A DNA stretch of 64,000 nucleotides, taken from contig CM041200.1 of the NCBI GenBank assembly GCA_023078555.1, forward strand, positions 3,342,501 through 3,406,500. Reading direction: 5' to 3'. Within the stretch, counting starts at the first letter, position 1. Every line of letters starts with the position of its first letter. This stretch comes from Ulva prolifera. Taxonomy: Eukaryota > Chlorophyta > Ulvophyceae > Ulvales > Ulvaceae. Both the position numbers and the translations under genes were made by a program. This document shows, piece after piece, positions 1 to 64,000 of the stretch. The notes below the pieces were generated by a model. It had not been told where the DNA came from. It did not search any database and saw nothing but the letters and a program-made list of their open reading frames with translations.

Positions 1-3000
1 CCTTCATGCGATTGAAGACCATCCCGGCGCGAAAATCATGAGGATTCACTTTCATGTTCCCGGCGGCCCCAAATGTACGTATGTACATGCCAAACGCTTC
101 GGGACTTGATGGCGTGTATCGGTACGGGAGCATTTCTTGCCATCGGCAAAACACCAACATGCATCACATGCATGCTCCATGTGGTCCACGCATGAACACA
201 CGGACGCATGTATTGCATGAAATAATGCGAGGCGTTGAAGAGGCAACGTACATATCTTTGATTTCTCTTGCTGCCTCAACATCTCTCTTGGAGACAAGGT
301 CAAACAAGGTGAAGACTTGTCCAAGCGCCAGACCTTGCAAGTCTTCAAGCTCGATGATTCCTTCGTGGATTGCCAACATCAACAATTGGCTCCCGACGCA
401 TGCGGCGGAAGTCCGCCAATCGTCCTCTTCCACCACACAACCACTTGGATCGACGGCGAACGTCTTTTGTCCAAAGCCGTTCGGAGCTTTGTCCCATGGA
501 ATTGGGCTTGTGAAGCCAAACGCAACCTGCACCGATGGCGATCGCTCATTTCGAGTGGAAAACGAGCAAACCCTTCTCTATTGTAGCGTCTCACCACGCG
601 TGACTACAAGACACATGATGGTAATAGTGACGGGTACAGCATTTGCATAGTTGCATGTGCAAAGCAATGACACACTAGGAGCAATTGATGAAGGGAATTA
701 AGGAATCGCCCATTAGTGTGATGCCTCAAACGAATATGAAGCCGACGTTACGCCCTGGTGCCATGATCGATGGTCGCAGGCATGGGAATGAGTCTCGTGG
801 ACCACCATCATGGCCGGCACCATCTTCTTGTAAATACATGCACATGTGGCGTATGTCCATCATGGTGTAGAAGGTGGAAGAACTCACCTCCGCTTCGCCG
901 GTTTCCTTGTTGTATATGGCGGTGGGGATGAACTCAATTTGTTCCCATTTCCAAGCGGCAAAGACGGGGTTACGGCAACCACACAGTGACTTCAAAGACG
1001 CGACAATTGCACCATACATAGGTGTGATGCCACCAGCCCTCGCATTCTCTGCACATTTCTTGATATCCGCTTGTTGCATTGGCGTGGGCTTGTCGACAAT
1101 GTTTGCTCCCTGCGCTTTCAACGTGACCACAAAGTGGCGGTACCAAGCCTTGTACTTGTCAAATATCATGGCATCATCCTCCCGAATCTGCATCGAGTGC
1201 ACCGTTGACATTGCATACAACAACATATACCACCGGTGATCGATGTGAATGTAAAACGCCATGATTGCTTGCATGCACAAAATGCAACTTTGGCGAAAGT
1301 ACGCAACGTGTCATGGCCACACAACCAACCACAAACTATCGCCTCTCCAAAGCGGGTTATGGCTTGCCACATCACCTATGCGACTCTAGGCAATGGTCTA
1401 AGCATGCGGGCCACAATAATCAAACCTCTACGCATGTAGAACCAAAGGTACGCACCCGATTGGCGGGGTTGGCGATGTTGCGAGCCTGATCCGCAATCAA
1501 GCTCTTCACAGCCCACATGACCGCAAATTTGTATTTGTGCAGTGTTGATAGTTTCTTCACGTGCCCAGCCCACTTCAAAAGGGCCAGTGTGTTGAAGAAG
1601 AGGTTGGCGGGGCATTTTTGGAAGGATGATATAACTGCGCTCATAGGCACCTCGCCTCCATCTGGTCTTTTGAGATCATCAGCTATTGCCTTACAAGATG
1701 CGCCAAGATCCCCCGGGTCTTCGCACCCCGACACAACCGCAGCAATATATGCCGTCACGAACCGGTACAACGTGGACCCCAACCCTTGTTGCGTCTTCTC
1801 CAGGCGGACGGGAAAGGTACGCCACCATCGGCCGCCTTCATCGTCCCACTTGACAACGGTGGTGTGGGTTTGACATTCCACCACCGTGCGCAACATGCTG
1901 GGTTGCACAGCAGCCTTCGCGCGTTGCGCAGCGGTCATGAAGGCCGTCTTCACGCTGCAGATGGAAAGGGATCACCGACAACGTGGAACATCTACAGCTG
2001 TTAAGAACACTTTCGACCAGCACTCGTGTGTATGCACACATATGGTAGATGCAAAGGTGTCAAACAATTCGCAAGCAGAAAATGCTACAGTCAGTGAAAG
2101 GCTTGTAAACACATACTCGGTATACCACTCCGGGCCCAACAATTTGGCAATTTCCGGATCTTGGTCCCAATCATCCACGTCTTCATCGTCTTCATCACCC
2201 TCCTCGTCGCCAGCATCGGGTTCATCAACCGGACACACATTGATGGGATCGCTTGGGTCCGCACTCACGCCTTGCATCGAGCCAACATTTGAAGTGTTTG
2301 CGTGGTTGTCTGGGGCGTCATCTTCGGACAGGATGTGCACGACATCGCCGTCGTCCGCAGCCATGGCATCGTCTTCGGATGCAGATCCGGGTTGATACTC
2401 TGATCCTGGATCCCCACAGCTGGTGCTCGCACGAGAATTCGCATACATGTTCACACTTTTTATTCCGAGTCCATCGCACCGATACAGGTCGGCAGTCACA
2501 CATGCATCTTGTTCAAGAAAACAAATTGCACCGCTTCAATTTCACGGACACCAAACCACGAGCTAGGAATACGATCGGAAACACAAAGATGTATTTATTA
2601 CTATGCAGCATCGCAACACGACGTTACAAAGCAAGTGCCACCGCCGTAAGTGACCATAGACATGCATAGGTCATTATGTTGTCCCACACAGACAACCCTC
2701 ACATAACGCACCTTTGGAACTGTCCATGTCCGTGTCCGTCGGGAATTCGGGAGCTCCGCCACGCAGACGACAGAGCAAATCCGATGGAGCCATTTCGTTG
2801 CGAAGTGCGGCCAACCATTCCTCCGGCACCGTGCAATCGTGAAGCGTGTCCGATGTTGGATGTGTGTGCGGTGCGCCACAACACCCCTCCACATCGTCGG
2901 TGCAGTGCTCGTGACAAGCTTGCGTGCCCGAACACGATTCGTCAACCGCATTCTCCCGCAACCTGCGTGATTCCAGACGTATCAACAACAACCGCGCATC

Positions 3001-4270
3001 AAAGCCTTTTGTTTTGACCACCAACAACAAATCAAGGATGTTCACGTCGGCATCCCCAACTTGAAACAAGTAAATATGGCATGATATGCACAGTTGATAG
3101 AAGCTTAAGCCGGCTTCTCGACGCACCTGCCGCCATGACAGAATGTGGCCCACACACCCGCCAACACAAAGGCCCCGATGGCGATGCCATGAGCACGGTC
3201 GGTGTAAAATTGAGGAGTTCTTTCGGGCTCCCCAACAAATGAACACGCAACCGAAACCCACGTCAACAAAGTCCCGCTTCGTAATTGCCAAATCATCGCG
3301 ATCCAGGTGAACCTGCACCAATCACGACACATCCACACCATTTACATGCATCAACGGGCAACTTCACCCCTCATCAAAGTTTGTACAGACCAAAAGACAA
3401 GAGCAAACACACCTGAAGATGAAAGGTACCATAGTACACGCGACAACAAAGTCATGCGGCAAAGTGCTTGTCAAGATTGCCAAGGTAATACTGACCACGT
3501 AATGGGTTGTAGTCAATCCGGCATCGATGCTTTGCAAGCACCCTAAGGCCACACCAAGGGCAGCAAGCGGTTCAAACGCAGCCACACACCACATGAACGG
3601 TGGAAAGAAGAATCTGCACATGCGGTGTCAAATCAAACATGTGATTTTGACCTTCACGTAGCCAAGCGAACTATACAAAACGACATGTGCACATCACATA
3701 CTGCATGAGCCTGCAATATTAGGGCATGCCGTACCCGTATGTGACAGCGATGATGACAGCTGCAATGAGTTTCGCCACTTGCAGTATGAAACTGCATGGC
3801 AACCATGCGGTCCTGCAAGGACAGCGGGAAGTCACCCGGTGCCGTCGTTATGCAATCATCATGGATGACTTAATCACCATTGCGCATACAACACATGAAC
3901 GCAAAGCAACCCATGAAGGTTCAAGGTTGAGAAATGTTACACACCGATGGAAGCGCAGGCACAGCCATGCCACGAAAAGAGCCCGCATGTGTTGAGCCAT
4001 GTCTGACGTTCCGCCGTCCACAAGCGCAAGATAAATGATCAGCGGCAAGAAGCCGACACGGTTCACATCCCCATGCGAAGAGGCCAATGTCGCGACAAGC
4101 ATGCCCCACATTGCCGAGGATGGCCTGGCAGTGAAGACGTTGGCTTGGGGGTACGAGGCGGAGATGTCCACACGGTGACGCCACTTGCGCACGTCTGCAG
4201 CATGTTCGCCACGGAGACGGCGATCATCCCCAAGGCGCAAGCGTTGACCCGCTACCAACCTCCCTCGACG
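1..4270 (-). CDS. Gene A' : diverged paralogue of gene A, 3' part cut by window edge
   Basis: This is a spliced minus-strand gene. Exons supported by GT-AG sites, matched phases and protein similarity to gene A are: about 4270-3945, 3613-3413, 3312-3127, 2962-2712, 2405-2117, 1954-1456, 1187-888, 526-252 and about 150 to beyond base 1. The first three encode hydrophobic membrane segments, and 2962-2712 a Cys/His-rich stretch. Exon 2405-2117 is very acidic (runs of D and E), and the next three are a conserved core with exactly the lengths of gene A (499, 300 and 275 nt). Introns do not align with gene A while exons do, so the reading frames are real. It has one pair of internal membrane exons where gene A has two. 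At the last visible exon I find no AG acceptor where gene A has one, so it may be a pseudogene. Function unknown. The 5' start is not resolved. Confidence 0.68.
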
Positions 4271-5611
4271 ACATACCGAACTACACATTAAGGGGAAGGT
4301 CAGGCACAGATCTATCAATGGGAAGCGCATGCCCCTTTCGAGCTCCCATGCAGGCTTCGTCTAGTGGTTGTCGAGCTTTTCAGCGACGCCCCGCCACGGA
4401 TCTGGCGCCGCCGAGGCCTCCAAACATTCTGATTCAACCATATGCACTATATACCTCTTGGACACGAGATCGCGAAGGATACCGCAACGTCACCTCTTGC
4501 GCCTTGCCCGCCAACATCGTGTCAACAGTGTGTCTAGAACTGCCGTACGGTGTGCACATGCTCTATTCCTGTGAAGATCCGGTTAACATATGGGCTAAAT
4601 GATGCCGTGAGTATTGTGCAGTGCGTATGTTGTGTCATGTACGCCATCATGCCACGCAGGTTTAGTGCAGCTATCTGTCCTGCCTTTGCATCGGCATCTC
4701 TTTTTGCGAGGTGCCTCTTCGACGTCACCAAAACATGATGTTGTCCCTAACTATATTCCAAGGATTGTTGAGCAGTGCTTCGTTGATTGGTGTTGCATTT
4801 ATGGTGGCACAGGGGTGACTGGGCACACGCATACCCAGCCGGCTGCAGGTTTTCGGGGTGGTACACGAGCACATACTTGTGTGTATATTAATTGCTCCTT
4901 ATCATGGTCACATAATCTAAGTCTAGCTAGAAAGGACTTGCTCCGTTCTTTCTATTGATATGACTCTTGTTTCGATCTGATTTGTCATCAAATTGCATCA
5001 ATGGCACCAAGTCAACATCTGAATTGATCAATTGCGTCACACATCAATGCCCCTTGGTCCATCACAGCTGCAACTTCATCCCAAGGTGCCTAAAGGCGAT
5101 GAAAAACCTGTGCAAATGATCAAATGCGCAAACGTTCTCTAGTTGATAATTTACTGCATGTTTGTGTTTTGCTTGGGTCCGGAATATATGATGTACCGAC
5201 ATACGTGGAATATTCCCATATACCGGGTACATTTCCTCATTTATATACCGCAGAACCTGGCTTACCTACATTACACGGGAAGAACTCGCTCGGATCTTCC
5301 TGTTGATACAACTCGTATTCCGATACGGATTGTCATCGCTTTGCATCAATAGACTAAGACAAAATAGCGTTCAGCTGGACCTCGGCAGGTTTTGTATTGA
5401 TTAATTATCACATGGTAATTGCCCTTGGTCCAACACTGGACTGTGTTGGACTGTGTTGGATACTTGGAAACTTCGTTCCCAAGCATCGCCGTTCGGTACG
5501 TGGGTGCCGGTGGTGTCGCTGGAGCGACCGAACCAAATTCATACATCTGCGACTACTTGCATTGTCGGCAACGATTGATTTATTTCGGCAGTTCCGTGGA
5601 TGCAGCCGGAC
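4271..5611. other. Gap without recognised gene; holds a degenerate duplication
   Basis: I see no supported gene. Segments 4925-5070 and 5276-5432 are diverged copies of each other (aaggacttgctccgttcttt against agaactcgctcggatcttcc, both followed by ttgatac or ttgatat motifs, ttgcatcaat, and ending in cccttggtcc). A short tandem (gactgtgttg twice) lies near 5440. Confidence 0.5.
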
Positions 5612-8443
5612 AGAGGCATTCACGGAGTTTCGTGCACCTCGTCCGTTCCTACATCCGCCCATCGAGAACACCATCCACGCAGCTCCTCCCGGGCTGGCAG
5701 GAGCGCAAACCGGTCCAGGTGAACGATTTGCGTGGCTGTAATGGTGCGCCGAGCGATTAAGCCATTTCTATGTGGCCGTCGCATCAATGACACCGTGTCC
5801 GCTAAAACAATACCACTCGGTGTGATGGGATTCCAACACATGTGAATGAATACATCCGCAGCAACATTTCAATACAGCTCTGGTCTCTGTTCCGATTCCG
5901 GGGGCTGCGGTACCTCGGTGTTACCTCATGCTCGTCCTCTCCCTTCGTTCGCGACGAGGGCCTGCAAGGAACCACGCTCTGTTTGAACCCACCCTTGCGA
6001 AACACCTACATGCGACGGCACGCAGGCTACCGTGTGTGGGTGTGTGTCTATGCGTGTGGAGCGTGTGCGTGGTTGAGCAATGGATGTCGCTCATGACTGA
6101 TGAAGCGCACCGCGCCAAGCAGGCATAGCCCAGTCCGACCGCCAGCCACAACAGCAACTTCACCAGGAGGTACAGCAGCAATGGCGACGTGCCATCTGCC
6201 CTACCTAAGCTGGGCCACGCCATGCTTGCCAATAGCAACTCAGTAACTCAGTATCAGTCCGCCTAGCTGCCTGCCGTTCCGTGCACTCAGCGTCGCGGAC
6301 GCTGTTCTGGTCGCAGTGGAAGCCGGCATGCCTGGATACGTGCTCCAGAGCACGCACAGCAGACACAACTCTACTGTAAAGGTGACGTCAGGTGCTGCTG
6401 CCGTTTCTCAGATATCCTCGAGCACCGCGCTGCGACAGGGCCACCAGGCTCTGGAGCATCGTCCCGTGCCGTTGTGCCATTCACCACGCCTTCTCACCGG
6501 CACTTTGTTGTACTGACACTTCACTGACAATTGTTGCGACGTCCGTGTGCACGCTGCTCCGCCCAGCAGCTTGTCCAGGTGTTGCACGGGCTCCGTTCCG
6601 CGACACAGCGGCCCGCAGCTAGCCGCGACGCGACCCCCGGCTTGACAAACATGCAGCCCTCTCTTGCGAGGGCGTTGTCCGCGTGCTCGCGCCGGCTAGC
6701 TGCCACGCCCGTGCCACGGTGGACTGCACCGCACACGGAGCCAGTTCGTGCTGTTCCACCGCTGATCACGCGCACATGCGGCGAGCGACGCCTGGTTCAA
6801 GGCGATGCCTGTGACATACGACAACACATGTGCGTGTGTCGCCACCTGCGTGGGCGTGGAGCCCTCCGCGGGCGAGCCATCCGCACCACAGCGGTACGCT
6901 GTCCTCAGGCGCCCCGACGCCCCGTGCCGTGCATGAACGGACATACATACATCAGTGGGCTGTTTCCATCGCAATGTGTCTGCTCCGCCGATGCTGATGG
7001 CGATCCTCATGCCAGTGCACAAGAGGATGCCTATAGCTGGTGTCTGCAGTTCGTGGTAACCGGCATCTGTGCTCACTGCATTAGCATGTGGTGAGGCTTT
7101 TGGAAGCGCTTCATGACGTGTGGTTTCCATTGCCGTGGCTAGGCTTGGTTGTGTAGTCCAGTGCCCGCTGGGAGCTCCTCTGCAAAGGGCCTGAATGCCA
7201 ATGCTGATGTGGAGCTCTCTGCCACGGGCTGTGCTTGGGAGCCCCGTTGAAGGTTGTCATGTTTGATTTCTGAGGACATATGTGGCTTTGTGCAGTGGTG
7301 AGTGTGCTGCAGGGGTGCCATCACCACAGTGTTCTATTGCCTGCCTCATGCAAGACCACCTGCGGTACCGCTGCAGCGCTCACGTGCAAGATGTAGGTGT
7401 GGTGAGCGTTGTTGTAGCATAGTGGTGAGAATGCTTGCATCAGAGTTGTGGGTGGCAAGCCAGCTAGAGAGACCGACCGCCCATTCTTAATCTGCGTGGG
7501 CCTGCACAGGAGTTGCAGCAAGTTGGCTCACCAAGGGGTGAGCAACCAGGATGAGCGACGGGCTGAGGACATGTGAATTTGAAGAAACGAGCCCTAAATG
7601 GAGCGCGGATTGGCCTCGCAGGTGGTGTAGTTCCTGCTGTTTTCATGGATGTCGCTGTGGTGCGGAACGGGCATGTTTTGGCAATGTTATGGGTGCGTAT
7701 GCATGTGAGGCATCACGACGAAACATCTGTAGTTTGTCCCACGGTGGCCACGGAGCTCCAGTCGGAGTAGCCCGAGTTGTGTAAAAATTCCTCAACGGTG
7801 CTCAGATGCGACGAGCTGTCCATGCCGAGATGCTGTCAATTGCTGATCCGCCTTCATGCACACTGCTTTGATTTTCCGCATGCCACACACTCAGGGTCTC
7901 AACCCGATAGCAACACGGGATGGCAACACACCTAGTGTCAAACTTGATACTGTGTACACCAAGATACCGGAGAACGCTTGCCCAAAACTGGTTTGTAGCT
8001 TTTGCTACGCAATTTTCTGTTTACGTTGTTTCACCTGATAAACCTGTGCACCTGCATAAACGTGTAGTGCTGAGCGGTGAACAGATGAAGCCTGGTGCAG
8101 TGGTTCAGCATACACCGGTGCCAACGCGCCAGCAACATCGGTGCTAGAGTGGCACATCGGCTGAATAAATGTGGACATGAGTGGCTTTCATCTTGTGTCT
8201 GGGACTGTATGGCTGTGGACGACAACTGTGCACCAGAATTGTTGCACAGCCGGTCACAATGTGGACGTACCAGCTACAGATAAGTATCGCTCGTCATGCT
8301 TCGTCAGCATTGCGATCGCGTATACACAGCCACCTATCAGAGCTCCCCAGGGCGTCCCAGAAGCACGTCGACGCTATGTCGAGCTGAAGGCCCCGTGCCT
8401 CTGCTGTGCTGATGGCCGGTGTGGCCACCGCGGGGCCGCGCCG
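5612..8443. repeat. 2.8-kb duplicated block D, left copy
   Basis: This block matches 25538-28374 and 48946-51782 with about a dozen substitutions and one 5-bp insertion (gcccg, near 7893 on the left copy). On its right it runs straight into the satellite array. On its left the match stops abruptly at 5612. Both strands hold modest open frames. The most protein-like is minus 6238-5921, which has a strongly hydrophobic stretch (LLLYLLVKLLLWLAVGLGY). With copies this similar, conservation says nothing about coding, so I call no gene. Confidence 0.9.
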
Positions 8444-9802
8444 CCACGCACCGACGAAAAACGCCCGCCCCCGCGAGAACGCCAGCCCCCGGGCGGCCGC
8501 CGCGGGGTTGGGGGCGCGCACCGACGGTTATTAGTAAAAAAATCGGCCACGCACCGACGAAAAACGCCCGCCCCCGCGAGAACGCCAGCCCCCGGCCGGT
8601 CGCCGCGGGGTTGGGGGCGCGCACCGACGGTTATTAGTAAAAAAATCGGCCACGCACCGACGAAAAACGCCCGCCCCCGCGAGAACGCCAGCCCCCGGCC
8701 GGTCGCCGCGGGGTTGGGGGCGCGCACCGACGGTTATGTATGGTTGTGGACGACAACTGTGCACCAGAATTGTTGCACAGCCGGTCATAATGTGGACGTA
8801 CCAGCTACAGATAAGTATCGCTCGTCATGCTTCGTCAGCATTGCGATCGCGTATACACAGCCACCTATCAGAGCTCCCCAGGGCGTCCCAGAAGCACGTC
8901 GACGCTATGTCGAGCTGAAGGCCCCGTGCCTCTGCTGTGCTGATGGCCGGTGTGGCCACCGCGGGGCCGCGCCGCCACGCACCGACGAAAAACGCCCGCC
9001 CCCGCGAGAACGCCAGCCCCCGGCCGGTCGCCGCGGGGTTGGGGGCGCGCACCGACGGTTATTAGTAAAAAAATCGGGCACGCACCGACGAAAAACGCCC
9101 GCCCCCGCGAGAACGCCAGCCACCGGCCGGTCGCCGCGGGGTTGGGGGCGCGCACCGACGGTTATTAGTAAAAAAATCGGCCACGCACCGGCGAAAAACG
9201 CCCGCCCCCGCGAGAACGCCAGCCCCCGGCCGGTCGCCGCGGGGTTGGGGGCGCGTACCGACGGTTATGTATGGTTGTGGACGACAACTGTGCACCAGAA
9301 TTGTTGCACAGCCGGTCACAATGTGGACGTACCAGCTACAGATAAGTATCGCTCGTCATGCTTCGTCAGCATTGCGATCGCGTATACACAGCCGCCTATC
9401 AGAGCTACCCAGGGCGTCCCAGAAGCACGTCGACGCTATGTCGAGCTGAAGGCCCCGTGCCTCTGCTGTGCTGATGGCCGGTGTGGCCATCGCGGGGCCG
9501 CGCCGCCACGCACCGACGAAAAACGCCCGCCGCCCCCGAAACCCCTCCCCCCGGCGGCCGCGGCCGGTCGCCGCGGGGTTGGGGGCGCGCACCGACGGTT
9601 ATTAGTAAAAAAATCGGCCACGCACCGACGAAAAACGCCCGCCCCCGCGAGAACGCCAGCCCCCGGCCGGTCGCCGCGGGGTTGGGGGCGCGTACCGACG
9701 GTTATTAGTAAAAAAATTGGCCACGCACCGACGAAAAACGCCCGCCCCCGCGAGAACGCCAGCCCCCGGCCGGTCGCCGCGGGGTTGGGGGCGCGCACCG
9801 AC
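8210..9802. repeat. 531-bp higher-order repeat, three copies
   Basis: The segment tggctgtggacgacaactgt at 8210 recurs at 8741 and 9272, exactly 531 bp apart. Each period holds about 230 bp matching the end of block D plus three 103-bp satellite units; the third copy has a variant GC-rich unit near 9530. Because 531 is divisible by three, one plus-strand frame stays open across all three (8171-9814). I read this as a by-product of period and GC content, not as a gene. Confidence 0.9.
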
Positions 9803-11280
9803 GGTTTTCAGTAAAAAAATCGGCCACGCACCGACGAAAAACGCCCGCCCCCGCGAGAACGCCAGCCCCCGGCCGGTCGCGGCCGGTCGTCGCGGGGTTG
9901 GGGGCGCGCACCGACGGTTATTATTGGCCACAGGGGGCCCCCGCGCGCGCCATGCACCGACGACAAACCTCCCCTCACCACCCCCCGGCGCCCCGCGCCG
10001 GCCCGGGCCGGTCGCCGCGGTTTTGATATCGCGTACCGACGGTTATTAGTAAAAAAATCGGCCACGCACCGACGAAAAACGCCCGCCCCCGCGAGAACGC
10101 CAGCCCCCGGGCGGCCGCGGCCGGTCGCCGCGGGGTTGGGGGCGCGCACCGACGGTTATTAGTAAAAAAATCGGCCACGCACCGACGAAAAACGCCCGCC
10201 CCCGCGAGAACGCTAGCCCCCGGCCGGTCGCCGCGGGGTTGGGGGCGCGCACCGACGGTTATTAGTAAAAAAAACGGCCACGCACCGACGAAAAACGCCC
10301 GCCCCCGCGAGAACGCCAGCCCCCGGCCGGTCGCCGCGGGGTTGGGGGCGCGCACCGACGGTTATTAGTAAAAAAATCGGCCACGCACCGACGCAAAACG
10401 CCCGCCCCCGCGAGAACGCCAGCCCCCGGCCGGTCGCCGCGGGGTTGGGGGCGCGCACCGACGGTTATTATTGACCACAGGGGGCCCCCGCGCGCGCCAT
10501 GCACCGACGACAAACCTCCCCTCACCCCCCCCCCGGCGCCCCGCGCCGGCCCGGGCCGGTCGCCGCGGTTTTGATATCGCGTACCGACGGTTATTAGTAA
10601 AAAAATCGGCCACGCACCGACGAAAAACGCCCGCCCCCGCGAGAACGCCAGCCCCCGGCCGGTCGCCGCGGGGTTGGGGGCGCGTACCGACGGTTATTAG
10701 TAAAAAACTCGGCCACGCACCGACGAAAAACGCCCGCCCCCGCAAAAACGCCAGCCCCCGGCCGGTCGCCGCGGGGTTGGGGGCGCGCACCGACGGTTAT
10801 TAGTAAAAAAATCGGCCACGCACCGACGAAAAACGCCCGCCCCCGCGAGAACGCCAGCCCCCGGGCGGCCGCGGCCGGTCGCCGCGGGGTTGGGGGCGCG
10901 CACCGACGGTTATTAGTAAAAAAATCGGCCACGCACCGACGAAAAACGCCCGCCCCCGCGAGAACGCTAGCCCCTGGCCGGTCGCCGCGGGGTTGGGGGC
11001 GCGTACCGACGGATATTATCAATCACGTCGACGCTATGTCAATCTTCCGATTCCATGCACGGCCACGCGCCGGTGACGAACGCCCCCCGCCCCCGAAACC
11101 CCTCCCCCGGCGGCCGCGGCCGGCCGCGGCCGGTCGCCGCGGGGTTGGGGGCGCGCACCGCCGGTTATTAGTAAAAAAATCGGCCACGCACCGACGAAAG
11201 ACGCCCGCCCCCGCGAGGACGCCAGCCCGCGGCCGGTCGCCGCGGGGTTGGGGGCACGCACCGACGGTTATTATTATTAT
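8444..11280. repeat. GC-rich satellite array, about 103-bp unit
   Basis: About twenty units. Each has a GC-rich part of roughly 75 bp (cgcccgcccccgcgagaacg to ggttgggggcgcgc) and an A/T-rich spacer gttattagtaaaaaaatcgg. Standard spacing is 103 bp (for example 8451, 8554, 8657). Two longer variants at about 9927-10048 and 10474-10590 contain ccacagggggcccccgcgcg and tttgatatcg. The last units near 11080 carry the spacer tcacgtcgacgctatgtcaatc seen in the unit copies. Two 240-bp stretches of block-D-like sequence (8730-8972 and 9262-9504) interrupt it. No gene inferred. Confidence 0.93.
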
Positions 11281-11318
11281 AGCTAATCGGTAGCCGCGCA
11301 TCATTACCGATTAGCTAT
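11279..11318. repeat. 14-bp perfect inverted repeat at satellite / unit junction
   Basis: Arms atagctaatcggta (11279-11292) and taccgattagctat (11305-11318) are exact reverse complements around a 12-nt loop gccgcgcatcat. The right arm and loop belong to the 23.4-kb unit. The left arm belongs to the junction sequence, apart from the last four bases. In copies 2 and 3 the same place reads tatgatctatggta and taccaattagctat, which do not pair fully. Confidence 0.85.
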
Positions 11319-11525
11319 CACAAGCCCGTTGTGGTGAAGTTATGCATCTTAGGCTCTGACGGACGACCCCAATGGCACCATTTCAGCAATCGGAACCCCA
11401 ATACCCACGATTTCATCGACAATCATAAAAAAAAACCCCCCCGCCGCGTTTGCGAAATAGACATGCAATTCCATCCGCACACAAGAACAAAAGTCGTGAC
11501 GATGTACACAACTACAAGTCAACCA

Positions 11526-14500
11526 TCAAACCAAAACAGAAACACAACCTTCCTGTAGGTGCGCACCGTATGCACAGACGCGAGAGTTGCATGGACCGCC
11601 GCGCAGCGCGTTGGCGACGATGCCGTGAGGAACACCGTATGGCACACGACCTTGCGCTGCGTTGGTAGCCACCTGTGCCGTCCTCTCGTCACGTTTCTGT
11701 TGCTTCTCACCTTCGGGCATGATGCGGTAGGCGACGCGTTTGGCATACGCGTACGCAGCCATAGCATCGGTTTGGGTGGCTCGGCGCGGGCGTATCGTGG
11801 CGAGCTCCGAGCTTGGGAGGCACGACATTTGGAGGTGGTCTTGCAGTGTCCCTACATCCATGGACGATCGACATACTATTGGATTATTAATATTGCACGC
11901 TGGCTCGGCATAGCCCTAGACGTTGCATGCAATGTATGTGTATATGTCTTATTCAATGCGGTTGCACAGTGTACGGCTACGCTGGGACGATCGGGATCAC
12001 CAAGCAACATGACGCATGTCTTCACAAGGCATTGGATGTGTCGTGACATGCACTGTCAAGAAAATCTTACCTGCGCCTTTGTACAGAGCTCCCGGAACGA
12101 CCGCTAAAACGTATAGGTCCAATGGCGAAGCCCCGAGGAGACACGTAGCTATGCATGTCAAGCATGCTCCTCCGAGGCATGTGCCGGGTGTGATGGGTTT
12201 TTGGCACTGATCGCCGCGACAGGTCTCTTTGGATTGCTTCACCGGTGCAGCTATCTCGACAACCTCCGCCACCGAGGTGATCTCCTCGCAAGGGGCATCG
12301 TCACATTGTTCACAACCGTCCGTCTCGTTGCCGTCAGAGTCCACAATCACGACGGCTGGTTCTGATGACATCGCAATGCCATCGGGCGCGTCAGCCAATT
12401 GGAGGCAATCATCAGAAGCACTGTGTGTTGGGACATCTTCGGGCACGGTGTCAGCACTTGGGGTGCTACGAGGAACCGCTGGGACATGATCGGCGTGACG
12501 GCTGCACTCGCCAACGGTGGTCCTTGCGCATGACACAACAGGGTGCAATCCCAACCCAGGCGGCTCCACCACGACGTTTGGCGGCACGGCCGGCTGCTTG
12601 GCCAAGAAATCTGACCGTTGTGCACGCATGCCAACGCATGATGCACACATGCCGTGCTCCACTCCCGCGAGCAAACGCATGGACGCACACCCTGGACACC
12701 ACCATCGCAAAGCCCCTCCGCGAACCACCACCCGATTGCGGTGCTGCTGACACATGCCGCTCGCGTGGCCGTCATGGAAACGCGTGCCGCACGTGTTGGT
12801 AGAGCCGTGTGGTGAAAAGCAACATTGCTGCGCTTTCCGTTTGTCCGAGGTCTCGGCGGCCGTGGTAGTATCGGAGGTCTTGGAGGAGTCCCCAGGCACG
12901 GGCGGATCCGACGATCCGATGGCGAGCTCTTCACACACCCTCAACATGACGGTGTGTGCGCATGCATTCGCCGAGCACATGTGCTTGGTGACCTCTGCAC
13001 ACACCTTTGCGGCAAACTTTGCCGCTCGGGACGTCTTCAACCCTTGTGTACCCTTGGCCCTGCATGATGGAGAGCACCGGCCGTCACTGCTGAAGCCGTA
13101 CGCCGCGCGCCACGCCCGGCACCGGAAGCAGTACATCCATAGCAATGGGCCCCCTTCTTCTCCCTCACTCGCAAGCACCGAGTGCAGATGGTGTTCACAG
13201 ACTTGACTCTTGTCGTCATGTTGGTCATGCGGACACCCGTGCACCAGACACAGCTTTGATGGGGCGGCATCGTCCCCCGCACGAGGCTTCCGACGGCCAC
13301 CTCGCCCACGCACCGGCGGGTCGGCCCCCACATCAATGCGCCCGCTGTGCCAGCGCAGCCACTCGTGGCCGGACGGCGCCCGCTCGCCGAAAGCATGCAC
13401 GATGTTCTCGCCTCGCTGTCGCTTCGCCTTGGCAAGCCGGCCTTCCGTACAGGTCGGTCGGTGCTCCTCGCCTTCTGCCCACGCACGGACTGCTTTGAAG
13501 CAGCAGCATTGCGAGCACCAACGCACTTGCCGCCGCAAATGGGGGGTGATCTCCCAAATTGCTCGCCCCCGATGATTCGGGCACAGCTGTGACTTGTGGG
13601 GCTTGCCGCCGTCTTCATCGACGCACTTGCCGTCACAACCATGTATGCGGCATGCGGTGACATCGCGCACGACGCGATTGCCATCAGGCGGGAAGGCGTG
13701 GTCGCCACGGTAGGTGTACATCGCTGGCTCGTCACGCGGAGCTGTCGGCAATGACGCGCTGATGTCCTCTTCGGATAAGTGGATGCAGCGGTTAGGTGCT
13801 TGCGACTCTGTGCCCGCTTTTGCACGTTTGTCGACATACAAACACCAAATACAGTGGTGTGAGTGATCGGCATCGTCCTTGCAGCCACGAGAGCGGATGG
13901 TGAATTGATGAGGTCTTTTGAAGTTGCGGCAATTGAAACAAAGCCGGCATTTGACCCCCTCGGCATCGATCAATTCATTGGCCTGCATCACAATGAGTAT
14001 GATGAGAGCATATGTTGGCTTGTACGAAGCTTCTAGTACTATTCTAGTATTACTCAAAAAGAATAATCTATAATGATTATTACTAATATTCTTTTTATTC
14101 TTACTATTATAATGATCACTACGCTTATGCTTAATCATAATCATCATTAATTTTATTATCATTATTATGAATAAAAGTTTTACAAAATTTTCATGTGCCA
14201 CCGCATACATATCCGCATGCAAATATGATGCACGTTTCACTCAAATACAACCGGTCACACACACACACACACGTAAACCCAAACACAAACTCACATATCA
14301 CCATGCATCAACCATCACAGAAACATTTCTATTTATGGAAGTGCGTACAGACTTCGTGTAAGCCTTCTTACATACATACATGCGTATGAGTAAACAACAC
14401 ATACGCTGACTAATGTGGCTCCAGACATGTGCATCCATGCATGTGGTAACACTTTGGGACCATACCTTGCTGTGTTTGTGGCACAAACCCTCCATGGTCA

Positions 14501-17500
14501 TCACGCTTTTTGTGCAACCACGCACATCGCACTCGGTCTTGGACGACACGTCAACTCTGCCTCTGTCATCGACGCAGATGGACCCCAGCGTTGGCGCACA
14601 AGCGCCAACCGCGGCGCTTTGTTGAGCGCTCGGACGCGCCGCCACCGGAATGCGCCCGTCACATGCGCGATCATCACCCTTGTGTCTGGCGCAAACGTTC
14701 CCGAGACCTTCAAACTTGAGCAATCGAATAAGCGCCTTGCACTTGTTGCACCATCTCTTGAACACTCCCACGCCATCGGAACCCGTCTGGTCGGTCAGGA
14801 TGACGCGCCCTTTTGCATGCTTTTGGCACATGTGAGCCGCGCGGTATGACGCGGACGGCCCGATGTCGGCGTTGCACAGCACCACGCTTCCGTCGTCGTT
14901 GACATCGACGATGACGTTGCACATGTCCGTTGTGCGTTGGCCTCCATACAATGCTGAGGCGCGAGCTGCGGATGGCAGCAACGTGACGTCCGTCGCGCGA
15001 GCTGCACAAACGCACACACACACTATTACAATACATAGCCACCAAGTGCCCTACTGCACAATGATATGTCAAGTGCGCACAATCTGTCGTGTCATATGAT
15101 TTCACAGAATGATCAAGCCTCCCATACATGGAGATCCATGCAGAGTGCCACTGTGTACGCACATTGTACACGCCATCTATGGCAAAAAACACCCATTGCA
15201 AAATTTCCACAAAACAGACGTTCATTGTTTCATTCAAGAGAGCATACCAAGACGTAAGACCTCGATCCAGTTTGCGAGCCCATGGTCGTCGTGCGCAAGC
15301 TGCCGCATGCAATTTGCAAAGACTTCGCCTCCGCAAAACCTCTGGAAATCCCACATGTTCAAAGCTTCTGGACGCACAGGCATCAACGGGTGTGCGCACA
15401 TGGCAAGGAACGCCTTCCTGTGTTTCAGGATTGACAACATGCCCGTCCGTGTTGCCTGCAAAAGCCTGCCAATGAGGGAAGATCGATTACCATACATAAC
15501 CTAGGATTAGTCAACTAAGAAAGTGCTTGATTTGCAAGGCTAGGGTTGCACACCATGCCGCAACACCCAAAGAGCAATCCCTTCGTGGCCAACTTAAGAT
15601 GAGCACACGATTCAAAGCAATCAGTGGTGTGGACACCAAAGGGCACACACTGATGAAAAGCCACACTGGTTTGAAAGCCAAAGTTGAACAAATATGATCA
15701 ATCAACTACATGAGGTTCCGGTATCAATTCGCACACCTGAAATGTTTGATCGCCATATTTCATATTTGCAGTTTGCTCCCCATGGTATGTTGACGAAGCC
15801 CGTGCCTTTAGTGCCTGCCCCACCACGGCAGCATACGACGCATCTTCCTTGCCGAGCATCGAGTCCATGGACATCTCCAGACCCGTGCGACAAATGTCCA
15901 AAACATCAGCAACATCATCACACGAGTCTCGCATGCTCTCCGGTCGAGATGTATCCTTCATCGATGCTGCAAGCTCTTTTCGAGTTTGTCCCGCCGCAGT
16001 CTCGAGGACGTCGCCCAGTTCAAACTCGGGGTGGCTTCTGGAAAGGTGCTTCAACCACTCCGTTTGCACGGTCTCGGAATGTCCAATGAAGCGACAAAAC
16101 GCTTGCAACTCCTCTGCATGCAAGGTACGTTCACACTCGCCATCAATTCAAGATCTCCGAGTCCGATGCAATATTGTCAACACCGCCTCCTCCGTTGACT
16201 AGCTAGGCAACACCGATCGAGAGATGCAAGCATCATATGCGACGTGTTGTAGACACTAGGGTACAGTCACCATTGTGTGATACATTGCAACCACCTCATG
16301 TTTTGGCACCGCGATGCATGGCGTACCGGGGGCATCCGCAGGTGGAGCATGTTTGAGGCGGCCCCACAGCTTCAAGGCGTTGGGCGCGCGCGTAAACATC
16401 TTGCGGATCATCGCCCACCCGTACTGAAGGATGGTCCCGGGTGTTTCAGCATTATGAGATGCGTAGGCGCGTTGCATCAATGCCCTACTTGCTTGGTCAG
16501 CATCGCACAGCAGACGTTTTCCTTCGACGGTCTTCAAGAATAGTGCGGACACCGCAGCATTCATGTAGTTTGCATGTTGTTGAGGTGCTTCTTGGCGCAC
16601 TATTCGCGCCGCCGCGACCGCGTGTGCAACCAAGCCTTTGGTTAGGCTTGACGATCCACAAATGTCACGTGTAGCCTACAAGCACGAAAGGTCCCCAATG
16701 TTGATGCTTCATTTTGCGACCCACGTGGCGACAAAGCTATACATGGTTCATACATATACCAAGGCTTGTGATGTCAGGTGCAGTGTGAATTAGACAGGTC
16801 AGCCACACTGGTGATCACATTTTGGAAAAATAGCCAATTTGCTCAACATTGAAATGCATGACACCGTAGAGACGCACCACATGAGAGTACAGGGAGTTGA
16901 AGAATGCCGGGTGCAAACAGTCACTCTTGAAGGTGGACGCATTTGGGGACCACTGTCCGGATAGAGAGATGTGAATATCATTCTGGCATTTGGTGTCATC
17001 GACTTGCGAGATCTTCATGCGATTGAAGACCATGCCGGTTCGAAGGTCACGTGCGGTGACTTTCATGTTCCCCGCCGCCCCGAATGCTCGGCAATACAAG
17101 CTGAAGGATTCTGGGCTCGAGGGCGTGCCACGCAAAGGCACCATTTCATGCCAGCGGCAAAATACAAACCTGAAACATGGCAAAATAATGAGTGCAGACC
17201 CAACAATAAGATCACAAAGATTGGTGGAACACGGATTATTCTCAACGTTCTTCACTGTGGATATCAATTCGCAACACAATCACGAAATCGCGAACTTGAT
17301 GACCTTCCTTTGATACATAACACTATGCGTAACATAACCATGGTCAACGGCAACTATCTTCAAAAACAATACCGACCGTGGACCCGCAGCATAGCAACAC
17401 TACGTATCGCATCAACAATTATTGCAATTAGTGCCCAAAACTAAGTTGACACGGCACACTTGAAAACGATGGTGATATATACATGATGTTATCTAACCAT

Positions 17501-20500
17501 ATGAAATACATAGTACGTGAATCTTGCAATGCTACAATATTTCGACATCCTGGACATACCGGTACATGTACGCACCGGTGTTTCATCCGATCGGCCTCGA
17601 CAGGGTCCCTCTTCTTCACCAACGAACGCAAAGTGAACGGTTCGCCAAGGGCCAGACCTTTCAAGTCGCCGAGCTCGATCAAGCCCTGTCGCATTGCCAA
17701 CATCAGCAGTTGGCTTCCAACGCATGCGATGCTGGCGCGCCAATCATCCTCTTCGACCACACACCCGCTCGGATCAACCGCAAATGTCTTCTGCCCAAAT
17801 TGATTGGGTGCTTTGTCCCAAGGGATGGGGCTTGTAAAGCCAAAGGCAACCTGCATCGCCACGAGTATTTAAGCACAAACCTCTAGTTACACACGATGGC
17901 CCGCTGCGCAAATGCTTTTATATATATCATACTGTGATGGAAACATCAACATCATACACCGGCATGCATACCCGGCGCACATACAACACTGTGCCAATGC
18001 ATCTCGGTACATCAGTGCATCGCAAGCAACAAAGCTTTCGCAACACCATCGCGAAAGCAGCGCACCTCCACGTCATTGGTCTCTTTGTTGTACACCGCAG
18101 TGGGGATGAACTCGATCTGATCCCATGTCCAAGCCGCAAAGACAGGGTTGCGGCAACCACATAGGGACTTCAACGCGGCAACAATGAGCCCATAAATGGG
18201 TGTGATACCACCAGCTCGTGCGTTCTCCGCACACCTCATGATATCACCCTGCTGCATCGGGGTGGGTTTGTCCACGATGTTGGCCCCCTGTGCTTTCATG
18301 GACATCACATGATGTTGGTACCACATTCGGTACTTGTCGAAAATCAAAGCATCTTCGAGCCGAACCTGCACCAGAGTGCCGTGAAAACGTCAGGGCACTT
18401 GGTGGTACATTACATGTCGAAATATTACCCAAATGACAGACAAACAAATACGAACGTGCCCTGATGCGGCAAGTGTATTTTCGTGCCATCAACCTCAAGC
18501 CTGAGCATACAAAGGGTAAGGAACATACTCGATCGCTGGGGTTAGCGACATTCCGACACTGATCCACGGTGAAGCACTTGACCGCTAGCATGAGCGCAAA
18601 CTTGTATTGATGTAACGTTGCAAGTTTCTTGACATGTCCAGACCACTTCAAAAGAGCAAGGGTGTTGGAGAACAGCAGTGCGGGACAATCTTGGAATGTC
18701 TTGATCACAGCGCTCATGGGAACCTCCCCTTCGGGGTGTCCCTCCAACTTCGATTTGATGGCCTTGCAAGACTTTCCATACTCACCCGGCTCATCACACC
18801 CGGACAAGACCGCCGCGATGTACGCCGTGACAAACCGATAGAATGTCGCGCCAATCCCTTTTTGGGTCTTCTCCACGCGAGCCGGGAATGTGCGCCACCA
18901 GCAACCCCCTTCGTCAATCCATTTTGCGATGTCGGTGTGGAATTGTGACTCAACGATCGTCTGCAGCATGCTCGGTTGCACAGCATCTTTCGCAACTTGT
19001 GTGGAAGTCATAAACGCGGTTTTCACCCTGCACGGTGCGGCAGCCATGTTTGAAAGTACGCCCGGTTATCCGCAATGCGACACAATGGGTTACAATCTTG
19101 ACCCTACATGACATGATAACGATCGAGCAAAAACGCACTGGCCATACCACTCGGGGCCCAGGATTTTTGAAATCTCTGGGTCCTGAGTCCATTCGTCGTC
19201 CGAGTCCTCAGCCTCGTCTTCATGCATCACGCCTTCTTCGCCCGCATCAACATGTTTCGCCATCTCTTCATCATCCGAAGCAACGAGATCGACTACATCA
19301 TGCATGTCGGCACTTGGAGCACGTTTGTGTGCGCATTTGGGGGCATCACAATCCATGTCATCACCATCTGAACTGGATTGTGGCTGGTACTCGGAAACAT
19401 CATCAGTACTCCCTGTTGACGTCACAAGTGGTGTTGGAAGAAGTTATACACGAAAATCGAGCCTCACGCAATAACAGAATGCGAAAACTCGCGTATAAAA
19501 ATATGCATGCACGCAAGATCGATGCATGGCAGCTGAACAAGATCCAAAACATGGTGAATATCAAATGATATTATAAACAATATGACAACTCACGGTGGTG
19601 GATTTCCATCTCTCTATCCAAATTGGCTTCGCACCTCCACCACGCATCCGCATCATCGACCCAATCTGATCAATTCTCGGCAAGCACAAAGGTTCCTCTT
19701 GCAACGCACGAAACAGATCGTTCAGTTTCGTCAAACGTGGGTCATCGGGTGAGATGCAATCGAAGCTGTCCTGACGCGGCATGCACTCCGGATCATCACA
19801 ATGGCACGCCTCACCGATCTCACCGGGATGTGTCGGCTTTGCGTGTGGCTCCGCTTCCAAAGGGCGCTCCAACTGTTCGGTGTGCATGCAATGTGTGTGT
19901 CCAGCGCAACAGCATGATTCGCCATGATCATCGGCAGGTTGTGTTGCACATGTGCTGAGGCGATGGATACATATGCGCCTACATGGAACTCATCATGTAA
20001 GTTTATGTACACTTCAACAGAAATCACCACCGTGACCAAAGGGTGCAATCATCACAACTACACGAGCCACAAAATGCCGCGGCGAATCACACAGCATTGC
20101 CACACCAAAAAAATCACCATACGGGAGCACACCCAATGATCTCGACGAGGATAGCCAAGGTTGCCGCAATCGTCTGCGCCCCCATGATGATATCAAGTGC
20201 ATATGGGAACCCGCACAGAGTCCCCAATGCACCCAATACAGCAGGGCAAACAATGGGTATCATTGCAGTGTGTTCATGAATGAAGGTTGCGCGGACCACG
20301 GCGCGTGTGTACCTGAATTTATGCATAATTTTGTTGTCACCATTGCAACCCAACAACGGTTGCAGCGACACACATTTGTTGGATGTGTCGACAATGGATG
20401 TATCAAAAACGGAACACACCCCCAGTACTTGCGTGCAAGGAGACAAACCACAAACGCCGTGCAGAATCCGATCGTTGTCAGTGCAGCAGACACGCCTTCG

Positions 20501-21720
20501 CCGTTCAACCCGCCATGCAGCTGATGGATGGCTGCACCAATGGCAACACACGGTGCGTAGGCCAAGGACACCTTCACGTCGTGTCGGCTCGATGTGTCCC
20601 CGGTCATCCTCGCAAGACTGCACCGATGCCACAACTATCACCCCACCACATGAAGAGCTGCACAAGTTTGGAGCCACACACGCGTCTTGGCGACCTATAC
20701 ACATGGCGGTGTTCTCGGCGGTTGAGAGATGCATACCGGTAGATGCTAACGCATCCATGCGTCCAACACAGCACGGGCACTGCGATCAAGATATGGTGTG
20801 CCACGCTGCACAGTTTGTCCGTATCAATGGCAGCCTCCATCATCCGGTCGCGCACGCCCAATGTTGTTGCCAACACCCGTAACGACCACCACACTGTTCG
20901 GCCGACCGCACGAGCAGCCATGGAAACACACCTGCACACGAGTGACACAATGAATGAAAACGACATGTCTAAACACATGCAATGGTAGCCCCACCTCTAA
21001 CACAAACACCTCTGTGAACGTGATCACTCATCATGATTACACTACAATCGCATGCATCCAAAACAACACTAGCATTGATGTATGCAAGAAGTGAGAGTGC
21101 CCGCACATGCACAAACAGGCGAACAAGACGTTCATTGTCGCCATCAGATATTCCAACATCACGTGACTCAGTAGCATTGCAGTGCAAAGGCCAATGACAC
21201 ACGCCCCGTCGCATTCATGTCCACCGGAATCTTTCAATCGCAACCATGGCATCGCCGCCCCCAGTGCAACCCATGGAGCCCATGTCAAGAACGCCCGTAA
21301 AGTGGGCTTGGCTACAATGCGAACGGTCAAGGACGCAAGCCTGCAAGCATAATCCAGTTAAGCTCGTATGAGCCACAGCTCCAACATGGACAGCCGGCCA
21401 AACACATGCACGGCTTATGCATTGCAAATGATGGAGCATACCCATGCAAGCGCATGCAGAGCCATGTCACGCCAATTGCATAGAAGAGAGTCGTGAGCCC
21501 TGTGTCCCCATCGACAAGGCCAAGATACACCAAAGCCGGTAAAATTCCGACACGCATGACGTCTCGAGGGGGGCACATCAACATAGCCACAAGGATCAAT
21601 GAAACATTGACCCACGGGGCAGTTGGATGCATGCATCCACTGCACGCCGACAAATCGGAGAGATCCAAGCGATGACGCCATTTACGCCCTCTTGCAGCTC
21701 GTGCACCAAGCAGGCGCCGG
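11526..21720 (-). CDS. Gene A, copy 1: giant membrane / zinc-cluster protein, function unknown
   Basis: Exons on the minus strand (first to last): about 21720-21442, 21340-21107, 20931-20770, 20617-20420, 20312-20133, 19978-19635, 19412-19139, 19027-18529, 18365-18066, 17850-17576, 17169-16878, 16675-16271, 16111-15737, 15455-15248, 15001-14466, 13982-12071 and 11851-11526 (stop). Phases match at every join, and donors are mostly GTGCGT, GTGCGC, GTATGT, GTATGC or GTGTGT. The product is about 2,270 aa: membrane module, Cys/His stretch ending in a GGG turn, acidic linker, unrecognised core of about 750 aa, then a Cys/His-rich half with SBP-like clusters. A hydrophobic stretch lies just before the end of exon 13982-12071. 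The core and membrane exons are conserved in A', which supports the model. The start codon, the join 16271/16111 (acceptor ending GAG) and donor 20770 are the weakest points. The last exon could instead splice on into a gene B; in copy 1 no gene B follows. Confidence 0.75.
12071..15001 (-). other. SBP-like zinc-cluster region of gene A (copy 1)
   Basis: Exons 15001-14466 and 13982-12071 encode at least five Cys/His clusters. A typical one runs C-x4-C, about 11 residues, C-x2-H, a spacer, then C-x2-C and one or two further Cys (CLVHGC ... VCEHH ... YCFRC ... GRC). Others are CRIHGC ... LCPNH ... WCSQC; CCFSPHG ... MCQQH ... WCPGC; MCQKH ... WCNKC; and CDVRGC ... LCHKH. This order matches the SBP domain (C-x4-C ... 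C-x2-H, then C-x2-C-x3-H ... C) of green plants and algae. The His of the second site is often replaced, so this is a diverged or convergent version. Role in DNA binding is inference only. Confidence 0.55.
14030..14165. other. AT-rich tract inside an intron of gene A, copy 1
   Basis: About 135 bp of almost pure A+T, rich in att, ata and taat and partly self-complementary, in an otherwise GC-balanced gene. It sits in the intron between exons 15001-14466 and 13982-12071, the longest resolved intron of the gene (483 bp). A (CA)n run follows at about 14259-14276 and is two bases shorter in copies 2 and 3. Confidence 0.7.
15248..19412 (-). other. Acidic linker and conserved core of gene A (copy 1)
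   Basis: Exon 19412-19139 encodes a Ser/Asp/Glu-rich linker ending in a GPEWY motif shared with A'. The following exons form a core conserved in A' as far as the window allows. Landmarks are KTAFMT and AVQPSML, WWRTFP..VEKTQ, RFVTAYIAAV, ALLKW.GHVKKL, a GANIVDKPTPMQQ.DI block, GGITP.YG with LKSLCGCRNPVFAAW, VAFGFTSPIPWDKAPN, and FGAAGNMKV. Identity to A' looks to be around two thirds. I recognise no catalytic motif: no nucleotide-binding loop, no DDE, no tyrosine-recombinase or HUH signature. It may be a structural or protein-binding region. Confidence 0.6.
19635..21720 (-). other. Membrane module of gene A (copy 1), built of phase 2-2 exons
   Basis: Exons 21340-21107, 20931-20770, 20617-20420 and 20312-20133 each begin and end in phase 2 and each encode one or two hydrophobic stretches. 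The second and fourth membrane exons resemble each other (APWVALGAAM with IGLCTAMLL against APCVAIGAAI with IGFCTAFVV). The third and fifth are more loosely alike (a RAV.R motif, then a hydrophobic run). The first begins with a basic stretch containing RKWRHR, also present in A'. I count roughly eight to ten possible membrane spans, but topology cannot be fixed by eye. Exon 19978-19635 is not hydrophobic; it holds a Cys/His cluster around ESCCCAGHTHC and a second around CHCDDPEC. Confidence 0.65.
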
Positions 21721-21842
21721 CGGTCTCCACAATGCCGACGTCGACCGGCCACCAGCGGGTCGACATATGTATCATCACTGCACAATTGTTGTGAAAGTCT
21801 TTTGTTGACTACCCGCAGCCCGTGGCGATTGCACAAAAAAAA

Positions 21843-22612
21843 TTACCAAAAATTTGGATCTACAATCCCCGTTTGTGGTGCCATGATGCTTGCATTGTGA
21901 AGCACTTTGTACAACTGTGTTGTACAATAGCTAATTATGAGCAAGACTCTGGCCCTGCCAAGGGTTTGCTTCACCACGCGCAGACCACCATTTATGGCAG
22001 GACCCGAGCCGTTCCGGTCAATGTTCCTCCGAGATTTGCCACATCGTTCTTCGTGATGAAAGGAATTTTGAATAGCAAGGCTGCATTTATTCAAGAAGTA
22101 TGTACCGATGCATGGGCTGACCGGGGGAGGGGCAGATCATCTGAGGTGTGCACACAAAACTGATAAAAATAGCAGAAAACTAACTGGATCAATGTCACAA
22201 CGAATATCTCGGTGCATCGCTGATGCAAGACGTCAATCTTGATTGTTTCTACAAGGATGTGAAGGATGCAGTCACATTCTTGCAGCCATTCTCATACTTC
22301 ATCCACCCGGGTTGCATGCACATGCGAGTGTGTGTAGAAAACAGGTGCTACTCTCCAGCCAGAGTTGCCACAGTGGCATTGCACCCCACATATGCATCTA
22401 CAGAGCGCAATTGGTCACTATGGGGTATAGTGTACACTGCTTCCAGATATGTACTGTCCCTTGAGCAAGCCAAAAAGATGATCACATATTGCTACAATAC
22501 ACGTGCTCAGCAAGCTAGCGTGGAAGACTTCAACTTGTTGCAGAGCACTGTAGAGCAACAACACAATATCATCGGAAAGTTTTGTGTACGTCGGTTCCAA
22601 CGATATAAATAG
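21843..22612 (+). pseudogene. hAT-type transposase remnant, copy 1
   Basis: Two plus-strand frames, about 21843-22160 and 22223-22612, resemble the C-terminal half of hAT transposases (cut-and-paste DNA transposons with an RNase H-like fold). The first has IVKHF and the FATSFFVMKGIL..KAAF block that follows the catalytic insertion. The second has the C-terminal dimerisation signature STERNWSLWGIVYTASR ... AKKMITYCYN. The zinc finger, the first catalytic regions and an internal piece are missing, and the two frames differ, so this is a dead fragment. I see no convincing terminal inverted repeats. It lies just upstream of the first recognisable exon of gene A, on the opposite strand. Confidence 0.6.
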
Positions 22613-23380
22613 CTTGCTCTGCACCTTCCCGAGCGAATTGCAGTCAATCTTGGAAAGTGAGTAAGGCATCGAGTGTTCGTCCACCCCAACCCAAAACACT
22701 CAACGATGCCTACACAACGCCTATACACCTGAAATGGATACTTTCAGTATCAACAAGCATCACGCGAGCAAGGGCTTTATGAATACCTAATTGTTTTTGT
22801 GATCACATATTTCATCGCGTCTCTTTCACCGAAAACGTTCATTATACCTTTATCCTATACTTCTACACCCTATGTATAAGAATATATGCCCTTATACCGG
22901 TATATGGAACCCAATGTACCCCTTGGCGCCAGCCCTACTTAAAATGAGTGCAAAAATTCGTGGCCTGAACCGCCACGCAAAGTTTCCTGAATGGCAATGC
23001 GGTGATTGGTGAATGCCCGTGAAAGATGTTGCGACACTGCATCCATGTCCAACGTGTGCAACAATGCGCGTACTCGCAGTGCCGTCGACAATACTGTGCA
23101 ACATAAGCAAGTGGCATTCCATATGGCAATGCGGCGCCCGCTGTATGCCCGTGAAAGAGCCGACTTCGATCCATCCAAATACATCGCAGGCAACACAATA
23201 CAACGTATGCAACATCATATGCGGCGCTGCCGTGCCCAGTGCAACTGATTACCTCGCCGATTCCCCGTGCCCTCCTTCTTTGGTGGCGGGCTGCTTCCAA
23301 ACGAACCTTGTCAAGGCCTCTCTCCAAGGAAACCTACACACTACTACCGCGGTTGTCGGCAGTGTCGTTTGGCTGCCTGT
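22613..23380. other. Gap without recognised gene, unit copy 1
   Basis: It holds an AT-rich patch around 22780-22920 and a weak duplication about 131 bp apart (atggcaatgcgg ... tgcccgtgaaag near 22991 and 23122). The same stretch recurs at 46021-46788. No coding signal that I trust. Confidence 0.5.
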
Positions 23381-24107
23381 CTAAAAGCACGAGATGGGCC
23401 GCGCTATGTACAACCGGCCGAGCACCACCCGTGGTGGAAGCCACGCCTGTCGCAGCGGCCATAGCAGTCTACGCAACACACACCAGTGCCATCGCTGGTG
23501 CTTACTGATTACTCGTGCGCAAGCTCGAAGGCATGGGTCGGAGACGGTGAAGGGAGCTGCCACCGCAACCAACCTGTACCGGGCCTTGGGCAGCCCTCCG
23601 CGCACGAGCGACATCGCACAGACAGCGAGCTTTGCAATCCTTTGATATGGCATCGCGGCAGCGGCTGGTCCGTGCGGCGCGCACCCTTGTGGAACGCACC
23701 CTCGCGCGAGCGTGGCGCACAGCGACACGACGCAGTCCAGGGCGACCAGCATCCAGACGAACAGTTCCACGCTACCGAAACATGATACCAGAACCTCCTC
23801 CGCTATCCGGCCAAAGCCGGACAGCAAGTCCAGTATGAACATGGCTGCGCTCACGGGTGTAGATGTATCTGTGTACTAGCGTGCCATCAGGGCGACACTG
23901 ACGCTGTTTTGGCTGTGAAACGCTGCCTGCGCCGTGTTTACACCCGGCGCAGAAACGGCCTTGGCAGGATACTTCATATCCACAATGCATCAGGCGCTGT
24001 TGTAGCGTTTCCCAGACATCCTCGCCCCGCAGCGTGCCGGAGCGTCGGCCCTGCCTCCCCATCCCCAGCGACAGCCGCACCCTCCAGGGGCCTGCTAGCG
24101 CGATCAA
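23381..24107 (-). CDS. Possible small membrane-protein exons, unit copy 1
   Basis: Minus frame 23854-23381 opens with two strongly hydrophobic stretches (around MFILDLLSGFGRI and FVWMLVALDCVVSLCATL) and then turns basic. A short upstream frame ends near 23955 with GEDVWETLQQRLMHCGYE. An AG acceptor lies just before the hydrophobic exon, but I could not match its phase to a good donor upstream. No family recognised. A plus-strand frame (23267-23464) competes for the same bases, so this is tentative. Confidence 0.25.
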
Positions 24108-25380
24108 TGCTCCAGATCTGCATCATCTAACGTCCCAGTCCGTGTCCGTAGCCCGGACAAGCCCGGCGCCTCTGTGTGAACAGCGCCTGCACGCTGACAG
24201 CACCAGCGGGGCTGCTCGTGGCAGCACAGATCCATGCCAGCCCCATCGATTCCATCCCTCGATCCCACTGGCGGTGCCTGCGGTGATCTGTAGACGCGGG
24301 TCGCCTCGAGCAGCGCCGGTGTCCGCACATGTGCAACGACGCTGCGTCAGCCCTGTCTCCGAAGGCCCTGCGCCAGCCTGCCACACCATCGGCCCGCTAC
24401 CGACATCCACCGCTCCATCTCTGATCCATTCAATGTTCCGATCGTTGTTCGCGGCCGCGCGTGCCCGGCTCCTCTGTGTGAACAGCGCCTGCACGCTGAC
24501 AGCACCAGCGGGGCTGCCCGTGGCAGCACACATCCATGCCAGCCCCATCGATTCCATCCCTCGATCCCACTGGCGGTGCCTGCGGTGCTATGTAGACACG
24601 GGTCGCCTCGCAGCGGCGCAGGTGCCCGCACATGTGCAACGACACCGCGCCAGCCCCGTCTCCACAGGCCCTGCGACAGCCTCGAGCTCCGACGGCCCGC
24701 TAGCACAGTCCACTGCGCCAGATCCGCATCCTCCAGTGTCCTGGTTCGAGTCAGCGGCCGGCTGCGCCCCGCGCCTCTCTGCGAGCATCGCCTGCACGCT
24801 TAAAGCACCACCTTGGCTGCCACCCGCAGCGCGCATCCTGAATACCCCCGCTTCTGACACGATCTGCTATCCTTTTGGTCTTCTGTGCCGCGGTTCCCGC
24901 TTCAAGTTGGGACAGCATCGCGCGGCTCACGCTCGACCAATGACCCGCCACAGGCCTGTCTCCGAAGGCCCTGCGCCAGCCTGCCACACCATCTGCCTGC
25001 TACCGAATTCCACTGCTCCATTTCCAATTCATCCAATGTTCCAGTCGTTGTTCGCGGCCGCGCATGCCCGGCGCCTCTCTGCGAGCATCTGACCGCTGTG
25101 GCCCTGTCTCCAGGCCAGGCGACGCCCACCTGCACCAGCGGCCACCTGTCCCGACTCCAGCCTTCGATTTCCAACCATCCGATCCTGCCAGTCCGTGGTC
25201 GTGCGGCCCGCGACGACCTCGCTGCCGCACCCACCGCCTGGCAGTGCTCGGTTGGAACGATGTCTGCCTGTCGCACCGCTCCACGCGCGCCAGCTCGCCA
25301 TACCACCCCAAAAGCGTTGGCTTGCATTCGTCATGGCGTCGTGCACGGCGAAATAGCGTGTACGTCGCGCTCGCCGTCGG
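24060..25380. repeat. 302-bp degenerate tandem repeat, unit copy 1
   Basis: A segment with gcccggcgcctctgtgtgaa at 24161 recurs near 24463, 24765 and 25066, about 302 bp apart, with a partial copy before the first. The copies have diverged by substitutions, so they are older than the 23.4-kb duplication. Both strands stay partly open (plus 24034-25092, several minus frames), which I attribute to GC content and period. Confidence 0.8.
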
Positions 25381-25403
25381 TGCTGTGCGGTGACGCGGAC
25401 GCG

Positions 25404-25528
25404 TGACCACAGGGGGCCCCCGCGCGCGCCATGCACCGACGAAAAACCTCCCCTCACCCCCCCCCGGCGCCCCGCGCCGGCCCGGGCCGGTCGCCGCGGT
25501 TTTGATATCGCGTACCGACAAAATAGGA
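25404..25528. repeat. Single GC-rich unit (long variant), unit copy 1
   Basis: It matches the two long variants inside the satellite array (9927-10048 and 10474-10590): ccacagggggcccccgcgcg, the caccgacg core, a GC-rich body, then tttgatatcgcgtaccgac. It sits exactly at the left edge of block D. Confidence 0.88.
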
Positions 25529-25537
25529 ATAGGAAAA

Positions 25538-28374
25538 AGAGGCATTCACGGAGTTTCGTGCACCTCGTCCGTTCCTACATCCGCCCATCGAGAACACCAT
25601 CCACGCAGCTCCTCCCGGGCTGGCAGGAGCGCAAACCGGTCCAGGTGAACGATTTGCGTGGCTGTAATGGTGCGCCGAGCGATTAAGCCATTTCTATGTG
25701 GCCGTCGCATCAATGACACCGTGTCCGCTAAAACAATACCACTCGGTGTGATGGGATTCCAACACATGTGAATGAATACATCCGCAGCAACATTTCAATA
25801 CAGCTCTGGTCTCTGTTCCGATTCCGGGGGCTGCGGTACCTCGGTGTTACCTCATGCTCGTCCTCTCCCTTCGTTCGCGACGAGGGCCTGCAAGGAACCA
25901 CGTTCTGTTTGAACCCACCCTTGCGAAACACCTACATGCGACGGCACGCAGGCTACCGTGTGTGGGTGTGTGTCTATGCGTGTGGAGCGTGTGCGTGGTT
26001 GAGCAATGGATGTCGCTCATGACTGATGAAGCGCACCGCGCCAAGCAGGCATAGCCCAGTCCGACCGCCAGCCACAACAGCAACTTCACCAGGAGGTACA
26101 GCAGCAATGGCGACGTGCCATCTGCCCTACCTAAGCTGGGCCACGCCATGCTTGCCAATAGCAACTCAGTAACTCAGTATCAGTCCGCCTAGCTGCCTGC
26201 CGTTCCGTGCACTCAGCGTCGCGGACGCTGTTCTGGTCGCAGTGGAAACCGGCATGCCTGGATACGTGCTCCAGAGCACGCACAGCAGACACAACTCTAC
26301 TGTAAAGGTGACGTCAGGTGCTGCTGCCGTTTCTCAGATATCCTCGAGCACCGCGCTGCGACAGGGCCACCAGGCCCTGGAGCATCGTCCCGTGCCGTTG
26401 TGCCATTCACCACGCCTTCTCACCGGCACTTTGTTGTACTGACACTTCACTGACAATTGTTGCGACGTCCGTGTGCACGCTGCTCCGCCCAGCAGCTTGT
26501 CCGGGTGTTGCACGGGCTCCGTTCCGCGACACAGCGGCCCGCAGCTAGCCGCGACGCGACCCCCGGCTTGACAAACATGCAGCCCTCTCTTGCGAGGGCG
26601 TTGTCCGCGTGCTCGCGCCGGCTAGCTGCCACGCCCGTGCCACGGTGGACTGCACCGCACACGGAGCCAGTTCGTGCTGTTCCACCGCTGATCACGCGCA
26701 CATGCGGCGAGCGACGCCTGGTTCAAGGCGATGCCTGTGACATACGACAACACATGTGCGTGTGTCGCCACCTGCGTGGGCGTGGAGCCCTCCGCGGGCG
26801 AGCCATCCGCACCACAGCGGTACGCTGTCCTCAGGCGCCCCGACGCCCCGTGCCGTGCATGAACGGACATACATACATCAGTGGGCTGTTTCCATCGCAA
26901 TGTGTCTGCTCCGCCGATGCTGATGGCGATCCTCATGCCAGTGCACAAGAGGATGCCTATAGCTGGTGTCTGCAGTTCGTGGTAACCGGCATCTGTGCTC
27001 ACTGCATTAGCATGTGGTGAGGCTTTTGGAAGCGCTTCATGACGTGTGGTTTCCATTGCCGTGGCTAGGCTTGGTTGTGTAGTCCAGTGCCCGCTGCGAG
27101 CTCCTCTGCAAAGGGCCTGAATGCCAATGCTGATGTGGAGCTCTCTGCCACGGGCTGTGCTTGGGAGCCCCGTTGAAGGTTGTCATGTTTGATTTCTGAG
27201 GACATATGTGGCTTTGTGCAGTGGTGAGTGTGCTGCAGGGATGCCATCACCACAGTGTTCTATTGCCTGCCTCATGCAAGACCACCTGCGGTACCGCTGC
27301 AGCGCTCACGTGCAAGATGTAGGTGTGGTGAGCGTTGTTGTAGCATAGTGGTGAGAATGCTTGCAGCAGAGTTGTGGGTGGCAAGCCAGCTAGAGAGACC
27401 GACCGCCCATTCTTAATCTGCGTGGGCCTGCACAGGAGTTGCAGCAAGTTGGCTCACCAAGGGGTGAGCAACCAGGATGAGCGACGGGCTGAGGACATGT
27501 GAATTTGAAGAAACGAGCCCTAAATGGAGCGCGGATTGGCCTCGCAGGTGGTGTAGTTCCTGCTGTTTTCATGGATGTCGCTGTGGTGCGGAACGGGCAT
27601 GTTTCGGCAATGTTATGGGTGCGTATGCATGTGAGGCATCACGACGAAACATCTGTAGTTTGTCCCACGGTGGCCACGGAGCTCCAGTCGGAGTAGCCCG
27701 AGTTGTGTAAAAATTCCTCAACGGTGCTCAGATGCGACGAGCTGTCCATGCCGAGATGCTGTCAATTGCTGATCCGCCTTCATGCACACTGCTTTGATTT
27801 TCCGCATGCCACACACTCAGGCCCGGGTCTCAACCCGATAGCAACACGGGATGGCAACACACCTAGTGTCAAACTTGATACTGTGTACACCAAGATACCG
27901 GAGAACGCTTGCCCAAAACTGGTTTGTAGCTTTTGCTACGCAATTTTCTGTTTACGTTGTTTCACCTGATAAACCTGTGCACCTGCATAAACGTGTAGTG
28001 CTGAGCGGTGAACAGATGAAGCCTGGTGCAGTGGTTCAGCATACACCGGTGCCAACGCACCAGCAACATCGGTGCTAGAGTGGCACATCGGCTGAATAAA
28101 TGTGGACATGAGTGGCTTTCATCTTGTGTCTGGGACTGTATGGCTGTGGACGACAACTGTGCACCCGAATTGTTGCACAGCCGGTCACAATGCGGACGTA
28201 CCAGCTACAGATAAGTATCGCTCGTCATGCTTCGTCAGCATTGCGATCGCGTATACACAGCCACCTATCAGAGCTGCCCAGGGCGTCCCAGAAGCACGTC
28301 AACGCTATGTCGAGCTGAAGGCCCCGTGCCTCTGCTGTGCTGATGGCCGGTGTGGCCACCGCGGGGCCGCGACG
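25538..28374. repeat. 2.8-kb duplicated block D in unit copy 1
   Basis: Same block as 5612-8443. Here it is flanked on the left by a single GC-rich unit (25404-25528) and the linker aaaataggaataggaaaaag, and on the right by GC-rich units with a different spacer (28375-28695). No gene called inside. Confidence 0.9.
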
Positions 28375-28695
28375 CCACGCGCCGGCGACGAACGCCCCCC
28401 GCCCCCGAAACCCCTCCCCCCGGCGGCCGCGGCCGGCCGCCGCGGGGTTGGGGACGCGTACCGACGGTTATTATCAATCACGTCGACGCATTATCAATCT
28501 TCCGATTCCATGCACGGCCACGCGCCGGCGACGAACCCCCCCCCGCCCCCGAAACCCCTCCCCCCGGCGGCCGCGGCCGGCCGCCGCGGGGTTGAAGACG
28601 CGTACCGACGGTTATTATCAATCACGTCGACGCTATGTCAATCTTCCGATTCCATGCACGGCCACGCGCCGGCGACGAACGCCCCCCGTTGTTTT
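28375..28695. repeat. GC-rich units with tcacgtcgacgctatgtc-type spacer, unit copy 1
   Basis: About two and a half units of roughly 142 bp: a GC-rich body (ccccccgcccccgaaacccc, ggcggccgcggccggccgcc) followed by cgtaccgacggttattatca, a spacer with cacgtcgacg, and caatcttccgattccatgca. A related unit closes the satellite array near 11028-11150. It is the right edge of block D. Confidence 0.85.
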
Positions 28696-29749
28696 CACAG
28701 CGGGTGGCCCTGCGGTGGGCTGCACCGTCGCACAGCCATGCGCGGGCAGTGTCACAGCAGCCCCTTCGTAAGTCTACAGGCGCGCGAAACAGGTCGAGGG
28801 ATATCTCAGCTACCACCATGCCGAGCCTCGTTTGTAGCTGTGGCGCGACTTCTCCGCTGCGAGGAGAGGGGTGTGTGCGCCAACACATGCCACCCGCCAG
28901 CACACTGTGTTTCATTGACCTTCGCTTGGCGGTGAGGTAAATTCCGAAACTTCACAGCCTGTCCACACCTGTAGGAGAGGGCTTCGCATAAATCATGTTC
29001 TATGGCAGCCTCTCAGGGCACACATGCCAACAACACTAGACGCAGCAGCAGTCGTAGCTGGCTTGTTGCGCCGATCGGAGCCACCCACCTCTGCCAAATC
29101 AGCAAGCTTTGCCCATCAGACCTGTCAGTTCTGTCTTGTCTTGCCCTGTGCGTGTGTGGAAGTTGCTCACTGCCACATCAATGACGCAAGCGCTGTCGTG
29201 TTTAGTCTGCCGCTCGGTACTTGTTGTATTCGACCTTGATCACAGCCGGAGGCACACGTACTGTTTTCCTACCAGATTGACAGCTATTATTACAGCTGTG
29301 GTCAGTCCGCGTAAGTGATGGACTGGTGTGGAATAATTGCCCCTTGCAGATTTTGCAATAGACTTGAGAAGGATTTCACGCACATTCAGATCGGGGAGAT
29401 GGTGCTGGCATTGGGCACCCAATGAGCTTCATGCCCAGCGCATTTCTGTTCATCCCAGTGATGCACATGTAAGTGCACACAGGCTACGGAACCTGACTCC
29501 CACAGCATGAGCAAGCGCATGGCGACACGAATCTAAGTACTACGAATCAGTATCAGGTGTGTTGCGTGTTATAGACCCAAACCCTGCAGCAACCTCATGA
29601 GTGTGTGACCATTCGCCCACATGCAATCCCAAACACACGTTGCATGGTTCCACACGATACGGTCGGACCCCAATTTCAATACAACACAACCACCACACAG
29701 CATCACCAAGTTGCGTGATCTACAAGACATCACTCTGCCGAGCACAGAC
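28696..29749. other. Gap without recognised gene, unit copy 1
   Basis: I see no supported gene, RNA or repeat. The equivalent stretch is 52104-53158 and differs by one extra A near 52446. Confidence 0.5.
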
Positions 29750-30266
29750 TCCTAGACAGGAAACGGCCAGCGGGATACATGGTACATCATTTGAATGCTG
29801 ACCACTAGCCCCCGCACGGATACCTGGCGGCGACGTGTATGTTTGTGGCCATGCTCGCACTGGGTAGGCGAGTACCACAGCGCCGACATGCATGTTTTGT
29901 GCACCGAACACGCACGATGCAGTTCTAGTATCTTGGTTCCCATCATGCATGGCGATTCCCATGGCTCCCATTCCGACAGACACGTTACAAAGTCCACAGA
30001 ACTCAGGCAGAGCGTGCACACAAGGCAGCCTACCCCAGCACGGCTCCCACTTCTGCGGGCACCAGTGCACCGAATGCCGACGTCCAAAATTTGAATACAG
30101 GCAAGCAAACAAAAAAGACAACGGTGTGACATACTCTACATCCCCCCACCGAACCCCATACACTACACAACATAGGGAATGTAAAGCAAAGGAACACGAT
30201 GCATTGTGCACTAGAATGTAGTGTATTCAACAATCGTAGATCGCGACGCATTTCAGAAGGCGACAT
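29750..30266 (-). CDS. Possible hydrophobic exons downstream of gene B, unit copy 1
   Basis: Two overlapping minus frames (30266-30030 and 30211-29720) contain hydrophobic stretches with small residues (FKFWTSAFGALVPAEVGAVLG; CNVSVGMGAMGIAM; VGAVVLAYPV). Their style is like the membrane exons of gene A but I see no clear alignment. Splice sites are not resolved. It could be a decayed piece of a membrane gene or chance. Confidence 0.2.
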
Positions 30267-30696
30267 GTATTAATGACACATTGTCATGTGCAGCCACACC
30301 TCACATACATTCGCTTGCTGGTGCAGTTCTGGTCAACTCATTTCGGATGTTCGTGGATGTGCCACTCGTGGCTAAGGCCACCCATGAAGAACAACGTTTG
30401 CGCAACTGTGCTGGATCGCTAATGCAGCAAAAATTGAACCAAGTGAATGATGCTTTGCAAAGCTGCAACGGTGCGCATCCTGGACATGCCGCTTCCATGC
30501 GGCCACGAATGACGCCGTGTCAACTACAACGATACCACTTGGTGTGATGTGATTGCAACACATGAGAAAGAATACAACAGCAGCAACAGCTCAAGTCAGC
30601 TCTGATCTCTGATATACCGTGAAGGGTGGAAACAAAGTAGGACAACCTTTTCAATCAAGTCCGAATTGTCTAACCTAAGCATCCTACGCATAGACA
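30267..30696. other. Gap downstream of gene B; diverged copy of a block-D segment
   Basis: About 30470-30610 (ggtgcgcatcctgg to ctgatctctgat) aligns with 5740-5890 of block D (caataccactcggtgtgatg against cgataccacttggtgtgatg) at clearly lower identity than the D copies show to one another. The stretch recurs at 53676-54106 with one extra T. No gene called. Confidence 0.5.
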
Positions 30697-33600
30697 CTAC
30701 TCTTCATCCGGCATTGCGGCCAAGAGTTGCTCACCGAGAGCGATAGGCGCCTCAAACATGCCAGCCCCCATCTGGGCGTTCAATTTCGCATCATGCACAG
30801 CATCATCACGCGCCACATGCTCTGGCACCAGTGACAACGACCGGCAATGGTACACCCGCACGTACCCACCATACACACGCATTTCTCGCACCACATTCCG
30901 GAGTGGCTGTCGGGGTTTGAACATGTTGGGGTGGAGCACGGTGTCGTGGGTGATGGCTAGATCGGCCATGTCGCGAACCCTGGTGGACGCGACATACAAA
31001 GCCGCATTGTGGGCATTGGGATCGAGCGTCGTATCGGCGCTCGACATCGAGTGCGCCACACAACGTGCTTCCCCAAGCTCGATGGTGGAGCTCAGCATCG
31101 AAGTCGCCACTCTCGCCGCAGATGGCACGAGCGGGAACGTGACCCGGCAAGCCACGAGATTGTTGCTTCGGTCGAAGACCAGCTCCGGGGCAGGGTGGTA
31201 GACGGTGTCAGCCACAACGTCAGCTGGGGTGCGAACTTGACATGCTGGAAGGAAGACATGGTTCTCGTAAACGTCCGTCATGGTGATCCGATCGAGGAAC
31301 CGATTCACTGTCGTGGTGATGACATCATCCACAGTCGCATGGTTAGTTTGATGATATCCGCCCTCAGGTACGCCCGGAGAGGGCCCCACAAACGTCACGG
31401 GCGACCATGCGGATGGTCGCTGGTAGACCTGCCTCAGCGCTTGTGAGCACTTGCCCAAGATTGTTCTTCGTGCTGCATCCTTGAGAACGACTTCGAAGCG
31501 CTTGATGACACACGGCGAGCCATTGGGCATGGTCTCCGAAACTTTTGTGGTCAAGAGCATCGGTTCCCCAACATGGAGGCGAATCTTGTCCCACGTCGTC
31601 AAGGTGTAGTTGTCGAGCTCCTTCACGTTTCGCTGACCTTCAGGAGTGTGACACCTGCAAGACGCGACAGTCTAGTTTTTATTATTATTATTATTTTTGT
31701 GGAAACCCCGAAGTGCAGGTTGCAACGAGGCATGGGGGTTATCTGAACCCCCTCATGGAAGCCCCGAAATGTATGTTGCATTCACACGCACACTGCAAAT
31801 GACAACAGTCAATCCGGCATGCATGATGGAAATGGGATGACCAAGGTCCACGTGGCACATAGGCATGTATATCTATGGTGTGTAGTGCGCACGGTTTCGT
31901 ACGCATGAATTCAGCATGTATATATTGCATGTGCACGCATTCATGTAGGGGATAGGGTAGCATACTCAAAGGCATAGGCGTCTGCCGCGCGAACGAGCCG
32001 ATTCGCGCAAGGGACCACCATCGCAATGCCCCATACTGCATGGCCGAACAAAGCGAGGTAATCCGCTCGGCGGCGGAGGCGCTCGACGATATCTTGGCAT
32101 TGCTCCTTCGTCTCCGCGATGAAAATGGTGGTCGGAAGGCGTGTCCGCCTGTCCAGTCCGGGCCCCGACATTTTGTAGGCCGGGTGGACATTGGCATCGG
32201 AGGTGCGCGGGCCCTGGTGTTCTTGCCCGTGGTGGAAGGGCTTCATACCCCATGCAGCTGCACCGAGCGTTGTCAAGTCTTCTGGGAAGTATGTGACGAA
32301 TCTGTCGTCCGTCTCCACGTGAACGCGTCGCATCGCCATTAATGCAAAGGCAAGCGGATCTCTGCAAGCAAGCGGATCACATGTTAGTCGATCACACCAC
32401 GTCAGTCACATACGCATGCTTGGTTGGGGTGGACATGTGCGAATGTTAGACTCGTGTGGAGGGCAAGCCACGTAGTGTGCGGGTGCATTGTCAGCTCACA
32501 AGCATAACGATAGCATTCTGGAGTAGACAAACCCATGGCACATACATGCTACATGAGCATGTGTAATTGGCATGCACCACCCTCACATGAAAACATGATG
32601 CATGTCGCGTTGAAGGTCTCGTACCCGTCTCGAAGCAATCTGAACAAAGCGCCCTTGATGCGGTGTTGATCATGGACGAAGCAAATGTGCCACATCATGT
32701 TGGCGCCAGGCGGGCAGGTGAGCGCAGCAATTCGCTCCCACGGCATGACGACGTCCCTCTCCTCAAATGTGACACCTCCATTTGCACGAACGGCCCGGAC
32801 TCCGACGACCTTGCACGAGGATTGCAACGGATCCATGGCCGCTACATGGGGGCATGCAGCAAGCATGTCCGAAACGGTCTCCTGGGGGTGAACATCTTTG
32901 CGGGCGGACTTCCAACGCTCGAAGAACTGGGGCAGAAGTGTCACCCACGCTTGCACTTCCTCAAGCGCATGAAAGGCGTGGCGGGCGACTTTTTGTGCAA
33001 TCGTCATCGGGTACCCGCCAGCACCATCGCCTGCTCCGATGTCCCACTTGAAAAAGGACATGGCTTGGGTGATGGTCTCCGCCGGCCAGCCGATGTGGAA
33101 TCGGAGCGAAGCACGATGGGTCATCAACTTCACATTCTCCTCTGCCGCGGCATCCGGGTATACCACATTTGGCTGGGCCTGTTGCATCACGCCGTTGCGG
33201 AAAGCGGTGCCTTCTGTAGCCATCGCCACCATGTCCTTCATCAAAGCTGTCTTGCCGCAGCCTGGTCCGCCAATCAAGAACATCATCGACGGACGAGCGC
33301 GCAACAGGGAGTACAACACCTGCAGCGGCTTCTCAACATGTGATGGTCATGACCCGAGATTTGTAGTTGTGACAACATGCGCTCCAATTGCAGCAACGAT
33401 ATTGTGGGTGCAAATGAATTGATAAGAGATCATCATGACTGATATGTTGCACCACGTGCCGATGCCATCACACCAGTGCATGACATGCACGAGGTGTGGC
33501 GCAACGTACCGAACCGTTCACTGGCACAACATGCTCCGGGTGATCGTCGGCGTCCATGTAGTACTTGACATCGGCATCGCTGTTGTCGAGGCCCGCTTGC

Positions 33601-34451
33601 ATGTGTGCCTCCGCCTCCTCACACGAGTACGGCGGAGGAAAAGCACCGGGTCCATCGGCAACGTCAGCACCTCCACCATCAGGCGCGCCACCCGGGTCAT
33701 CGGGGCCGTTGGGGCCGCCATGGCCACCCGGCCCGCCATGGCTCCGGCAGTGGAAATATAGCTCCCACGCACGCACGACAGCGGTCGCACATGCCAGGGG
33801 CCACGCATGTGCCCGGTTCGGATCCAGAGTCTTGATGTCCGCAAAGATGCAGAGCGTGGCTGCCCAACAGAACACGGACAGAAACTGAGCGAGCCGGGTG
33901 CAATCGGTAAGGGGGCCTGACTCGCCTGACCCGATGCCCAGCTTCTGCAGCAGCAGTGCCGACGAAACATGGATCTCCGGCTTGCAATCGCCGTCAGAGG
34001 ACCAGGCCCGCTGCGCCAACAGTTCACCCATATCGCGCACGAGTTGCACGATGTGAATGTCGACCTTCCACAGGGTCGCACATGGGTCAAGGAGGGGGAT
34101 GCCGTCGTGGACGACATCGTACGACACCGCGGCCTCCGACACCGACATGGTGAATGGCTGTCGAGAGGCCCGCCCCACTCGCACCAACAGCCGTGTACTG
34201 GTGTCGGCCTTTCGGTCCATTGGGCGATTCTTGGTCGCCTTTGGCGCCTTGGTGGTGATGCCATGAGGCCCGAATTGGCGCACAATGTCGATGGCCGTCT
34301 TGAGACCCTCGCCGGCAGGCCGTTCTCGCACAGCAACGTAGAGCGCACTGCCCTCGCCATTCCCCTCGCGTAGCAAGCGCCTCGTGCGCAGGTGAACCTC
34401 ATCGAGACTCCGAAGGACCTTCTTGTTGGGCAGCATTTCCACAAGAGACAT
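30697..34451 (-). CDS. Gene B, copy 1: diverged PIF1-like DNA helicase
   Basis: Four exons on the minus strand: 34451-33510 (open upstream to 34595), 33319-32625, 32361-31966 and 31654-30697 (stop), with matching phases 0, 2 and 2. The product is about 996 aa from the first ATG at 34451. PIF1-type helicases are superfamily 1B 5'-3' DNA helicases. Seen here: Walker A GGPGCGKT at the start of exon 2; a helix-rich stretch with EEV where Walker B DE is expected; QHRI..ALFRLL in the place of the FRQ motif; TTIFIAETKEQC in the place of the mid-protein strand; then LHVGEPMLL ... NGS (2B domain), FPLVPSAARVA and YVASTRVRDMADLAI (motif VI). Several motifs are weakened, so activity is uncertain. The N-terminal third is unrecognised and ends in a Gly/Pro/Asp-rich linker. 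It lies about 500 bp downstream of gene A of copy 2 on the same strand; a splice from A into B cannot be excluded. Confidence 0.68.
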
Positions 34452-34935
34452 TGCGGTTGAGGCTGCAAGCACAAGCACTGTTGTGACGATCCCGGCCCCA
34501 AAAGGCGGTTTAGCAAGAAAGCTAGCCTTGAACCAACAGAAACGAAACCACCCTGATACACTATCAAAACATAACTCCGTTTGCCAAGCAAACACGACGG
34601 GATACCTACCAACCTCGCAGAATTGGTACCTTTTGGTTTCTCACAGCATTAAACATGCATCAGTAATGTATGTTTGCCATATATAATATATGATCTATGG
34701 TAGCCGCGCATCATTACCAATTAGCTATCACAAGCCCGTTGTGGTGAAGTTATGCATCTTAGGCTCTGACGGACGACCCCAATGGCACCATTTCAGCAAT
34801 CGGAACCCCAATACCCACGATTTCATCGACAATCATAAAAAAAAACCCCCCCGCCGCGTTTGCGAAATAGACATGCAATTCCATCCGCACACAAGAACAA
34901 AAGTCGTGACGATGTACACAACTACAAGTCAACCA

Positions 34936-37900
34936 TCAAACCAAAACAGAAACACAACCTTCCTGTAGGTGCGCACCGTATGCACAGACGCGAGAGTTGC
35001 ATGGACCGCCGCGCAGCGCGTTGGCGACGATGCCGTGAGGAACACCGTATGGCACACGACCTTGCGCTGCGTTGGTAGCCACCTGTGCCGTCCTCTCGTC
35101 ACGTTTCTGTTGCTTCTCACCTTCGGGCATGATGCGGTAGGCGACGCGTTTGGCATACGCGTACGCAGCCATAGCATCGGTTTGGGTGGCTTGGCGCGGG
35201 CGTATCGTGGCGAGCTCCGAGCTTGGGAGGCACGACATTTGGAGGTGGTCTTGCAGTGTCCCTACATCCATGGACGATCGACATACTATTGGATTATTAA
35301 TATTGCACGCTGGCTCGGCATAGCCCTAGACGTTGCATGCAATGTATGTGTATATGTCTTATTCAATGCGGTTGCACAGTGTACGGCTACGCTGGGACGA
35401 TCGGGATCACCAAGCAACATGACGCATGTCTTCACAAGGCATTGGATGTGTCGTGACATGCACTGTCAAGAAAATCTTACCTGCGCCTTTGTACAGAGCT
35501 CCCGGAACGACCGCTAAAACGTATAGGTCCAATGGCGAAGCCCCGAGGAGACACGTAGCTATGCATGTCAAGCATGCTCCTCCGAGGCATGTGCCGGGTG
35601 TGATGGGTTTTTGGCACTGATCGCCGCGACAGGTCTCTTTGGATTGCTTCACCGGTGCAGCTATCTCGACAACCTCCGCCACCGAGGTGATCTCCTCGCA
35701 AGGGGCATCGTCACATTGTTCACAACCGTCCGTCTCGTTGCCGTCAGAGTCCACAATCACGACGGCTGGTTCTGATGACATCGCAATGCCATCGGGCGCG
35801 TCAGCCTATTGGAGGCAATCATTTGAAGCACTGTGTGTTGGGACATCTTCGGGCACGGTGTCAGCACTTGGGGTGCTACGAGGAACCGCTGGGACATGAT
35901 CGGCGTGACGGCTGCACTCGCCAACGGTGGTCCTTGCGCATGACACAACAGGGTGCAATCCCAACCCAGGCGGCTCCACCACGACGTTTGGCGGCATGGC
36001 CGGCTGCTTGGCCAAGAAATCTGACCGTTGTGCACGCATGCCAACGCATGATGCACACATGCCGTGCTCCACTCCCGCGAGCAAACGCATGGACGCACAC
36101 CCTGGACACCACCATCGCAAAGCCCCTCCGCGAACCACCACCCGATTGCGGTGCTGCTGACACATGCCGCTCGCGTGGCCGTCATGGAAACGCGTGCCGC
36201 ACGTGTTGGTAGAGCCGTGTGGTGAAAAGCAACATTGCTGCGCTTTCCGTTTGTCCGAGGTCTCGGCGGCCGTGGTAGTATCGGAGGTCTTGGAGGAGTC
36301 CCCAGGCACGGGCGGATCCGACGATCCGATGGCGAGCTCTTCACACACCCTCAACATGACGGTGTGTGCGCATGCATTCGCCGAGCACATGTGCTTGGTG
36401 ACCTCTGCACACACCTTTGCGGCAAACTTTGCCGCTCGGGACGTCTTCAACCCTTGTGTACCCTTGGCCCTGCATGATGGAGAGCACCGGCCGTCACTGC
36501 TGAAGCCGTACGCCGCGCGCCACGCCCGGCACCGGAAGCAGTACATCCATAGCAATGGGCCCCCTTCTTCTCCCTCACTCGCAAGCACCGAGTGCAGATG
36601 GTGTTCACAGACTTGACTCTTGTCGTCATGTTGGTCATGCGGACACCCGTGCACCAGACACAGCTTTGATGGGGCGGCATCGTCCCCCGCACGAGGCTTC
36701 CGACGGCCACCTCGCCCACGCACCGGCGGGTCGGCCCCCACATCAATGCGCCCGCTGTGCCAGCGCAGCCACTCGTGGCCGGACGGCGCCCGCTCGCCGA
36801 AAGCATGCACGATGTTCTCGCCTCGCTGTCGCTTCGCCTTGGCAAGCCGGCCTTCCGTACAGGTCGGTCGGTGCTCCTCGCCTTCTGCCCACGCACGGAC
36901 TGCTTTGAAGCAGCAGCATTGCGAGCACCAACGCACTTGCCGCCGCAAATGGGGGGTGATCTCCCAAATTGCTCGCCCCCGATGATTCGGGCACAGCTGT
37001 GACTTGTGGGGCTTGCCGCCGTCTTCATCGACGCACTTGCCGTCACAACCATGTATGCGGCATGCGGTGACATCGCGCACGACGCGATTGCCATCAGGCG
37101 GGAAGGCGTGGTCGCCACGGTAGGTGTACATCGCTGGCTCGTCACGCGGAGCTGTCGGCAATGACGCGCTGATGTCCTCTTCGGATAAGTGGATGCAGCG
37201 GTTAGGTGCTTGCGACTCTGTGTCCGCTTTTGCACGTTTGTCGACATACAAACACCAAATACAGTGGTGTGAGTGATCGGCATCGTCCTTGCAGCCACGA
37301 GAGCGGATGGTGAATTGATGAGGTCTTTTGAAGTTGCGGCAATTGAAACAAAGCCGGCATTTGACCCCCTCGGCATCGATCAATTCATTGGCCTGCATCA
37401 CAATGAGTATGATGAGAGCATATGTTGGCTTGTACGAAGCTTCTAGTACTATTCTAGTATTACTCAAAAAGAATAATCTATAATGATTATTACTAATATT
37501 CTTTTTATTCTTACTATTATAATGATCACTACGCTTATGCTTAATCATAATCATCATTAATTTTATTATCATTATTATGAATAAAAGTTTTACAAAATTT
37601 TCACGTGCCACCGCATACATATCCGCATGCAAATATGATGCACGTTTCACTCAAATACAACCGGTCACACACACACACACGTAAACCCAAACACAAACTC
37701 ACATATCACCATGCATCAACCATCACAGAAACATTTCTATTTATGGAAGTGCGTACAGACTTCGTGTAAGCCTTCTTACATACATACATGCGTATGAGTA
37801 AACAACACATACGCTGACTAATGTGGCTCCAGACATGTGCATCCATGCATGTGGTAACACTTTGGGACCATACCTTGCTGTGTTTGTGGCACAAACCCTC

Positions 37901-40900
37901 CATGGTCATCACGCTTTTTGTGCAACCACGCACATCGCACTCGGTCTTGGACGACACGTCAACTCTGCCTCTGTCATCGACGCAGATGGACCCCAGCGTT
38001 GGCGCACAAGCGCCAACCGCGGCGCTTTGTTGAGCGCTCGGACGCGCCGCCACCGGAATGCGCCCGTCACATGCGCGATCATCACCCTTGTGTCTGGCGC
38101 AAACGTTCCCGAGACCTTCAAACTTGAGCAATCGAATAAGCGCCTTGCACTTGTTGCACCATCTCTTGAACACTCCCACGCCATCGGAACCCGTCTGGTC
38201 GGTCAGGATGACGCGCCCTTTTGCATGCTTTTGGCACATGTGAGCCGCGCGGTATGACGCGGACGGCCCGATGTCGGCGTTGCACAGCACCACGCTTCCG
38301 TCGTCGTTGACATCGACGATGACGTTGCACATGTCCGTTGTGCGTTGGCCTCCATACAATGCTGAGGCGCGAGCTGCGGATGGCAGCAACGTGACGTCCG
38401 TCGCGCGAGCTGCACAAACGCACACACACACTATTACAATACATAGCCACCAAGTGCCCTACTGCACAATGATATGTCAAGTGCGCACAATCTGTCGTGT
38501 CATATGATTTCACAGAATGATCAAGCCTCCCATACATGGAGATCCATGCAGAGTGCCACTGTGTACGCACATTGTACACGCCATCTATGGCAAAAAACAC
38601 CCATTGCAAAATTTCCACAAAACAGACGTTCATTGTTTCATTCAAGAGAGCATACCAAGACGTAAGACCTCGATCCAGTTTGCGAGCCCATGGTCGTCGT
38701 GCGCAAGCTGCCGCATGCAATTTGCAAAGACTTCGCCTCCGCAAAACCTCTGGAAATCCCACATGTTCAAAGCTTCTGGACGCACAGGCATCAACGGGTG
38801 TGCGCACATGGCAAGGAACGCCTTCCTGTGTTTCAGGATTGACAACATGCCCGTCCGTGTTGCCTGCAAAAGCCTGCCAATGAGGGAAGATCGATTACCA
38901 TACATAACCTAGGATTAGTCAACTAAGAAAGTGCTTGATTTGCAAGGCTAGGGTTGCACACCATGCCGCAACACCCAAAGAGCAATCCCTTCGTGGCCAA
39001 CTTAAGATGAGCACACGATTCAAAGCAATCAGTGGTGTGGACACCAAAGGGCACACACTGATGAAAAGCCACACTGGTTTGAAAGCCAAAGTTGAACAAA
39101 TATGATCAATCAACTACATGAGGTTCCGGTATCAATTCGCACACCTGAAATGTTTGATCGCCATATTTCATATTTGCAGTTTGCTCCCCATGGTATGTTG
39201 ACGAAGCCCGTGCCTTTAGTGCCTGCCCCACCACGGCAGCATACGACGCATCTTCCTTGCCGAGCATCGAGTCCATGGACATCTCCAGACCCGTGCGACA
39301 AATGTCCAAAACATCAGCAACATCATCACACGAGTCTCGCATGCTCTCCGGTCGAGATGTATCCTTCATCGATGCTGCAAGCTCTTTTCGAGTTTGTCCC
39401 GCCGCAGTCTCGAGGACGTCGCCCAGTTCAAACTCGGGGTGGCTTCCGGAAAGGTGCTTCAACCACTCCGTTTGCACGGTCTCGGAATGTCCAATGAAGC
39501 GACAAAACGCTTGCAACTCCTCTGCATGCAAGGTACGTTCACACTCGCCATCAATTCAAGATCTCCGAGTCCGATGCAATATTGTCAACACCGCCTCCTC
39601 CGTTGACTAGCTAGGCAACACCGATTGAGAGATGCAAGCATCATATGCGACGTGTTGTAGACACTAGGGTACAGTCACCATTGTGTGATACATTGCAACC
39701 ACCTCATGTTTTGGCACCGCGATGCATGGCGTACCGGGGGCATCCGCAGGTGGAGCATGTTTGAGGCGGCCCCACAGCTTCAAGGCGTTGGGCGCGCGCG
39801 TAAACATCTTGCGGATCATCGCCCACCCGTACTGAAGGATGGTCCCGGGTGTTTCAGCATTATGAGATGCGTAGGCGCGTTGCATCAATGCCCTACTTGC
39901 TTGGTCAGCATCGCACAGCAGACGTTTTCCTTCGACGGTCTTCAAGAATAGTGCGGACACCGCAGCATTCATGTAGTTTGCATGTTGTTGAGGTGCTTCT
40001 TGGCGCACTATTCGCGCCGCCGCGACCGCGTGTGCAACCAAGCCTTTGGTTAGGCTTGACGATCCACAAATGTCACGTGTAGCCTACAAGCACGAAAGGT
40101 CCCCAATGTTGATGCTTCATTTTGCGACCCACGTGGCGACAAAGCTATACATGGTTCATACATATACCAAGGCTTGTGATGTCAGGTGCAGTGTGAATTA
40201 GACAGGTCAGCCACACTGGTGATCACATTTTGGAAAAATAGCCAATTTGCTCAACATTGAAATGCATGACACCGTAGAGACGCACCACATGAGAGTACAG
40301 GGAGTTGAAGAATGCCGGGTGCAAATAGTCACTCTTGAAGGTGGACGCATTTGGGGACCACTGTCCGGATAGAGAGATGTGAATATCATTCTGGCATTTG
40401 GTGTCATCGACTTGCGAGATCTTCATGCGATTGAAGACCATGCCGGTTCGAAGGTCACGTGCGGTGACTTTCATGTTCCCCGCCGCCCCGAATGCTCGGC
40501 AATACAAGCTGAAGGATTCTGGGCTCGAGGGCGTGCCACGCAAAGGCACCATTTCATGCCAGCGGCAAAATACAAACCTGAAACATGGCAAAATAATGAG
40601 TGCAGACCCAACAATAAGATCACAAAGATTGGTGGAACACGGATTATTCTCAACGTTCTTCACTGTGGATATCAATTCGCAACACAATCACGAAATCGCG
40701 AACTTGATGACCTTCCTTTGATACATAACACTATGCGTAACATAACCATGGTCAACGGCAACTATCTTCAAAAACAATACCGACCGTGGACCCGCAGCAT
40801 AGCAACACTACGTATCGCATCAACAATTATTGCAATTAGTGCCCAAAACTAAGTTGACACGGCACACTTGAAAACGATGGTGATATATACATGATGTTAT

Positions 40901-43900
40901 CTAACCATATGAAATACATAGTACGTGAATCTTGCAATGCTACAATATTTCGACATCCTGGACATACCGGTACATGTACGCACCGGTGTTTCATCCGATC
41001 GGCCTCGACAGGGTCCCTCTTCTTCACCAACGAACGCAAAGTGAACGGTTCGCCAAGGGCCAGACCTTTCAAGTCGCCGAGCTCGATCAAGCCCTGTCGC
41101 ATTGCCAACATCAGCAGTTGGCTTCCAACGCATGCGATGCTGGCGCGCCAATCATCCTCTTCGACCACACACCCGCTCGGATCAACCGCAAATGTCTTCT
41201 GCCCAAATTGATTGGGTGCTTTGTCCCAAGGGATGGGGCTTGTAAAGCCAAAGGCAACCTGCATCGCCACGAGTATTTAAGCACAAACCTCTAGTTACAC
41301 ACGATGGCCCGCTGCGCAAATGCTTTTATATATATCATACTGTGATGGAAACATCAACATCATACACCGGCATGCATACCCGGCGCACATACAACACTGT
41401 GCCAATGCATCTCGGTACATCAGTGCATCGCAAGCAACAAAGCTTTCGCAACACCATCGCGAAAGCAGCGCACCTCCACGTCATTGGTCTCTTTGTTGTA
41501 CACCGCAGTGGGGATGAACTCGATCTGATCCCATGTCCAAGCCGCAAAGACAGGGTTGCGGCAACCACATAGGGACTTCAACGCGGCAACAATGAGCCCA
41601 TAAATGGGTGTGATACCACCAGCTCGTGCGTTCTCCGCACACCTCATGATATCACCCTGCTGCATCGGGGTGGGTTTGTCCACGATGTTGGCCCCCTGTG
41701 CTTTCATGGACATCACATGATGTTGGTACCACATTCGGTACTTGTCGAAAATCAAAGCATCTTCGAGCCGAACCTGCACCAGAGTGCCGTGAAAACGTCA
41801 GGGCACTTGGTGGTACATTACATGTCGAAATATTACCCAAATGACAGACAAACAAATACGAACGTGCCCTGATGCGGCAAGTGTATTTTCGTGCCATCAA
41901 CCTCAAGCCTGAGCATACAAAGGGTAAGGAACATACTCGATCGCTGGGGTTAGCGACATTCCGACACTGATCCACGGTGAAGCACTTGACCGCTAGCATG
42001 AGCGCAAACTTGTATTGATGTAACGTTGCAAGTTTCTTGACATGTCCAGACCACTTCAAAAGAGCAAGGGTGTTGGAGAACAGCAGTGCGGGACAATCTT
42101 GGAATGTCTTGATCACAGCGCTCATGGGAACCTCCCCTTCGGGGTGTCCCTCCAACTTCGATTTGATGGCCTTGCAAGACTTTCCATACTCACCCGGCTC
42201 ATCACACCCGGACAAGACCGCCGCGATGTACGCCGTGACAAACCGATAGAATGTCGCGCCAATCCCTTTTTGGGTCTTCTCCACGCGAGCCGGGAATGTG
42301 CGCCACCAGCAACCCCCTTCGTCAATCCATTTTGCGATGTCGGTGTGGAATTGTGACTCAACGATCGTCTGCAGCATGCTCGGTTGCACAGCATCTTTCG
42401 CAACTTGTGTGGAAGTCATAAACGCGGTTTTCACCCTGCACGGTGCGGCAGCCATGTTTGAAAGTACGCCCGGTTATCCGCAATGCGACACAATGGGTTA
42501 CAATCTTGACCCTACATGACATGATAACGATCGAGCAAAAACGCACTGGCCATACCACTCGGGGCCCAGGATTTTTGAAATCTCTGGGTCCTGAGTCCAT
42601 TCGTCGTCCGAGTCCTCAGCCTCGTCTTCATGCATCACGCCTTCTTCGCCCGCATCAACATGTTTCGCCATCTCTTCATCATCCGAAGCAACGAGATCGA
42701 CTACATCATGCATGTCGGCACTTGGAGCACGTTTGTGTGCGCATTTGGGGGCATCACAATCCATGTCATCACCATCTGAACTGGATTGTGGCTGGTACTC
42801 GGAAACATCATCAGTACTCCCTGTTGACGTCACAAGTGGTGTTGGAAGAAGTTATACACGAAAATCGAGCCTCACGCAATAACAGAATGCGAAAACTCGC
42901 GTATAAAAATATGCATGCACGCAAGATCGATGCATGGCAGCTGAACAAGATCCAAAACATGGTGAATATCAAATGATATTATAAACAATATGACAACTCA
43001 CGGTGGTGGATTTCCATCTCTCTATCCAAATTGGCTTCGCACCTCCACCACGCATCCGCATCATCGACCCAATCTGATCAATTCTCGGCAAGCACAAAGG
43101 TTCCTCTTGCAACGCACGAAACAGATCGTTCAGTTTCGTCAAACGTGGGTCATCGGGTGAGATGCAATCGAAGCTGTCCTGACGCGGCATGCACTCCGGA
43201 TCATCACAATGGCACGCCTCACCGATCTCACCGGGATGTGTCGGCTTTGCGTGTGGCTCCGCTTCCAAAGGGCGCTCCAACTGTTCGGTGTGCATGCAAT
43301 GTGTGTGTCCAGCGCAACAGCATGATTCGCCATGATCATCGGCAGGTTGTGTTGCACATGTGCTGAGGCGATGGATACATATGCGCCTACATGGAACTCA
43401 TCATGTAAGTTTATGTACACTTCAACAGAAATCACCACCGTGACCAAAGGGTGCAATCATCACAACTACACGAGCCACAAAATGCCGCGGCGAATCACAC
43501 AGCATTGCCACACCAAAAAAATCACCATACGGGAGCACACCCAATGATCTCGACGAGGATAGCCAAGGTTGCCGCAATCGTCTGCGCCCCCATGATGATA
43601 TCAAGTGCATATGGGAACCCGCACAGAGTCCCCAATGCACCCAATACAGCAGGGCAAACAATGGGTATCATTGCAGTGTGTTCATGAATGAAGGTTGCGC
43701 GGACCACGGCGCGTGTGTACCTGAATTTATGCATAATTTTGTTGTCACCATTGCAACCCAACAACGGTTGCAGCGACACACATTTGTTGGATGTGTCGAC
43801 AATGGATGTATCAAAAACGGAACACACCCCCAGTACTTGCGTGCAAGGAGACAAACCACAAACGCCGTGCAGAATCCGATCGTTGTCAGTGCAGCAGACA

Positions 43901-45130
43901 CGCCTTCGCCGTTCAACCCGCCATGCAGCTGATGGATGGCTGCACCAATGGCAACACACGGTGCGTAGGCCAAGGACACCTTCACGTCGTGTCGGCTCGA
44001 TGTGTCCCCGGTCATCCTCGCAAGACTGCACCGATGCCACAACTATCACCCCACCACATGAAGAGCTGCACAAGTTTGGAGCCACACACGCGTCTTGGCG
44101 ACCTATACACATGGCGGTGTTCTCGGCGGTTGAGAGATGCATACCGGTAGATGCTAACGCATCCATGCGTCCAACACAGCACGGGCACTGCGATCAAGAT
44201 ATGGTGTGCCACGCTGCACAGTTTGTCCGTATCAATGGCAGCCTCCATCATCCGGTCGCGCACGCCCAATGTTGTTGCCAACACCCGTAACGACCACCAC
44301 ACTGTTCGGCCGACCGCACGAGCAGCCATGGAAACACACCTGCACACGAGTGACACAATGAATGAAAACGACATGTCTAAACACATGCAATGGTAGCCCC
44401 ACCTCTAACACAAACACCTCTGTGAACGTGATCACTCATCATGATTACACTACAATCGCATGCATCCAAAACAACACTAGCATTGATGTATGCAAGAAGT
44501 GAGAGTGCCCGCACATGCACAAACAGGCGAACAAGACGTTCATTGTCGCCATCAGATATTCCAACATCACGTGACTCAGTAGCATTGCAGTGCAAAGGCC
44601 AATGACACACGCCCCGTCGCATTCATGTCCACCGGAATCTTTCAATCGCAACCATGGCATCGCCGCCCCCAGTGCAACCCATGGAGCCCATGTCAAGAAC
44701 GCCCGTAAAGTGGGCTTGGCTACAATGCGAACGGTCAAGGACGCAAGCCTGCAAGCATAATCCAGTTAAGCTCGTATGAGCCACAGCTCCAACATGGACA
44801 GCCGGCCAAACACATGCACGGCTTATGCATTGCAAATGATGGAGCATACCCATGCAAGCGCATGCAGAGCCATGTCACGCCAATTGCATAGAAGAGAGTC
44901 GTGAGCCCTGTGTCCCCATCGACAAGGCCAAGATACACCAAAGCCGGTAAAATTCCGACACGCATGACGTCTCGAGGGGGGCACATCAACATAGCCACAA
45001 GGATCAATGAAACATTGACCCACGGGGCAGTTGGATGCATGCATCCACTGCACGCCGACAAATCGGAGAGATCCAAGCGATGACGCCATTTACGCCCTCT
45101 TGCAGCTCGTGCACCAAGCAGGCGCCGGCG
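34936..45130 (-). CDS. Gene A, copy 2: premature stop in exon 10
   Basis: Same exon structure as copy 1, shifted by 23408-23410: about 45128-44850, 44748-44515, 44339-44178, 44025-43828, 43720-43541, 43386-43043, 42820-42547, 42435-41937, 41773-41474, 41258-40984, 40577-40286, 40083-39679, 39519-39145, 38863-38656, 38409-37874, 37392-35481 and 35261-34936. In the long zinc-cluster exon a single base change turns the codon at 35806-35808 into TAG (copy 1 has TTG, Leu, there). This removes the last 108 codons of that exon and the final exon, about 215 aa in all. The zinc clusters are upstream of the stop and remain. Whether the shortened protein is functional is unknown. Confidence 0.68.
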
Positions 45131-45250
45131 GTCTCCACAATGCCGACGTCGACCGGCCACCAGCGGGTCGACATATGTATCATCACTGCACAATTGTTGT
45201 GAAAGTCTTTTGTTGACTACCCGCAGCCCGTGGCGATTGCACAAAAAAAA

Positions 45251-46020
45251 TTACCAAAAATTTGGATCTACAATCCCCGTTTGTGGTGCCATGATGCTTG
45301 CATTGTGAAGCACTTTGTACAACTGTGTTGTACAATAGCTAATTATGAGCAAGACTCTGGCCCTGCCAAGGGTTTGCTTCACCACGCGCAGACCACCATT
45401 TATGGCAGGACCCGAGCCGTTCCGGTCAATGTTCCTCCGAGATTTGCCACATCGTTCTTCGTGATGAAAGGAATTTTGAATAGCAAGGCTGCATTTATTC
45501 AAGAAGTATGTACCGATGCATGGGCTGACCGGGGGAGGGGCAGATCATCTGAGGTGTGCACACAAAACTGATAAAAATAGCAGAAAACTAACTGGATCAA
45601 TGTCACAACGAATATCTCGGTGCATCGCTGATGCAAGACGTCAATCTTGATTGTTTCTACAAGGATGTGAAGGATGCAGTCACATTCTTGCAGCCATTCT
45701 CATACTTCATCCACCCGGGTTGCATGCACATGCGAGTGTGTGTAGAAAACAGGTGCTACTCTCCAGCCAGAGTTGCCACAGTGGCATTGCACCCCACATA
45801 TGCATCTACAGAGCGCAATTGGTCACTATGGGGTATAGTGTACACTGCTTCCAGATATGTACTGTCCCTTGAGCAAGCCAAAAAGATGATCACATATTGC
45901 TACAATACACGTGCTCAGCAAGCTAGCGTGGAAGACTTCAACTTGTTGCAGAGCACTGTAGAGCAACAACACAATATCATCGGAAAGTTTTGTGTACGTC
46001 GGTTCCAACGATATAAATAG
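45251..46020 (+). pseudogene. hAT-type transposase remnant, copy 2
   Basis: Identical by eye to the copy 1 remnant at an offset of 23408, so it was already present before the 23.4-kb unit was duplicated. Confidence 0.6.
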
Positions 46021-46788
46021 CTTGCTCTGCACCTTCCCGAGCGAATTGCAGTCAATCTTGGAAAGTGAGTAAGGCATCGAGTGTTCGTCCACCCCAACCC
46101 AAAACACTCAACGATGCCTACACAACGCCTATACACCTGAAATGGATACTTTCAGTATCAACAAGCATCACGCGAGCAAGGGCTTTATGAATACCTAATT
46201 GTTTTTGTGATCACATATTTCATCGCGTCTCTTTCACCGAAAACGTTCATTATACCTTTATCCTATACTTCTACACCCTATGTATAAGAATATATGCCCT
46301 TATACCGGTATATGGAACCCAATGTACCCCTTGGCGCCAGCCCTACTTAAAATGAGTGCAAAAATTCGTGGCCTGAACCGCCACGCAAAGTTTCCTGAAT
46401 GGCAATGCGGTGATTGGTGAATGCCCGTGAAAGATGTTGCGACACTGCATCCATGTCCAACGTGTGCAACAATGCGCGTACTCGCAGTGCCGTCGACAAT
46501 ACTGTGCAACATAAGCAAGTGGCATTCCATATGGCAATGCGGCGCCCGCTGTATGCCCGTGAAAGAGCCGACTTCGATCCATCCAAATACATCGCAGGCA
46601 ACACAATACAACGTATGCAACATCATATGCGGCGCTGCCGTGCCCAGTGCAACTGATTACCTCGCCGATTCCCCGTGCCCTCCTTCTTTGGTGGCGGGCT
46701 GCTTCCAAACGAACCTTGTCAAGGCCTCTCTCCAAGGAAACCTACACACTACTACCGCGGTTGTCGGCAGTGTCGTTTGGCTGCCTGT

Positions 46789-47515
46789 CTAAAAGCACGA
46801 GATGGGCCGCGCTATGTACAACCGGCCGAGCACCACCCGTGGTGGAAGCCACGCCTGTCGCAGCGGCCATAGCAGTCTACGCAACACACACCAGTGCCAT
46901 CGCTGGTGCTTACTGATTACTCGTGCGCAAGCTCGAAGGCATGGGTCGGAGACGGTGAAGGGAGCTGCCACCGCAACCAACCTGTACCGGGCCTTGGGCA
47001 GCCCTCCGCGCACGAGCGACATCGCACAGACAGCGAGCTTTGCAATCCTTTGATATGGCATCGCGGCAGCGGCTGGTCCGTGCGGCGCGCACCCTTGTGG
47101 AACGCACCCTCGCGCGAGCGTGGCGCACAGCGACACGACGCAGTCCAGGGCGACCAGCATCCAGACGAACAGTTCCACGCTACCGAAACATGATACCAGA
47201 ACCTCCTCCGCTATCCGGCCAAAGCCGGACAGCAAGTCCAGTATGAACATGGCTGCGCTCACGGGTGTAGATGTATCTGTGTACTAGCGTGCCATCAGGG
47301 CGACACTGACGCTGTTTTGGCTGTGAAACGCTGCCTGCGCCGTGTTTACACCCGGCGCAGAAACGGCCTTGGCAGGATACTTCATATCCACAATGCATCA
47401 GGCGCTGTTGTAGCGTTTCCCAGACATCCTCGCCCCGCAGCGTGCCGGAGCGTCGGCCCTGCCTCCCCATCCCCAGCGACAGCCGCACCCTCCAGGGGCC
47501 TGCTAGCGCGATCAA
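46789..47515 (-). CDS. Possible small membrane-protein exons, unit copy 2
   Basis: Identical by eye to the candidate at 23381-24107. Same reservations. Confidence 0.25.
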
Positions 47516-48788
47516 TGCTCCAGATCTGCATCATCTAACGTCCCAGTCCGTGTCCGTAGCCCGGACAAGCCCGGCGCCTCTGTGTGAACAGCGCCTGCAC
47601 GCTGACAGCACCAGCGGGGCTGCTCGTGGCAGCACAGATCCATGCCAGCCCCATCGATTCCATCCCTCGATCCCACTGGCGGTGCCTGCGGTGATCTGTA
47701 GACGCGGGTCGCCTCGAGCAGCGCCGGTGTCCGCACATGTGCAACGACGCTGCGTCAGCCCTGTCTCCGAAGGCCCTGCGCCAGCCTGCCACACCATCGG
47801 CCCGCTACCGACATCCACCGCTCCATCTCTGATCCATTCAATGTTCCGATCGTTGTTCGCGGCCGCGCGTGCCCGGCTCCTCTGTGTGAACAGCGCCTGC
47901 ACGCTGACAGCACCAGCGGGGCTGCCCGTGGCAGCACACATCCATGCCAGCCCCATCGATTCCATCCCTCGATCCCACTGGCGGTGCCTGCGGTGCTATG
48001 TAGACACGGGTCGCCTCGCAGCGGCGCAGGTGCCCGCACATGTGCAACGACACCGCGCCAGCCCCGTCTCCACAGGCCCTGCGACAGCCTCGAGCTCCGA
48101 CGGCCCGCTAGCACAGTCCACTGCGCCAGATCCGCATCCTCCAGTGTCCTGGTTCGAGTCAGCGGCCGGCTGCGCCCCGCGCCTCTCTGCGAGCATCGCC
48201 TGCACGCTTAAAGCACCACCTTGGCTGCCACCCGCAGCGCGCATCCTGAATACCCCCGCTTCTGACACGATCTGCTATCCTTTTGGTCTTCTGTGCCGCG
48301 GTTCCCGCTTCAAGTTGGGACAGCATCGCGCGGCTCACGCTCGACCAATGACCCGCCACAGGCCTGTCTCCGAAGGCCCTGCGCCAGCCTGCCACACCAT
48401 CTGCCTGCTACCGAATTCCACTGCTCCATTTCCAATTCATCCAATGTTCCAGTCGTTGTTCGCGGCCGCGCATGCCCGGCGCCTCTCTGCGAGCATCTGA
48501 CCGCTGTGGCCCTGTCTCCAGGCCAGGCGACGCCCACCTGCACCAGCGGCCACCTGTCCCGACTCCAGCCTTCGATTTCCAACCATCCGATCCTGCCAGT
48601 CCGTGGTCGTGCGGCCCGCGACGACCTCGCTGCCGCACCCACCGCCTGGCAGTGCTCGGTTGGAACGATGTCTGCCTGTCGCACCGCTCCACGCGCGCCA
48701 GCTCGCCATACCACCCCAAAAGCGTTGGCTTGCATTCGTCATGGCGTCGTGCACGGCGAAATAGCGTGTACGTCGCGCTCGCCGTCGG
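47468..48788. repeat. 302-bp degenerate tandem repeat, unit copy 2
   Basis: Same array as 24060-25380, offset 23408. Confidence 0.8.
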
Positions 48789-48811
48789 TGCTGTGCGGTG
48801 ACGCGGACGCG

Positions 48812-48936
48812 TGACCACAGGGGGCCCCCGCGCGCGCCATGCACCGACGAAAAACCTCCCCTCACCCCCCCCCGGCGCCCCGCGCCGGCCCGGGCCGGTC
48901 GCCGCGGTTTTGATATCGCGTACCGACAAAATAGGA
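48812..48936. repeat. Single GC-rich unit (long variant), unit copy 2
   Basis: Same as 25404-25528, offset 23408. Confidence 0.88.
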
Positions 48937-48945
48937 ATAGGAAAA

Positions 48946-51782
48946 AGAGGCATTCACGGAGTTTCGTGCACCTCGTCCGTTCCTACATCCGCCCATCGAG
49001 AACACCATCCACGCAGCTCCTCCCGGGCTGGCAGGAGCGCAAACCGGTCCAGGTGAACGATTTGCGTGGCTGTAATGGTGCGCCGAGCGATTAAGCCATT
49101 TCTATGTGGCCGTCGCATCAATGACACCGTGTCCGCTAAAACAATACCACTCGGTGTGATGGGATTCCAACACATGTGAATGAATACATCCGCAGCAACA
49201 TTTCAATACAGCTCTGGTCTCTGTTCCGATTCCGGGGGCTGCGGTACCTCGGTGTTACCTCATGCTCGTCCTCTCCCTTCGTTCGCGACGAGGGCCTGCA
49301 AGGAACCACGTTCTGTTTGAACCCACCCTTGCGAAACACCTACATGCGACGGCACGCAGGCTACCGTGTGTGGGTGTGTGTCTATGCGTGTGGAGCGTGT
49401 GCGTGGTTGAGCAATGGATGTCGCTCATGACTGATGAAGCGCACCGCGCCAAGCAGGCATAGCCCAGTCCGACCGCCAGCCACAACAGCAACTTCACCAG
49501 GAGGTACAGCAGCAATGGCGACGTGCCATCTGCCCTACCTAAGCTGGGCCACGCCATGCTTGCCAATAGCAACTCAGTAACTCAGTATCAGTCCGCCTAG
49601 CTGCCTGCCGTTCCGTGCACTCAGCGTCGCGGACGCTGTTCTGGTCGCAGTGGAAACCGGCATGCCTGGATACGTGCTCCAGAGCACGCACAGCAGACAC
49701 AACTCTACTGTAAAGGTGACGTCAGGTGCTGCTGCCGTTTCTCAGATATCCTCGAGCACCGCGCTGCGACAGGGCCACCAGGCCCTGGAGCATCGTCCCG
49801 TGCCGTTGTGCCATTCACCACGCCTTCTCACCGGCACTTTGTTGTACTGACACTTCACTGACAATTGTTGCGACGTCCGTGTGCACGCTGCTCCGCCCAG
49901 CAGCTTGTCCGGGTGTTGCACGGGCTCCGTTCCGCGACACAGCGGCCCGCAGCTAGCCGCGACGCGACCCCCGGCTTGACAAACATGCAGCCCTCTCTTG
50001 CGAGGGCGTTGTCCGCGTGCTCGCGCCGGCTAGCTGCCACGCCCGTGCCACGGTGGACTGCACCGCACACGGAGCCAGTTCGTGCTGTTCCACCGCTGAT
50101 CACGCGCACATGCGGCGAGCGACGCCTGGTTCAAGGCGATGCCTGTGACATACGACAACACATGTGCGTGTGTCGCCACCTGCGTGGGCGTGGAGCCCTC
50201 CGCGGGCGAGCCATCCGCACCACAGCGGTACGCTGTCCTCAGGCGCCCCGACGCCCCGTGCCGTGCATGAACGGACATACATACATCAGTGGGCTGTTTC
50301 CATCGCAATGTGTCTGCTCCGCCGATGCTGATGGCGATCCTCATGCCAGTGCACAAGAGGATGCCTATAGCTGGTGTCTGCAGTTCGTGGTAACCGGCAT
50401 CTGTGCTCACTGCATTAGCATGTGGTGAGGCTTTTGGAAGCGCTTCATGACGTGTGGTTTCCATTGCCGTGGCTAGGCTTGGTTGTGTAGTCCAGTGCCC
50501 GCTGCGAGCTCCTCTGCAAAGGGCCTGAATGCCAATGCTGATGTGGAGCTCTCTGCCACGGGCTGTGCTTGGGAGCCCCGTTGAAGGTTGTCATGTTTGA
50601 TTTCTGAGGACATATGTGGCTTTGTGCAGTGGTGAGTGTGCTGCAGGGATGCCATCACCACAGTGTTCTATTGCCTGCCTCATGCAAGACCACCTGCGGT
50701 ACCGCTGCAGCGCTCACGTGCAAGATGTAGGTGTGGTGAGCGTTGTTGTAGCATAGTGGTGAGAATGCTTGCAGCAGAGTTGTGGGTGGCAAGCCAGCTA
50801 GAGAGACCGACCGCCCATTCTTAATCTGCGTGGGCCTGCACAGGAGTTGCAGCAAGTTGGCTCACCAAGGGGTGAGCAACCAGGATGAGCGACGGGCTGA
50901 GGACATGTGAATTTGAAGAAACGAGCCCTAAATGGAGCGCGGATTGGCCTCGCAGGTGGTGTAGTTCCTGCTGTTTTCATGGATGTCGCTGTGGTGCGGA
51001 ACGGGCATGTTTCGGCAATGTTATGGGTGCGTATGCATGTGAGGCATCACGACGAAACATCTGTAGTTTGTCCCACGGTGGCCACGGAGCTCCAGTCGGA
51101 GTAGCCCGAGTTGTGTAAAAATTCCTCAACGGTGCTCAGATGCGACGAGCTGTCCATGCCGAGATGCTGTCAATTGCTGATCCGCCTTCATGCACACTGC
51201 TTTGATTTTCCGCATGCCACACACTCAGGCCCGGGTCTCAACCCGATAGCAACACGGGATGGCAACACACCTAGTGTCAAACTTGATACTGTGTACACCA
51301 AGATACCGGAGAACGCTTGCCCAAAACTGGTTTGTAGCTTTTGCTACGCAATTTTCTGTTTACGTTGTTTCACCTGATAAACCTGTGCACCTGCATAAAC
51401 GTGTAGTGCTGAGCGGTGAACAGATGAAGCCTGGTGCAGTGGTTCAGCATACACCGGTGCCAACGCACCAGCAACATCGGTGCTAGAGTGGCACATCGGC
51501 TGAATAAATGTGGACATGAGTGGCTTTCATCTTGTGTCTGGGACTGTATGGCTGTGGACGACAACTGTGCACCCGAATTGTTGCACAGCCGGTCACAATG
51601 CGGACGTACCAGCTACAGATAAGTATCGCTCGTCATGCTTCGTCAGCATTGCGATCGCGTATACACAGCCACCTATCAGAGCTGCCCAGGGCGTCCCAGA
51701 AGCACGTCAACGCTATGTCGAGCTGAAGGCCCCGTGCCTCTGCTGTGCTGATGGCCGGTGTGGCCACCGCGGGGCCGCGACG
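48946..51782. repeat. 2.8-kb duplicated block D in unit copy 2
   Basis: Identical by eye to 25538-28374 at an offset of 23408, with the same GC-rich flanks. No gene called inside. Confidence 0.9.
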
Positions 51783-52103
51783 CCACGCGCCGGCGACGAA
51801 CGCCCCCCGCCCCCGAAACCCCTCCCCCCGGCGGCCGCGGCCGGCCGCCGCGGGGTTGGGGACGCGTACCGACGGTTATTATCAATCACGTCGACGCATT
51901 ATCAATCTTCCGATTCCATGCACGGCCACGCGCCGGCGACGAACCCCCCCCCGCCCCCGAAACCCCTCCCCCCGGCGGCCGCGGCCGGCCGCCGCGGGGT
52001 TGAAGACGCGTACCGACGGTTATTATCAATCACGTCGACGCTATGTCAATCTTCCGATTCCATGCACGGCCACGCGCCGGCGACGAACGCCCCCCGTTGT
52101 TTT
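51783..52103. repeat. GC-rich units with tcacgtcgacgctatgtc-type spacer, unit copy 2
   Basis: Same as 28375-28695, offset 23408. Confidence 0.85.
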
Positions 52104-53158
52104 CACAGCGGGTGGCCCTGCGGTGGGCTGCACCGTCGCACAGCCATGCGCGGGCAGTGTCACAGCAGCCCCTTCGTAAGTCTACAGGCGCGCGAAACAG
52201 GTCGAGGGATATCTCAGCTACCACCATGCCGAGCCTCGTTTGTAGCTGTGGCGCGACTTCTCCGCTGCGAGGAGAGGGGTGTGTGCGCCAACACATGCCA
52301 CCCGCCAGCACACTGTGTTTCATTGACCTTCGCTTGGCGGTGAGGTAAATTCCGAAACTTCACAGCCTGTCCACACCTGTAGGAGAGGGCTTCGCATAAA
52401 TCATGTTCTATGGCAGCCTCTCAGGGCACACATGCCAACAACACTAGACGCAAGCAGCAGTCGTAGCTGGCTTGTTGCGCCGATCGGAGCCACCCACCTC
52501 TGCCAAATCAGCAAGCTTTGCCCATCAGACCTGTCAGTTCTGTCTTGTCTTGCCCTGTGCGTGTGTGGAAGTTGCTCACTGCCACATCAATGACGCAAGC
52601 GCTGTCGTGTTTAGTCTGCCGCTCGGTACTTGTTGTATTCGACCTTGATCACAGCCGGAGGCACACGTACTGTTTTCCTACCAGATTGACAGCTATTATT
52701 ACAGCTGTGGTCAGTCCGCGTAAGTGATGGACTGGTGTGGAATAATTGCCCCTTGCAGATTTTGCAATAGACTTGAGAAGGATTTCACGCACATTCAGAT
52801 CGGGGAGATGGTGCTGGCATTGGGCACCCAATGAGCTTCATGCCCAGCGCATTTCTGTTCATCCCAGTGATGCACATGTAAGTGCACACAGGCTACGGAA
52901 CCTGACTCCCACAGCATGAGCAAGCGCATGGCGACACGAATCTAAGTACTACGAATCAGTATCAGGTGTGTTGCGTGTTATAGACCCAAACCCTGCAGCA
53001 ACCTCATGAGTGTGTGACCATTCGCCCACATGCAATCCCAAACACACGTTGCATGGTTCCACACGATACGGTCGGACCCCAATTTCAATACAACACAACC
53101 ACCACACAGCATCACCAAGTTGCGTGATCTACAAGACATCACTCTGCCGAGCACAGAC

Positions 53159-53675
53159 TCCTAGACAGGAAACGGCCAGCGGGATACATGGTACATCATT
53201 TGAATGCTGACCACTAGCCCCCGCACGGATACCTGGCGGCGACGTGTATGTTTGTGGCCATGCTCGCACTGGGTAGGCGAGTACCACAGCGCCGACATGC
53301 ATGTTTTGTGCACCGAACACGCACGATGCAGTTCTAGTATCTTGGTTCCCATCATGCATGGCGATTCCCATGGCTCCCATTCCGACAGACACGTTACAAA
53401 GTCCACAGAACTCAGGCAGAGCGTGCACACAAGGCAGCCTACCCCAGCACGGCTCCCACTTCTGCGGGCACCAGTGCACCGAATGCCGACGTCCAAAATT
53501 TGAATACAGGCAAGCAAACAAAAAAGACAACGGTGTGACATACTCTACATCCCCCCACCGAACCCCATACACTACACAACATAGGGAATGTAAAGCAAAG
53601 GAACACGATGCATTGTGCACTAGAATGTAGTGTATTCAACAATCGTAGATCGCGACGCATTTCAGAAGGCGACAT
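53159..53675 (-). CDS. Possible hydrophobic exons downstream of gene B, unit copy 2
   Basis: Same as 29750-30266, offset 23409. Same reservations. Confidence 0.2.
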
Positions 53676-54106
53676 GTATTAATGACACATTGTCATGTGC
53701 AGCCACACCTCACATACATTCGCTTGCTGGTGCAGTTCTGGTCAACTCATTTCGGATGTTCGTGGATGTGCCACTCGTGGCTAAGGCCACCCATGAAGAA
53801 CAACGTTTTGCGCAACTGTGCTGGATCGCTAATGCAGCAAAAATTGAACCAAGTGAATGATGCTTTGCAAAGCTGCAACGGTGCGCATCCTGGACATGCC
53901 GCTTCCATGCGGCCACGAATGACGCCGTGTCAACTACAACGATACCACTTGGTGTGATGTGATTGCAACACATGAGAAAGAATACAACAGCAGCAACAGC
54001 TCAAGTCAGCTCTGATCTCTGATATACCGTGAAGGGTGGAAACAAAGTAGGACAACCTTTTCAATCAAGTCCGAATTGTCTAACCTAAGCATCCTACGCA
54101 TAGACA

Positions 54107-57100
54107 CTACTCTTCATCCGGCATTGCGGCCAAGAGTTGCTCACCGAGAGCGATAGGCGCCTCAAACATGCCAGCCCCCATCTGGGCGTTCAATTTCGCA
54201 TCATGCACAGCATCATCACGCGCCACATGCTCTGGCACCAGTGACAACGACCGGCAATGGTACACCCGCACGTACCCACCATACACACGCATTTCTCGCA
54301 CCACATTCCGGAGTGGCTGTCGGGGTTTGAACATGTTGGGGTGGAGCACGGTGTCGTGGGTGATGGCTAGATCGGCCATGTCGCGAACCCTGGTGGACGC
54401 GACATACAAAGCCGCATTGTGGGCATTGGGATCGAGCGTCGTATCGGCGCTCGACATCGAGTGCGCCACACAACGTGCTTCCCCAAGCTCGATGGTGGAG
54501 CTCAGCATCGAAGTCGCCACTCTCGCCGCAGATGGCACGAGCGGGAACGTGACCCGGCAAGCCACGAGATTGTTGCTTCGGTCGAAGACCAGCTCCGGGG
54601 CAGGGTGGTAGACGGTGTCAGCCACAACGTCAGCTGGGGTGCGAACTTGACATGCTGGAAGGAAGACATGGTTCTCGTAAACGTCCGTCATGGTGATCCG
54701 ATCGAGGAACCGATTCACTGTCGTGGTGATGACATCATCCACAGTCGCATGGTTAGTTTGATGATATCCGCCCTCAGGTACGCCCGGAGAGGGCCCCACA
54801 AACGTCACGGGCGACCATGCGGATGGTCGCTGGTAGACCTGCCTCAGCGCTTGTGAGCACTTGCCCAAGATTGTTCTTCGTGCTGCATCCTTGAGAACGA
54901 CTTCGAAGCGCTTGATGACACACGGCGAGCCATTGGGCATGGTCTCCGAAACTTTTGTGGTCAAGAGCATCGGTTCCCCAACATGGAGGCGAATCTTGTC
55001 CCACGTCGTCAAGGTGTAGTTGTCGAGCTCCTTCACGTTTCGCTGACCTTCAGGAGTGTGACACCTGCAAGACGCGACAGTCTAGTTTTTATTATTATTA
55101 TTATTTTTGTGGAAACCCCGAAGTGCAGGTTGCAACGAGGCATGGGGGTTATCTGAACCCCCTCATGGAAGCCCCGAAATGTATGTTGCATTCACACGCA
55201 CACTGCAAATGACAACAGTCAATCCGGCATGCATGATGGAAATGGGATGACCAAGGTCCACGTGGCACATAGGCATGTATATCTATGGTGTGTAGTGCGC
55301 ACGGTTTCGTACGCATGAATTCAGCATGTATATATTGCATGTGCACGCATTCATGTAGGGGATAGGGTAGCATACTCAAAGGCATAGGCGTCTGCCGCGC
55401 GAACGAGCCGATTCGCGCAAGGGACCACCATCGCAATGCCCCATACTGCATGGCCGAACAAAGCGAGGTAATCCGCTCGGCGGCGGAGGCGCTCGACGAT
55501 ATCTTGGCATTGCTCCTTCGTCTCCGCGATGAAAATGGTGGTCGGAAGGCGTGTCCGCCTGTCCAGTCCGGGCCCCGACATTTTGTAGGCCGGGTGGACA
55601 TTGGCATCGGAGGTGCGCGGGCCCCTGGTGTTCTTGCCCGTGGTGGAAGGGCTTCATACCCCATGCAGCTGCACCGAGCGTTGTCAAGTCTTCTGGGAAG
55701 TATGTGACGAATCTGTCGTCCGTCTCCACGTGAACGCGTCGCATCGCCATTAATGCAAAGGCAAGCGGATCTCTGCAAGCAAGCGGATCACATGTTAGTC
55801 GATCACACCACGTCAGTCACATACGCATGCTTGGTTGGGGTGGACATGTGCGAATGTTAGACTCGTGTGGAGGGCAAGCCACGTAGTGTGCGGGTGCATT
55901 GTCAGCTCACAAGCATAACGATAGCATTCTGGAGTAGACAAACCCATGGCACATACATGCTACATGAGCATGTGTAATTGGCATGCACCACCCTCACATG
56001 AAAACATGATGCATGTCGCGTTGAAGGTCTCGTACCCGTCTCGAAGCAATCTGAACAAAGCGCCCTTGATGCGGTGTTGATCATGGACGAAGCAAATGTG
56101 CCACATCATGTTGGCGCCAGGCGGGCAGGTGAGCGCAGCAATTCGCTCCCACGGCATGACGACGTCCCTCTCCTCAAATGTGACACCTCCATTTGCACGA
56201 ACGGCCCGGACTCCGACGACCTTGCACGAGGATTGCAACGGATCCATGGCCGCTACATGGGGGGCATGCAGCAAGCATGTCCGAAACGGTCTCCTGGGGG
56301 TGAACATCTTTGCGGGCGGACTTCCAACGCTCGAAGAACTGGGGCAGAAGTGTCACCCACGCTTGCACTTCCTCAAGCGCATGAAAGGCGTGGCGGGCGA
56401 CTTTTTGTGCAATCGTCATCGGGTACCCGCCAGCACCATCGCCTGCTCCGATGTCCCACTTGAAAAAGGACATGGCTTGGGTGATGGTCTCCGCCGGCCA
56501 GCCGATGTGGAATCGGAGCGAAGCACGATGGGTCATCAACTTCACATTCTCCTCTGCCGCGGCATCCGGGTATACCACATTTGGCTGGGCCTGTTGCATC
56601 ACGCCGTTGCGGAAAGCGGTGCCTTCTGTAGCCATCGCCACCATGTCCTTCATCAAAGCTGTCTTGCCGCAGCCTGGTCCGCCAATCAAGAACATCATCG
56701 ACGGACGAGCGCGCAACAGGGAGTACAACACCTGCAGCGGCTTCTCAACATGTGATGGTCATGACCCGAGATTTGTAGTTGTGACAACATGCGCTCCAAT
56801 TGCAGCAACGATATTGTGGGTGCAAATGAATTGATAAGAGATCATCATGACTGATATGTTGCACCACGTGCCGATGCCATCACACCAGTGCATGACATGC
56901 ACGAGGTGTGGCGCAACGTACCGAACCGTTCACTGGCACAACATGCTCCGGGTGATCGTCGGCGTCCATGTAGTACTTGACATCGGCATCGCTGTTGTCG
57001 AGGCCCGCTTGCATGTGTGCCTCCGCCTCCTCACACGAGTACGGCGGAGGAAAAGCACCGGGTCCATCGGCAACGTCAGCACCTCCACCATCAGGCGCGC

Positions 57101-57863
57101 CACCCGGGTCATCGGGGCCGTTGGGGCCGCCATGGCCACCCGGCCCGCCATGGCTCCGGCAGTGGAAATATAGCTCCCACGCACGCACGACAGCGGTCGC
57201 ACATGCCAGGGGCCACGCATGTGCCCGGTTCGGATCCAGAGTCTTGATGTCCGCAAAGATGCAGAGCGTGGCTGCCCAACAGAACACGGACAGAAACTGA
57301 GCGAGCCGGGTGCAATCGGTAAGGGGGCCTGACTCGCCTGACCCGATGCCCAGCTTCTGCAGCAGCAGTGCCGACGAAACATGGATCTCCGGCTTGCAAT
57401 CGCCGTCAGAGGACCAGGCCCGCTGCGCCAACAGTTCACCCATATCGCGCACGAGTTGCACGATGTGAATGTCGACCTTCCACAGGGTCGCACATGGGTC
57501 AAGGAGGGGGATGCCGTCGTGGACGACATCGTACGACACCGCGGCCTCCGACACCGACATGGTGAATGGCTGTCGAGAGGCCCGCCCCACTCGCACCAAC
57601 AGCCGTGTACTGGTGTCGGCCTTTCGGTCCATTGGGCGATTCTTGGTCGCCTTTGGCGCCTTGGTGGTGATGCCATGAGGCCCGAATTGGCGCACAATGT
57701 CGATGGCCGTCTTGAGACCCTCGCCGGCAGGCCGTTCTCGCACAGCAACGTAGAGCGCACTGCCCTCGCCATTCCCCTCGCGTAGCAAGCGCCTCGTGCG
57801 CAGGTGAACCTCATCGAGACTCCGAAGGACCTTCTTGTTGGGCAGCATTTCCACAAGAGACAT
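54107..57863 (-). pseudogene. Gene B, copy 2: PIF1-like helicase with two homopolymer frameshifts
   Basis: Exons correspond to 57863-56922, 56731-56036, 55772-55376 and 55064-54107. Against copy 1 there is an extra G in exon 2 (six G at 56259-56264 against five at 32848-32852). There is also an extra C in exon 3 (four C at 55622-55625 against three at 32212-32214). Both shift the frame, and they do not cancel. Exons 1 and 4 are unchanged. Either this copy is broken, or the two bases are homopolymer errors in the assembly; the sequence alone cannot decide. Confidence 0.6.
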
Positions 57864-58110
57864 TGCGGTTGAGGCTGCAAGCACAAGCACTGTTGTGACG
57901 ATCCCGGCCCCAAAAGGCGGTTTAGCAAGAAAGCTAGCCTTGAACCAACAGAAACGAAACCACCCTGATACACTATCAAAACATAACTCCGTTTGCCAAG
58001 CAAACACGACGGGATACCTACCAACCTCGCAGAATTGGTACCTTTTGGTTTCTCACAGCATTAAACATGCATCAGTAATGTATGTTTGCCATATATAATA
58101 TATGATCTAT

Positions 58111-61100
58111 GGTAGCCGCGCATCATTACCAATTAGCTATCACAAGCCCGTTGTGGTGAAGTTATGCATCTTAGGCTCTGACGGACGACCCCAATGGCAC
58201 CATTTCAGCAATCGGAACCCCAATACCCACGATTTCATCGACAATCATAAAAAAAAACCCCCCCGCCGCGTTTGCGAAATAGACATGCAATTCCATCCGC
58301 ACACAAGAACAAAAGTCGTGACGATGTACACAACTACAAGTCAACCATCAAACCAAAACAGAAACACAACCTTCCTGTAGGTGCGCACCGTATGCACAGA
58401 CGCGAGAGTTGCATGGACCGCCGCGCAGCGCGTTGGCGACGATGCCGTGAGGAACACCGTATGGCACACGACCTTGCGCTGCGTTGGTAGCCACCTGTGC
58501 CGTCCTCTCGTCACGTTTCTGTTGCTTCTCACCTTCGGGCATGATGCGGTAGGCGACGCGTTTGGCATACGCGTACGCAGCCATAGCATCGGTTTGGGTG
58601 GCTTGGCGCGGGCGTATCGTGGCGAGCTCCGAGCTTGGGAGGCACGACATTTGGAGGTGGTCTTGCAGTGTCCCTACATCCATGGACGATCGACATACTA
58701 TTGGATTATTAATATTGCACGCTGGCTCGGCATAGCCCTAGACGTTGCATGCAATGTATGTGTATATGTCTTATTCAATGCGGTTGCACAGTGTACGGCT
58801 ACGCTGGGACGATCGGGATCACCAAGCAACATGACGCATGTCTTCACAAGGCATTGGATGTGTCGTGACATGCACTGTCAAGAAAATCTTACCTGCGCCT
58901 TTGTACAGAGCTCCCGGAACGACCGCTAAAACGTATAGGTCCAATGGCGAAGCCCCGAGGAGACACGTAGCTATGCATGTCAAGCATGCTCCTCCGAGGC
59001 ATGTGCCGGGTGTGATGGGTTTTTGGCACTGATCGCCGCGACAGGTCTCTTTGGATTGCTTCACCGGTGCAGCTATCTCGACAACCTCCGCCACCGAGGT
59101 GATCTCCTCGCAAGGGGCATCGTCACATTGTTCACAACCGTCCGTCTCGTTGCCGTCAGAGTCCACAATCACGACGGCTGGTTCTGATGACATCGCAATG
59201 CCATCGGGCGCGTCAGCCTATTGGAGGCAATCATTTGAAGCACTGTGTGTTGGGACATCTTCGGGCACGGTGTCAGCACTTGGGGTGCTACGAGGAACCG
59301 CTGGGACATGATCGGCGTGACGGCTGCACTCGCCAACGGTGGTCCTTGCGCATGACACAACAGGGTGCAATCCCAACCCAGGCGGCTCCACCACGACGTT
59401 TGGCGGCATGGCCGGCTGCTTGGCCAAGAAATCTGACCGTTGTGCACGCATGCCAACGCATGATGCACACATGCCGTGCTCCACTCCCGCGAGCAAACGC
59501 ATGGACGCACACCCTGGACACCACCATCGCAAAGCCCCTCCGCGAACCACCACCCGATTGCGGTGCTGCTGACACATGCCGCTCGCGTGGCCGTCATGGA
59601 AACGCGTGCCGCACGTGTTGGTAGAGCCGTGTGGTGAAAAGCAACATTGCTGCGCTTTCCGTTTGTCCGAGGTCTCGGCGGCCGTGGTAGTATCGGAGGT
59701 CTTGGAGGAGTCCCCAGGCACGGGCGGATCCGACGATCCGATGGCGAGCTCTTCACACACCCTCAACATGACGGTGTGTGCGCATGCATTCGCCGAGCAC
59801 ATGTGCTTGGTGACCTCTGCACACACCTTTGCGGCAAACTTTGCCGCTCGGGACGTCTTCAACCCTTGTGTACCCTTGGCCCTGCATGATGGAGAGCACC
59901 GGCCGTCACTGCTGAAGCCGTACGCCGCGCGCCACGCCCGGCACCGGAAGCAGTACATCCATAGCAATGGGCCCCCTTCTTCTCCCTCACTCGCAAGCAC
60001 CGAGTGCAGATGGTGTTCACAGACTTGACTCTTGTCGTCATGTTGGTCATGCGGACACCCGTGCACCAGACACAGCTTTGATGGGGCGGCATCGTCCCCC
60101 GCACGAGGCTTCCGACGGCCACCTCGCCCACGCACCGGCGGGTCGGCCCCCACATCAATGCGCCCGCTGTGCCAGCGCAGCCACTCGTGGCCGGACGGCG
60201 CCCGCTCGCCGAAAGCATGCACGATGTTCTCGCCTCGCTGTCGCTTCGCCTTGGCAAGCCGGCCTTCCGTACAGGTCGGTCGGTGCTCCTCGCCTTCTGC
60301 CCACGCACGGACTGCTTTGAAGCAGCAGCATTGCGAGCACCAACGCACTTGCCGCCGCAAATGGGGGGTGATCTCCCAAATTGCTCGCCCCCGATGATTC
60401 GGGCACAGCTGTGACTTGTGGGGCTTGCCGCCGTCTTCATCGACGCACTTGCCGTCACAACCATGTATGCGGCATGCGGTGACATCGCGCACGACGCGAT
60501 TGCCATCAGGCGGGAAGGCGTGGTCGCCACGGTAGGTGTACATCGCTGGCTCGTCACGCGGAGCTGTCGGCAATGACGCGCTGATGTCCTCTTCGGATAA
60601 GTGGATGCAGCGGTTAGGTGCTTGCGACTCTGTGTCCGCTTTTGCACGTTTGTCGACATACAAACACCAAATACAGTGGTGTGAGTGATCGGCATCGTCC
60701 TTGCAGCCACGAGAGCGGATGGTGAATTGATGAGGTCTTTTGAAGTTGCGGCAATTGAAACAAAGCCGGCATTTGACCCCCTCGGCATCGATCAATTCAT
60801 TGGCCTGCATCACAATGAGTATGATGAGAGCATATGTTGGCTTGTACGAAGCTTCTAGTACTATTCTAGTATTACTCAAAAAGAATAATCTATAATGATT
60901 ATTACTAATATTCTTTTTATTCTTACTATTATAATGATCACTACGCTTATGCTTAATCATAATCATCATTAATTTTATTATCATTATTATGAATAAAAGT
61001 TTTACAAAATTTTCACGTGCCACCGCATACATATCCGCATGCAAATATGATGCACGTTTCACTCAAATACAACCGGTCACACACACACACACGTAAACCC

Positions 61101-64000
61101 AAACACAAACTCACATATCACCATGCATCAACCATCACAGAAACATTTCTATTTATGGAAGTGCGTACAGACTTCGTGTAAGCCTTCTTACATACATACA
61201 TGCGTATGAGTAAACAACACATACGCTGACTAATGTGGCTCCAGACATGTGCATCCATGCATGTGGTAACACTTTGGGACCATACCTTGCTGTGTTTGTG
61301 GCACAAACCCTCCATGGTCATCACGCTTTTTGTGCAACCACGCACATCGCACTCGGTCTTGGACGACACGTCAACTCTGCCTCTGTCATCGACGCAGATG
61401 GACCCCAGCGTTGGCGCACAAGCGCCAACCGCGGCGCTTTGTTGAGCGCTCGGACGCGCCGCCACCGGAATGCGCCCGTCACATGCGCGATCATCACCCT
61501 TGTGTCTGGCGCAAACGTTCCCGAGACCTTCAAACTTGAGCAATCGAATAAGCGCCTTGCACTTGTTGCACCATCTCTTGAACACTCCCACGCCATCGGA
61601 ACCCGTCTGGTCGGTCAGGATGACGCGCCCTTTTGCATGCTTTTGGCACATGTGAGCCGCGCGGTATGACGCGGACGGCCCGATGTCGGCGTTGCACAGC
61701 ACCACGCTTCCGTCGTCGTTGACATCGACGATGACGTTGCACATGTCCGTTGTGCGTTGGCCTCCATACAATGCTGAGGCGCGAGCTGCGGATGGCAGCA
61801 ACGTGACGTCCGTCGCGCGAGCTGCACAAACGCACACACACACTATTACAATACATAGCCACCAAGTGCCCTACTGCACAATGATATGTCAAGTGCGCAC
61901 AATCTGTCGTGTCATATGATTTCACAGAATGATCAAGCCTCCCATACATGGAGATCCATGCAGAGTGCCACTGTGTACGCACATTGTACACGCCATCTAT
62001 GGCAAAAAACACCCATTGCAAAATTTCCACAAAACAGACGTTCATTGTTTCATTCAAGAGAGCATACCAAGACGTAAGACCTCGATCCAGTTTGCGAGCC
62101 CATGGTCGTCGTGCGCAAGCTGCCGCATGCAATTTGCAAAGACTTCGCCTCCGCAAAACCTCTGGAAATCCCACATGTTCAAAGCTTCTGGACGCACAGG
62201 CATCAACGGGTGTGCGCACATGGCAAGGAACGCCTTCCTGTGTTTCAGGATTGACAACATGCCCGTCCGTGTTGCCTGCAAAAGCCTGCCAATGAGGGAA
62301 GATCGATTACCATACATAACCTAGGATTAGTCAACTAAGAAAGTGCTTGATTTGCAAGGCTAGGGTTGCACACCATGCCGCAACACCCAAAGAGCAATCC
62401 CTTCGTGGCCAACTTAAGATGAGCACACGATTCAAAGCAATCAGTGGTGTGGACACCAAAGGGCACACACTGATGAAAAGCCACACTGGTTTGAAAGCCA
62501 AAGTTGAACAAATATGATCAATCAACTACATGAGGTTCCGGTATCAATTCGCACACCTGAAATGTTTGATCGCCATATTTCATATTTGCAGTTTGCTCCC
62601 CATGGTATGTTGACGAAGCCCGTGCCTTTAGTGCCTGCCCCACCACGGCAGCATACGACGCATCTTCCTTGCCGAGCATCGAGTCCATGGACATCTCCAG
62701 ACCCGTGCGACAAATGTCCAAAACATCAGCAACATCATCACACGAGTCTCGCATGCTCTCCGGTCGAGATGTATCCTTCATCGATGCTGCAAGCTCTTTT
62801 CGAGTTTGTCCCGCCGCAGTCTCGAGGACGTCGCCCAGTTCAAACTCGGGGTGGCTTCCGGAAAGGTGCTTCAACCACTCCGTTTGCACGGTCTCGGAAT
62901 GTCCAATGAAGCGACAAAACGCTTGCAACTCCTCTGCATGCAAGGTACGTTCACACTCGCCATCAATTCAAGATCTCCGAGTCCGATGCAATATTGTCAA
63001 CACCGCCTCCTCCGTTGACTAGCTAGGCAACACCGATTGAGAGATGCAAGCATCATATGCGACGTGTTGTAGACACTAGGGTACAGTCACCATTGTGTGA
63101 TACATTGCAACCACCTCATGTTTTGGCACCGCGATGCATGGCGTACCGGGGGCATCCGCAGGTGGAGCATGTTTGAGGCGGCCCCACAGCTTCAAGGCGT
63201 TGGGCGCGCGCGTAAACATCTTGCGGATCATCGCCCACCCGTACTGAAGGATGGTCCCGGGTGTTTCAGCATTATGAGATGCGTAGGCGCGTTGCATCAA
63301 TGCCCTACTTGCTTGGTCAGCATCGCACAGCAGACGTTTTCCTTCGACGGTCTTCAAGAATAGTGCGGACACCGCAGCATTCATGTAGTTTGCATGTTGT
63401 TGAGGTGCTTCTTGGCGCACTATTCGCGCCGCCGCGACCGCGTGTGCAACCAAGCCTTTGGTTAGGCTTGACGATCCACAAATGTCACGTGTAGCCTACA
63501 AGCACGAAAGGTCCCCAATGTTGATGCTTCATTTTGCGACCCACGTGGCGACAAAGCTATACATGGTTCATACATATACCAAGGCTTGTGATGTCAGGTG
63601 CAGTGTGAATTAGACAGGTCAGCCACACTGGTGATCACATTTTGGAAAAATAGCCAATTTGCTCAACATTGAAATGCATGACACCGTAGAGACGCACCAC
63701 ATGAGAGTACAGGGAGTTGAAGAATGCCGGGTGCAAATAGTCACTCTTGAAGGTGGACGCATTTGGGGACCACTGTCCGGATAGAGAGATGTGAATATCA
63801 TTCTGGCATTTGGTGTCATCGACTTGCGAGATCTTCATGCGATTGAAGACCATGCCGGTTCGAAGGTCACGTGCGGTGACTTTCATGTTCCCCGCCGCCC
63901 CGAATGCTCGGCAATACAAGCTGAAGGATTCTGGGCTCGAGGGCGTGCCACGCAAAGGCACCATTTCATGCCAGCGGCAAAATACAAACCTGAAACATGG
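58111..64000. repeat. 23.4-kb tandem unit, copy 3 (start only, cut by window end)
   Basis: From 58111 the sequence repeats 34699-40588 at a constant offset of 23412 bp with no difference seen. It carries the 3' half of a third gene A, with the same nonsense codon as copy 2. The array continues beyond the window, so the true copy number is unknown. Confidence 0.95.
58348..64000 (-). CDS. Gene A, copy 3 (3' half; premature stop; cut by window end)
   Basis: Exons inside the window: 63989-63698, 63495-63091, 62931-62557, 62275-62068, 61821-61286, 60804-58893 and 58673-58348. Sequence and splice sites are those of copy 2, including the TAG at 59218-59220 in the long zinc-cluster exon. The upstream core, linker and membrane exons lie beyond the window. 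Confidence 0.68.

Follow-up and report, generated by a model that had tools for sequence, protein, structure and literature searches.

A giant intron-rich gene of the green alga Ulva prolifera as the candidate recombinase of a proposed clustered, multi-gene mobile element

The stretch of Ulva prolifera DNA analysed here, 64,000 nucleotides long and hereafter called the window, carries tandem copies of a giant gene, gene A. We propose, with moderate confidence and on the strength of sequence comparisons, that the product of gene A is a tyrosine recombinase (YR) and serves as the recombinase of a mobile element with several genes in this green alga. The element is large, repeated and probably selfish.

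Gene A and its exon chain

Gene A lies on the minus strand, its outermost exons spanning 21842-21442 (first) and 13982-11997 (last). Donors read gtgcgn, gtatgn, gtgtgn or gtacgc and acceptors AG, and the phases match across the 16 exons; the junctions were hand-picked from alternatives, and several donors and acceptors fall at identical places in homologues. The features of the gene and of its diverged relative A′ are as follows.

11997..21842, minus strand: gene A, copy 1, 5′ end open (16 exons chained in matching phase through GT-AG junctions; an open frame of 2,215 codons up to the stop)
19635..21842, minus strand: exons 1-6, hydrophobic (membrane) module with linker exon 6 (hydropathy and phases; exon 1 conserved in A′, related exons in the C4 copy L041)
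19139..19412, minus strand: exon 7, acidic linker (sequence and phases)
18529..19027, minus strand: exon 8, helical domain preceding the catalytic part, a candidate core-binding domain (AlphaFold2 mean pLDDT 75, all helical)
18066..18365, minus strand: exon 9, Box I with sequence GCRNPVFAAWTWDQIEF (all 12 hhalign subsets put the Arg on XerD R148)
17576..17850, minus strand: exon 10, central part of the presumed catalytic domain (conserved in homologues)
16878..17169, minus strand: exon 11, with Box II (RDLRTG) and Box III (GQWS) as well as the Tyr position, which is Cys in window copy 1 (motifs, alignments)
15248..16675, minus strand: exons 12-14 (exon 14 has a recognisable counterpart in the C1 homologue L004)
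14466..15001, minus strand: exon 15, zinc cluster 1, the window copy's best SBP match (25.3 bits, cut-off 27; Pfam scan)
11997..13982, minus strand: exon 16, further SBP-like C/H clusters at 13664-13419, 13259-13041 and 12836-12618 (Pfam scan, C/H pattern)
1..4400, minus strand: gene A′, a diverged relative of A (of A's exons, 1 and portions of 7-11 can be recognised; before window position 1 the DNA is given as N)

The unbroken splice-phase linkage claimed by the original prediction holds throughout this chain, and gene A, as predicted from genomic sequence, is confirmed as a real, phase-matched, continuous gene. The same is true of the membrane region and acidic linker, which had been said to be in frame with the rest: five Kyte-Doolittle windows above 1.6 fall within residues 181-402, exon 7 is acidic and the phases match. 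A sixth such window lies near the C-terminus, at 2165-2183. The last-exon frame differs in length between array copies (747 aa in the first, 614 aa in the second).

A′ had been described as keeping A's exon design. It does so, at 39-80% identity, for exons 1 and 8-10, for the final part of exon 7 and for the beginning of exon 11; the remainder is unreadable because C5:3335001-3342500 reads N, being either a gap or withheld sequence. Over 404 codons of exons 8-11, dN/dS between A and A′ is 0.09, i.e. purifying selection acts on these exons, and the ratio is 0.16 between two C1 copies and 0.14 between the C2 and C6 homologues. The A/A′ ratio, together with an identical exon order that recurs elsewhere, places the exon design beyond chance.

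The SBP-like zinc clusters first reported in the C-terminal half are also found there, as several C/H clusters counted by eye. Against the Pfam SBP model (PF03110, cut-off 27), zinc cluster 1 scores 21.3 bits inside its ORF and 25.3 bits when trimmed, the second cluster 13.5 bits, and two more clusters score none; two C1 matches pass the cut-off, at 27.9 and 27.4 bits. Elsewhere the U. prolifera genome has strong SBP matches, scoring 60 and 62.5 bits, in keeping with a green alga, since the SBP family belongs to the green lineage; a search with PF02972, aimed at a cryptophyte origin, gave no match, and neither did its controls. The SBP-box transcription factors of green plants share their C/H spacing with the gene A clusters, but the latter are several, degenerate and situated inside a recombinase-like protein.

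The core as a candidate tyrosine recombinase

The core of gene A, which at first could not be placed, is most likely a very divergent tyrosine recombinase, because YR motifs and a profile alignment both point that way. Family members carry, in order, Box I (GxR[ND]P..W.W), Box II ([R/K/H]xxRxG), Box III (QWS) and a Tyr. The second Arg of Box II and the QWS of Box III are present in all seven aligned rows and the Tyr in six of them; the window's first copy has Cys at the Tyr position, with Tyr in 6/7 readable C5 copies.

Aligned by hhalign, eight family members and 61 YRs gave a score of 29.97 (pairwise E 0.0021; the program's own probability 13%), which 0/100 column shuffles reached (top score 25.91) and which compares with 17.07 for the column-reversed control; leaving out one member at a time gave scores of 26.7-31.3. 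The reference set consisted of E. coli XerC, XerD, FimB and FimE and of 57 IMG/VR integrases, the latter kept from 80 loci for a frame >150 aa, an HxLR[HR] motif and the absence of X. In 12/12 random subsets, each made up of XerD and 20 other references, the family's invariant Arg fell on XerD Arg148 (scores 20.7-33.7; probability 0.8-25%). Exon 11 aligned alone places RDLR on XerD HVLR, weakly (score 14.45, reached by 2/60 shuffles), and a forced global alignment (probability 1%) set Box II and Box III out of register with the YRs; Box III and the Tyr region were reached by no profile alignment and are identified from conserved motifs alone. The family thus resembles Xer/Fim-type YRs in a Box I that is in register and in a Box II that is so in the exon 11 alignment only. 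It differs from them in the first position of Box II, usually His, which is Arg or Lys in six of the seven members covering it and His only in A′, and in the spacing between the Box I and Box II Arg residues (163 residues, against 99 in XerD).

A Pfam scan (HMMER, E≤10) matched a YR family in 0/3 and 0/5 members, a search in which HMMER may miss remote members, and searches of PHROGs and the PDB with the core returned nothing relevant. Structure prediction, run on exon 8 and exon 11 separately, gave the YR reading no support: the AlphaFold2 model of exon 8 found no informative fold match, and exon 11 alone had a pLDDT of 49.

Conserved gene order and clustered copies

Beyond gene A, the window contains a second gene, B, and several kinds of repeats.

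29723..34640, minus strand: gene B region, probable SF1 helicase (Walker A GGPGCGKT in 33346-32552; AAA_19 23.2 bits)
31671-30700, minus strand: part of gene B that contains a motif VI-like ALYVASTRVRDMADL (by eye)
34699..64000, no strand: second array unit and part of a third (matches 11289-40588 over 29.3 kb at 99.94% identity)
8443..11018, no strand: 103-bp minisatellite (all copies found lie in the C5 cluster of the gene A family)
22844..25528, no strand: repeat block whose right end (...ACCGACAAAATA(GGA)) adjoins five different sequences among copies

Gene B encodes a P-loop protein, probably an SF1 helicase. Its score against AAA_19 is under the cut-off of 25.1 bits and falls to 21.2 bits when the gene is spliced, a Dda-like PHROG match is weak (E 0.59), and a PDB search gave no match; the putative helicase motifs after Walker A, including the one resembling motif VI, were picked out by eye.

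Genome-wide, among the matches listed, the zinc half lies 2.3-4.4 kb after the Box II-Tyr exon and on the same strand in 40/43 matches, and B lies downstream of A in 21/32, against 1/32 when strands are flipped and 0/32 for the reverse order. This order strengthens the suggestion that A and B recur together as parts of a large element. As A anchors we took the 58 Box II-Tyr rows among 149 core rows; gene B matches <1 kb apart were merged (38 to 32), and 43 of 52 zinc rows were counted, the other nine being removed by hand as second exons of counted copies (six on C5, two on C2, one on C13). The genome-wide counts are lower bounds because only the best candidates were scored.

The window is a head-to-tail tandem array with a period of 23,408-23,412 bp, within a larger array of mixed orientation that covers roughly C5:3.31-3.48 Mb, and all 74 pattern matches of the 103-bp minisatellite fall within C5:3.3336-3.4831 Mb. 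An attachment site by which a recombinase might have made the array was considered at unit position 25525-25529; this breakpoint is better explained as the place where an inserted, truncated repeat ends, because its left side is shared among copies and its right side differs.

Most family copies, among the matches listed, sit in clusters on C1, C2, C4, C5 and C6, two apiece on C4 and C6; the clusters measure ~30-250 kb and hold many near-identical copies. The A anchor is absent from C3, C7, C9 and C10 among the matches listed in the genome search; C3 has zinc and B matches and C7 has one B match. Reverse transcriptase density was tried as a guide to the centromere and lent no support, RVT_1 matches being spread genome-wide (best 150 of 452 candidates). 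The only reverse transcriptase match noted inside the array, among the matches listed, is at C5:3326335, within an inserted element.

A proposed mobile element and its alternatives

We infer catalysis and mobility, as well as roles for the zinc clusters, gene B and the membrane module, and the mechanism could be as follows. Through a covalent Tyr link, the helical domain and the catalytic domain (Arg - [Arg/Lys/His]xxArg - Trp - Tyr) would break and religate DNA, with the C-terminal SBP-like zinc clusters holding the enzyme on the element ends or on target DNA. Gene B, the downstream P-loop protein, may help to unwind or replicate the element, and local clusters could build up through integration beside resident copies or through unequal exchange. 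What counts against a mobile element is that the family copies lack the scatter expected of one that jumps freely.

To our knowledge, large eukaryotic YR elements are mainly the Starships of fungi, whose captain YR, of the DUF3435 kind, lies at the 5′ end. The proposed element would likewise be a large DNA element with a YR, but no cargo is seen in it, its host is a green alga and not a member of the Pezizomycotina, and HMMER gave no Pfam match to the captain model at E≤10. Two other types of element come into consideration, namely Cryptons, which feature short terminal direct repeats of 4-6 bp, and PAT-like DIRS elements, which carry a YR. Like gene A, a Crypton (CryptonF, consisting of YR and GCR1_C) has a C-terminal DNA-binding domain after the YR (PMC3212892), but gene A has SBP-like zinc clusters, 2,215 aa, 16 exons, a second gene B and clustered arrays, and its catalytic region is recognised by no Pfam model. 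GCR1_C had no match in Pfam scans that covered most gene A exons, exon 14 not on its own, by a method (HMMER) that fails to detect the YR as well. PAT-like DIRS elements have already been reported in green algae (PMC8226300), but the 20 window ORFs scanned gave no reverse transcriptase match. The Zepp and ZeppL elements of green algae form local, nested, chromosome-wise clusters of one family, like the gene A family (PMC8226300), yet they are LINEs and not YR elements, and the RVT_1 matches seen here are widely spread.

Alternatively, the family could be domesticated and chromosome-bound, consisting of host proteins that arose from a YR element and bind the DNA of the clusters, possibly at centromeres like yeast Cbf2/Ndc10. 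The size of the clusters with their many near-identical copies and the confinement of the 103-bp satellite to the C5 cluster would suit such proteins, as would the precedents of Cbf2, a Crypton-derived centromere protein (PMC3212892), and of the Coccomyxa Zepp elements with one cluster per chromosome (PMC8226300). We nevertheless regard domestication as unlikely: domesticated Crypton YRs are described as having lost the catalytic residues (PMC3212892), but this family keeps Arg, Trp and Tyr in most copies, and the paired clusters on C4 and C6 and the four sequences without an A anchor among the matches listed also speak against it. Less probable again is the membrane-tethered regulator with a non-recombinase core that was first proposed. 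The membrane exons are in phase with the rest and, upstream of the core, match on C5, C4:6.85 Mb and C8. However, these are the only matches of the module among those listed in the genome search (C5, C8:4.05 Mb and C4:6.85 Mb, the last weakly at E 1e-3); the C1, C2, C6 and C4:1.06 Mb clusters have none among the matches listed, yet keep core and zinc half together, and a different type of long open exon takes the place of the membrane module in the homologues on C2 and C6. The regulator has become very unlikely because core and zinc half are shared across clusters and the membrane module is restricted, and the YR motifs and profile alignment of the core likewise argue against it.

The least probable source of the arrays, in our view, is a DNA virus, of polinton-like size or above, that once integrated here with genes for an integrase and a helicase and left these remnants. 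A YR-like integrase and a helicase-like gene do share one 16-23 kb unit, and exon 8 has a sub-cut-off match to the viral capsid-barrel model PF22210 (13.5 bits, cut-off 27; E 0.075). A study on latent giant viruses of Ectocarpus, relevant to this alternative, reportedly mentions a tyrosine recombinase. Against such a remnant, gene A is intron-rich, IMG/VR yielded no relative of A (29 pattern matches, 0 confirmed) or of the B Walker exon (3 pattern matches, 0 confirmed), and capsid or packaging matches over the cut-off were found in 0/20 selected window ORFs. UvrD and DsbC had been chosen as controls; scans for them yielded 2 loci and 0 loci, respectively, and carry no weight here.

Returning to the mobile element, we raise the tentative and rather doubtful possibility of a separate class, comprising giant, intron-rich YR elements of green algae with an SBP-like fusion, sometimes a membrane anchor, a paired SF1 helicase and clusters that may be centromeric. 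Judged by titles and the opening lines of abstracts, none of the papers listed describes a green-algal YR element that also has SBP-like clusters or carries a helicase. A multi-gene, self-clustering YR element of the green lineage with plant-type zinc clusters would widen the known range of eukaryotic YR elements and offer a new system for algal site-specific recombination. It would also provide a testable link between mobile elements, the cluster regions of green algae and the SBP DNA-binding domain. Should the SBP-like clusters truly be SBP-box homologues, the SBP factors of plants could derive from elements of this kind, or else the elements could have acquired their clusters by capture.

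Gene A, its selection and the C5 array

Gene A comprises 16 exons on the minus strand (21842-21442 to 13982-11997) and 2,215 codons, counted with the 5′ end open and a candidate start only; the chain, whose junctions were picked by hand, runs without an internal stop and is spliced at GT donors and AG acceptors. The features are as follows (unprefixed coordinates count along the window; C1, C2 and so on denote contigs):

21842-11997, minus strand: gene A, with a membrane module (exons 1-6), a core (exons 8-11) and an SBP-like zinc half
29723-34640, minus strand: gene B, a P-loop gene
1-4400: A′, a diverged relative of A, truncated since the sequence directly below window position 1 reads N
8443-11018: 103-bp minisatellite

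Exons 8-11 are under selection: across 404 codons, A and A′ differ with dN 0.18, dS 2.0 (near saturation) and dN/dS 0.09, and the ratio is 0.16 between two C1 copies and 0.14 for C2 versus C6.

The window, C5:3342501-3406500 in a genome of 88.9 Mb and 44 contigs, is not single-copy. From 11289 onward it is periodic, at 23,408-23,412 bp, the units being 99.94% identical across 29.3 kb. The array occupies about 3.31-3.48 Mb of C5; its copies lie on both strands, some of them incomplete, and repeats have inserted into it. Gene A's last exon has a frame that loses 133 codons in the second copy (35410-37650) relative to the first (11997-14240). Outside the window, C5:3320246-3330095 is an insert between two pieces of one array copy; it carries reverse transcriptase frames (match at C5:3326335) and by eye looks gypsy-like. 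The 6-bp overlap shared by the two pieces looks like a target duplication. At 25525-25538 and in its copies, a common sequence end abuts differing sequences, as if a 5′-truncated repeat had inserted many times. The minisatellite is confined to the C5 cluster, with all 74 matches to a pattern of 27 bases, as many as 3 mismatches being allowed, falling within C5:3.3336-3.4831 Mb.

Likeness of the core to tyrosine recombinases

Core homologues are abundant in the same genome, with at least 66 matches to an exon 8 query and at least 149 to a C1 catalytic query. Their consensus comprises Box I in exon 9 (L..L.G.R[ND]P....A[WL].W..[IV].F) and, in exon 11, Box II ([RKH]-x-x-R-x-G) and Box III (QWS), with a Tyr after it. 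All seven aligned rows share the Box II Arg and Q-W-S; among these rows the Tyr is missing solely from the window's first copy, which has Cys instead, and is kept in six of the seven readable C5 array copies. Judged from sequence, these boxes resemble the marks of tyrosine recombinases (YRs).

A profile of eight family members was set against 61 YRs, and its best local alignment spanned Box I (score 29.97, pairwise E 0.0021), a score attained by none of 100 column shuffles (highest 25.91), by the reversed profile (17.07) or by the exon 8 profile (15.75). The Box I Arg fell on XerD Arg148 in 12/12 random subsets (scores 20.7-33.7). Exon 11 alone aligned RDLR weakly to XerD HVLR, and 2 of 60 shuffles equalled its score.

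Several results count against a YR. The probability that hhalign itself assigned to the full set was 13%, HMMER returned no YR match in Pfam, PHROGs or PDB, and a forced global alignment placed Boxes II and III out of register with YRs. The Box II His is replaced by Arg or Lys in six of the seven members covering this box. Exon 8 has a weak, sub-cut-off match to a viral capsid-barrel model; its predicted model is helical, with no informative fold match, and exon 11 modelled alone gave a low-confidence fold.

Companions of the core

Of the 43 zinc-half matches listed across the genome, 40 have a Box II-Tyr exon 2.3-4.4 kb upstream on the same strand (exceptions: C5:3421310, C3:2701712 and C13:52796), and the conserved unit is therefore recombinase plus zinc clusters. 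Cluster 1 (exon 15) scored 25.3 bits against the SBP domain, under the cut-off of 27, which two C1 matches exceed (27.9 and 27.4 bits); at one of these, L004, exon 14-like sequence is followed by cluster 1, as seen by eye. A separate protein family combines an SBP-like cluster with long open frames (L006, L007, L008 and C9:1052214; 26.5-26.8 bits).

Gene B, on the same strand as A, encodes a P-loop (AAA_19 at 23.2 bits, under its cut-off) and later motifs that we take by eye to be like those of SF1/Pif1 helicases. Among the matches listed, B follows A in 21/32 cases (at 7.6-9.1 kb in 19, closer in two), against 1/32 with strands flipped and 0/32 in reverse order. The 11 misses comprise five within the C1 cluster, C1:12.1, C3:2.71, C3:4.41, C6:5.87 and C6:7.79 Mb, and contig C39.

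The membrane exons are in phase with the rest of gene A. A genome search with them gave at least 35 matches. C5 accounts for 33; another is at C8:4.047 Mb and a weak one at C4:6.851 Mb (E 1e-3), these two lying upstream of a core match on the same strand, the C8 core match being weak too (E 7.7e-4). Homologues on C2 and C6 carry a different pre-core exon, a long frame of 443-476 aa. From this distribution and the different exon, the membrane part looks like the N-terminus of some copies only.

Genome distribution and proposed role

Box II-Tyr exon matches, used as A anchors, number at least 58: those tabulated, 23 on small unplaced contigs and a weak one on C8.

A anchors by region
Region: n
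C1:3.54-3.78 Mb: 10
C2:1.86-2.06 Mb: 5
C4:1.06-1.10 and 6.86 Mb: 3
C5:3.31-3.47 Mb: 8
C6:1.80-1.84 and 7.61-7.76 Mb: 8

Zinc and B matches are also present on C3, and a single B match on C7, where 3.5-5.0 Mb is crowded with reverse transcriptase matches among those listed. The clusters mix near-identical copies with lineages that have diverged: matches inside C1 are 52-100% identical to the C1 query and those elsewhere about 28-64%. This pattern could reflect insertion close to existing copies, unequal exchange or a centromere-like region.

Gene A most likely encodes the recombinase of a mobile element with several genes, for which we infer catalysis and movement; the zinc clusters would serve DNA recognition and gene B would act as a helper. 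In its mode of working, a YR with a C-terminal DNA-binding domain, the element would be like Cryptons, but Pfam scans of most gene A exons gave no GCR1_C match; nor did Pfam searches at E<=10 give a captain-type match that would link gene A to Starships. We file it as a variant of YR-bearing elements, a member of neither group.
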